Positions 1 to 64,000 of a stretch of DNA of 64,000 nucleotides are shown here, piece after piece. The stretch's first letter is position 1, and every line of letters begins with the position of its first letter. A program made the position numbers and the translations under genes. The notes beneath the pieces are model-generated. The model saw only the letters and a list, made by a program, of their open reading frames with translations. It ran no database searches and was not told the DNA's origin. The stretch comes from Terebella lapidaria (Eukaryota > Annelida > Polychaeta > Terebellida > Terebellidae): positions 37,074,165-37,138,164 of the forward strand of contig OX424564.1 in the NCBI GenBank assembly GCA_949152475.1, read 5' to 3'.

Positions 1-403
1 TGAGCTTCTAAACGGAATAAAATTTTGCATCGCATCAGGACTGGGCCTGTATTTGGGGAAAACGTTTTTTTTTTCATTTTTTATTACGTAGAGAGACGTT
101 GATAAATGCTCTTTCTAGAAGGTACTGAAATGGCTTGAATAAAAAATGCCCGTGTGCATTGCCTAGGACTACTGTTACGTATGCGCGTGATCAGCTGGAT
201 TTATCCGGTCATGCATGCATAGGCATGTATATGTGTACCTTTTTATTCGTCGTAAAAAACGCTTAATATGATTATTGACACTTGTGATTAAACACTAGAA
301 TAAATGTTTGAATAAATATAATTATCACACATAAGAAATGCTTTCCTAACAAATCCATTCAGGAAAATCAAGCGTGCAAAATAATCGTGAAATAATAATT
401 ATT

Positions 404-437
404 CTCCAAATATAAGCCCATGGGCCTATATATGGAG
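404..437. repeat. 34-bp near-perfect palindrome
   Basis: The sequence from CTCCAAATATAAGCCC to its mirror is centred at 420/421 with few mismatches. A related palindrome lies at 468-496 and a related half at 41-61. These may be hairpin ends of a small decayed element. Confidence 0.5.
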
Positions 438-1311
438 TAAAATTTCATTGCACACAACATCCTCTTTCCGATTATAAGCCCTGGGCTAAATACGGGGATC
501 CTCAGTATAGTTGCAACATTCAACTATCCCTGAACACGCAGTAGCTGGAGATATATGCTCAATACAACATTCCATTCTGATTATCAAGCAGTACTTTGCA
601 CCCAGAAATGCATTATCACTGTAGTTGAAATAAGATAAGGCATGTTTTACCTGGTTTTGGACTCCATCATAGGATATACATTGCATTTGCCAATTCGATG
701 CTCTCGATTTATTTATAGAAGGCGAGGGTCATGAAGGGCCTTGACTGAGAATGATTGGGATGGCTGTACAATGAAAACACTGCTCGTGACACCCGGGGTT
801 GCGACATGGGACCCTAGAAGCCAAAGCTTCTTTCCTTTCGGAAATAAATGTGATAAATTTATCCTCTTTCTTTTCCGCCTTTTTCCGTCTCTTCTCTTTT
901 TCCTTCTTTTTTTCTGGTGGTGGTGGTGGTGGTGGTGTGTGTAGGGGGGGAGGGGGGGGGGGGTCACCCTAAAACCGCCCCTGGTAAGGTGTGTCCTATG
1001 CCTAGGACACATTGACATATACTCTCACAAACGATCTACCCGGTACTCGCCGGGTGCAATGGGACATATATCCATTCTAAAAAAAAAACCCTAATCATGT
1101 GAGAATATTGAAGTCAAGTTGAATTATGTTTATTCGTTACTGAGATAGATATACTCGTGTCTGAAAATCAGTGTAAAAATGGTCCTTTATTAAATGCTTA
1201 AACACTTTCACACGAATTTCAAAACTTTCATTCAACCCTGGTTGTCTTGTCCTATTTTTGAGACGGGTGTCGGAATATCCTTTCCATTTTGAAGACGTCC
1301 TTGACCTTCAT

Positions 1312-1326
1312 GATTCGCCGGCAAAT
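1312..1326 (+). promoter_or_regulatory. E2F-like site upstream of GINS2 (candidate)
   Basis: GATTCGCCGGCAAAT lies 40 bases before the start codon. Read on the opposite strand it gives TTTGCCGGCGAA, close to a paired E2F site. GINS genes are E2F-regulated in vertebrates. The match is imperfect and rests on motif alone. Confidence 0.25.
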
Positions 1327-1365
1327 TTGACAAGTGAACAAAACAAAACAATTTCTATTTTTAGG

Positions 1366-1455
1366 ATGGATCCGTCCGAAGTAGAATTTCTGGCTGAGAA
1401 AGAGATGATTTCCATCGTTCCTAATTTTTCACAGGACAAAATATACTTAATTGGA
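1366..1455 (+). CDS. GINS2: GINS2 exon 1
   Basis: It encodes the 30 N-terminal residues ending in KIYLIG. A strong donor gtaagt follows directly and the exon ends in phase 0. This is the start of the small beta-rich N-terminal B-domain of PSF2. The open frame upstream of the ATG (from 1258) lacks family similarity, so the internal ATG at 1366 is preferred. Confidence 0.95.
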
Positions 1456-4400
1456 GTAAGTCTGAACCAACTGGGCCTTTATCTCAGAAATAGAAATGAA
1501 AATCATAACGTCAACATTAGCTATGAAGCGGATTTACTGACAAAAATACAGGTCGTGTCGTTTTAGTTTGGTTTCGTGTGATGTGTCCGTTCGTACGCTG
1601 TTTTACTTTGAAATCGCATCGTGTTGGTTCATGGTTACGTGCTTCATTTTAACATAGGTTCGTGGGCGATGTCCTCTTTTCGTGAGTCACTTTGACACTA
1701 ATTCGTAGGATATGTCATATCTTCATAGATCTAGTTGTCGTGAGATACATATAGGCCTAAATATGCCATCTTTTCATTCTTTAAGTCACAATCTCGTAAG
1801 TCATTAAGACACTGATCACTGTTTCGTAAGCAATACCAATCTCCCGTGGTGCATGTCACTTCGTAACACTCTCTGTTCGTAAGCGATCTTATCTCGTGGG
1901 CTTTGATTTGAACGAAAATGGAACGTTCTTTGGGTCATAATTCCCATCCCGTTTGCATTCACTGCTCTTAGATCCGTTATGTGCTGAGCTCTGCTCTGTT
2001 GTGCAATGTGGCTGGTCATTCATGCTTTATTAAATCGCGCTGCCTGATTTCTGAATAGTTCATAATTAGCCATTGTTAAAACACGTAGCACATTTCCAAA
2101 TCAAGCCCCATTAAACTGGTAGGCCTACGTGATTTGAAAATTTGCAATTCGTGCAGCATCGCCCCCATTTGCAAATCACCCACATCACGCACACAGCAAT
2201 AGCAGCGCCCATTGGTATCATAATCAGTGTGAAACCTTCTAATTGGTCAGACACATTGCATCCGGGGTGGGGTTCTATGGCCAAGTTTTTATGGTGTAGG
2301 ACTATTGCAGAGGAGTAAAGGGGGGGGGGGGGGGTTGGAGTGGGGTCATGCTACGTAACATAATTTGTTTGGTAAAAAATACAATTAATCCCAAACTCGT
2401 ACATGTATAAATCCAATCCATGTGCTGTAGAATTATCTAATATTTGATACTACCGGTATTTGAATGGTATCTATACTCTAATTTTTCTAACTCGTTTACA
2501 TTGTTTTTCATTGATATTTTTGTGATGCTAAATGGTATCCTTCTATCATTTGGTATACTTCACCTGGGAGTCAAACGGCAATTTTATGCGAAATTTCAGA
2601 CTTCTATCGCGAAAATTGAAAAAGTTGGCAATCTACCCCAATGTTAAATTTAGCCGTGTAATTTTTTTTCTGGGTCCTCATAAAATCTTGTACTTGGGCT
2701 CGTCTTTGTAGGGCTAAAAACGTTAGAAATCAACATGTTTGTGTCGAATACTCCCCACTCTGTCTTCTGGTCCAAAATTACAATAACATTTGAATTCTGA
2801 TGGATGTAAACACGATTAAATCCCCGAATATGCTCAAATTCTCGAGATCCCGTTTTGGCCTGAATTTGTCATTGGGGTAGATTGCCAACTTCTTAAATTT
2901 TTTATATAAAAGTCTGAAATTTGGCATAAAATTGCCGTGTGATTCATAGGTGAAGTATGTCAAATTATAGAAAGATGACATTTAACATCGCAAAATATCG
3001 CCAAAAACTTGTGTAAACGAGTTAGAAAAAAATCATTTTATAGTGCATTTTTCATGATTATATTATACCATTCATAAAGCCGATAAGCGTGAAAGACCAG
3101 ACATATATTCACTGGGTGTAAACCTGATGTAGGTAACTAAGTTACCTACATCCCAAGATGGCCACGGGCAAGAACACTTCAAATTGCAATTGGCAATTAC
3201 AGATGATTCAGGAGGTTTTGGTTGAAGAACTGTGTATAATTACATAATACTGGTAATATTTCTTGGCATACAATCATCCTTGTTCGTTTATTAGGCTGGA
3301 AACGTGCGTTTAGAGCGATTGTATTTTCCGAAGGGATGTAGGTAACGGTATGACTATGCGTACCCAATATGTGGCTTTTGATGATTCAGTTTCTGACACA
3401 TTACCTATGGAATATGGTGTTCCACAAGGATCAATACTGGGCCCTCTACTGTATCTCATCTATGTAAATGATATAGGTCACTCTGTCTCACAAGGAAAAA
3501 TCCTCTCATTTGCAGATGACACTTCACTTTATATTTCTGATAGTAGTATAGACAATTTGTATCTCAATGCAAACAAGGAAGTTAATAATCTATATAATTG
3601 GTTTTGTGCAAATAGATTATCATTAAATGCCAAAAAAACCAAATATGTCCACATCAGATCACCCAGAGCCAATATCAATTTATCACACAATAATATATCT
3701 ATAAATGGCACAGTCCTTGATAGAGTTGGTAAAGACCAAATAGAAACTAGTACTAAATTTTTAGGTGTCAAAATAGATGATCATCTCTCTTGGGGAGACC
3801 ACATTAAACATATCAAAACTAAAATATCTCGTGCCCTATTTATTATCAGGCAAGTAAGAAACTTTCTTCCACAGAAGTGCCTGAGAACCCTATACTTTTC
3901 TCTAATACATCCATATCTTACTTATGGCCTATTAGCATGGGGTAATGCCTCCACATCTCTTTTAAATTCCATTTCAATATTGCAAAAACGAGCAATTAGA
4001 GTTATAGGTGGGGCTAGTTATAATAGTCATACTGAGCCATTATTCAAAAAACTAAATATTCTCAAACTCTCAGATCAGTATGAATGTGAAATTTCCCTAT
4101 TTATGGCGAAATATCTTAAAAATAAACTACCTGCATCTTTCAATGGCATGTTTGTTGTCAATCATGAAATTCAATCACATCATATCACCAGACAATCAGA
4201 GCAGCTTTATGTCCGACGTGCCACAAGTGACTTTGCTGGCAGGTTTCCTATTTTCAATTTTCCTCACATCTGGAATAAATGGCAATCACTTTTGCCAGAC
4301 CATAACTCCATGTCAATAAATCAAATTAAAACATATCTCAGACACGCAATGCTATCTAATTATAAAAACATTGTATGGTGCTCAAATCCTACCTGCAAAG

Positions 4401-7400
4401 ACTGTATGTGAACCTACAACCAATATCATCTCTTCTGATGACTGGGCTAATATGTATCATAACGTATGTATGCACATACACACATTGATTATTACAAATC
4501 ATTCTATAACGGATGTCCTATATCCAGATCAGATCACACTAAATTGATATACAATTTCAGGATATATATACTGGTATATATCTTGGGATTGTATATAAAT
4601 GGGCATTACATTTTCAAGGGTCTCAAGGGCGGGTGGGATTCGTGGGCTTGTTTCAAGCATTATGATCTCTGATCGTGACTTGGCCAATATCATAACGTAT
4701 ACATACATATACATGTATCGTTTATCACTAAATCATCACAGAACCTTTTGTATATGTGTTTGTAACATGGGTCAGGGCACACTAATCTGATGGCCTATTC
4801 ACCATTTTTTATGTGTGTGGAAAATATATCTTTATCTTTTTCAAGGACATTATGAAACAAATATATGTTTATATCCATGGGCTTACACTGTCAATGATCT
4901 CTAGTACGGTTTGGGTCCGTGGATCTTTTTACAACCCACATTACTGTTATTCATTAAATTTCCAGTTCATTCATTCTGAAATTGAATAATAAATTCATAG
5001 TTTCATTGTTGTTCCATGGCTTTTGAACTTTTCTTGGGTCAGTAATTTTCCAACCAAAGACAAAACATTCTTTTCCAATTACATATCTACATTATAATGT
5101 TAATAAAATTGACACCTAGGGTCGTCGGGGTTCCCAGTAGTTCCATCCACCAAAATGTCACACTCAAGTGTTCATTTTTTTTTCTCTCTTTACTTTCTTA
5201 CTCATTACATGTACATCTGATTAGTATGTTATTTCCTTTGTTTTATTATTTCTCATTACCTGTATTTTCGTTTAGCATTTTCTTTCCTTGGTTTATGTTT
5301 TCTTGCCATGTATCTATCTATCTTTTTCTTCTTTTTTTTGAGGCCATACATAATACAGCCCTCAGGCTTTGTATGGTCTCTTCAGCAACTTACATGTATC
5401 AATGTCTGTTTATCTCATATTTTGTCAGTACATGTATATTCCACTATCATTTTTCACTTATTGCTTATTATTTCATATCATTTCATTTCAAGTTGCTGAA
5501 TAAACAAATAAACAAATATCCTACGGTAACGACAAGATGTAGGTAACGGTACTCGGACAAAATTTAATGATGTAGGTAACGGTTGTTGAACATGTGCTTT
5601 GGCTGAAAATCTAAACACTGAAAATACACTAGAAACACGGAAACACTGACTACACTGAAAATCTGATGGAATTTTGATAGGTATGCTACCTCCTAACCGC
5701 CAAACTAGGGATAATTTTCAAGAAGATTGGATGCGAAATAGAAAAGTTGGCCTGTCTCGCGGTGAAATCGACAGGGGACCCGTCCCGATCGTTTTCCTAC
5801 TTCGTTATGTATAGGCCAAATAGGCTAACTTTTTGTTCACATACTAATCACTTCGAAAATTTAAACCTTGTTACACTCTTGCGAATTTTTTATCGAAATA
5901 GATCCGATATACATGAATTATTAACGAAATAATCCCGAAAAACACTGCGGTTTTCATGTGTCACTTTTACATTGTGTAATTTCAATACAATCCACAGTAA
6001 ATAGCAAAAACGGTGCGATTATGAAACATATGATCGGGATAGTTCCTAATTAATCCGTCTTCTCCATAGAGAGATGAGAGCGCCGTCGAGCTCAAATCGT
6101 TCGAATCGAATTTATAGCTCGAACACCAGCCCATATAGCGCACTGTCCTCTATTAATATAACTGAATGAATATCATATTTGATCCGTCGAAACATTTTGA
6201 ATCTTCATTTAATTTCATTGAATTTCTTCCAAATTGTGAATAGTATTAGTGGAGTACACTGCTCTACATACAATACTTTGATGGGGCTAAATTCAACATG
6301 GGGTAGACTGCCAACAATTCATGTTTTCGAGCTAAAAGTATAAAACATTGTAGGAAATTGCCGTTTGAGTCCCAGATGAAGAACATGTATACCATGTTAT
6401 AATACGATATACATTCATCGTCGTGAAAATGTCCGCAGAAAACGATGTAACGAGTAGTATCATAGTATGCCTGTTCATACCAAATTGCATCCTATTAATT
6501 CACTTATTGACATGCAATCTTTTCAGAGTAAATTCCACCTGTGAAGATTAAAAATATGTAAGACCGATTGAGTATGACATTCATTCAGTGGGTGAGTAGT
6601 ATTAGTTAAGTACAGTGTGCCACTTGGGCCAAAGAACTTCATGACCCCCACAAGATTTTGTGCATTTGCTTGATTTTTGAGAGCAACTTATTCGTGTTGA
6701 ATACACCCCAAATGTCTTCTGGTCCAAAATGATAACAATACTTCAATTCCTGGTGGATGTACACATAACTAAACACGGAAATATGCTCAGATTCCGGAGA
6801 TCCCGTTTTGGGCTGGAATTGGACAATGGGGTAGATTGCCAACTTTTCCAATTTTCGCAATAAAACTCTGAAATTTGTTAGAAAATTGCCGCTTGACTCC
6901 CATATGAAATATGTCAAATTATAATATGAAACTATGCAGCATCGCAGAGATATCCCCAAAAACGGTGTATACACATATTTTTACTTGCATTACCCTTGCA
7001 AAAATGTGTCAAATACACTGTTCAATAACAAATGATTGTCTAATTACCTCCATTTCGACCTCTATCGCTGAAGTCGTCGAACCAGTCAATGTGAGAAGTA
7101 AGTAATCAGTAATAAAACAGCATGTATTGAATTTATCGCTCAATATATTCACCTTGTGAATAATCCGTTACCTACATCTTACCACACACGTTACCTACAT
7201 CTTCTTGTTAGCGAACCTTTCCGTTACCTACATCCCTTCGAAAAAAACAATCGCTCTAAACGCACGTTTCCAGCTTGATAAATGAACAACGACGCTTGTA
7301 TGTCAAGAACTATAACCAGTATTATGTAATTATACACAGTTCTTCAACCAAAGCCTCGTAAATAATCTGTAATCGCCAATAGCAATTTGAAGCGTTCTGT

Positions 7401-9040
7401 CCCATGGCCATCTTGGGATGTAGGTAACTTAGTTACCTACATCAGGCTTACACCCAGTGATATTGCACAATGGAGCAGAGCTCAGCACATAGCGAGAAAT
7501 CTAAGAGCAATGAAGGCAAATGGAATAGGAATTATGACCCAAAAAACATTCCATAATAAATCAAAGCCCACGAGATAAGATCGCTTACGAAGTGACATGC
7601 ACCACGACATGCAGTGTCAAAGTAACTCACGAAAATATGACATCGCCCACGAACCTATGTTAAAATGAAGCACGTAACCATGAACCAACACGATGCGACT
7701 TCAAAGTAAAACAGCGTACGAAATGTCACATCACACGACAACATGACCCAACACAATATACGGCTTTTCAAAAATAAGCACGATGCGACTTCAAAGTAAA
7801 ACAGCGTACGAACTGACACAGCTCACGAAACCAGAATAAAACGATACGACCTGTATTTTTGTCACTGAATCCGCTTCATAATTAGCATTGTAGGACATAA
7901 GCATCAAATGAGTGGTTCTCTGTCTGAATGAGTTAAAAATTTTGCATGTAGGAGCAGTTTTTATAGCCAGATTGTTAATGGCTTGCATAGCTGTTTAATA
8001 GTGTTTATATACCAGTAGGTTTTGAATTTGAGAGATAGATCTAAATATAGCCTAAATGAAAATCATAATGTAATAGATCTAGCATCAAATGAATGGTTCT
8101 CTGTTTGAATGTTTTTTTTAAATTTTGCTTGTGTTTTAACAGTTAAGTGCAAACAATTCAATAGACCTATTATGGAAATGTGCATCACATGAATTGTATT
8201 TTATAACATTCACGCTATTAGTATATTACCAATACTTTCAGGGAGAAATTGGTCCATTCAACCCCGGATTACAGATGGATGTGCCAGTTTGGATGGCTAT
8301 CAACCTGAAACAGCGCCAGAAATGTAGAGTTATTCCACCGGAGTGGATGGACACTGGTCAGCAAAATTTGCAAAATTCCATTTCAGAAATATTGTTGAAT
8401 ATTTGGTACTGTTGTGCAATTCAGCGAAACATTTATGCATTTTCACACAGAAACACTGGAAGCCAAGAAAACTGAGGAGCAAGAATCCAAATTCTTTACC
8501 AAGATGCCAAGTAATCATTACATGGAACTTACACAGTTGTTACTCCATCAGTGAGTTTTCTTATTCAATAATTTATCGATGTTTGATCAAACTACCATAG
8601 AAAGGGGTCTAGTACAATTGCATTTTTGGCATTGACTGCACTAGCAAATAAGAAAGTTACCATTGTATGTGATAGGCCTATTTATCGGTTCATTGTTTCA
8701 GTGCGCCGGACAACATTCCTCACGCAGATGAAATTCGGACACTGGTCAAAGATATCTGGGACTTAAGGATCGCCAAGCTGAGGAGCAGTATTGATGTGTT
8801 TGTCAAAAGTGACATCACTCATGCCAAGGTGTGTTGATTTAATCTTTTGAATTGGTCTGTTTATGTTCTTAAACGTATTGTTTGTTGAACATTTTGTTCA
8901 ATATATGTTTCCAGTTGAATCACCTAACGTTGATGGAACTGAATACTGTTCGACCATTCCTGACGAAAGCACTGGATAACATGCAGCAGTTACGACTCAA
9001 CATATCCCATGGTGCCGCACTGCGGGCTACGCAGGACTGA
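1366..9040 (+). CDS. GINS2: GINS complex subunit 2 (PSF2), complete gene, five exons
   Basis: The product is a subunit of the GINS heterotetramer (SLD5-PSF1-PSF2-PSF3), which joins CDC45 and MCM2-7 to form the CMG replicative helicase in the nucleus. Exons are 1366-1455, 8242-8356, 8451-8550, 8702-8828 and 8915-9040. All introns are GT-AG, with phases 0, 1, 2 and 0. The sum is 558 nt, encoding 185 aa, the same length I recall for human PSF2. Recognisable stretches in order are [67 protein letters not shown] and [12 protein letters not shown]. The start is the ATG that opens the family-typical [14 protein letters not shown]-terminus. Intron 1 is 6.8 kb, almost all mobile DNA; the other introns are 86-151 nt. 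The gene converges on GSE1. No exon shows a stop or frameshift. Confidence 0.97.
2008..3106. repeat. 1.1-kb insert with foldback structure inside the left arm
   Basis: The right arm of the host element runs straight through the corresponding point, so this segment is extra sequence. Its core is an inverted repeat: about 2470-2660 matches the reverse complement of about 2870-3050, including the phrase GGGGTAGATTGCCAAC. Direct-orientation relatives of the right half occur at about 6290-6440 and 6700-6990. Confidence 0.65.
3350..5519 (+). mobile_element. 5'-truncated LINE (Jockey-superfamily-like reverse transcriptase)
   Basis: An uninterrupted frame at 3350-4411 encodes 353 aa. It begins inside the reverse transcriptase at [12 protein letters not shown] (about residues 23-34) and continues through the catalytic FADD (residues 54-57), the [11 protein letters not shown] region and the thumb. 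It ends in a Cys-rich CSNPTCKDC tail typical of some Jockey-group LINEs. A 1.1-kb 3'UTR ends in an AATAAACAAATAAACAAAT tail. The endonuclease half is missing. It sits between the first and second GATGTAGGTAAC motifs of the palindromic element's left arm, so it arrived later. The first few codons may belong to the host element. It cannot be autonomous in this form. Confidence 0.85.
7466..7880. repeat. Right outer arm of the palindromic element with subterminal word array
   Basis: This stretch is the reverse complement of the left outer arm. It repeats words such as GCTTACGAA, CCCACGAG, GCGTACGAA and GCTCACGAA at short intervals. Such subterminal arrays are usual transposase-binding platforms in DNA transposons. 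The motif spacing is irregular. Confidence 0.6.
7887..8241. repeat. Old tandem duplication in the remaining GINS2 intron 1
   Basis: GCATCAAATGAGTGGTTCTC at 7901 and its relative at 8082 head two similar stretches of about 50 bp. The sequence left of the transposon (about 1495-1515) also resembles about 8055-8071. The transposon therefore entered the first unit of an older duplication. Confidence 0.5.
8242..8356 (+). CDS. GINS2: GINS2 exon 2
   Basis: It is preceded by a pyrimidine-containing acceptor ending tttcag and followed by donor gtcagc. It encodes GEIGPFNPG through PPEWMDT, the most conserved part of the PSF2 N-terminal half. It enters in phase 0 and leaves in phase 1. Confidence 0.95.
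8451..8550 (+). CDS. GINS2: GINS2 exon 3
   Basis: Acceptor ttcacacag and donor gtgagt bound it. It encodes the variable lysine/glutamate-rich linker followed by [14 protein letters not shown], the start of the helical A-domain. It enters in phase 1 and leaves in phase 2. Confidence 0.95.
8702..8828 (+). CDS. GINS2: GINS2 exon 4
   Basis: Acceptor gtttcag and donor gtgtgt bound it. It encodes [20 protein letters not shown] and the following helix up to THAK. It enters in phase 2 and leaves in phase 0. Confidence 0.95.
8915..9040 (+). CDS. GINS2: GINS2 exon 5 (terminal coding exon)
   Basis: Acceptor tttccag precedes [20 protein letters not shown], the conserved C-terminal helices. The exon ends in TGA at 9038-9040 after a short variable tail (RATQD). 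Confidence 0.95.
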   Translation: MNHLTLMELNTVRPFLTKALDNMQQLRLNISHGAALRATQD

Positions 9041-9467
9041 CACTCTCCACAATTTATGATTTATATGTGCAGTTGTTTATGCCTGTGTGTACATGTGTTG
9101 AATATCATTGTATCTATAAATGATCTGGTACATAACATGCATAATATGCTGTTGAGTTTATGTACTGAATTAGAAAAGATGCAAGATATTTTCTATACAC
9201 ACATAATATCAAAGGACAATGGTAATTTCGATGTCCTAAATCTGCCCCAACAGCTCAGGAAGCACTCAGTTACTGGTAGGGAGGATTCCCATATACCAGT
9301 ATTGAGAAGACCAATTTTGAAAATCCAGTAACTTAAAACACTTGATGTAAATTCTTCACAAGTGACATGTTTTGTGCATGGCTGTGTTCACAGTATAGAT
9401 CTAAAAACATGTATTTACTGTACATTATGTAGGATTGAATAATAAGAACATTTCGAACTGATTATTG

Positions 9468-9473
9468 TTTATT
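9468..9473 (-). terminator. Candidate GSE1 poly(A) signal (AATAAA on - strand)
   Basis: The plus-strand tttatt reads AATAAA on the GSE1 strand, 1.6 kb past the GSE1 stop codon. Hexamers of this kind occur by chance in AT-rich DNA, so this is only a candidate. Confidence 0.22.
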
Positions 9474-10572
9474 GTTTCCCATAGAAATGACGGAATGTGA
9501 CACTACAAGCAAGGAAGACCATACATATTCCTAATTAGCATAATTTATGCATGGTATTCGCATGTCCCAAAGCATACAATAATAGATCTACTACATTATA
9601 GTAACACAATAATATATATGCACAATCATATTACATTTTTCTCATATTCATTTGTTAGCGACAAACAGAAATTATCCGTATTATCATACGAAAAACCACT
9701 GTACAAATTTAATGTCAGTAAAAAACATGAAATGTCTTCTAATTCATTCAAAAATAGATTTATGACTGTTCTGTCATCAACAACGAATCCAGACTGGTTC
9801 TGTTCAAGCCCATGGCTCCAGATAAATGACGATCACATGTTAATTTATGGCAGCAAAATTTCCTACTCTGAATACACCACAATATATACAGTTTAACAGA
9901 CGGCTAACAAACAAACAGCTACCGGGCGGTGCATATTATACTTCTCAGTAACGGAACAACTGGCCCCTGAAAACTTGGTGTGCATTATGGCATACAGACT
10001 CATCGAAAAAACGGTCCATGTCTGTATCGAACCAGGATTTATACAATAGTATAAAATGTCTCTCGATGGACAATGTTGTTTTCGTTTGTACAAAAGTACA
10101 CAGATCTATTTTGAATATACATACGGTACACTTGTTACTTGCCAAATGATATTCTCCAGATAAATTTAGAAGATGACACAAAAAAACATAGGTACCATTT
10201 GCCATATATGTACAGAATTTCTAATTTCCCCTGATATGATTACTGTTATTATTGGACTAGAGTGCACATGAAATGTCTGAACTTTGATATGTCTACTGGA
10301 ATTACGAACACTTAACTTTATCAAGAATCACTTGAGAAATGTTGAAACAAAAACAATTTGAACCTCCGTTGCATCAGTCTTTAACAAAGTCGCAAAACTA
10401 CTATGACAAAATATCCCTAGAATATGGCAGTGAAGCGAATATAAATGCAAACCATTAACAATCTGGTTAAAACTGCTTCATAAAACAACCGAATAAGCAC
10501 TCAACTTGTTCAATGAAAACAAATCGATTACGCAATAATGATAAGAAATGCTGTACAAATTTGTTGTACCCA

Positions 10573-10578
10573 AATAAA
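10573..10578 (+). terminator. Candidate GINS2 poly(A) signal (AATAAA)
   Basis: I found this canonical hexamer on the + strand 1.5 kb after the GINS2 stop. A nearer variant signal could equally be used. Confidence 0.18.
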
Positions 10579-11076
10579 TACTGCAAATGCTGGTGCAAAA
10601 TGATTGTACGTGTACAGAAAACACAGCATAGTTTCCCTTTGGAGTGGCCCATATAATGAACATGATTGTGCTTCACAACGATTTGAATGACCCTCTTTAT
10701 CTGCACTTCCCTCCAATCTAGCTTACACATTGGTTACCATCACTACATGGAAGCTGTACTGCCGAGCACAGCAACTGTTGCATAAACAACACCCAACAGA
10801 CTGCCGCATGCTCATATAAATACTAAAATGTGTGCAAAATCAGTTTGTATACACATTTAAACTTAGAAATATCTATCTGTCATGCAACCACAAGACACAT
10901 GTAGCAGCAACCAGCCTTGGCATGTACATTTTGTAATGTTGCAGGGGTTTACTCCAGAATAACACATCCACCGTTGAATTCCACCAAGTAAGAATTACTC
11001 CACCGCAAAGGGAGAATCCAACCACACTATCAAGTAACGTCCTAATTCATTCCAAGTTGCTATGGTGATGCCTGTA

Positions 11077-11172
11077 TCACCGTGGTAACTTAAGGCACTT
11101 TTTCAGCGAGTCAAGATTCTGTTGAGTGGCGAGTCTTTCTTCCATCAACTGTTGTTTCTTCTGGAGTAACTC
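11077..11172 (-). CDS. GSE1: GSE1 terminal coding exon (coiled coil, stop)
   Basis: The exon is 96 nt after acceptor tgttttcag in phase 0. It encodes ELLQKKQQLMEERLATQQNL, the end of the coiled coil, then DSLKKCLKLPR and TGA at 11079-11077. Confidence 0.92.
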   Translation of the reverse strand, partial: ELLQKKQQLMEERLATQQNLDSLKKCLKLPR

Positions 11173-14100
11173 CTGAAAACAACAGAAATTATAAACTTTC
11201 AGACACTGGAATACATCAAGTTATAAAGATAAACTCACAACTCAACATTTGATGTGATTATCTTCTGTACTTTTTCAGGTTTTTTGACAGGCAACATGTC
11301 CCGAGCCATGTTTCAACACACTGCCCATTCCCTACATTGTACTGAGCCATGTTTTACACTATTCCCACTCACCGCCATGTGTAAGCTGAGGCGTTCAGCC
11401 GTCCGGTTGAGATCACAGTTCTGTGTTTGGAGATGCTGACACTGCTCCTGGAGAATTTGCTGCTCCATTCGTGAGCCTGGAACATTGTTAAAAAACATCA
11501 ATTTCTATCACATCTAGTAAACAAGTATCAGTATTTTGAATATACTTTATAATCAACTGGCTGTAAGGTTCCTAGCACTACACGAACCTTCCATATGCCT
11601 CTGGTAAGCCTCAAGGATGGCTTCGATGCCGGGCCAGCGGTAGCCGTCAATGCTGCCATCCATGCGTCTGTCCGTCCCGCTAGGCCCAGGGACACTGGCA
11701 GGGAGGGGCAGGCCACGACTTGGCCCGAGGGGCTGGGTGGACGGTACTGGTGACACCGAGGTCTGCCTCGGAGCCCCATTGTGACCACTCGGCGCACTGC
11801 TCGAATCCTCGTCCATCGTGTAGTGCACCTCCACCGAGGGATTTGGGTTCTGGGCTGTTGGAAGGCAAAGGGTTCAAGTTAGCAGCAGTTTCAAGAAGTA
11901 TTAAACTGCAATTTAACACAGAATGTACTGTTATCGCCGACATGGCAGAAATAATCTACATCACTCATTTCAGAGACATAAATTTACCTCAATACATGCA
12001 TAGAATAATAGGTTTGCCAGAAGGCAAAATAGATTCGGAAGTGTTTGCCTACCATTTTTACTCTGTTGCTGTTGTCTTGTGGTCTGTAGAACAGATTCCA
12101 AGAACTCCTGAGCGAACTCTTTGCCGATGGCACGCCTGGCGTGATCCTTGTCGCCCCCTGATGGCGCTGGCGCTGGGGCCCCTAGCGACGAGAACGCCGA
12201 ACTGCCTGAGGCACTGGGTTTCCATAGCGACTGACTCTTGGGTGGGACTATCACAGGTTTGGCTGGCGTTGATGTGGCCACATGGTTAGCGGGAACTAGT
12301 CCGTGGTTCCGTGGGGCAGAAAGTTCTTTGTTGAGAGACGACAGCATCTCAAGGGGACTGTTCTCGGTTGACGTGTCGAACATCGGCTTCTTGCTGGGGA
12401 CGTCGGAGTCGTCGGCTTTACGTTTGATGGGACTGGGGTAGGCGGGGAGGGGCTGGGGGCGGACCAGGCGGTCATACCACAGAAGGTGACTGTCCATTGA
12501 GAGGCGAGGGAATGGTACGTCCTTCGGGCCTCCGCTCCGTCGCTTACGGTCCCACTCGCAAACCTGATGTATCATCTCCAACTCTGTCGGGGAAAACATA
12601 CAATTCATTATAAACGGTTAAATGATACAATAGTGATCACAGTTGACAAGATATAATACATGGCCATTTCCAGGTTCACAGTGTATTCAAGTCCACTTCA
12701 ATGAGTATGTGTTATACAGTCCCTTGAAAAGGTCACCATATACAGTCACTGGAAGATGTTGCCAATAGAATATTGCCTGATACTTTATGACCACATTTCG
12801 GACATGTGAACGGCATGTCCAAGTTATTTGCCTTGTCTTATTCTCACACACATTTTCGCTGTGCACTCCCTGATATACAGCTCCCAGTCTGGCACAGTTC
12901 AAGGTCATCACAATGTTATATCTAAAATGTTGGCATACAATATTTATAAACAAAACAATTCACTGCCCAAACAAGTAGATGACAGTCTTTCAAAGAGGAG
13001 AGGATGCATCATTGTTGACCAATGGGAGAGTTTTCCTCGGTCTAACGATTTACAAAAGCTGCATATGACTCTATTCACATCTGGCCACTTTCCAAACAAC
13101 AGAGCACCTGTCTACACTGTGTGTACACTGGTGCTAGCACTCTGCTTGAGCGCACACAGAGGCTAATCAACAGCCCTTGTCTACCTCAGCTCTTTTGTCA
13201 TGGCCTTGTTGCTTCATCAACCAGCTTCTGTTTGATTTTATCACTGGGCTGTCTGTTGGCAATTACTGAGTTATCATTTTAAAACATCAACTGCATCACA
13301 TAGTTCTGCCATTTTAAAATGTAAGCAAGCCACAAAAAGCCACTGAATCAGGCTGAGATTTCAAACACAGAATTAACTTTTCCCCCTGGTTCTGAAACAA
13401 CTCAGATGCACAATTTCCAATCTTAAGCTAATCATGCTTCTCAATTGCATGTACAGTGATTCTATTTGGGGTTGACATTTTGTACATATATCTACATTTG
13501 GTGGTGTTTCCACATACACCTGTCAGAGCTTGTGGACTGCTCACCGTGCTGCCGCTGTAGTGGGACGGGCTCGAGGCCGAAGCCATGCAGAAAGCGTCTC
13601 TTGCTGCGGTAGTCTGACTCTGAGTTCAGGTCCTCCGGGTTGACAGTCGATGGCTGCAGCGGACTGCTCCTCGCGACGTCATGAACCTCAATGGGACTGA
13701 CACTCGGCTCTCGGTAAATCCGCCGACGCTTCAACTTGTGCTCAAACTCAGCCTCTGTAAATGTTGGTACATGTTATAGCGTTAGAAAGTTTTTGTTATG
13801 GTAACATACTGTATTCATGTCCTAATCACATTCTTTTCCTTCTGCTATTTTCATTATTTATTACTAAATATTCAGTAACCAATGAACATATGAACATTCG
13901 TGTACAATAGATATTATTTACACACAATGAATCCAAACTAAAAGGCTCCACAGTGTATTCGTCACCATCATCCTGATACCAAGCTACACACAACCGAGCT
14001 CACCTTTTCGGCACTGTTGAGTGGTCAGCCCAAACTGCCCGAGGAAGCCGAGTTTGTGGCGGGATCGGTTGAGTGGGATGGCGGGACCTGACTTGATGAG

Positions 14101-17100
14101 CAGGAGGCGCTGGTGTTTCTCGGAGAGGTCCTCCAGCTCTTCCTCGAGGTCATCCTCAGAGTCACTGTCATCGACCGCGCCCGAGAGTCTCGCCTCCCGT
14201 AGTCGCTGCTCCTCCTGGTCCAGCTTGGAGACCGCAGGCGCGGCGGGGGCGAGGCTGGGGAGCAGCGGGGGCGGAGCCTGGCTCGTCATCAGGCTGTGTA
14301 AGTGGCCGTGGGATGGAGCTACGTCAGGCTTGAGCTTGGCAGGGTCTGGGGCGGAGAGATTCTTGTGAGGGATGGACTTGTCAGGTCTCTCTGGTATGTG
14401 ATGGTGGTGGTGATGGTTGTCGCTATGAGAACGGTCTGACGTTGGCAGAAGTGCAGGGATTGACGGTACCCCCTCTGCTGTCACGGATGAGTGAGATCGT
14501 TTAATGCTGCTGCTGTTATTGGTTCCAGTGAAAGACCGCGGGTGACTCAGATTTTTGTTCGACCACTTGTCGGGATTTATTTTGTTGTTTTCTTGAGCTA
14601 GGGTGCGTTCACTCATCAAGCGACGCTCGAATTCCGAGTAGGATTCCTTCTCGAGCCCATTAACGACCGGAGTCGAGCCCGAGTGCTTGCCTTCAAAGGG
14701 TCTGTGAAACTTTGAGTCAGCCCCCTGTGCCTCGCGCACAAGGGTGGGGTGAGGGGCTGGGACCTTGGGGATGGACAGAGTGACTGGTGACTTGGAGGCA
14801 GGAGACTGGTTGTTGCTATGTTGACTGTAGGGTACAAATCCCTGTGAGCCGTGCGATGTGGAGTGTGTCCGTGACTCCTTCTCGCTGCGATGTCTTGAGC
14901 TGTGTTGTCGACCTTCTCGGTCATGGAGAAGGATGTCTTGTTCTCGCAGAAACTGGAAGAAATGACAGAATTTCCATGTTCATAACGACCAGAATTCAAT
15001 TGAACATTTATCAACATGATCAAATCAGCCATAGAATCACACTTATCGTAACAGTTCGACAGCAGATATAACAGATAACCATATTCTACAACCAACCTTG
15101 TTATGCATTTGCTGCCTCTCCCGTTCCTGCTCCAATATAATATTCCTGGACCCGTTTGTGGCTGTTCCCTCATGTGGACGTCCTCCCACTTCAACACTAT
15201 CCTCTTTCTTGTGTAAGTTTAGCGGCTGATCCTGTGGTTTCTGGAAGCCACTAGCAGTCCTAGGCGGGCTAGCTCTGGGAGCCAGTAATCGCTCAGCGGA
15301 AAAATAACTGGACGAGTCTCTATTCGAAGGTGACACTATGTGGTTAACGAGATGATTTGGATGGCTATAATGGTCCTCCCGTTTGATGCCTGATGAGGAC
15401 GGACTCTTGTTGTGAGCGGGGTGAGCGTCAGTCCCGTGACCCTGGCTATGGCCATGACTGTGACTGTGACCCTGGCTGTGACCGTGGCTGTGACCGTGGC
15501 TGTGACCATGGCTGTGATGCGAGTCGCGGTGCTTCTCGACCGATCTTTCCCGTTCTCGACGCTCTCGTTCCTCGCGTTCCTTTTCGCGTCGGTGCTGCTC
15601 CTCTCGCTCGCGTTCTCTCTCGCGCTCCCTCTCACGCTCCCTGTCACGTTCTCGTTCCCGTTCTTGTTCCCGCCGGTGCTCCTCTGCAGACTTGGGCCTG
15701 CCACACATCACAAACTCCATATTAGTCATGTTTTCATCTATTTCCAAACAAATACAGATTTAGACAATTTAGATATACATTCTTCTGTTTAAGTTATTTA
15801 TACTTTCATACTGAAAGTTCATACCTCATACTGAAAAGTTAACACCTTGGTCATGATAAAATGGAATGAGCCTGTGAATCTCTGTATATAGCATGGTTAC
15901 AAGCACTGACCTTTCTGCAGCTGACCCGGGGGAGGTGTGGTCGGTTGGTTTGGCACCGGCGCCTAGAGAGGCCAGGTAGGAGAGGTGCTGCTGGGTAAGG
16001 AGATCCTGGGGGTATCGGCCCCCGACCGCCGCCAGGTACGGGTGCAGGCCACCTGGGGGCCCCAACATGCCCGGGTGAGGGTACTGGAACATCTGACCTG
16101 CCTGCAACAGTCGGTACCGCTCCAACATCAGCGGGTCCGTCTCCATCCTGATGAGGCGAGAGTAGAGAAATTTCTTTATTTTATGTCATGATTTGTCATA
16201 AGTAAATGTATATGTAAGATATGATATACCTCACCTGTATGCAGGGTGCGGGGAGTAGGGGTTGGGAGGTGCCATCATCCCCTGATACGCCATGGCCGAG
16301 TACAGTGGATCCAGTTGTCCTGGAAATGGTGACGGGAATGGTTGTGCCCCCTGGTGTCTGTTGGTAAGGTCGTCGCCAGGACGATATGGCTGGAATCCCC
16401 GGGCTGCCTCCTCGGCCGAGTGGGGGGTGCCACGAGGGGCCAGACGAGAGTCCATGGCCGCCGCACCTTCCTTAGGGAGGGACGGGTCATCGTCACCACG
16501 AAGACGGTCATGGGGGAGAGATGGCATCGCGGCCATCTTGTCGTGCTCCTGTTTGACAGAAGCGATCGGGTCCTGCGTGGACGAGCTACTCGTCACATCA
16601 GAAGTCTGAAACAGCGAGATGTCAAAATGTTCGTGAGTACACATGGAAACTAATATATCATCGGGTGAATGTCATCGGTATTCACATACTCTTGCTGTCT
16701 ATTGAATACACTGCAAATTTTACATGTATCATGACCTTTTTTATACAGCGATACTGGACACTACAACACATAGACCGGTCTGCCTCACGATGATGCATTA
16801 ACAATATTGCCACGGGGTTACATGACATTAGGTGCATTCTTACATGGTAGCCATGAACAATGACAGGTAACTGTCACCATAGCAACCATGTGACATGACC
16901 AAATGCCTGGATTCTCTTGTGACTGGTTTGATGCATTAGCTGTTCATGTTCAAAACTACCAACTGACCATGAACAGTTCAGCATGATCATGAACTAGAAA
17001 CTGTGTGATTGTAACTTGAACAGCTTTACCCTAGCTCAACACTGCTATCTACTCATAACAGTATCACACTGGCAGACTGGTAACCATGGTAACTGTAATG

Positions 17101-20100
17101 AGTAAGTCATGAATCACAGACTTCCCCCTGACTCTTTCCATTGCCCCTATCTCATTCCGCCCCCCCCTCCTCCCCCACCCACAACCTCATAGAATTGTAT
17201 ACATGTATATGCAATGATGCAAATAACAGTACAAGAAACATAAGGCTAGAAATTATTTTGTTATCAAAACAAGCAGTTCCCTAGTCAGGAAATGATCACC
17301 ATGGTAACATAGGAAAGAGTCCTTTACATTCAAATGATGTGAAGTAAATACTGGTATAAAGATGTGTCATGCACAATTGTGTTTTGGCTCAAATCATGCC
17401 TGATCAGACAGTACATGTGCAACCAGAAACCCATAAACCTTGTGGTTTTCTGGTATGACCGGCCAGCGACCGCTTGGCTACACGTGTGTAGTGATGTCAG
17501 CTGACCGTGGCATCATATATCTTTGCAACTGCACTTTCTTCGTAATGTCACTTCGGAGAAATATACTGCTTCTTGATGTTCGTGGAAATGATGCCCATTA
17601 ATTTAATATTCATGTCTGTATTGTTGTCCTGTAGTAGCAACAAAAGAAGGCCTCAATGATTGTGTGTGTATGTGAACTGAATGGGCGACAGTAGACAGTG
17701 TAATTTGTGTACAGGTGTGAATAATTTCTCACCTGTAACCTTCAGCAATATATCCACAACCATTCTAATCCAAATTATCCGCGAAGATTATAACCCATGG
17801 GTACAATGGAGTGGCAACAGTTATCTGTACACAAAATCAACATGGCAGCCGGAGGGTACATGTATTCCAAGCCAGTCTGAGCGGCCAGCAATAAAGATCA
17901 TATCACCAGGAAAGTCATAATCGTGACAGTTTGCCAATACAGTATGCAATATTATCCAGAGTTTCACGGCCTCTGACATAACGTTATCCCTCAGTACAAG
18001 TGGCGGCCAGCGGTGATAAATTCGCTCGTTACACAGGTGATGTATCTAGTATTCCAGGCTCTGAAGCACATCTGCGCCGAGTTACATAACTGTTCCTCTC
18101 CTGACGATTGAGTTATGATCCTTGTGAAAACACTGCTGACTTCCCCATAGATTCTTCCGCACTTTTTTCCATGTTTACAGCCTTGTGGTGGCAAGTTACG
18201 AATTATTTTCAGGGAGATTTGTATCCGTCTGCGAGGGAAAATACATATAAATCTGGATGTTATCAACACACTGGCTTCCAGCTGTGTAAAACCTGGATCC
18301 ACACGGCCAATAGCGTCTGATCCTGATAAAACATACACATAATCCTGCACCACTACGCCGCCACTACAGATTAGCTCCGAGTAAACGTAGCTTATCCCCG
18401 GTATGCACTCAGCTAACAAGCTGTTTATGAATTCCTTCCACTCTCTACAAAACCACAGAATCCTGATCAAGTCACAAACAATCGACACCAATCCAATTGT
18501 GCACGTCTCCGGCAGGTCTTCAAGTCATACCATGAACACGATGTTTTGACCTTTCAGACGTCAGTAAAAAACGCTTCCCAATGTAGAAAGCCAATGCCGA
18601 CTCAGACTCAGAAACCCGTGTTCAAACATCAGAAAGCACTCAAGATTGCTATCGCGTTCTGTCCTCTCCCAGCCTCGTAACTCCTGAGCAGCCCGCGATG
18701 GTTCCACCGACTTCCTGCAACCAGCTTTTTTCTGCTCACCGCTGGCAGCGGAGCTTTTTTTTGGCAGCAAAGTGAAAGAACAGGGAATATTTCCTGATAA
18801 TATCCGTGGCTACCAGCTACCATCTCTATTGACAGTGATGCTGCACATTAATCTTGGCTGGACCGGCGTTTTTGACAGCAAATATTTCCTTGGTTTCTTC
18901 ACTGGAGGCAGGCAGTGAGTGGGGGGTGGTGGTTACGGATCAGTTGGAGAGAAAATCTGTGTTTATCCAGGCTGGGGCGGGTGATTTAGGGGGAGAGAGG
19001 AACACTGCTGCCCCGTCCCAGCGGGGGAATCTCATGAAATACGCTACAATTGGCAGACATTAGCCATGGCCCCAATACACAGGGAGATATCCACGGCAGA
19101 CAGGGAGGCTTCTCAGAACGACGTCCCAGTCCCCGCCATCACACAGGCACTCACACCGTGCAGAAGGCTGCCAGATACAGTATGAACTGAGCGGCCCAGA
19201 TTTTGTGGTCTCGTGCACTGCATACAAACACAGCCAGTGGAAATGTGACCATATGGAAAACGCCAACAACGCGAGCTGTCTTTGTCTGGCCGTGTAACTG
19301 AAGAATGTAAGTCTGTGAACTGTTGTGCCACACGGGCCAGGGTCCAGCTATTTTAGGTGCGGGGTCCTCGATCAGTCACACACGCACACCACACGTAAGG
19401 TTGTATCCTGTACCAGTCCAAGGTTCTATTATCTCGTGTTTCTTTCTCCTCCCTAAGTTCCCTTTGTTGTTGTCTGGGTGCTATCAGGCTACAAACGGCT
19501 ACGCTCAAAGCAAACAAATACTCCCGCACACCAACGGAATCACAGAGCTGTGCAGAAAACAAAACATTACATCTTGGCCCCTACAACATGCTCACCGCGG
19601 AAAGAACACTTGGTCAGATTTCCTGACTATGGTGCACTTCTCATGCCCTGGGTGATGATACACATGTTGTCTGCTGCCAATAAAGAAACACTTGGGCAGC
19701 TGTTAGGGGAATGCCAGTGTGGCTGAGCTAAGAGACTCGCGGACAGACGGACGGACGGCACCCTGGTGTGAGCAGTGATCAGGGTGGGGGAGAGGGGGGG
19801 GGGGGGTATTTACAGGCCAACAAACCGACCCCCAAGGGCATCTAATAACCTGACGAGATGAAGACTACATGTAGAGTCGGATGGAGCGGAGTGGAATCTT
19901 GTAGCTGATTGGGAAAAGTGTCTACACCGGGAAATCATTGCTACCCTATTTACACCTACCTAACAGTCATCTCCTACTACCAACCCAAGGTCCATAACAT
20001 GGCAGCGGTGAGGTGACATCCTCTGCCCTTGCTTGGTGCGTCTCAAGGAAATGAATGCCTGAAACAGGCCAGGTCATTCTTTTATCTTTCCATGCTAGGA

Positions 20101-23100
20101 CCCGGGCTAGGACATGTAAATTGGACAGCTCAAGACAAAAGGCTCAGATCACTGTGGAGTAAATCCTAGATGTAAGATGCTAATACACCATAGCCCCCAG
20201 TATTCCCATCCACGGTACATTGACATGTTCCTGGGCAATATTGTCATAGAAAGCGGCAGACAGGAGAGAGAGGTACAAAACCTGGCGGCTATTCTCCTCA
20301 AGCACTTAACGGGGATGAGTTGGAATTATAGCGCGGTAGAGGATTGAATATGATCAACAATAATTGGTCCCAGTAATGAAAGGTCTCGGTTTCACGGAGG
20401 CTCACTGCCTGCTGCTGTGAAGGAAGGGAGGAGTGTGTTGGGGGGTCATTAAACACGTGTAGGGGTGGCTGAGGGGGGTGTCTTGGACTGAAGGAGACAG
20501 GTGCCTCATTAGCTGTAGAGCTTAACACACATAACAGCCATAATTTGTTCTCACAGTCAGAAAATCACTGGAAAACTAGCAGTACACTCTTGATTTCTGT
20601 GGGTTACCCAAATGTTAACGTAAATATATGTAGCATGTACATACCAACATGTACATGTAATTCAATAGTCATTCAGATACAATTGTGTATTGAGGATCAT
20701 ATCTGTTTATCATGCTTACAGTAAGAGTAATGTAACTAGTTTACATTCTTCTTAATTTATTATGTACTTACTCACCAGTACGAGAGATCGAAACATTGAC
20801 TTAAAGTCATGCACTAATCACCTCGCCAATATTGGCGAGAACTTCTGCTAGTCTATCCCAGTGAAAGTGATATCCAACAGAACACTGCAATATCTCCAGG
20901 TTCACAGTGGTTGCTTCCTTCTTGAAAATAATCAATTTCGGACAAGGCTCTCAAGCCATTGAGTCCTTGTGGGCTGTAAATCACTGATTGCTGAATATCC
21001 ATGATATCCTGTGCTCTGACCTCTCATGTGGCATTGATCACGCGAGTGGATGCAGCGTTTCGCCCGCCAGCGAGGCAAACATCGTGTGCTGCGGGAAATT
21101 TGTGCCCTAATCGCCACTACCGCATGATTTATCGCTGCTCGTTCTCTAGATCGTACGCGTAGGTGTGCCCATCACATGTTGATTCGAATGCCCACGCCGT
21201 CCAATAACAATAAAGCCGATCTTGCTTTGTGCCATTATCGCTAATAATTACATGTATTCATGCGAGTCTAAAGCACCACTGCCATGTCAACAGAGCGATA
21301 TAATCCTCGACTGCGGCCACCAAAGTGCAACCTTACGCGAGAGCCGATTGTCAGCAGAAAACGACACTCTGTGGTTTCCCAGAGACAATGTTCCTTACAA
21401 TCACGTACGCTGGCTGTTTGAGTAGTTTCTTTGCTGTATTTCTAGGTGTAGGTGTATGGAGTCTGACATGCATCAAAACTGGGCCATGTATCATCCATCC
21501 ATCCATCCATCCAACCATCCAATCGTCTGTCAGTCGGGGGACTGTGCCTGCCGTGACCTTGTAATAACGGGGAGACGACCAGCCTCAGCACAAGGACTGT
21601 GACAGACAGACGCCAGGACAACGCACGTCTGCAACCCACACCGCCGCAAAACCTTCCCACAATCCCTCGCTCCTGCCACTTCCGCTGATCGGCAGAAATG
21701 CCTCGTTTGTCCCCAAGTCTATGGCATCTAGCGGTCGCTATTACCGTCTACATCTCCTGACGAGAGCCCGACAGACCGGGTCTGTTTGGGCGGCTCGGCA
21801 TTCTCCCAGAAGTTACGTTACGTCGACGGTCGAGGGGATGTCTCCTAGAAGATCTGTGTAGAATCTGCGGCGTAATCCAATCTTGCCGCTCTAGCTTTTA
21901 ATATGATAAACGACGAGTGGGTAGCGGCTTACACGCGGGAGACAGAGAGACACTCGCCAGCCACATCGTCACGACGACGGTGAATGGCATCCGAGGGACA
22001 GCGGACATTTCTTAGACATCAGCAAACCCACTGGTCCCAATGGTGTCACTGCTGGCCACCTCATGTACATGTAGTGGTCCGTTCTTGACGACGTCATGAT
22101 CCACTCTCGGCGATGTCTCAGTTCGTTCTTGTATGTATGTTGGACCAGGTGGTCGGAGCCTGGCGGATGTCAGGGATGACTGCTGCTGACTGGAGAAAGT
22201 CACCACCAAACAGCGGCCTTTCATGCGTATTGATTCACAGTCCACATGGCGAGAGACAGCAAAATTCTAATATCCATCAAGCTTCTTGACATCATCGCAG
22301 CACGTCAATATATCCAACGTCGTCTTTGAACCATCAGTTCCTCAGGCTAATCAAATGGGACACAGTTTTTCCAGTTCACTTTTGCTTGTATCAATGGCAT
22401 GGAAAAGCAGTTTTGCTCTGATTTGACTGCACAGTCGCTCGGGGCTGGGGGGGGGGGGGGGGGGGGAACTGCTTTGTGCTAAATATCCCCAATGTGGCTG
22501 TCAGATAGGCAGTAGAGTCAGAAGATAGATGAGGTTTGTCGTGAGGGTGGGGCCGGGAAAAGTGAGATACTGGACAGAAACGAGACGATCTGATGTGCCA
22601 TGGAAGACAGAAGGTCTTCAGGGATGACAAAAGGAAAGGTGTTGGTTATGTCTTCGCATGATATTGACGGCATATGACTTTTTTCAGACCAACTGCTCAT
22701 GCAGTCCTGAGAAATGATGGTGCGTGTTGAACAAAGCGTCGCAGACAGATGGATTATTGATGAGGTATACACCAGCGTCGGGTGCAGGGAGTGCAGAAAA
22801 CTTCTGTGTCGGCAATTAATTACAGTTCGCTGCGTCACACATAATCAGGCTGGTGACATCAGGCAATCAGTATTGACCAAATCACAAGACTGTCTTGATA
22901 ACGGCTTTGTCATCAAGTATTTCTCACACATCAAATTTTTTTAACTATGTTACTATTTGGACGCCAGCAAAAGCCAGTCCCACTCCAAGCATGGGTTAGG
23001 AGTGTAGTATCAGATTCCCCTGTCATTCACTAGGTGGCAGCACAAATAGAGTATGTAATTTTCCTATCATACAAAGCAATCACTAGGTGGCAGCAGTGTA

Positions 23101-26100
23101 CGTAGAATCACAGTATTGACCTCGGAAGTTTTCTGTACCTCTTATCGAAAACATGATTTCTTTGAAAGCAAATGAACCACTAAGCAGGAACAAAGTCTTG
23201 TCATCAAATCTATGACAATCCATACAGATCAATATTAAACAATTTCACGGCATCAATTGTCTGAACCTACTGGTACATGAAAATCAACTACAATGTATGT
23301 TTCCCTTGGAACTGTTGCCAAGGTTACGGCCTGTACATACCCGCCGAGTGTTGAGGTAGGGCCGGTGGGACGGTGTGGGCGCTATGGTAACCACAGGGGT
23401 GGTGCTGGGAGTTGTGGCGACGTGTGCACCCGGAAAGCCGCTGGATGGGGGCGTGGGCTTGCTGCGGGCTAGTTCATGTGTCGACTCTCTAGAGGGCGTG
23501 GCGTGGCTGCTTCCTGTTGATGAGCCTGGGGACGTGTCCAGCACTGCATCGCTGGGATCTGTAAGCGATGGTAACCACAATAGTGGATATAGATAGGCTG
23601 GGAACATTATGACGTACAGGCAAATAGTCATCATAATGCTCAAAACATATGATAACATTGATTAGCAACAGTTTCTCATCATGACGGTTAAAGCGTGTAT
23701 TTTCAGAAGTATTCAGTTATTGTTATCCATGATGTCTGTTTTACCAATCAATCCAGGTGGTGGGGTGGCCGAATCAATTTTCATATAAAATATTTGCATA
23801 AATGTTCTTTGAAAACTAACAAAACTTGACAATGTATACAGTTGAGAAGCCCTTTTTCTCTTGGCAATTTCCAAGAAATTAATTCAATGACCCAAGTGTC
23901 AACAGGACAGTAACATCCAAAATGACAATAGATATGTTAGGATATATATCACTTTATTACACCTTGTGAACATTCAACATTTTTTGTATGTATATCTTCA
24001 CAGGTCTGCCCAATGGGCTCGATCTTACGCAAACAACTAGCGCATAAAAAGTCCATAAAGACTGATGTTTACAATGTGTTATTACAAGAACACTCGAACT
24101 ACGAACCAACGTGACAAAAATACATCAAACGTGGGCCTTCGAGTGAGAGGGTCCAGGGTATGCCAAAGTGGGAAAAAAATTACTGGTCCATTGGACCAGT
24201 AAACATTTCGATATTACCAGCCCAGAGCAATTTTTACTGGCCCAGAATTCATAAGTCACACCCAACAAAATAGTAGAATTGAGATATGCACGGCGATATG
24301 TAGATCCGTTGTAGTATATTAAGCAAATAAATTGACATTGTCAGCTTGAATTGTGCATATTTCCAATCAGCCGTCTTACTGCCCCCAGCCTCAAGCTGAG
24401 GCGTATCATGCTCATGATTTGAAGATCCAAGATCTGGTTGAATAATATATTACTGACAAATGAAATATTTTAATATATTAAAAATTTATTTTACTAGAGT
24501 TATGATATTTTTGCTGATAAAAACTTTCCGGCCACCTGGGCCAGTGAAACTGTTATTATTACCAGCCCAGGATGTTTTTTACCAGTCTTGGGCTGTGGGC
24601 TGGTGACTTTGGCATACCCTGAGAGGGTCAAATGTGCATGAAACGCCTATCAAGGTGGCGTTTAACTCTGAATTTATATCTGTTTGAGCACTATTCTTCG
24701 CAGCAAATAGATGTTTTATGTCCGGCAGTGTGTATGCACGACATGACGAGACCATTTTTACTACACTATTCATCCGAATAAAACAACGGGTGACATCTAA
24801 CCCCCCACCCCCTCCCACCAACATGGGAAACATCAGTGCAAAAAAACAGAATTTATGTAGCTACACGATGCTTCTGCTTGTAATTTATTAAATCCTATCA
24901 TGGCACACTGTCATGCAGGGGGGGGGGGGGGATGTGCAGTCGACAATTGTATGTTGAGCAATAGAAGAGCTACCATATACTGTAAAGCCACAAATTATTC
25001 GTGACCTTTTATTTTCACAAATTTCGCGAATCCAATAAATCGTGAAATTAAATGGACGCACAATATTTCTGATGACAACCCACATTGTTACGAAGAAATT
25101 GTTCAAGACGGCCAAATCGCGAAATTAAATGGCCGAGAACATGGTCTGATCGCAAAAACGCGAAAATTTGCAGCAGCGAACTTTAAAGGGTTTTACAGTA
25201 TGACACAAGCATTAAATGTGCCATATGAGTTACAGCCGTATCTTCGGGAAAAACATGAAATATATAGAAGTGCTGCCCTTTACAAATTCACCAATGAATC
25301 ATTTTTTGTCAACACCCTGTACCTGTGTCGCCAGCCTGTTTTGCGAGTTTTCGGAGGGCTGCGGCAAAACTGGACTGTCTGGTCGCATTGAGGGCTGAGT
25401 TACTGCCCACCGACGTGATGCTGTTGCTAGGCGACGGCTGGTTCAGGGGTGGTACCGTGGCGGTTGTCCGGGTGATGGAGTTGACCATAGCCAGGGGCGA
25501 AGGCTTCACTCCGGAATGAGGAAGTCCTGCAAATAAACATTTTACACATGTACAAACTTTTTGTCGTAATAGAGCCAATACAATGATTTAAAATAATACA
25601 CACAATACACATGATACAATGTTAATCATAATTGTGATCCCCAAATAGGATATTATAGTCAATTAATGATGTTTTAAATGTCTCTTCAGTTTTTTGTTTC
25701 ACGTTTCACAAACACAACACACATGCATTCATGTACCAACATTGTGATAACTACATTGTATTGTACCCATTGCTCTGGTCATTAACAATGTAAGAAGACA
25801 CCCAAGAATCCATCCGTCGGAACAATCAGGACAACGTTCTTGTGAAAACTACCTGGGCTTTAACAACCTCCCATTTATGAAATATACAGTGTGATTCTGA
25901 TAAAACTTGCGTACATAAATAGAGCAGAGATAACAGGCAATATGCTCTGTGCTGCGTCACAAAGATCAGGCAGATATAATTCATGAGCAACCTGTTATGT
26001 CGCTTCCCCCGCAGACATAGGAGTACATCAATTGTAACAATATTTGCATGGCATGGGGAATATCGACTTCCCCGGAATATCTACTCAACTGTTCCTATTA

Positions 26101-29100
26101 AGGTGATGGCTATTACCACAGTATTTTATATAGATATATGCATGTACAAAAAAAATGTATGTATATACACAGGAAAGTCAATAGAGGTATGGTTCAAATA
26201 CATAGAGCAGAACCAATCACATTTCATGGTCAGCCTAATCAGACGCATAACGAATTATCTTATGTATTAATAACGTTCACCTACATATTATCCTTTTGCT
26301 ATACTCATAATACAATGTACTTGAGTTTGCAATATATATTCACTCACTTATCCTCTTCAGTGCAAATCGCCATTATTATCGATAATTATCACACACTACA
26401 AAATGATCCGACAGTGACTGATAGTGCCCCCATGGTATATTTATAAGCCTACTATCAGACTTCTAATCGATATCTGTGGTAGGTATTGGAGGGGGTTAGT
26501 GGCGTATTATGCGTAAACACGCAGCAAAAAGCAGGGTGACAGAAATCTATTGACCCTCGGGTGAGACAGTATGACACTCGCTTGATTTGCGACAATAATC
26601 ATAGACAAGACTGACTGGGGCTTGACCTTTGCCAGCCGTGTTATAGAACGATTTGTATTGATTTTTCATGTTCAACATGGCTATGCCAGTAGAACGGCTT
26701 TCCAATAACATAAATGTTGTAATTATTATTGATGACAGAGATACGAGGCTGACATTTCCTACGCAACCTCACACTTGTTTGGCCGAGAAACCGAACAAGT
26801 GAAGAATCAATACGGATGATGAGGCTTAGCTGTGTGTAAGCTTGGCGATTATTCTGTTGCAATCAAATGAAATTTCAACATGCTCGACAGCAGGTGTTTG
26901 AAATAAAACATTTTGTAAACGCGAACAGATGAAATCAAATCAATAAGATTGGGCTAATGCATCTGCATGTACATGTCAAACATTAGCATCAGTACCAGGC
27001 AGTGAAGTTGCTTATTTACAATTGAATATCAAAGCACTGCGCTTTATCAATCGATAAAAATTTGTGAAAATAAATACAGTCCTCAAACCTTGATTCTCAC
27101 CATACTTATCACAGTATCTTCCTGTATAAAACCTACTTGAAGCCAACTTGACCTCCTTGTCAGATCACCATACAACTTAGAGCCTATCTCCATGATTATC
27201 ATTTGCTCTTCACCATGACGACTGGAATGCTACCACATTGTAATTTGCCAACAACACCAGCTCCATAATGACAAACAAATTTTTATATACTGTTTTGGGG
27301 TTTTTTCTGGAACTTTTGAAAACAATATTTACTATTACAGCACATAAACATCGATGTTCAGACAGCATACCTCCGCGGTAATACATCGTGGTCCAAACAT
27401 GCCTTGGTCCATGTCATACATCCAGTGTAATATCCGAGAATTAACTATTCCTTCAACGTATTCCACAATATTAATCCATCCAGAGACTGTGCATTCACAC
27501 CGTACTACACAACAAGCTGAGCGTTCCCTCACACACAGGCGTAAAAAGTCTTGTTTCCGGTAGAAGTTTTATGTTTTACTCCGATATCACCACAGCGGAC
27601 AATAAGTCATGTGTGTACTGTGTGTTGGTGTGTCGGTGTGCGTGCACTTGTTGAAAAACCTCCAACGCGTAAAACTCCCTACGTGACTAATACTCATTTA
27701 CAATACATGAAAAAACATGAAAGACGAACATGTCGCCTCGGCAGTCCACGCCGTGACAAGTGAAGTAGTCGGTGCAGAGTTTCCCTCCCTATTGCGGTAA
27801 TTCTCCAAGCCTCGGTTAGCTTTCATAATATATGGCTGCAAAAAGTAGTCCATGAAGCGAAGCAGTCCCGGCAGAAAACGTTAGTCGTTAATTGTTAGCC
27901 ATGCAGTGACAGCGTACTATTATGCTAATTTTGTGCAATGGAGACGCCTAATGGATAGCGTGACATCACAGGCAGCTCAACGATTGCACGAAAAAAATAA
28001 ACTGTGTCAGTGCACATTAAAATACGCTTTACGGAACTGAATTGATTTTCGTCGTGATAACATCTATAATCACTGACAATTTAACTCTTTTGTGCGTAAG
28101 GGACATATCCGTGGCAGATGTTGATATATTGCATGGGTGACTCCACATCAAATACTTCCATATCAATCGACTTACACTACGGTACATACATTCTCTTCAA
28201 ACAATGTCATTCGCTCAGTGCATTTTCTTTCTTATCTAACAAATAATCCAGTGGAACAGCAGTCTGCATCGTATCAAAATCCAACTCCATTAATTTCCAT
28301 CAAATAAAAGCCTTCACACGAAGAACAATTCCGTCTGCCAGCGGAGCATTACAACCAATGATAAAACATGACAGTAACTGATCCAAACACAAACTACAGC
28401 TAGGCAGGTGGTTTACTCCGAGTAGAAAAACAGCAATGAAACCTGAACAAAGCGCGCGACCACTCTCCGAACCATCGACGATATTAAAACATTCACTGCG
28501 GACTCAACATGATCATCGTACATATTGTGCGGTGATGGGCCATGACCCTGACAATATTTCTGCGGCCTGCCCCGTAGCCTTTGTTCTGTTTGTAAGTGAA
28601 TGAATTGACAACCTTGTAGTGCGTGGAGTAGACACACATCTGCTACAAGTAAAGTTCACCATTTACCTGCCTCAAACATCGTGAACATGATACTATCTGT
28701 CCCCCCCCCCCCCCCCCACACACATACACACACAACTCTAGTTGTCCCTGACTGTGTAGCAATATCATGCGAAAAGTGCTTGGAGGCGTTGTGAGGGAGG
28801 GGGGAGGATGAATACCTTGATATTATGGACGCCCCATGGGTCACCTGAACATTCAAGCTAGTCACCCACTGACAATAATTAGTCAGAAAAAGAGAGAATT
28901 GATTCTTCCCCTGTTGGTCAGGTGGCTAGATTTCTACAAGGCTAGAGACAGACTTCGCAAACATTACAGCCTCCTAGCGGTCTGGTTCAAGTCGATTCTG
29001 CAAATGCGCTGAGGTGGCCACTTATATTGACGTTCCATCTAAACGATCAGCGTTTTATTAGTGGATGGGGGGAAACGTGACCTGCGCGTTCATTATCCGC

Positions 29101-32100
29101 CTAGAAATAGCACAGCTGGTGGAGAATCCGTGAAGTTTTTGGTCGCTCAGGTGTCAGGGAATAATTTCTTGCTGTGTGGACGACAATTATAGCCTTGATG
29201 AACTGTGGTCTGTATATGGTGGTAATTCAAGCTTTTAATGCTTAATTATTTCAAATGCACACAAAGTGGACCGGAACAGTTTTTTTCAGAGATCTCCGAT
29301 ACTTTCAAGCAAAATTTATTCCTTCAACATTAATGAAACTGTACCAGGCAATTAATATAAAAATGCATGATTTTCTCTGTACATGACCTAGTGGTATATT
29401 TAGCAAATCATTCAAAGAAAAATGTAGGAACAAAAGACACTGAAAATATGAAAACTTTGCCACACATGTAAATCTAGGACAACAACAGGTGAGATTACAG
29501 AGAAATTTATCTCCTGAAGCTCAGGCCTCAACTCAAGCAAAGGCTGTCTGGGAAGAAACTACAGGCAGGGAAGGAAGGATGTAGGGGTCATGCTGATGAC
29601 CTTCTGCCTCGGGTAACACCCAGGGGTCAAGTTCTATCTTTGTTGTACCAAGTCAATGACAAACCGCCCAGGTGAAGTGCTCTCAAGATTGCATGAACCA
29701 TCTGCCAGGCCACACGCTTTGAGGGGGACCTGCTTCTTTGAACCCAGATCTTATCTGGTATTGCATCATTGAATACCACACTACCTTCAACCAGACCCCC
29801 CCCCCCCCCCATTTCTCTCCCAGCCTACCGTAGTGATTTTTTAGACTGTCAAGCATCACGTGCAAACTGCAATATATCACTGATATAGAAGCCATCAATG
29901 TCAAAAGTATTTTCATAATGTACATGTACCTGTAAATTCTCTCTTTATGACAGTGAATCATGGCAACACCACACGCGAGTACTTGTATATTAATACCCCT
30001 AGCTGCCACAATGGTGTCTTTCTCTGCAGATAGATTCAATATTGACATAGTAAAGCCTCATATGTATAGCTTGTGGCCTGATCAGGTAGACTCTAAGAAA
30101 CTGATATCACATGTATCAAGGGGCAAAAATAGGCCGCCTATACACATGATTGTGATAATTGTGTCGTTATACGACCATACTTCTTTGATGCATTTTTTTT
30201 ATGCTTGTGTGTGGCTATTAGCAGCAATTGAATCTATTCGACCATGCATATGCTTTGGGAATGCATGAATTGAATGCCAATTACCTCAACTTTGCCCCAT
30301 AGTAGCCACTTACCAGAGCATGACAATACTGGGGCTGGGGTGAGGGCAGGGTTGGAAGGGTTGGGGGGTGGGGTGCCCCGCAGGGGTCAAGGCACAACAG
30401 ATGGCAAATCTGGTAAGGTTGTAGCTTTTTATTGTGTTTAGTTTGTCATTACACACATTACATACATGTACCATTTTGAAACATGAGGCATGATCAATTT
30501 GCAACTGTCATGACAGTCCTGTCATTGGTAGTTGAGTGATGGTACATGGGGCAGTTATGATAGCATCATAATGCTCAATGCCAATGCCTCAGGCTTGTGT
30601 CTGCAGTAGAAAGCCAAATGTTTGCATGATGATATATCGTTTGTGCACTTGTGACTTGTGAGACTTAATGCAGCAAGTGTATCTGCAATATTTCCTTTTT
30701 ATCACAATCATAGCCCTTATGAATCATGAATATCCCAAAATACATGAAATTGCATAGAATTTCACACCATTTACATACTTGCAGGCAAGCATCAACATGT
30801 ATGGCAGCAAGACAGACACCAATAGTATCACAGTGATATTGAACTTTGGGGCATGAATCACCATGACTTGCCATCAAAGTACACAAGTATAAGTACAAGT
30901 ACAAGGGCATGTGATGTATCCAGAATCATCCGTCCATGTACTTGGACACAGTGCCTCTTGGACAAAAAGTTACAGAGCCTGGAATCTATCAAGTGGAGTT
31001 TTTCCGTCAAAAAAATATGACAAAGAATACGCTGCAGATGTTGCATGCTGGGATTCCCACAAACTCCCGGCATATGTGGTATAAACATCGGCACAGGGAA
31101 CATGGTTTGGGCAATTTAGCCGCCTGAAGTAAACATATCTTTCAACGTTGTAACTCCTGTGTTTGCGGCAGTGTTGCTCATTGTTTATGTAACGTAATAT
31201 TCCTGCATGCCCCGTGTGTCCGTGTGCCCATGTGTTGTCGTGTCAGTGCAAGGTATGGGATTTATCTGGTACACATTAGCCACATGTTCGTGTCCATACA
31301 TCAAACAGATACTGAATATGCTTAACTAGTTGTGCGTCTGTGTGACGAGAGTTTAAGATTTGAGTTTTTGTACTCATAAATGTTTTTCTCTTCAATGACA
31401 ATGACAGAGAGGCGAGAAGAATAATAAACCCAAGGTTGCATACTTGAAGCTATGCTATTTCTATATGATATCCTTTAGTCAAATTTATGGCTTGGTTCAC
31501 GGATTTACATGACCTACCAGTACATGTATGAACGTTCATGTACTACAAGGAATGGTAGCTAGCCCTTGATCTGTGACCTTCGACCTTTGACCTTCACCAA
31601 GTGACCTTTTACATTGTATTCGTCTCCCAGCAGACACTACCCAGGCATATTCCAAACGATTCACTTCACTCACCCCATCCACAGACCCTGTGACCCTGCG
31701 GATAAAGTAAACAACGGGGCCCACCATTGCCGTCGGGGTATCCTGTTATAGGACGTTACGCTCGCTCCACGGTTCCCACAGAGCGCAGTCTATTGGGGTC
31801 GCGACCTCTCTAGGTCGGGTGCCAGACGAGGAGTGTTATGTACACAGTGGATAATGGCGGCGGAGGGGAGGGTAAACAGCGCCCCCACACAGGTGCTGAG
31901 AGCGTACCTGCGGGGAAATGTTATTGTCTCCGCTCGACTCCACGATACTCTACTCCCGTTCCCTGGATACGCTTTTCATTTTGGTATTTGATATTTTGCA
32001 TCATGCTTTGAAATTTTTATGTTACCTGGAATTCTTTCATGAGATCAGAATGCTCACAAATAAATGTCAGTTTTAGTTACATGTACTCATCCTGCCTCTT

Positions 32101-35100
32101 AGTGTGCTTTAATAACAACATTCCTGCTTTTAAATATTTCCAGAAATTTATTAACCAGATGCAGTTTTCTTCAAAGGAAACTTCCGATAGTAAATATTTC
32201 TCCTTCAACTAGGTGTCAAGATAGCTAGAGAACTAAAGATTTTGCACCTTTTTCCAGCCTGCTGCGGTGATCGGTGGATGGAGGGTGTTACGCCTTAGAT
32301 CGTCATGATTATAGATGCATTTATGCGGCTATACTGACTCGCGCACAACATAAATATCCCAGTGAGCTATCGAGAGCTAATATTGACAGTGGCCTGGATG
32401 TAGCGGCGGTGACCCGTGCTGAGAGCTACGGCCTCTGACCTGTGAGACGACAGACTTCTGAGTCCGTCACCTGCCGTGTTGGGTCAAAGGACCACGCGTG
32501 GAAAAACGCACCTGTTAGTCGTGTTTTCAAGGGAGTTTTTATAGCCGAGAAACAGATTTTAGTGTTTTTCGGTGTGTGTTTTTTTTTCAAGGTATTACAT
32601 GCAAACTAGAATTTTGTGAAGAACGTGAAGAAAATTGTCTGCACACCACTTGATTCAGCAGATGTTTGTGGAGAGAAGATCAAATTATTGTAGGGGAAAA
32701 AAAATCATGATTTTTCTCATCCTTTGTATAGCATGTATAGAGAAAGATCAAAATCACGTGTGATCTGTGCAGGAAAAAGTCAAGAGCCAGTGATGTTTTC
32801 TGAGGCACGTTTTCTCCCGCAGATAATTCTGCGTATCCTATCATACAGTATCTGCAATTACGCCCCCTTCTTATAAAAACGCCCTAGAAAAAATCGTTCA
32901 CAATACCTCAAACAAGCTGTTTGGGTTACACGAAAGGTGAAGGGGTCTTGCCGAGCGTACGGAGAAAAAATGTGCAGTTCTCGAAGCCTGCACTAGAGAT
33001 TCTGGGCAGGCGTGCTTCGTGCTTCCGAGGCCCACAATACCGGTATTGTGAGATCTATTGAAGGATCATACACCAAAACATGTACTAGTTCCTGGAAACC
33101 AGTATCTTTTTTTAAGGCATATGGCCACTTTCACGCTTAAGTGTATTTCACCGTCCCGACAAAATCACTGAAAAAAACTTATGGCATGTCATGCTATTTT
33201 GGTCTCATTCATAAAAATAAGGCTGTAGCTATATAAAACAAGCAAAGAATATACAACTTTAAAAGAATATCAGTCTGAAAACGCTCATTGAAGAAGACCC
33301 CTAAAAATGCGAAAAAATACAACCTAATCATATGCGTTAAACTGAACATCACAGACACCAAGAACAACAATACTGATGATTGCAGATGAAATACTCGGGT
33401 ATTGTGAACACTACGAGCGGAAAAGCAGATTCTAAATTCAATGTTAAATCTTTCAGAATTCGGCATATACGGGATACCCCAATTGGACGGACATTTTAAG
33501 CAGCTAATTGTCCTGACATAAAAAAATAACCCACATCATGTCCTGTAAGTGGTTCTTTTTATATGAGAAACAGGTAACTAAAATATATATACATAAAATT
33601 ATTTTAATTAATTAGTTTTATACACCTTTCTACAACGTTTAAATTTTTTGTAGAGAACGTTATACAGACGGAATTGTAACGTTCGCATCATGGACGGACA
33701 TTATAACGTTAGCACCCTGAGGACGGATATATATATATTGGGTCCACACCAGTTAATATTTCACACTTCACAACGCAGTTTCAACCATTGCTAACAAGTT
33801 CACACAGGACCTTTCCAAAATAAGAGGAAATGTTAAGAGGAAATGTTAAATAAGTCTTTAGCACCAAGATTGTTGTATCTCTGTAACGTTCGCAACAATA
33901 CACGTTGAAGTAGAAGTAGACAAGATAAGTACACGTAGATAAAATTTATGAATATGGATACATGTATATATGACAAGAATGACTAGAGTTCATACACATC
34001 ATGAAATAGTACAGTTTTCAGCCTTAGTACAGTGGAATAGCCGTCCGGATGCGTATTTCTAGGGTGAGTTCCAGCACTTGGGAGCGGAGACTGCAAAAGC
34101 CGTCTGTGGCACTTGAGAAAGGCTAGCTTAACCTGACCTGAGACCTCGTGATGGATGGTAAGGAACCAACAGTTCAGTGATGTACGATGGGCCTCCGTGC
34201 AGATTTAAATGCCAGAAGAGCTACCTTGTAACGTACATGTATTCTCTGGCCTATAGGTAGCCAGTGGAGTTGCTTCCTATGAACGGTGACTGACTCTTGT
34301 TTGGAGAGTTTGTAAATTATTCCGCACACATAGGTTCTGAATTCGTCTCAGCAGCCCACCATCACATGGAGGTCAGAAGACCTCCATTCCAAACACCATG
34401 AACTCCGTTTTGTCATTGTTCAGTTCAAGACGATTTTCACACATCCATCTGGAAACATCAACCAAACATCTGTCCATGAGACGAAGGGCTGCATCAAATT
34501 CCATTGGGAGGCATGACAGATATATCGTCCGCATAGAAATGGAACTGAACCCCATGCGAACGCAGTGAACGCGTCTCCGAGTGGACTTGTTTAGAGGATG
34601 TACAGCAGGACGTTAAGCCGGTTGGAGGGGTTACATGAGTCGATGATTGTTCAGGAGTGATGTATATATATTATATATATATGGATTGAGAGTATTTTGA
34701 GCTCATAGATTTGACTATCTTTGTCATTGAAGACCACATCGTGAACATGCTGTTGTGTAAAAGGAAGCTCATCGGTAACTGGATCAAATTTCTGCTGAAT
34801 TAGTTGAATTTTGATAACGAATTTTGAATTTAGTTGAAGATTGGATAACGGACCCTGTTTTGTTTGCTCGGAATACTTAATACTGGGTATTGATTCCACG
34901 TCTATTCTGCTCAAAACACGTTGCGAAAAGCTTCACTTTCATCATTCGCACACATAAGCTGATTACTGTTGTTTTTTCCAAGCAGATGATCAAGCATACC
35001 ATGGAACTGCTTTTTTGTATCTGACAAAAGAAGGCAATTGACGAGATTTATCTGTCTCTGTCACAGTTGTTTGTGAATCTCAAGTTTGGATTTTTGCTAT

Positions 35101-38100
35101 TGCCTTTCTATAGAGCGACGCTTTTTCTTTTCACAGTATTTCCTCAGTGTACCACTCACAGCGCGGCCTAAGCCATGAGGTCACTGTCTTGACCGGCACG
35201 TGCTCTTGCAGCAAGTGATTGACATCTGGGCATTGTATGAATCAGCGAGTTGCTGAAGGTCGTCCATCTCACTGAAATCTGATACCAGACGACCAACCAT
35301 TACATGTAGGTCTGATTCAAATTGCAGTTTGATAAGTTCCGAAATGAGCGAACAGTTTGACATCGTTTCTACACAGAGGGTTTGTCCATGTTCAAGTTGG
35401 CTACAATAGGGTTATGGTCCGAGATACTGTTGATGTCAACTGACAGGTCTGATTCAAATTGCAGTTTGATAAGTTCCGAAATGAGCGAACAGTTTGACAT
35501 CGTTTCTACACAGAGGGTTTGTCCATGTTCAAGTTGGCTACAATAGGGTTATGGTCCGAGATACTGTTGATGTCAACTGACACTTTTTGGATGATGTTTT
35601 CGGATGCTGGCTGCAAGAGCAAGTCCAATGTATGGCCAGCTCTGTGTGTATGCTCCCTTTGATATGTTGATTAAGGTCAAAGCACCATCATGTCGAGGAA
35701 TGTCGAGGAATATCGAGCATCATTATTATGTGAATCATCAACATGAAGACTGAAGTCTCCAGCAATGATCAAGTTAGCAGAAGACTGCATCAGTGACTCA
35801 ATATATGAGGAGAATTGTTCTATGAATAACGAGAAACACAGCTTGTTTTTCTTATTTGGCGAAGAGCGGTAAACCATAGCAAGTCGGAGTGTAGCAACCG
35901 ATGAACGGACACGCATGCCCAAGCATTCAAATGATGAGAAGTCATTGACACCACAAATGTCGCATGCCAGTGGCAATCGGTAAATCAGCAATATACCACA
36001 GCCACGCCCTTGTGTCCTGCGAGCATGTCTATCTTGTATCCACTGCAGGATAGCTGAGACAGAACATGAGAGTCCCTGGAAACGCCCACCAGAGAATACT
36101 CTGTGATCGCCAGCACATCAATTCTACGTTCGATCAAGAAGTTAAAAATAAGTGTTGTTTGTTTTGTACAAATTGTGCATTCATATGGGCCAACAAAAGA
36201 TGTTGTTAAGGATTGATTGCATGTGATCGTCATGAACCTGACAGTGACCAGCTGTCCATTTACTTATAATGTAAATATAATGGTAACAATTTCATGAATT
36301 TACACACTTCCAACCAACGTGAAACTTTGCCTTTCTGATTGTTAGCCATCAAGGATTACTAACCGAGACTCTGTTTCTTACTTACCAATGTTAAATTTGT
36401 TGAATTCATCGTTTTCATATGTCATTTTCCGACCTATTTCTCAGTCTACAAAATACACTCACAACAATGCGAGCGAAGAATTATGCTGTGCAGCAAATAG
36501 CTAGTGAGGCCGGTAAAACTCACAGGTGATATGCACTCGGGTGCACCGAGGTGTTTGGGATTATGAATGTTCAGCTCATTGTATTCATCTCGCAGAAAGT
36601 ATAGCCCTAGATATTCTCATTATTTTTACCACAACAAGGAATAAATATATGCAACAGCCAGTGCTTGTCAAGCAGAACACTCGAATCTTCGTTTTGGTGA
36701 AACGTATAAATGATTTATCTAATCATCAAATTGCACAGCTTTCGTGATATCATTTATGAAACCATGTCTCGGTTCATCATCCATGCGTATTTGTGTGTGT
36801 GCTAGGTCAGGTTTTAGGTCAGGGGATTGTATTGTTTTGGTGATTTTGTTACCTTTACTTTCACATTATAAATCAATGGAAAAGTGCCTCAGTGCAGTCA
36901 CCGGTAAGTTACGTGCAATCACACCTTAAACTGGTGAGTGTCCTGTGAAAATTAACATCCAGATGTGTCCGTCCGAATTGTTAACGTTAGCATAATTTGT
37001 ATTGCCTGTGTCTATTTCAGTAACCTACAATGTAGAGCACTGAACTTACCAACGAATTAGTCAATGTTTCCTTTTATTCATATTTACCACACCTGAGCAT
37101 CTAGTTTAGTTACAGACGTGGTTTCACACACTAATAATGCGAAGTTTGATATTTCTGTCTGTCCTGGTAGTAACGTTCACAGAAATTTGTCCGTCCTCCT
37201 CGTAATGTTCACCAGATGTGTCCGTCCAATTGATAACGTTAGCATAATTGGTATTTCTTATGGTCTATTTTGATGAGCTATGACAATAAGTTCACAATTA
37301 GATTCGTTAGAAGTTTCCTTCTATTCATATATTTATCACCCATGAAAAGGTTAATTTCTCGTACACTAAAAGCGCGTTTGTTATTTCTGTCTGTCCTAGC
37401 AGTAACGATCGCACCACAGTATCCGTCCTAGAGTCTAACGTTCGCATCGCTCGTGTTGATCAAATGCCTTGAACACATGCGATTATCGATCTTAAATTGA
37501 AAACTAAATAGGAAACTGCGCAATCTATGAATATGCTCTATGTGATTCTGAGGTTGAGAAAGTAAGTAACAAATTATACATTGAGGGCAACCACGGTTTT
37601 GATTGTCCTTCTGATAACATTCGCACCATTAGTCCGTCCTATTATATAACACTCGCACCATTAGTTCGTCCTGTTGTATAACGTTCGCACCATACGTCCG
37701 TCCTATTACATAACGTTCGCACCGGGAATGCCCGTGAGTGACTTAACAACGTATTGTGTGGAGTTCCAATTGGCGGTACATACAAGCGTTTGGTGCCAGT
37801 TCAAAAACATAATATTGTATTTACGATAATGATCAACTCTGAGCGAGATGCAATGCATTTTGTTGTTGCGAACGTGACACATTGCTAATGTTACTAATTG
37901 GACAGAATTGTTGCAATCAACAATATGCTGGTAACGATTGTCACCTTCTTTTTTGCTTGGCAGCCTTTCACGACTGCTCCTGGTGCCGCAACCTTGAAAC
38001 ATGAAAGTAGGCACGTTGTACCATATTTCAGTGACGTGTGCAAAAGACAAAACTGTTGTGAACGTTACAAATGTTGGACAGACAAAAAAGCTGTAACATT

Positions 38101-41100
38101 CGCAAATATTCATTGCTTATCAAAATCATGGTATGGAAAAATATTGTTGTTGAGAGTCTATATTCTAGTAAAACTGCAACAGCATATAATGTGAATAAAC
38201 TGTGACATTGTTTCAGACTGAATTTAATAATATCTCGGAACTTTGTGTTTTGGGAACGTTAGCAGTCCGTCTTGGACAGACAAACAGATGAAAAAACATG
38301 CAAATTCACAGCATCAGAAAACGAATAATTAACATTTGTTGTGTATACCTTTGCAATAATATCACGCAGTAGAATGTCGGCTATTGAAATGGACATCAGT
38401 TGGCACTGTCCTTCGTGTTTTATCACTATTATCTCGTTCGCAATAACATGTGTATAAATATCGGGACAGATTCCGTCCTAAATCCGTTACGTTTTAATGA
38501 GTTAAGGTTGAAAAGATAATGTTGTTTATGATCAAAGATTTTCTAGTTGTTTCTACTGTATATATGGCTAAATCTTACCAGATGGGTGAAGTTCATATGT
38601 ACTTGGTATGAAATGCACAAAAAATATGCGGTACCCCCAAAAATTCGCAACATCCCCCACTTAAGCGTGAAAATGGCCATATCTCATACATGATATTTCC
38701 CACTACTACCGGTATGTGTATGAACAAAATGCATTTTTATATAGTTTTTGGTTTACATGTATATTCAGCATATATTTACATGTGATCTAACAATGTTAAT
38801 ACATGTACAATGTTCAAACAATGTTAATATTTACTGGAAGTCCTGTCATCCATCATAATATTCTACTTCACCTTGAATACAGTATGATTGTAACGTTGTA
38901 ATATATATTTACATGCACACTCAAGGTAAGATGGAGAGACTAGAACATGCTCGAATGGTTTGGTCGGGGGTTGCCAGGAAAAGGTTTTAACTTAAAAAGC
39001 AAGTGAGATTAGAAATGCATGCAATGTCAACACAGAACATCATGATACTATTTGCGCATTGATCAATGTCTGTAATCGCTTCAGTTCTTCGTAAATATTG
39101 AGTTGACGAGCTCGGAGGCAGCTCAGCGGCCCGTAACAGCTGCTTGCAGCCTGGCATACATGGGGCAAGATGGCGGTACGGGAAGGATAATACAGCTTAC
39201 AGTGCACTGTATGAGAAGGATAATATAGTATTTACGATTGTAGATGCATGTCACAGAAGTAAATCCCTAGTGAATTTTTATGCACGAATGACAGTAGATG
39301 ACGAAGCAATATGGTGCATAAAATATCCATCAATTTTGCTAGACGAAGTATATTTATCAATTTATTATCCAACTCAAAATGTTGAGATTACAACATTACA
39401 TTGCGTTAAAGTAGGTATAGATGATTATGACAATACCCAATGGTTTGATAAAGGTGTGTATGTATGGACATGAGTAAAATGAAATGAAGAAGCAACAAAG
39501 TCAGTGATAACAAACAAAAGGTATTTGCGAGACAATTCTACCAATAGTTATAGCATTTACTGCCTTTTCAGTCCATCCAATTTCTAGCTAAAAGCAGCCG
39601 CTAAAACCTTTGACCTTTGCTGACAGCGCCGCAACATCCAAGAACAAAGCTGACAAATTTGGACGGCATTTTGCCAATTATCTCAAAGATGCCTGCAGAT
39701 TTGTCTCTCTCATATCCCCCAGAATGCAACAGGGTGATAATGACACATAACCGTTGCCACGACAACCAAGTGTTTGACTTCTATGGGAAGGACGGGTGGA
39801 GACGAGAATGTTTTTCTGACAAGATGCGGAAACGACAAGTTGACGGCAGAAATATGGTTTCTCCGTCCACAGAAACTGGTATTGGACCCTGTGTCTGGAG
39901 GGGACCGCCTCAAACTATGGATCCCCCACAACAGTTGCTAGGCAACGAGGTCATGTTGTCTGCTCTTCAGGGACACTTTTTGACCGCTAACGAGCCGGTG
40001 ACAAATACATATTTTGTCACAGGGAGGAGGATTTCCCGCTGTGACTGCAATTGATTCCATTATGTGAAATTGTCTTTCTGCGGACTACCACAGAGCTTAA
40101 TTAATCCCATATATATCGCAAGCGGGTGGGTAGAGGGGGGAGAACATATAGGCAGGGCACTGGCAGCAATAACAGTGATGTTTGTTGTCTTCGACTCGCA
40201 GTCTGTCAGATTTGTGGGATATGTAGGAACAAACAATATGGGAGCAAAAGTAGACTTTTTATGTTTTATTTGCATGTGTCACATGTGTATTCTGTGCAAA
40301 TACTCACCTAAATAATGTGCTCTGAATGTCTGACCCAGTTCAAAAACAGAGGTCAGCATTAATTGGAAGCCAATATACATAAAATCCAGAGAAAAACCTC
40401 TTGCAACTGTTAACATTCTACATAATCACTCGAGTCGCATGATATCATATTTCTTGTGTTAGTGAGAACTCACAAAATATCGTCTAGCATCACTTGCAAA
40501 AAGTATTAATTGGCTTTCTATTCTGAGTATCGTATTTATCTGCATAAAACAGCAGTGATATAAATTACTGGGTACAAAAGGTCACCGACATTGATAGCCC
40601 CCATTTCCTCAAAATTATACATGAAATGTTCTCCAACAACAAAAAACATCATAATAATACGGTAGTAGGACAAACATACGTTCTAAGTTGCTGATTTCCT
40701 ATCATGATAACAGAACATCGCACTGCTATTATGATTAAAACATAGTATACTACCACTGTCAACCTCCGGCCCCAACACCGACCCGACACTCTCCAATTTA
40801 TAGACCCTGAATAATAGGGACGGAATATTGACACATCAAGATTTCACACCGATGACCCTGGAGACATAAAATGTTGTGTGAGACAAGAACAAAAATTTAA
40901 TTTAATCGACTCTATACATCAAACGGTCACCCCCAAGCCCTGTACTCTACAGGCAAACAGCGCCTAGAGACAGACCACCGTCTGCGCAATATACTCAAGG
41001 TGATGTCAATTAGTTTTTTCAACAGAAACTTCTTTATTTCTTCTCGTTCAATTTCTGTATGTGCATGTATTTTACCTTCTTTTAACGGCATTCCAGGTAT

Positions 41101-44100
41101 GTTTACCATTGGGAACATGTCTGGTTTATTTTGAATATTATTTCAGGAAAGAAATGCTGTATGACAATTGCACAACTTAGATGAACAGTGTACGCTTTTG
41201 TTCGCTAAATTAGATTTATTTATAAACATGACAGAGCCACCCCAGCAAGTGTGAAAACCAGCTGACTGAAGTACATACTTGACAAAACTATGCATAATTT
41301 GCAAATAAATTTTGTCCAGTGGTCACACGATTTTAAAGTTGTGGTCGCCAAGGTATGATAAAAGTGCATGCTTGATGTCATCTACATGATATAAACAAGA
41401 AGTCACGACATCATTTTCCAGTGAAGAGACAAGGATGTGCTAAGGATGATTTTTATGACAAATTTTACCTCAGTACTGTAGAAACACAAGCCTATATTTT
41501 TTTTTTGAAGCAATCAATGTTGACAAGCACCCTCCAGATTCTACCCAATCACATCAAATGATCCAGTCGACACTTACCGGGTGCCGTGGGTAACCCAGGT
41601 GGGTAGTACTGGGGCAGGCCGAAGGGTGGGTAGCCTGGGTAACCACTGACCGGGACCCCTCCTGGGCCCCCAAGCCCCCCACCAGGGCCCCCTCCTAGCA
41701 GATTGTTGATGGACATCGGTCAACGTGGCTAATCCTCTTTTAGAGGAGATCTGAGGTCAATCGTCATTTGCATCGCAGCTGATATCCCAGAAAAATGTAT
41801 CCACCAACGTGTGATTTCACTGAAGAAACGTCTGTATCCAAATAGTAAAATATATGTGTATCCTCAGAAGTGAATTTTGGAAGAGTATGAAGCGATAGTA
41901 AGTAGTCGAAGCTTAGTTGACCCGTGGGTCACCAGTGCTCAAACACACGTCCCAGGATGATGTTGTCAGCTACCATCTCTGTTAGCCCCGACTTGAACAA
42001 ACAAATCATTCCGTGCTCAGAAATCATCTGTTGATTGTGCCCAAAATAGCCGATTAATATGGCCCTGTATTGAGGAAGCTTTCTAAGCTATTGATCAAAC
42101 GAACAACTCAAGCCTTCAGGCCACTCAGTAGATATGACACATGTATTCGAGGTAAAGGTTTCCAGTGGCCATGTTCACATTAGCCAATCAGAGCGGTCAA
42201 GTCGTTCTAACAACGATTTATTCACAATCAGATGGTCTGGTTTCACGGAGCGCGGACACTTCAAGGCTGCGGGTCCCTTGTGCTCACTCAGCGGCTGGAC
42301 AGACGAGGGTGCTCAGTCACAATGTATCGGGCCTGACAGCGAATCCATTTAATATAGCACCCGACGATAAATCATCTGCTGGAGTGATCTTGAACCAAGA
42401 TGGCCCCTAAATGTCCTCGAGTGATCGACGCACATCGGGTCCAAGTCACACATAAATGTCAGTGTGACAGTTAGCGCCACTAACGGCTCTGTGAGTTGGG
42501 GGAGGGAGAGGCACCAGGTTGGTTTTTGTGTTTACTTCTGGGAAAGCCAGCAAGTTACGAGTAGGTCCAGTTTGTTGACAAGCGTGTATGTCATCTCCGT
42601 TAGATCACAGGTGGCCTTTGTGTGCGGCTGACAGAGCAACGGTTCACAAGGTCATGGCTCCCTCACTGCCGTATTGTCCAAGGCAGTCACTGGAACATGA
42701 CGTGGCAGCATAAATATCCTAAGCATAAGTATCCTTTCGCAACATGTGCCTAATTGTGAACATCTATGGCTTGAAACGGTTCATCAAAGGTGTTCTTTGT
42801 TCAGTGTCAAAGCGCAGGCAGGGGCCGTGAGAGACGATAGAACCACCGTCGGGTATCAGCGGAGATCAAGAGTGTCTCGCGAGGGCCATAGTCAGCTCAC
42901 TCGAGGGAGGGTCCACGGCGTCTCAGCGGGTCACAAGGGTCGCGGTGCTGGCGTCTTGCCTCACAGACTGTGGGAGGTCATCAACTTGTAACACCGGCTC
43001 CCAGTGATGGCGTCCGTCTCTGGTCTCCTATCAGAGCATTCGCTAATGTTGTTCTTGGCAGTCAGAACACGGTCTACACTTGTGCTCACGTTCACGCTTT
43101 GCTGAGGTGGTGTTTGCATCAAATCCACTGTTTACCAACCTAAGCTCTCCTAGAAGCAATAGAGATCCACCTCTTGTGAACTAAAACTCGTAAAAGACAG
43201 CCCTGTATGATACAGCAATGATACGTACATGTAGAGTATCCGTCCAGGAAATCTCTCATTCTGACTCACAACTTGTCGTGTTTTGCCACTGTTTGTTGAT
43301 CTGCGTGGTTCCATGCAGGCGTGATGGCCCAAATTGACAGCGGCACTTGATAAAATCCACAGGAGCCCTCCAAAAACTGTTTGGACTTACCAAGTAATCC
43401 ACTAGAATCCACGGCAACCAAGTTTGTTGAAGGGGGATGGTTGTGTTGCGTAATACAAAGTGGTCGTTGTTTAGATGCTGGTGTACTGCTGCAAGTAGGT
43501 GTGGGCCTGTATCAGATGCTGTTACTCTGCTGCTGGCCTGGAGGTTTCCATAGTCACCCTGCTGATGTAGCTTTATCCCCATCAACCACATAGATATCAC
43601 ACGGCTGGGTTATCGCCCGGGTTATCTGGCAGGTCACAACCACTCAATCACACGGCACACGCTTCCTACTCAGACGATTTATCCACTCACTGCTGAGCTA
43701 CACACAAACACGCCGCGGCGGCTATCCTGATTACTGCACACTGGTGTTCACGGTGTTTACGATCCCGCCACGGTTCTCCGTCATCCCTGGAGCATCACGT
43801 GTAAACACACCGTGCTGAACGGTGCACTCACTGCATCAGTTACCACTGAATCCAGCCATTAATTCACACACAAAAGCGGCTGATAGTCGACTAGACCTCG
43901 TGTGACACCTCGATCTGAGGCATGTTTGTCTGGCGCACGATGCACTTGATCAATACTGTGTGTGAGACTCGCCTCTGCCTGCCCCTCCGTCCGTCCGTCC
44001 ATCCATCAGTCAGCAATGCTAGGTACATCTGTTAAAGCTGTCAATAATCCGGTGGCCGGGATGACTGTGATTATGACGCTGGCTGTTATGATAGGACAGA

Positions 44101-47100
44101 GAGGGGTGTCGGTTTACTCCAAATATCCCAGTGAGCCAGTCACGCAGGGAGACGGCACGAACAGACCTAGATCCCTGACCCTGAATCCGACACGCTGCCA
44201 GCCCGAGGTTCTACCACAGCAGCCCGCAGACTACTACGCTAAAAGCTTACTCAACGAGCCTCGTAATTCCCAGTCTGGGCACTCGCTTGCAAGGGGAAAA
44301 GGGCCAGTCGTAAAGGAGCCGATAAAAACTCCCATCTTTGCAAAGTTGACCTGTGTCAATCCACCGCGGTAAATGAGCCTCGCTCACGAGGGCAAGCTCT
44401 CCTAGCTTGGCTCCCTCATGGACGGAGGGAGGAGAGACCCTGCTGTGTTTTATGTGATGACCTGAGGACCTTGGTAAAGCCCTAGGGGTGACAAGATGCT
44501 GGGTTTTGGCCTGTGACAGTGACCTGCGGGCCGTAGCTTCTGATCTCCTGGGGTGGAGGTCACTGCAGAGGTCGTGGGGGTTCCCTGGCGGGTCAGACGG
44601 GTCACAGCGGGCAGCACAATCAGCAACGGAACTCAGCAATCTACAGCTGGGGTCTGGCAGTGTAATAACACTCTGCTAGGCTGCCCTATAGTGTAGTGGC
44701 AGCGGCTGGAAGCTAGAACCTCGCACCTGGTTCATCATACACAGAGAGATAATGAATATTATACTGGGCATGTATTACCAGAAAGGATGCATGCTCCTGT
44801 ACAACATGGACTTCTGATGCTTGAGAATGCCAGAAGTCTCTGAACGTGTAGTTGGGAATGACCTTTGACTCAGTGATGGACATGGTCCCGCAACATTAAT
44901 TTTGTTCTGTTCAGGTAATGACCACTGTCAGCTGAAAACATTGTGTGTGTGTGTGTGGCAAGGGGGGGGGGGGGGGGGATGTTGTGTTAATGATGCATGA
45001 TGAACTACCAGCACATGAAATCACATCAGGTCTCTAGCAATCCTATCCCTTTCTCCCATCACTCACTCACACCAAGAGTTTATTTTTATCCAGAATTAGA
45101 TTCATGTACTGAATTTCTCGTCCCTTTTCCCTCCTTTTTGTAGCCGTCTAAGCACAAATCTTCCCGTGTTTCCCTGAAGTGTTTTACTTTTGTTCTTTTT
45201 GGTTGTGTCACTCCCTTCCCCCCATCCAGAGCACGGTTTTCATGTGGGCAATGCCAGTAACACTGTGTGAACGTGTGAGGTCTTCAGGGCCTTTCCCTCC
45301 CCCAGTCCTCCACACTTCTCTCAGCCTCTCCCTCAAGCTCATTCTCACCACAACCTATTACAACATCCAAAATCAATAAAGTGCTTGATGCTGGATCGGA
45401 CAAGCCGGTAGATCCGACAAGAACTCCCTCCCCTTCCTCCCGGCTCCCAGGGACTCTCACAGTATGCTACTGTGGGCTGCTAATGCTTGCCAATTACCAT
45501 GCCTTTTTAATATCGTGGACCGGTATTCCCCACCCTTCCACAGAAGTGAATGCAGAATTCCGTTCACGTGCGGTGGATAGTGACAACGTCGATCCCTAGT
45601 GCCCCCTGTCCCTGTCATGTCACCATGGCGACTAGAACAGGGCCGCCGCCCAGAGGCACCCATCAATGCTTCCATCTTCTCACCAGGACAGGGGCCGCGA
45701 CCTTGCATTTGACCTTCGACCTTGTCTTGGAGTCTTGAATGAGGCCATTAGTGCCTGTGTCAGGCACACATGACAACCTGGTTGTGTGTGGGTCTGGGGG
45801 ACGGGGAGAAGGTGGGAGAGGTGAGGTAGGAAGGGAAGGGAAGGGAGAGGGATGAAAGCATTGTGTTTTGTGCAGACTATTTGGTGTGATTTTCAAGTGA
45901 TACAATAGCTCATTCTCTCCATGACTTGTTCCATAATATTATGAAAATACTGCGAACAAAGCAAATTAGATGATTTACAAATTAATATCATATTACAGAA
46001 GGTATTACAGTACATGCTATGTTACATAATGATGCTCAGAAAAAAATCTGTCAAAATCTAATAATGAAATATGATGATGAGACCTCGGATTCATTTTGTA
46101 GTAAATGATTATGAAATACAAATTACAGAACTTGTTGTATAGCAAAGTACAGTGTATATTCATGTCTTCTATTCATGTTAATGATGATATTTAGAAGACC
46201 TCCATGTTAACAATGAGCACAGTATCAACAAAAACATCATCTCATTTCTAACACAACAAATTACTTTTTCTGTAAACCACATGTTTTTCACCCCAATCAG
46301 ACTAATGTTGTCAATTAGGTGCCTCAAAGATGCTGACCAGACAATAGAAGAGACAGGCTGACCTTCTAGGTTCAGAGGTCTCGGCTTTGAGTCATCAATC
46401 ATCCGCGGGACTGGCAGAGGTCAAAACAACACAAACCAGGAGCAATTCCTACTCGTGAACTGACCACAAATAACCAATGTCTTTAACCTTTGCCCAACAA
46501 CCAATACCTCATCTTAGTCAGGACTGTTTTGGGGAATTGTCCTTGGGACTTTTACAGACATTCCATGTACTGTATGGTATATCAGCACACTGTACAAGTT
46601 GATGCCTAGAGTGGATAATCTACAATGCCTAGGGGGAACAGGTTAATGAGTTCCCAGTGCAGTTCTAAAATGTTCCCAGATCAATATCACCGCATAGATC
46701 CCAGGACCTCACGTGACACCACTCAATATTTCAACAATTTTTTTCCTGAGGCGGCCTAATCTCAGATGCACAAGTGCTACTACCTCGACTGAAATCCTGA
46801 GCAAAAATCTGGCCGTCTCTCCTCCGAATGCAATTGCCATATTTGATCCCTCACCGTGACCCTACACCCCACATATTCCCTATCCCTACAGTCAATAGCC
46901 AGAGTTCCTCCCTCAGCAAGCCCTGGCCAAGGTGAGGAGAGGCCGCAGGCTCCAGCTCGGGAGTCCAAGACCAGATAATAACACATGACCTCCCACTTGA
47001 CACCTCAATAAATTACGGCTCCTGTGAGCCTTGGGGGAGTCTGGGAGAGGTGGAATTGGGGTCAGGTCAAAGGTCAACCATTGATTTCTGGTGACGGAGT

Positions 47101-50100
47101 GGAAATGTCAGAGCTGGCCTCCAGCGATCAGCAGAGGTGAGGGCTTTTAGAGCTGGCGGCCACAGACACAGAACTGAAGCGTCCTTAGTGGAGGGGTCCT
47201 TCAGGTCGTGGTTGTAAAGCGGGAGGAGGGATATGTATGGCAGGAGATCCACCAGGTCACAGGAAGCCCAGAAATAGATGGGAATGGATTGACGGAAGGT
47301 ATGGTGCATATGACAGGAAGTGTGGGCATGAAGAGGCGCCACTATTATTCCACTGTGGCTAACAAAAGCTGAAATATGATACGTTGTTGTAAATGATGAT
47401 TTGCACCATGAATGCTGATTAGTTCAGTATGACTGCCCACCCTGGTGGCCGTCTGTCCTGCTGTCTGCCCTGATGACCGTCTGCCCTGATGACTATCTGC
47501 CCTGATGACCGTCTGCCCTGATGACTATCTGCCCTGATGACCGTCTGCCCTGATGACCGTCTATCCCATGACTGTCTGCCCTGATGACCGTCTGCCCTGA
47601 TGACCGTCTATCCCATGACTGTCTGCCCTGATGACCGTCTGCCCTGATGGCCGTCTGCCCTGATGGCCGTCTGCCCTGATGACCGTCTGCCCTGATGACC
47701 GTCTGCCCAGATGACCGTCTGCCCTGATGACCGTCTGGCCTGACGACAGTCTGCCCTGATGATTGCCCACCCTGATGACCGTCTGCCCTGATGACCATCT
47801 GCCCTGATGATTGCCCACCCTGTTCCTTCACATCATGTAAAATGGTATGATCAAAGACTCGTTCATGGAATCAACAAGGAGAATCTCCTGGTGGGCAGCC
47901 ACATTATCACCTTGGAAACATGGGGATGGGAGTTGAGCTCCTTCGATTGACCTTGCGCGGGGACATCATATTTCTGCGGTTTGGGTTACTCTGTGTTTAA
48001 CCAAGGCTAGAACAGACTGACAAACGTCCCTACTCTGCTCAATATTCCATCTGCTTCGTGCCGGTGACAAGCCCGATGCACAAGATGGCGCAGTACATGT
48101 AAACATGCAGCAATATTACCAAGGCCAATGCACACAAATTGATTCCATGAGATTTGACGGGTTATCAGCTTTCCAGTGGAGAACCCTTGTCATCTTCAAC
48201 AAAATCCTCCATAAACCAGAAGTCTTTATCACATTTCATGCTGGTAACTAAATTTAGTCTCCTTCATTTCCAGGACAGTTCTGATCTCCACCCCTTGGTA
48301 CATGTAGCCCCACCCCCAACCCCAAATGCTACCTTCCATCCCCCCCCCACCCCACAGACTTACACCCACCCCACAATCCACATCCTGAAATCCACTCAAA
48401 TCTACCCTGCACTGAAACAGGCGCAGACAAATACCCAATAAACCAGGACCACAGATCAATACCGAATCCCGAGATATAAGCTTTCCTGGATGTCGCCCCG
48501 GCAAACAAAGAACAACCCCCCACATACACTCCCCCACACCTTCCTCTCCTGTCCCTGCCTCCATCCATTCTCCACATTAATTTGTACTGATCAGGTCCCA
48601 GTTCCACGACCCCAGTTACACACACGCCCCCAATCATGTCGACGTGGACGCAATCACCACCCGTAGCAACCACGATGTGCCAAAAACCCGGAGCCTTTGA
48701 CAAAAGGGGCAAGTTTCAAGTCGCGCAGTTTTACAGAAACATTGTGGGAAAGGTCAGTGCTTGAAGAGTCTCTGACTTTGGGAGCGTAGAAGACGGAGTG
48801 ATGACCTGCGAGTCTCAATCGATGGGACACCATGGTCTCCACCTAATTACTCCCTAGGTGGCGCTAGTTGTGGTCTCGGGAACGGAGACGGGAAGTGAGT
48901 GGTGCCGATGTGTGCGGTAGGGAAGGAGGGGGGTATGACGGCCGTGTAAGGTGATATATTGGCACTTACGACACAGCCTCCTACAATATATGGCCTCCAG
49001 GAACAAAGGACGCTGATCCTTCGGAGCTCAAACTGGATAGAACGTTAACTTGTGATCTTCTAGATTTTTACATCCTCCCTGTTGGGTCTGAGATTTAATC
49101 ATTCAAGTTCTCCTTCAAAACCATTAGCAGATTAGTCACACAAATGCATGAATGAAATGCACAATGATTTTTTGATTGCCTACTATCATGACTCGAGGTA
49201 ATTCACTAGATCATGAATGGATTATGAAAAACTTCTGAGCTGCACTTCCGATAGAATCTAATATGTCATTTACACTTCTTTAGTAATTTCTAATATATCA
49301 GTCAATCCTGGCAACTACACCCAAGCTCCTGAGCTTGCTAACACCCCAAGAACGGTGGAGGGTACTGATCGAGCGATCTATTTCTGACAAACGCCCGGCT
49401 CTAGCGTCCCCTGACCTTTCTGACAGCTCGGCTGTAATTTACTCTAATGGAGGCCGGGAGACCAGCGCGTCAGGAGTGGCTCTCTGCTCGGAATTTGTTT
49501 CCGCTGGTCCCGGCTATGGCCCCCGACATTTATTGAGAGAGGTTCCTGGATACAGAGGAAGTGGTTGCCCCATAAACACGACCTATTCACCTCCTTCAAC
49601 TGAAACACATGTGTCTGTTTTCCTGGAGTGCATGTTAGTTAGCAAGCCACTCTGTGCAGATGTTAGTCTGGTTGCATCAGATATGTTGCTAAGCATTCAC
49701 CAACTTTGATTCACCAACACACAAAACATATATATGTCCATAATTTATAATTTGTCTCACAATTCAAACAGAACAAAGATTGATGGTTCAAAATGCCATC
49801 TGGTGAATGAAAAAACACAAGTAGACCACTCACAAGATGGCAGCACTGTTCTGCATGCCATGTTCAGTGATGACGAGAGGAAAATCATAATGCTCAGTAC
49901 AAACACCGTCTGTGGACTCCATTCTTGGTATATATTTGCCTGTAGCAGGTGTATTACTGTAGGTGTTCTACATGATAATGCGCTCTCTCATGAAATCTTC
50001 GGTACTTCACCTTGGAACTGGTTAGAATATAACTCTGATCCAGTTATCCGTGTTGGAACTAACTTTCCTTTATTTGTTCTATATTCAGACAGTGACTACA

Positions 50101-53100
50101 TGTATGAGACTGACCGACAGTGTGTCTCGTGTATCATATACATTGAATCTCTGATACTGGCCTGACATGTGTCATTTATTGCAGACTGTGACACTGACAA
50201 ACACTGACATTCTGACACTGACCTGGCAAGTGTCGCTCTATTTCCGCATGATCTTACACTGACAGAAACTAACAATCTGACACTGACATTGACAGACACT
50301 GAAATTCTGACACTGACATGTGTCATTCAATCTCGTCATGCTCTTACACTGACAGACACTGACATTGACATTGACAGACACTTGACATTCTGACACTGAC
50401 ACTCTGACACCAATACTGACATTGCCAGACAATTGACATTCTGACAATGACACTCTGACACCAATACTGACATTGACAGACACTTGACATTCTGACACCG
50501 ACCTGGCAAGTGTCGCTCTATTTCCGCGTGCTCTTACACTGACAGAAACTAACAATCTGACAATGACATTGACAGACACTGAAATTCTGACACTGACCTG
50601 TGTCATTCAATCACCTCATGCTCTTACACTGACAGACATGACACTGACATCGACAGACACTTGACATTCTGACACTGACACTCTGACACCAATACTGACA
50701 TTGACAGACACAGACACCTGACATTCTGACACTGACACTCTGACACTGACCTGGCGTGTGTCGCTCGCTCTCCTCGTGTTCTGACATGGACTCAACATCG
50801 ACGTCGACCGACGTACACCCGCTGTCAGACTCGCTGACCTGGCTGCAGCGAGCTTTCTCCGGCTGCGATTCTTCATAGTCCTGGTCCTGGGGAAAAATGT
50901 CAGAAGCTTACATTCAACGATTCACTGTCAACCAAGAGACTTGCCTTTACCAAGTATTCAGCTGTACTTGCAAAATACACATCGTTTTGTATACACCTGG
51001 TACATACCAATATTGTTACCAAGTGAATAATTGTAACCCTGGGTAATACATGTAAATGTAAATTGAACAACAACCAGTCATGACTCACAACTTTTCTGGA
51101 AAACACACCAGAAGCATGTGCTATTATCCACAGACGAACGCACAGACGAACACAAACAGTCAAACACCATTCAAACCATGGTTTTACATGTTTACCTGAA
51201 AGAGCTGATCCACAATAACTTGATGGAGGTTTATATTCCCCATCGGTCAGCCTCTATGTGTATTGGTCAGTGCTTTAGTTGAATCATGTTATCCTCTATA
51301 ATTTTCCTGCACCTGATATAATCATAATTTTTCAGCATGGTCATATTTGTCGAGCCATCTCCCAATAACAAGTCTATAACTTGCCATTTATTAGTCCACT
51401 CCGTTGATTCGCATGAGAAGTTGGTTCAGGAAATCAAAGTTTTATTCTGTGCCTTATACGATATGGTACGGTATCCTCTTTTCATAAATATGGCACATGA
51501 AGCAAAGCCAATTCCTGGTCGGGTTATGACGGGCATGACAGTCATCAAAAATAGTCCGGTATTTTTTCGTGCACTTTCATCTTAGGCTAAAAGCATTGTG
51601 TTTGCTGAAACAAGTGACTGTGGCTGATGTGATGTCAGTAGGCAGGACATCCCCAAAAAAAACGAGCGAGATAAAAATATGAAAATGCACAAAGTGTCTT
51701 TTCATGACGCTCAGTTTTTTTTTGTGCATGTGAGAAAGAATGAGAAAGCTGAGTGCACCTAGGTTAATTCTTTCCCCTGCTCAACACTGAAACTGCTATC
51801 TTCCTCCAGGTTCAGACAGAAAAATTTCGAGAAAATATTTCTGCATTTTTCCATGAACTGCGGAAGTTGTAATTCTCGATAAGCAAATGGCCCAGTTTTT
51901 CCTCTACATGAATTCAGGGGCCTATACATGTATAATTGCCTCTTGTCTGTCACTATCAGAGTCTATTCAGGTCATCCGGATTAAAAACTTGTCAGTTTTC
52001 ATCACGATTATTAGAATACACGCATTAGATGTACATCATATTTGTACGTTCTATGCAAGGACATCAATCATGCTTCGCTATTCATCACATTTCTTATCTT
52101 GATCCATCATTATAAATGTCCTCTTCATATTTAACGATTAAATTTCACATCCTTGATCAAGTTGATCCTATGCAATTTCATAAATGCTTCAGATTGAGTT
52201 CCTCATTAAGTCAGCATGTGTTCAAAGTGTTATATAGTATCACTGATTTACTCCGGCAGAGAATGTGAAGTATACGCAGAGTATCATGGAGAAACACCCA
52301 CTTCCCAAGTTACATTTAAACCGTTGTAAGTTCAAAGCGCTATTATCATACGACAAGGCGTGTCAACGTTTGCATTGGTAACATTATGCCGCAACCAACA
52401 CATACACACGCACACATGCATACGTATGCACAGATATTTTTTTAGCCTTTTTTTTCTCGCATTGACTACACACAATCGAGAGCCAACAGCCGATGAAAAA
52501 ACTAACTACAGGTGTAGTAACAGAAGAAAAATGTCAAAAAGACGAAAATAGACCAAAGGACAGACAAAACCGAGGATAAAAACTGGGTCAGAAATTGAAG
52601 TTTCACGCGGGCACGCTGCCGAAGCACCAGTTAGTACTGGCGGGCGTGCGAGCAGACAGACCTTCGATTGAAGATACAATGTCAGGAATCCACCTACGCC
52701 TGGCCTGTCCGTGCACCCGGCCATGGCCATAGCGACAAACAAGTGGCCTCGGCTGCTATCAGGCATACAGTGGGGTGTTAACAGCCAGCAGTGCTTCGTG
52801 TGTATACATAGCTCGTTAACACCTTGATCGAAATGATCACTGCATGTCCACGTGCTGGTGTTTTTTCCCTGTTTTTTTCTTTCCCCCCCCCCCCCCCCCC
52901 TTCTTTCAGTCAATCTGGCGCTTGCTTTAGAATGAGGCCATTGATTATTTCCTGAATGACATGCAAAACAAACTTGTCTATCTGTATTGTCATCCTTGTT
53001 CCATGCTGTTCCAAGTGATGAGTTTGTCTGCTATGACAAGTCTGTACGGGTCACAACGGTAACGGTACACTTCCCCATCTCGGCATTGATGCAGGATCCA

Positions 53101-56100
53101 AGGACTGGCATCGGTGCTGACTGAGTTTACTACTGCATTCTGACTGATCTCGGGGTATGGAGGCCACGCCATTGATAATTTTTTTAATGTACATGGATGC
53201 GATAGATTATGATTTTCCATGAGTACATATACTCAGTACTCTTAAAAGATTCATTACTATACAAGAATATTTTCTGTCCCTACTAAGTATGCTATTGAAG
53301 TGCAGATCAATAAATATCACCGGTAAATTGAGTACAGTGCATCTGGGCTATAAACAAACTTATTAAAGCTTTCCTGGAAGAAATGGCATCAAAAATAGTT
53401 ACAACTGTGGTTAGCAAATCTTTCCAAACGACATAATAAAATCTGAACTCCGAAAAACAAGAGCATCAACATGATCAAGATAGGAGTAAATGTTCAGCAA
53501 TTTTCTTCCCAACAGATGGCAGCACAATTTACAGCTGATAATGCTTAGTGTAGATCTGACTCCCTAGGTGGCAGCACTACTTCTAGTAATACTCGGACAA
53601 AAAAAACTTGGCAGCCGTAAGAATTTTGGCGAGGCAAAACTGCGTGAGAAAGTAGAGTCATTCTCCAACTGAAGTCGTATGTCATCCTTGCTCGTGACTT
53701 AATTACTAGTATAGTATTTTTTTCCTAACAAAGCGCCACGGCAATTGTACTTTAGCCTAGTTGTCTGCGTCATGCTCATAATTTATCTGAAACTGACAAT
53801 TGCAAATTTATACTAGTATTATCATCAGGATGGTTTTAGATCTAGTTGTTTTGTTGTGGGTTTCCCATCAATTGTTTCTCAGTTACCATTGAAGTCATTG
53901 TCGTTTACTAGACACTAAGCAGAATTAAGTACTTCAGGCGAAATCCTACCAAGTTTTGCCACCATGGACCATGTAGCCTATAGATATCAGAGTCAGCAGT
54001 TTCAATATATACGATATATGACGAGGGGTAAAAACATTTTGATGGTATCAAACATGATGTTCATGTACATCACATGGTATTAGTCAGGCAATATTCCGGT
54101 TTGTGAATTTACTAGCAGACCTACTTCATCAAAGTTGTAGGTATTGTTACAAATGATGTATATGCACGTGATGCATATAAGTACTCAAACATGGTAAAGT
54201 GCCAGAATTCTTTCCGGTGATGGGGTTGTTGGCAAATACCACAAGTACACGATTTTTCAAAGAAAACATTATTTATACATGTCTTATACAAATAAATTTT
54301 GTTCAACAGCCTTCAATACTTGTGGTGCAATCTTCAATGCTGGAGTTCTGTTTTCAACATAACTGCAAAAATTGTGATACCATAACATTCCTGGAAGACA
54401 AAAACTTCCCACATGTCGATAACAATCACCGCATCTCAAATATCCAGTGAGCAAACCATGAAAACACAAGACAATCTCTGCTATGTTATTAGTACTCACA
54501 GGGCATCAAAAACCGGCATCATCCCCAACACAGAGTTTTCTTTCCCATGATAAACATGATAAAAAAAAGTATCATTGTAGTATTTTTCTTGAAATGGAGT
54601 TTGTCAAAAGTAATGTGATTTGTTGACTACAGATGGACAGTGACCGAGACAACAGTTTTCGGACAAATCGATTCTACAAGTGCAGGTTGTTGTCCTGTCA
54701 TGAACAAATTTCTTGGTGTATTTCTAATGGGACACCCTCAAGAACTGCTGGTATTTGACGAATTTTTCTTTTGTTAAAATCTGTTTGTAGGATGAGACAA
54801 ATATCTGGACTGGAGTGCACTGCCGAGAAATGACAGGGATCAAAACATTCGTAAATCCGCGATCCACCAGCTTTTCGCGAACAGCTGCCACTTGAAAAAT
54901 GTCCAGACCGCTTCCGCAAACGGTCAATTCCACCTGACCAGAAAACTACAACAGAGGCCCCTGGATCCCAAACTACGCCGTTTAGAATACTCGCGGCAGA
55001 GGCAACATTCTTGTTGTAGTAGAGCATGATCATGGAAATTTTCTGCAAAAACCTGCTTCATACATTGTATTGAACCCATCACTTGCATGCACGATCATCG
55101 TAAGTACTTGAAATGACGTTGCTCATTGTGCATGTTCATGCTTCAACAGGTAACAAGCAGCATTGTCTCTATTGATATGCAATTATGCATACATGATGAA
55201 GTGGGACCTGCTTTCGAGGCCACCTGCAAGAAAATGTCCACATGTAAGTCCCTAGAAATGCTAAAGGTAGCTCACTAATCACAGTTTGGGGAACGATCAG
55301 TTTCCATATAAACTAGACGTCAAGGCCTAAAGATGCCTTGGAGGCATTTCGGTGTGATGAATAATTTATAATACTAGATATCGACGAAAATGAAAAATGT
55401 CGACAAATTTCGGGTCAAGGTCAAAGTTAATCCATAATACCCCTTAGACATGTTTGTCTAGGGCGACGAGTCCGAAAGTAACGTCCGTTTCGCTCTACGA
55501 CGCACCGTTTCCGAGATATCGACGAAAACGAAAAATGCCGACTCGGCAAAAAAATTTCGGGTCAAAGTTCATCCATAATACCCCTTAGACATGTTTGTCT
55601 AGTGCGACGAGTCCGAAAATAACGTCCGTTTCGCTCTACGACGCAACGTTTCCGAGATATCGACGAAAACGAAAAATGGCGACTCGGCAAAAAAATTTCG
55701 AGTCAAGGTCAAAGTTCATCCATAATACCCCTTAGACATGTTTGTCTAGTGCGACGAGTCCGAAAATAACGTCCGTTTCGCTCTACGACGCACCGTTTCC
55801 GAGATATCGAAGAAAACGAAAAATGCCGACTCGGCAAAAAAATTTCGGGTCAAGGTCAAAGTTCATCCATAATACCCCTTAGACATATTTGTCTAGTGCG
55901 ACGAGCCCGAAAATAACGTCCGTTTCGCTCTACGACGCACCGTTTCCGAGATAACGACGAAAACGAAAAATGCCGACTCGGCAAAAAAATTTCGGGTCAA
56001 GGTCAAAGTTCATCAATAATACCCCTTAGACATGTTTGTCTAGTGCGACGAGTCCGAAAATAACGTCCGTTTCGCTCTACGTCGCACCGTTTCCGAGATA

Positions 56101-59100
56101 TCGACGAAAACGAAAAATGCAGACTCGGCAAAAAAATTTCGGGTCAAGGTCAAAGTTAATCCATAATACCCCTTAGACATGTTTGTCTAGTGCGACGAGT
56201 CCGAAAATAACGTCCGTTTCGCTCTACGACGCACCGTTTCCGAGATAACGACGAAAACGAAAAATGCCGACTCGGCAAAAAAATTTCGGGTCAAGGTCAA
56301 AGTTCATCAATAATACCCCTTAGACATGTTTGTCTAGTGCGACGAGTCCGAAAATAACGTCCGTTTCGCTCTACGACGCACCGTTTCCGAGATATCGACG
56401 AAAACGAAAAATGCCGACTCGGCAAAAAAATTTCGGGTCAAGGTCAAAGTTCATCCATAATTCCCCTTAGACATGTTTGTCTAGTGCGACGAGTCCGAAA
56501 ATAACGTCCGTTTCGCTCTACGACGCACCGTTTCCGAGATATCGACGAAAACGAAAAATGCCGACTCGGCAAAAAAATTTCGAGTCAAGGTCAAAGTTCA
56601 TCCATAATACCCCTTAGACATGTTTGTCTAGTGCGACGAGTCCGAAAATAACGTCCGTTTCGCTCTACGACGTACCGTTTCCGAGATATCGACGAAAACG
56701 AAAAATGCCGACTCGGCAAAAAAATTTCGGGTCAAGGTCAAAGTTCATCCATAAGGTCAAAGTTCATCCATAATACCCCTTAGACATGTTTGTCTAGTGC
56801 GACGAGTCCGAAAATAACGTCCGTTTCGCTCTACGACGTACCGTTTCCGAGATATCGACGAAAACGAAAAATGCCGACTCGGCAAAAAAATTTCGGGTCA
56901 AGGTCAAAGTTCATCCATAATACCCCTTAGACATGTTTGTCTAGTGTGACGAGTCCGAAAATAACGTCCGTTTCGCTCTACGACGCACCGTTTCCGAGAT
57001 ATCGACGAAAACGAAAAATGCCGACTCGGCAAAAAAATTTCGGGTCAAGGTCAAAGTTCATCCATAATACCCCTTAGACATGTTTGTCTAGTGCGACGAG
57101 TCCGAAAATAACGTCCGTTTCGCTCTACGACGCACCGTTTCCGAGATATGCAGGATGAATCAAGGATGACTCAGCAAAAAATTATTTCGACCTCTAGGTC
57201 AAAGGTCGTTTGAGGTATCGATCCCAAAATCAATAGGGTTCTTCCCTGGTGATATATAAACCTCCGTGCAAAATTCTGCAACTATTGCCTGAATATTTTT
57301 TGAGTTATCGTCCGGAAACCAAGTTCCTCGATTTCATCCTCACGGACCTCACGGACCTCGGAGCCGGATCAAAAAAAAAAGTACACCCTAGAGATGTTTG
57401 TCTAAGGCGACGAGTCCGAAAATAACGTCCGTTTCGCTCTACGACGCACGGTTTCCGAGATATGCAGGAAGCCTCAAGGATGAATCAGCAAAAAATTATT
57501 TTGATCTCTAGGTCAAAGGTCGTTTGACGGATCGATCCCAAAATCAATAGGGTTCTTCCCTGGTGGCATATGAACCTCCATGCAGAGTTCTGCAACTATT
57601 GCATAAATATTTTACCAGTTATCGTCCGGAAACCAAGTCTTAAAATTAGCCTTGATTTCATCCTCACGGACCTCACGGACCTCCGATCCGGCTCAAAAAG
57701 AATAGGGTTCTTCCTCATATCATTTCTGACTTGCGGTGAAAATTTGACAAGGATCCGTCAAGGCAATCTAAAGTTATCGTCCGGAAACCAAAAGTGGCGG
57801 AAGAAGAAAAAAAAGAAAAAAAAAAAAAAAAAAAAAAAAAATTCTGCTAAAACCATAAAGGCATTTCTGCCGAAATGCCTTAAATAGCATGAACACTGAA
57901 CAGGAAGCAAATGTTTTGCTATATGGAACGGCCAGAGGCAGATCCAGAAATTTGAGCGAGAAGGGGCGAAGAACCCAAAGCGAGCAACAATGCAGTCAGG
58001 GATTTTATGATAATCATCTGTGACAAGCCTTTTTGGTCTCTCCCGTCTCCAGAGTAAACACATTTCAACATTATTATTCACAATGTTATTTATGGCTGGG
58101 GAGGGGGGGGGGGGAGGGTGGGGGGGGGGGGCAGATCCATACAGTTTGAGATTTGCAAATTATTGGAAATACATTGATGTTCAAGGAATTCACAGTTCCA
58201 GAATGTTACTGGTACTTTCAACTTTCAAAAGTAACCGTGATACATTTAATAATATATAATTTGAAAATTCATTTGGCACAGTTTATCTGAAGAATGAAAA
58301 TGTGTGTGCAAATGTACGAGGGCTGTTCAAGAAGTTTCCTGAAGGAATTTGGTCATGAAATTGTCAATAATGGAGGTACATCTATGAAATTTTCACTATT
58401 TTATCTCCAGACTGTTTTGAGTTTCTGCGCAAATTATTGGAAGTTTGCGCGCAATATTGTGCATATGGCTGTAACCATGGCAACGCGTGCAAGTGTAGAG
58501 CGGATCACTTGTAATATTGCTCGATATGACTAATTTTTGTCTCCAATAAATATACCGGTACATTTATTTCACAGAAATATATGGAACGAGTTCAGAAATA
58601 CCTAGATGTAGTATTGTGGAACAAGTGTTCATTCTTGTCCGAAATATCGTCCATCAGCGATGATGTATATATTACGGTGGCGGTCCGCAAAAGATGGAAA
58701 CGCAAAATGGAAAACTCAATTTTGATTCCTGTGCACTGCCGATTTCAGATTGGGCACATTCTCGAAATTCTTGTCCCGTAACTCAGCCTTCAGTTTCGGG
58801 AAGAGGCAGGAATCAGAGGGTGAGTATAGTCAGGGTGTCAGGAGGATCATATAGTGGAACAAGGGCCACTGGCCTCAAAGGAAGAGCTTTGAAAATGTTT
58901 GCACATAAAAACCCCTGGAATACTGCATGTTATTTGGTACATATATGTTGTGGTCATATTGTAACGGTAGCTTTGGCATTGTACCAACTGACCCATTACC
59001 AACTGATTTGCTTATTGTTAATTTGGCCTAATATTAAATTGATTAACACGTAATGATATTGTCATGCCTTGTCCAACGCACATGTCTTTGACCTTTAATT

Positions 59101-62100
59101 ATTAATTACTGCAGTTATATATATGAAAAGTTACGGTTTTGTAGTGGCTTGCAAAGTTTTCCTGTCGAGATTTCAATCCCGCTTGCCATCCAATTAATTA
59201 TTCATCAGGCTATACGAGGCACGCTAAGCCAACGACCAGTCGGCCCTGCGCAGAAACTTCTGGGCATCGGCATAACTTCGAGACGGATCCTATTTCTACA
59301 CAATTTAGATATTCAATGCGGTAAACAGTGGTAAAACACATCTGACCGTTCGGCAGACCTGACTCCTCTCCTCGCCCCCCCCCCCCCCCCGCCCCGCGGC
59401 CACTGGCCAGCCGACGTCTTCACTGGTAAGAGGTGCATGGGGGGGGGGGGGGGGGGGCTATCGGTAGGCGAAGCCTGGCTCGCAGGACTACTTCCTGGAA
59501 GTAGAGCGAACACGAAAGGGGCCACACGTCATCGCATTTGGCCTACTTGATATACCAGCACTCGCCACAAATTTTCAATTTTTATGTTGCCGTATCAACT
59601 TGTTTTTCGTTTTTGCAACAGCATACTGTATCTATATATTGTGCGGAATGTATATCCAAAACTTTGAGCGCATATGATTGCAAGAAAGCACTGTTTCAGT
59701 GAAGATCAAAACGGGATTGGTGATGGGTATGAGACGGTGACATACAAAAAAAAACAAACGGTCGGAACACACGTCTCCTGGGATTATTATCGCTAATAAC
59801 TTATTACATTAACCGTGATTAGGTACACGGGCGTCATTTTCCTCCCAACGGGCCCCGGGCCCTCCCAATTAGCCACAGTTGAATGGCCTGTTGTGGTTCC
59901 AAGTGGCACTTTCAAGAATGTAAACAAAGGGAAAATTTCAAAAATCCAAAAAAAACCAACATCATAGAGGAAGAGCTCTGCTCTTCCTAAAAAGGAGCAT
60001 GTTAAGACCAACAGTTTTGATCATTTCCATGGTAACACAGAATTTGATTGAATTTCGTTGTGCCAGAGTCAACTAATACACCATTTTGCAGTGTGATGAA
60101 TGTCATTTAATTTCAGAGATAGATTTTTTTGTGATGTTTGTTTTACATGGCAACTAACTAGCGAAGGTTACCAAGGTAAACCCCATTAGTATCTACAATA
60201 CGGTATTTACAATATTTGAGAAGTTATTGTGTGGTGTTTTGAAATGTTTTTATCGGTTATCTAGCAATTTCTACAGGCGATCCATGTTACACATTCACAT
60301 GTTGCCATGGTTACAACCATATGCGTGATAATGCGCACAAACTTGCACTGATTTGCCGACAAACTCACAACTGTCTAAAGATAAAATATTGAAAAATTCA
60401 TGTATGTAACTACATTATTAACAATTTTATGATCAAATTCCTGAAACTTTTTGAACAGCCCTCGTACATGTATGTAATGTTAATTGTTAATTTGTTATAC
60501 ACACGTCACATATGGCAAGACAGTGCAATCATGCTGTGTGCACAAGGCAGCGTTTGTCAGCAAACATGAAAGATGGCAAACGTTGTAGGCATACATGTAT
60601 AAACACGATGTTGGAGCTTATATTATAATGAAGACCATCAGTCTTGCAGATCTGAAACACCTGATATCAAACTGATATATCGTTTACAAAGAAATTCCGA
60701 TTGTAAAGCAGCCAGACTTATGAATACGCAAGAGACTGTTCTTTCAAACCCAGACAGTTGGTAATCAGTGCCACCTGGTGATCGACTGAACAATTAGCCC
60801 TGGTCACGATAAACAAATGCAGAGAAAGCAGAGAAAAAACAAAAATCAAAGATTTCAAGGTGCTGTTGACTTGCGATAAAAAAATTCAAGTGTTGATACA
60901 GATCATGTTCATGAATGTGAATCATGTGTTTACCTGTCAAAAACATATGGTCCCACTACCCCATGTCTTGGATCATGTGGATGTATCTCTGACCATGGCA
61001 AGTACACTTGACGAGTAGTAGACCTCTATACTAGTAATAGTGCAATTCACTGCTATTGATAGTACACTTGTACGTACACTGCATGTTTGGGACAATCAGA
61101 AAAAGGTTACAAAGTCAAGAGTCAGAGAGTACATGTACATCACTGGGATATATACATTGATCACTGAATCTGAGTCAGTGAGCATTTACTAGTAAACCCA
61201 AAGTGCACCCACTGGCTTGAATTTTCTTTGTGTTTGCAGTACGAAGCCGATGGGCATCAGTCACTAACTCACCATCGAGCATCAACTAAAACTTGCTACA
61301 GGTCTATGGACTGAAATTTTTCTAGATGGATGTTGAGTAGTTTTGCCAATTGTAGAGTCTGATATATATAAGCAACATAATCAGTATTCGATCCAACCAT
61401 TCAGACATACATACATGTACTCACGGACGCTACTGGTCACAAACAACATACACAATATTTCACAAAGCATATCACCAAATGTATTCCATACACCAACGAA
61501 CCTGCAATACTTCCTGCTTGACCTGTACTGGTTCACTGCTCCCCTCGCTCTCCAGGCTCCCTCTAGTGTCCGTTTTCTTACTCGACCCTCCATCTCTCCC
61601 CGCACCCTGCACTCGGTCAGAGCTCACAGACACTTTTCTCTGGTTCTCTTTGACCTGTTCTGCCTCTGTCCCTTGTTTGGACGCCCCACTCACGCTGTCC
61701 TGAGTCTGGCACATTGAGCTTAAAGTCTCCGCTGCGGCCAGGCGAGGGTCCGGCTCCGTGGCATCCGCCGGCGCAGGGTACGGATATCCCGGCATGGGAA
61801 AAACCGGGTAACCGGAGAGTGCCAAGCCCGGGTAGCTGGTGGGCGGGAGGTTCCCCGAGGGTGGGACCATGTAGTGTGCAGGAGAAGCTATCGCTAGGAG
61901 ACCGTTCTGGGAACCACCAGTGCTACTTGAGGACAAACTGGAGATTGAGTGGCTCTGCTTGGACTTTGTCACCTTCGTGCTAGACGCAGCCGTCGAGATG
62001 ACGATGTTCAGAGGTTTGGGACTCTGGTTGACCTCGGTTTTGACCTTGATCGGTGTGGCACTTGCTCCAGGTGTTGGTTCCCTGGCATACTGAGGTTTCT

Positions 62101-63439
62101 TCTCGCCTGGGGTGGTACCCGGTTCAGGTTGGTCTGACATCGGACGTAGCAGGAACTGACGATGAGTCATTGGCGTGTTGGAGCTCTGATAGAACTGCCA
62201 TTGACGCTGCAGGTAGCTGTAGCATGCTCGGCAGCACAGGGCTCGATTCTCAGCATCCAGGGGACTTGATCCAGGTGGCCGCTTGAGGCTCTGGACAAAA
62301 GGGAAATACATGGAGTGTTTGCTGTGTTCCCCTGGAGCCTGAGTGTAGAGCAGTCGCATGCAGGCTCTGAGGTTACCCTGACCACACAGGTAGCAGATCT
62401 CTTCTGTTGTGGGTGGTTTCGTATCTGGCGGGGCTGCTATTTCAAGATTGGACATCTGCACATGCTGGGATCTTGCCATGGCTGCACTAATGTCAGTGAT
62501 CGCTACCCCATTGATTGAGTAGGTTCTCTGGGGCTCTCCAATGTTGTTGGACTCAAAAACTCGCCACTGCTGTCGAAGTGTTTTGTGGCACATGTAGCAG
62601 ACACGAGTGAGGCCATTCCTGTTGATGGGCATGCTCCCTGGAGGCTCAGGCAGTGTCTCTAGTATTGGAAAGAATGGTTCGTCTTCTGTTCCACTTGGTC
62701 GTGTGTAGATATAGCGCAGAGCGAAGTGGGGAAAGCTCTTACAACACACATAACAAGTCATCTTGGCTTGCTCTTGGCTCTCATCTTTTGATTTCTCACG
62801 TTGGTCTTTCCTGGACCGAGGCTTCTCACTAGGAACTCTCACATTACCCTTGGACACATTGCTTGTGGCTGCAGACAGGTCCAGAGCTCCACTGCTATCT
62901 AATACAGGGACAGGTCGTGCAGCAACCTTGGATGATTTCTGTGCCTTGGGGGTGACATTAACCGGTGTTGGAGTTTGCTGAAAGGTCGGTTCCACAGCTT
63001 GACCTCTCGGCAGTCCCGAGGAACAACTGAAGGCACTTGACCCCTGAGATCTGGATCCCTGCGGATGTTCCAACCACATCATCTGTGCGACGTACTCTCC
63101 CTGGACCCGCATCTCTGCTCCTGTGAAGGCACCATTGTCGTTCCGCTTCAGCCAGTACAACCGCTTGATGGCTGGTGTCTTGGACCGCTCATACGAGTCC
63201 CATTGCTGATTGAGGAATGCGTAGCAGACTCGGCACGAGTCCACACGTCCACTGGTGTCAATGGGCCGGGTGCCCTTTGGGGGGTCATGGGTCTCCAAGA
63301 AAGGGAAGTACGATCCCTTGCTCCTGGGACGAATGTGCAGGTAGCTGTCAGCTCCATTGCTTCCACATACATAACACACACCTGAAGGTAACATCCTGGC
63401 AGTGGCTTGAATCCACGTCTGGCGATGATGGATAGGAAA
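11077..63439 (-). CDS. GSE1: Genetic suppressor element 1 (GSE1), 5' end outside the window
   Basis: GSE1 is a coiled-coil chromatin protein, known in vertebrates as a partner of the CoREST/LSD1/HDAC corepressor. Coding exons, 5' to 3' on the minus strand, are 63439-61502, 50886-50751, [41716-41578 alternative first], 25526-25323, 23558-23341, 16605-16235, 16147-15911, 15697-15097, 14952-14004, 13754-13545, 12583-12053, 11854-11588, 11476-11373 and 11172-11077. Every junction keeps frame. The family is recognised by RTTATV, SSFAAALRKLAKQA, TPVVTIAP, FQPYRPGDDL, HPAYRM, the long RE-rich helix, FGLTTQQ and the C-terminal coiled coil. The short form is 1308 aa, close to the roughly 1200 aa of human GSE1. 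The long form is at least 1953 aa and has a large N-terminal cysteine-module region. No break was seen in any exon. Confidence 0.94.
11373..11476 (-). CDS. GSE1: GSE1 shared exon 10 (coiled coil)
   Basis: The exon is 104 nt from acceptor tgttccag to donor gtgagt, entering in phase 1 and leaving in phase 0. It encodes MEQQILQEQCQHLQTQNCDL, with heptad spacing of Ile, Leu and Cys typical of a coiled coil. Confidence 0.92.
11588..11854 (-). CDS. GSE1: GSE1 shared exon 9
   Basis: The exon is 267 nt from acceptor cttccaacag to donor gttcgt, phase 1 at both ends. It encodes QNPNPSVEVHYTMDEDSS, a Pro-rich linker, then WPGIEAILEAYQRHMEG. The gttcgt donor is unusual but is also used by the 61502 exon. 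Confidence 0.91.
12053..12583 (-). CDS. GSE1: GSE1 shared exon 8
   Basis: The exon is 531 nt from acceptor ccgacag to donor gtaggc, phase 1 at both ends. It encodes ELEMIHQVCEWDRKRR, then a KRKADDSDVPSKK basic patch, a Ser/Pro/Ala-rich linker and a helical AIGKEFAQEFLESVLQTTRQ with a short Gln run. The helix probably begins the conserved C-terminal GSE1 region. Confidence 0.93.
12584..13544. other. GSE1 intron between exons 7 and 8; no gene seen
   Basis: This 961-nt intron holds only short chance open frames and no recognisable repeat. Confidence 0.6.
13545..13754 (-). CDS. GSE1: GSE1 shared exon 7
   Basis: The exon is 210 nt from acceptor catttacag to donor gtgagc, phase 1 at both ends. 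It encodes EAEFEHKLKRRRIYREPSVSP, a basic nuclear-localisation-like cluster, followed by SESDYRSKRRFLHGFGLEPV. A weaker donor (gtgtat) 26 nt downstream was rejected because it breaks the frame of the next exon. Confidence 0.92.
14004..14952 (-). CDS. GSE1: GSE1 shared exon 6 (largest shared exon)
   Basis: The exon is 949 nt from acceptor tttcttccag to donor gtgagc, entering in phase 0 and leaving in phase 1. It encodes FLREQDILLHDREGRQ, a long Ser/Pro/His-rich disordered stretch with a short His run, an acidic DSDSEDDLEEELEDL helix, and KLGFLGQFGLTTQQCRK. The FGLTTQQ word is shared with vertebrate GSE1. Confidence 0.95.
15097..15697 (-). CDS. GSE1: GSE1 shared exon 5 (RE-rich helix and His-Gly repeat)
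   Basis: The exon is 601 nt from acceptor gtgtggcag to donor gttggt, entering in phase 2 and leaving in phase 0. After RPKSAEEHRREQ comes a roughly 45-residue run of alternating Arg and Glu, a charged single helix that is the hallmark of GSE1. It is followed by an (HSHG)n-type histidine repeat and then QDQPLNLHKKED, a CtBP-like PLNL motif. It ends in ERERQQMHNK. Confidence 0.95.
15911..16147 (-). CDS. GSE1: GSE1 shared exon 4
   Basis: The exon is 237 nt from acceptor cctcatcag to donor gtcagt, phase 2 at both ends. It encodes METDPLMLERYRLLQAG and a Pro/Gly/Tyr stretch GGLHPYLAAVGGRYPQDLL, aligning with the LHPSAMHLHLSGVRYPPEL area of vertebrate GSE1. Confidence 0.94.
16235..16605 (-). CDS. 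GSE1: GSE1 shared exon 3
   Basis: The exon is 371 nt from acceptor ctgtttcag to donor gtgagg, entering in phase 0 and leaving in phase 2. It encodes ASVKQEHDK (a VKQE sumoylation-type site), GFQPYRPGDDL and NPYSPHPAYR, which parallel FRPYHTTDDL and PHPAFR in human GSE1. Confidence 0.94.
16606..23340. other. GSE1 intron, 6.7 kb, mostly unique sequence
   Basis: No coding exon is supported. Unlike other introns it has few recognisable mobile elements. It carries G-runs at 19794-19806 and 22447-22466, a (CATC)n microsatellite near 21490-21512 and two CTCF-like words at 23028 and 23081. The relatively GC-rich 18-22 kb part could be regulatory. Confidence 0.5.
23028..23095 (+). promoter_or_regulatory. 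Pair of CTCF-like motifs (candidate)
   Basis: CACTAGGTGGCAGCA occurs at 23028-23042 and again at 23081-23095 in the same orientation, 53 bp apart. The core matches the CTCF consensus (CCASYAGRKGGCR). Binding is inferred only. Confidence 0.35.
23341..23558 (-). CDS. GSE1: GSE1 shared exon 2
   Basis: The exon is 218 nt between acceptor cgcttacag and donor gtatgt. It encodes a Ser/Thr/Pro-rich stretch ending TTPSTTPVVTIAPTPSH, matching the PPVVTIAPT word of vertebrate GSE1. It enters in phase 1 and leaves in phase 0. Confidence 0.93.
24154..24621. mobile_element. hAT-type MITE with exact 8-bp target duplication
   Basis: Terminal inverted repeats CAGGGTATGCCAAAGT match exactly over 16 bp at both ends. 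The element is flanked by AGAGGGTC at 24146-24153 and 24622-24629. An 8-bp duplication and a CAGGG start are typical of hAT elements. The inside repeats ACTGGYCCA-type words in both orientations and has no coding frame, so it is non-autonomous. Perfect flanks suggest a fairly recent insertion. Confidence 0.88.
24980..25198. mobile_element. Short TA-target MITE (Tc1/mariner type)
   Basis: The ends CTGTAAAGCC and GGTTTTACAG are near-complementary and TA flanks both sides. The inside is rich in CGCGAA, TTCGTGA and CGAAATT words, a pattern common in small invertebrate MITEs. It lies in the GSE1 intron 124 bp from exon 25323-25526. Confidence 0.6.
25323..25526 (-). CDS. GSE1: GSE1 shared exon 1 (FAAALRKLAKQ region)
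   Basis: Acceptor tttatttgcag and donor gtacag bound 204 nt, entering and leaving in phase 1. It encodes SITRTTATVPPLNQPSPSNS and SSFAAALRKLAKQA, the clearest N-terminal signature of vertebrate GSE1. Both alternative 5' modules splice to this acceptor. Confidence 0.95.
25527..33118. other. GSE1 intron, proximal part; no gene seen
   Basis: This 7.6-kb stretch has no supported exon. It holds a C17 run (28701-28717), a C15 run (29796-29810) and many short chance frames. Parts near 27.3-28.6 and 31.5-32.5 kb are richer in CG and could hold promoters or enhancers, but nothing specific is seen. Confidence 0.5.
34080..36240 (-). mobile_element. Degenerate L2/CR1-like LINE inside the 5.6-kb element
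   Basis: Reading the minus strand there is, in order, an endonuclease part (RRIDVLAITE at about 36.1 kb; LIIAGDFSLHVDD at about 35.75 kb), a reverse transcriptase part with FHFYADD at about 34.53 kb and ENRLELNNDKTEF at about 34.43 kb, and a C-terminal HWLPIGQRI word at about 34.28 kb. The parts lie in different frames with stops, so it is inactive. The YADD box and HWLP word fit the L2/CR1 group. A 137-bp tandem duplication sits within it. Confidence 0.75.
35308..35581. repeat. 137-bp tandem duplication, near-identical
   Basis: Positions 35308-35444 are repeated at 35445-35581 with no difference that I could see. This is either a very recent duplication or an assembly join error. Confidence 0.85.
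38683..41577. other. GSE1 intron between the 5.6-kb element and the short first exon
   Basis: No gene is supported. The longest open frame (39617-40054, 145 codons, + strand) has no recognisable motif and no splice context, so it is treated as chance. Confidence 0.5.
41578..41716 (-). CDS. GSE1: GSE1 alternative first coding exon (short form)
   Basis: The ATG at 41716 opens MSINNLLGGGPGGG, followed by a Gly/Pro/Tyr-rich segment (GYPGYPPFGLPQYYPPG). The exon ends with a strong donor gtaagt in phase 1, matching the 25526 acceptor so that PG joins LPHSGV. The composition is far more GC-rich than the flanks. It gives a 1308-aa protein, comparable to vertebrate GSE1, and implies a promoter upstream on the minus strand (41.7-44 kb). 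Confidence 0.8.
41717..46362. other. Candidate promoter region of short GSE1 and flanking intron
   Basis: The region upstream of the 41716 start (minus strand) is moderately GC-rich between about 42.1 and 44.7 kb, which fits a promoter area, but I see no core promoter. It has a (CCGT)n/(CCAT)n microsatellite near 43988-44010 and a GT plus G17 tract at 44945-44978. Open frames are chance. Confidence 0.4.
43391..43600 (-). other. Possible noncoding 5' exon of short GSE1
   Basis: A strong donor TTG|gtaagt lies at the 43391/43390 boundary on the minus strand, upstream of the short first coding exon. No start codon in frame with GSE1 is implied. The exon start is undefined, and the acceptor it would use before 41716 is unclear. 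Confidence 0.2.
46363..46410 (-). CDS. GSE1: Candidate 48-nt GSE1 cassette microexon
   Basis: A strong pyrimidine tract ending ctctgccag precedes the 48 nt, and donor gtcagc follows. Entering in phase 1 it reads VPRMIDDSKPRPLNLE and leaves in phase 1, so it could be included or skipped between the 50751 exon and the 25526 exon without changing frame. The PRPLNL word echoes QPLNL in a later GSE1 exon. It is too short for homology to be judged. Confidence 0.45.
46411..47409. other. GSE1 intron; no gene seen
   Basis: Only short chance frames are present. The first 40 bases are the pyrimidine tract of the candidate microexon. Confidence 0.5.
47410..47825. repeat. 16-bp minisatellite
   Basis: About 25 copies of a 16-bp unit of the form CCCTGATGACCGTCTG occur, with variants (TGACTATC, TGGCCG, TCTATCCCATGA). 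Because 16 is not a multiple of three, all frames read open for long stretches and cycle through the same 16 residues. It is not a gene. Confidence 0.9.
47826..50159. other. GSE1 intron; no gene seen
   Basis: A CTCF-like word lies at 48852. Open frames at 49335-49709 and 49734-50165 lack motifs and splice context. Confidence 0.5.
48852..48866 (+). promoter_or_regulatory. CTCF-like motif (candidate)
   Basis: CCCTAGGTGGCGCTA is a close match to the CTCF core. A related word read on the minus strand occurs at 45594-45608 (AGGGGGCACTAGG). Confidence 0.3.
50160..50750. repeat. TGACACTGACA minisatellite with 280-bp higher-order unit, abutting a GSE1 donor
   Basis: Short CTGACACTGACATTGACAGA-like units are organised into a higher-order repeat of 280 bp (for example 50281-50360 against 50561-50640). 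Each higher-order unit also contains degraded copies of the end of the adjacent GSE1 exon (GACCTGGCAAGTGTCGCTC at 50222 and 50502; related words at 50318 and 50598). On the GSE1 strand these give repeated GTCAGTG and GTAAGAGC donor-like words. Confidence 0.85.
50751..50886 (-). CDS. GSE1: GSE1 long-form second visible exon
   Basis: The exon is 136 nt with acceptor ttttccccag and donor gtcagt, entering in phase 0 and leaving in phase 1. It encodes DQDYEESQPEKARCSQ followed by an acidic, serine-rich stretch (DSGCTSVDVDVESMSEHEE). Phase 0 matches the end of the 61502 exon and phase 1 matches the 25526 acceptor. Its donor directly abuts a minisatellite built partly from copies of this exon end. 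Confidence is lower than for the shared exons because no homologue is recalled. Confidence 0.72.
50887..55323. other. Long-form GSE1 intron, proximal part
   Basis: No exon is supported. It includes a C18 run (52883-52900), the CTCF-like pair at 53.5 kb and two overlapping minus-strand frames at 54698-55048 that look faintly protein-like but match nothing I recognise. Confidence 0.45.
53511..53577 (+). promoter_or_regulatory. Second pair of CTCF-like motifs (candidate)
   Basis: AACAGATGGCAGCAC at 53511 and CCCTAGGTGGCAGCAC at 53562 are in the same orientation, 52 bp apart, almost the same spacing as the pair at 23.0 kb. The first is a weaker match. Confidence 0.3.
55324..57885. mobile_element. 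Terminal-repeat-bounded element with a 147-bp satellite core
   Basis: The left end carries hairpin words ending AGGCATTTCGG (55342-55352). The right end has the hairpin AAGGCATTTCTGCCGAAATG (57859-57878), whose reverse complement matches that word. Between them lie 12 tandem units plus degenerate copies, then a unique segment and a poly(A) tract (57805-57840). The layout resembles MITE-like elements with internal satellites described in bivalves and other invertebrates, but I do not assign a family. Confidence 0.7.
55380..57160. repeat. 147-bp tandem satellite, 12 units
   Basis: The word CCCTTAGACA recurs at 55441, 55582, 55729, 55876, 56023, 56170, 56317, 56464, 56611, 56776, 56923 and 57070. 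Spacing is 147 bp except for one 6-bp deletion and one 18-bp duplication. Units differ by only a few bases. Most contain CAAGGTCAAAGTTCATCC, a DR1-type nuclear receptor motif. A diverged thirteenth unit lies near 57380-57470. Confidence 0.95.
58317..60464. mobile_element. Mariner-like element with about 185-bp terminal inverted repeats, no transposase
   Basis: The left end CGAGGGCTGTTCAAGAAGTT and the right end (reverse complement CGAGGGCTGTTCAAAAAGTT) are flanked by TA. Inverted similarity continues to about 58500 on the left and 60275 on the right. The CGAGGGCTGTTCAAAAAGT start is typical of mariner-group elements. The inside has no DDE transposase frame; it is a mix of unique sequence with a C16 run (59375-59390) facing a G19 run (59439-59457). 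Confidence 0.75.
60465..61501. other. Long-form GSE1 intron, distal part; no gene seen
   Basis: Only chance frames are present. A CTCF-like word on the minus strand lies at 60766-60781. Confidence 0.5.
61502..63439 (-). CDS. GSE1: GSE1 long-form exon with three paired-CxxC modules
   Basis: This 1938-nt exon (646 codons, phase 0 at both ends) has acceptor ttttacag and donor gttcgt. It encodes three copies of a module at about exon residues 22-99, 229-305 and 349-425. Each has CYxC, then a conserved [YF]FP[FI][LV] with a following PPxG/S and P[IL][DN], then CxxC[YH] and L-x-[QR]QW. Four cysteines per copy suggest a zinc-binding fold. The linkers are low-complexity, rich in Ser, Pro and Lys, and include ALDLS (a CtBP-like motif) and two VKxE sumoylation-type sites. 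The C-terminal third has a PGYP/GYPVFP proline-tyrosine stretch. I do not recognise the module in named families. Assignment to GSE1 rests on phase-perfect splicing to 50886 and then 25526. The initiating Met must lie in an upstream exon beyond the window. Confidence 0.8.
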
Positions 63440-64000
63440 CTGTAAAATGACAATGTATAATTGATGTAACATACAGCTGAACATCATCAACATGATCACC
63501 AAGAAAGTGTCTGAGGTGCGGACGTGGCGGCTTGACGACCGTAAATCTATAGTATCTGCCGACCGTCATTCGGGCGATACAATAAGATCTTTAACATAAT
63601 CAGATGATAACTGTTACCTTTAAGTGTGTGAAAATCATCAGTATGTATTTCAAGCAATGAATGATCAGTGATTATATCAATAAATCTAATTTGTCCAAGT
63701 TAATTTAATCCATTCATCATGATCCATTTAATATAAGCATCTGGGAGATCATGGGTGCAGTTGACTTCAGGCTGGACAAACTCAACCGAAATTGCAACTG
63801 AACTGTAACAGGTGACGTGTTGAAACATAGAGTTATTGTTTTGAGAGAAGCCTCCACAGGCGGCTCATTCCACTGGAACCAAAGATGCTGGAAGTGCTCC
63901 GTTGCTCAGCATCATCAAAACAATGACGTCATTGGTTGCTACTCATTCATTCTCCAAAATTGGAAGGCGTGGCCCGCTAAGATCAGTTTATTTTCTATTT
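63440..64000. other. Sequence upstream of the GSE1 long exon; intron
   Basis: The open frame of the long exon runs on past the acceptor to 63502, but the clean ttttacag acceptor at 63440 marks this as intron. No further exon is seen before the window edge. Confidence 0.6.

Follow-up and report, generated by a model that had tools for sequence, protein, structure and literature searches.

GSE1 is a subunit of the LSD1-CoREST-HDAC complex, and two reports describe it as a component of CoREST/HDAC1 in mammalian cells (PMC10681733, PMC12143397). In the portions of the literature consulted no structured targeting domain is described for GSE1, no N-terminal cysteine-rich region of the protein appears among the matches listed (titles and the openings of abstracts, with partial coverage of the literature), and no paper in the literature searched brings GSE1 and PhyloCSF together. 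Among solved zinc domains, one of the nearest to the module described below is the ZAD, which is described as a domain of 71–97 amino acids with two cysteine pairs about 50 amino acids apart and a long α2 helix (PMC5509000). ZADs are described as protein-interaction and homodimerization domains, not DNA-binding ones (PMC5509000, PMC7655104), and the surface of the Grauzone ZAD is negatively charged (PMC5509000).

The window, meaning the whole 64,000-nucleotide stretch of Terebella lapidaria DNA that was analysed, contains a GSE1 gene on its minus strand and, upstream of the conserved part of that gene, a 646-codon exon with three copies of a paired-CxxC module (Table 1). From sequence, predicted models and analogy, we consider it an even call whether the locus encodes a long GSE1 in which treble-clef-like zinc modules would form an N-terminal docking or self-association arm.

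Table 1. Coordinates of the features discussed, given as window positions.
Feature	Position	Strand	Basis or remark
Module exon, 646 codons	61502..63439	-	Open frame, splice-site score
Candidate start codon Met16 (context AGGATGT, with A at -3), assuming an untranslated upstream exon	63392..63394	-	Inference
Module 1, exon residues 22-99	63143..63376	-	CxxC positions, pairwise scores, alignment
Module 2, exon residues 229-305	62525..62755	-	CxxC positions, pairwise scores, alignment
Module 3, exon residues 349-425	62165..62395	-	CxxC positions, pairwise scores, alignment
ALDLS, residue 185, possible CtBP-type short motif in the linker of modules 1-2	62873..62887	-	Motif scan
SUMO-consensus-like VKTE, residue 466	62033..62044	-	Motif scan
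Second SUMO-consensus-like motif VKQE, residue 640	61522..61511	-	Motif scan
Putative bridging exon of 136 nt, entry phase 0, exit phase 1, DQDYEESQPEKARCSQVSESDSGCTSVDVDVESMSEHEESERHTP	50751..50886	-	Gap scan
Possible alternative first exon MSINNLLGGGPGGG..., ATG and in-frame stop just upstream, strong phase-1 donor GTAAGT	41578..41716	-
Conserved GSE1 N-terminal exon SITRTTATVPPL...SFAAALRKLAKQA, phase-1 acceptor, 3' edge tentative	25323..25526	-
Open frame with PF12540 match	13984..14979	-	Pieces about 14235..14005 and 13758..13573

The identity of the downstream gene as GSE1, which the first-pass annotation had named, is borne out by profile searches. The frame 14979..13984 matches PF12540 (DUF3736/GSE1) with 44 bits against a cut-off of 22.6, and genome-wide this family has two matches only (45.2 and 25 bits), both above the cut-off and both within the window's GSE1. 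The exon beginning at 25526 (TRTTATV...FAAALRKLAKQA) encodes what we take to be the conserved N terminus of vertebrate, including human, GSE1. Vertebrate GSE1 therefore resembles the gene in the window in its PF12540 exons and, presumably, in this N-terminal exon; the window's gene would differ in the additional upstream 646-codon exon with its three modules. A further GSE1 exon at 15043-15759 (minus strand) encodes an R/E-rich segment, then HSHG runs and the motif QPLNLH, the last possibly CtBP-like.

The module exon (63439..61502) is a single open frame of 1,938 nt without a stop, flanked by an AG acceptor and a GT donor (simple consensus scores of 4.3 and 1.4, respectively) and in phase 0 on entry and on exit. 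Between 26000 and 61400, open runs on the minus strand reach 174 codons at most. A rival acceptor at 63323, inside module 1, has a slightly higher simple exon score (191.8 versus 189.6 for 63439). Position 63439 was preferred as the tentative 5' edge, since both other copies share the first CxxC of module 1. Over the 60 kb upstream, the higher-scoring exon candidates resemble retroelements by eye, and the best nearby candidate that does not (68644..68462) scores 16.9, under the simulated maximum; translation may therefore begin at Met16 (63394), a candidate start. The cysteines of the exon are concentrated in the modules, which hold 15 of the 17. The share of Pro, Ser, Thr, Gly and Gln is 0.36-0.50 in the linkers and 0.32-0.35 in the modules, and the linkers, to judge from this composition, may be disordered. 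Two putative SUMO-type motifs (VKTE and VKQE) and a putative CtBP-type motif (ALDLS) lie in the exon.

The six CxxC motifs of the exon start at residues 22, 69, 229, 281, 349 and 403, and thereby delimit three modules of 77-78 residues, with approximate edges, in which the cysteine pairs are separated by 43, 48 and 50 residues. Local BLOSUM62 scores between the modules are 115 (1 versus 2), 151 (1 versus 3) and 132 (2 versus 3), compared with a mean of about 25-26 (s.d. 4.3-4.9) for shuffled controls, none of which, in 1,000 shuffles, equalled the score of any module pair. The three diverged paired-CxxC copies proposed at these residues in the first-pass annotation were thus recovered where expected. 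In a MAFFT alignment of the three modules (A1), all copies agree at 14 columns: C, Y, C, F, P, P, G, P, C, C, L, Q, W and R. The motif that had been written PPxG/S is present, with the qualification that the copies read PPKG, PPGS and PPGS. The modules are mildly basic, with net charges of +6, +2 and +6. We regard the three as ancient tandem duplicates of one module, a judgement that stands or falls at the same even weight as the long-GSE1 reading of which it is part.

Searches of the 762-Mb host genome with modules 1, 2 and 3 and with the full exon gave no further credible copy. With module 1 as the query, a protein search of this whole genome returned the module itself and modules 2 (E = 1.9e-6) and 3 (E = 2.6e-10) only. 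The rows that were discarded across these searches all contained internal stops; one, from the full-exon search (E = 6.84), lay outside the modules, and three, from the search with module 3, had E values of 2.99 to 8.2. In the prokaryotic genomes, the module pattern gave 34 pattern matches and no relatives.

No named domain was found for the module in Pfam, NCBIfam or the PDB sequences, in keeping with the earlier claim that it is unrecognised. Pfam returned only sub-threshold matches to the whole exon (DUF3570, E = 0.11; PLATZ, E = 0.29) and, for the three modules at E ≤ 10, three weak matches to unrelated families, one per module, in searches in which the HMMER filters drop most weak matches. 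NCBIfam gave nothing for the module exon, and the PDB gave nothing when searched with single sequences. The A1 profile had two weak matches in the PDB, to squalene synthase (E = 0.6) and to the ZAD of ZNF276 (PDB entry 7ppp; E = 0.63), the latter spanning both cysteine pairs.

Structures were predicted with AlphaFold2 from an input alignment of three rows only. The best model of module 1 has a pLDDT of 69.6 and a pTM of 0.61, with one of the five models reasonable, and the best model of module 3 (model 2) has a pLDDT of 78.8 and a pTM of 0.70, with one to two of the five reasonable. In both, a long helix is predicted at the second CxxC (residues 61-77 in module 1, with Cys 60 and Cys 63; residues 64-79 in module 3, with Cys 63 and Cys 66). 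Foldseek returned 51 PDB matches for model 1, with the HNH nickase 4h9d first and thymidine kinase chains at ranks 2 to 5, and 40 for model 2, again with 4h9d at the top; there was no match at E ≤ 0.001 for either model in the PDB or for model 2 in the viral set. The small zinc-binding fold that had been expected agrees with the predicted models in outline, and no structural match at that threshold accompanies it. The ZAD and HNH domains have a treble-clef arrangement in common, which makes a treble-clef-like zinc module the shared denominator of the two, and the models suggest that this is what the module is. In such a fold, the two CxxC pairs of each module would hold one zinc ion, and the chain would run from a zinc knuckle through a short β-hairpin and a short helix around FP..L to a long helix beginning at the second CxxC, on which the L..QW residues lie.

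The modules resemble the ZAD (PF07776) in size, in the spacing of the cysteine pairs (43-50 residues) and, in the predicted models of modules 1 and 3, in having strands followed, from the second cysteine pair onward, by a long helix equivalent to the long α2. Their position in GSE1 is likely N-terminal. They differ from it in occurring as three copies, in the signature FP..L, PPxG and L..QW, and in standing without C2H2 fingers, no C2H2 family having been found in the four GSE1 frames scanned; they are also basic, whereas the Grauzone ZAD (PDB entry 1pzw) is acidic. In profile–profile comparison (hhalign), A1 scores 31.3 against the Grauzone and ZNF276 pair, a score that neither the 200 cysteine-keeping nor the 200 full column shuffles reached, with gap-free columns only being shuffled. 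Against ZNF276 alone the score is 33.1 (P = 8e-6; none of 100 cysteine-keeping shuffles reach it), a P value that is about what selection alone yields, as ZNF276 was chosen from 177,635 sequences. Against Grauzone alone the score is at noise (12.9, with a shuffle mean of 12.6; 40 of 100 shuffles reach it), and nine other zinc-domain controls, each represented by a single sequence, have hhalign scores that are reached by 7 to 85 of 100 shuffles. The zf-AD profile (PF07776) matches none of the three modules at E ≤ 10, with filters that drop most weak matches, and does not match the whole exon at E ≤ 1. Among the Foldseek matches of model 1, the ZAD chains 6fp5 and 1pzw stand at rank 6 (E = 0.83) and rank 12 (E = 1.9), with TM scores of at most 0.34; the 40 matches of model 2 include no ZAD.

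We do not call the module a ZAD, given that none of its matches, by profile or by structure, reaches significance and that none of the three copies is picked up by the zf-AD profile. That the modules genuinely belong to the ZAD family and were captured by GSE1 is a stronger claim, compatible with the docking-arm explanation, and one we hold to be doubtful: the agreement in size, spacing and helix, the ZNF276 match across both cysteine pairs and the two ZAD chains among the structural matches of model 1 speak for it, and the failure of the zf-AD profile, the lack of a C2H2 family in the frames scanned, the noise-level score of Grauzone and the ZAD-free matches of model 2 speak against it. The module perhaps works like a ZAD, as judged from its sequence and models, and membership is not claimed.

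A search of the host genome yielded no ZNF276-like ZAD that could serve as an unselected test. The one match it gave lay inside a tandem satellite and was set aside as chance. By eye, locus L042 is a repetitive, tandem-like array with frames open on both strands. The zf-AD profile gave 17 matches in the host genome, none above the cut-off. Three of these loci were inspected (L008, L024 and L010), and both of those with long frames are RAG1-like: L008 (586-1827, minus strand) and L024 (670-1800, minus strand) match the RAG1 importin-binding family PF12560 with E values of 9e-9 and 2e-7, and their sequences would fit either RAG1-like genes or transposon relics in the host invertebrate. The N-terminal region of RAG1 shares paired CxxC motifs with the modules, and also scores weakly with zf-AD. 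Its comparison with the GSE1 modules is near noise, the score being reached by 6, 1 and 4 of 100 shuffles for the pair, L008 and L024, respectively.

Some treble clefs, GATA among them, are DNA-binding, and the modules, being mildly basic, may bind DNA. The reading of the modules as DNA- or histone-binding readers, raised in the first-pass annotation, nevertheless appears unlikely. It draws on the net charges given above and on GSE1 being a chromatin-complex protein (PMC10681733). Against it, the modules show no likeness above shuffles to GATA, nuclear-receptor, PHD or CXXC domains (one sequence each), their invariant residues are mostly the aromatic, Pro, Gly and Cys residues typical of a core, and PZP/PHD structures occur among the matches of model 2 only at E values above 1. 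The searches turned up nothing in favour of a reader in particular, the nearest solved domains being the ZAD, which serves protein interaction, and HNH treble clefs.

The module exon is separated from 25526 by 36 kb. This gap was scanned for exon-like segments with a score composed of acceptor, donor and codon terms, the codon model being trained on the other exon frames only. The top segment, 50886..50751, scored 36.8 and the next-best 16.8. When rescored (37.8), it lay above everything obtained when the gap was simulated 60 times with an order-3 Markov model, the best simulated value being 24.4 in any phase; the opposite-strand control gave a best score of 27.1 in any phase and of 14.5 in the required phase pair. 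The phases of the segment fit both neighbours, the junction codon with 25526 is GGA, and the joined frame is open. On this evidence the module exon is probably part of GSE1, and the long form proposed at the outset gains an inferred connection through the bridging exon. By eye, the stretch of about 50100-50750 (minus strand) that adjoins the bridging exon downstream is repetitive, with SVSV and CQCQ runs.

Other splice forms are possible. A direct splice from 61502 to 25526 was rejected because it would shift the frame, a phase-0 donor meeting an acceptor that needs a phase-1 donor; two phase-1 donors within the module exon, at 61582 and 61606, would each permit a direct splice to 25526. The candidate first exon at 41716..41578 would yield a short GSE1 without the modules.

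That the module exon is part of a gene of its own, on the GSE1 strand and upstream of GSE1, with its end at the in-frame stop shortly past 61502 or at another site, is in our estimate quite unlikely. The frame does remain open beyond the donor at 61502, itself weak (1.4), to a stop at about 61472, and GSE1 may own a first exon at 41716..41578. However, the well-scoring bridging exon fits the phases exactly, the internal donors at 61582 and 61606 would even allow a direct splice, and in the 3 kb past the stop the closest AATAAA, at 58568, is 2.9 kb distant and the closest ATTAAA, at 60111, is 1.4 kb distant.

The HNH treble clef (4h9d and phage HNH) shares with the predicted module a CxxC knuckle, a hairpin and a helix from the second CxxC; the modules differ from it in having no conserved catalytic His, Asn or Asp, and the sequence likeness is confined to the CYxCG knuckle. 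In viral contigs, the module pattern gave 62 pattern matches and two 'relatives', read by eye as phage HNH genes, whose knuckles score 34.7 and 32.6 against A1 in hhalign, on a level with the ZAD comparison, over just 14-15 columns and were likewise pre-selected. An HNH origin and nuclease activity were rejected because conserved catalytic residues are missing. Descent from an HNH nuclease with loss of catalysis is very improbable, despite 4h9d leading the PDB matches of both models, 22 HNH-named structures among the best 50 of 117 viral-set matches of model 2 and the knuckle common to the two phage genes, since no structural match reaches E ≤ 0.001, the likeness surrounds a knuckle selected by the search pattern itself, none of the 14 invariant columns of A1 is His, Asp, Asn or Glu, and HNH is not among the three weak Pfam matches of the modules at E ≤ 10 (most weak matches being dropped by the filters).

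In the preferred reading, that of a long GSE1 with a docking arm, the 646-codon exon would be the first large coding exon of the long form, and the zinc-stabilised modules would constitute a multivalent N-terminal arm for protein docking or self-association. Such an arm would link partner regulators to the body of GSE1, in mammals a known CoREST/HDAC subunit, and the SUMO- and CtBP-like motifs of the linkers would reinforce repression. A bolder version, which we put forward tentatively and at less than an even chance, is that the modules represent an undescribed treble-clef family serving as a multivalent CoREST/HDAC docking arm, and that mammalian GSE1 is the shorter half of an ancestral protein whose long form has been lost or left unannotated. 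The locus suggests an unrecognised way for the GSE1 silencing complex to grip its partners. If true, the triple N-terminal zinc module would offer a concrete surface for the recruitment or oligomerisation of GSE1 and would prompt one to ask if the vertebrate GSE1 that has been studied represents a short isoform; if the likeness to the ZAD is real, the ZAD would extend beyond C2H2 zinc-finger transcription factors.

Several other features were observed in the window and the genome. The window contains a reverse transcriptase frame at 3314-4411 on the plus strand (PF00078, E = 6.8e-13). Upstream of the window, and in its numbering, retroelement-like frames were seen by eye at about 72 kb (L025), 76-81 kb (L026) and 117-118 kb (L030), and an exon resembling a Rab GTPase, also by eye, at 84.7 kb (L027). 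In the mitochondrial cox1, on contig C438, AGA occurs in frame seven times, a codon that the vertebrate code reads as a stop; the gene makes good sense, judged against known cox1 sequences, when AGA is translated as Ser, ATA as Met and AAA as Lys. This marks the host as an invertebrate, probably other than an echinoderm, and its sequence may be lophotrochozoan. A second cox1-like match (G000:C417:44633-46450) lies in two pieces, with TGA read through, and its sequence would be consistent with a nuclear copy or with another organelle genome.
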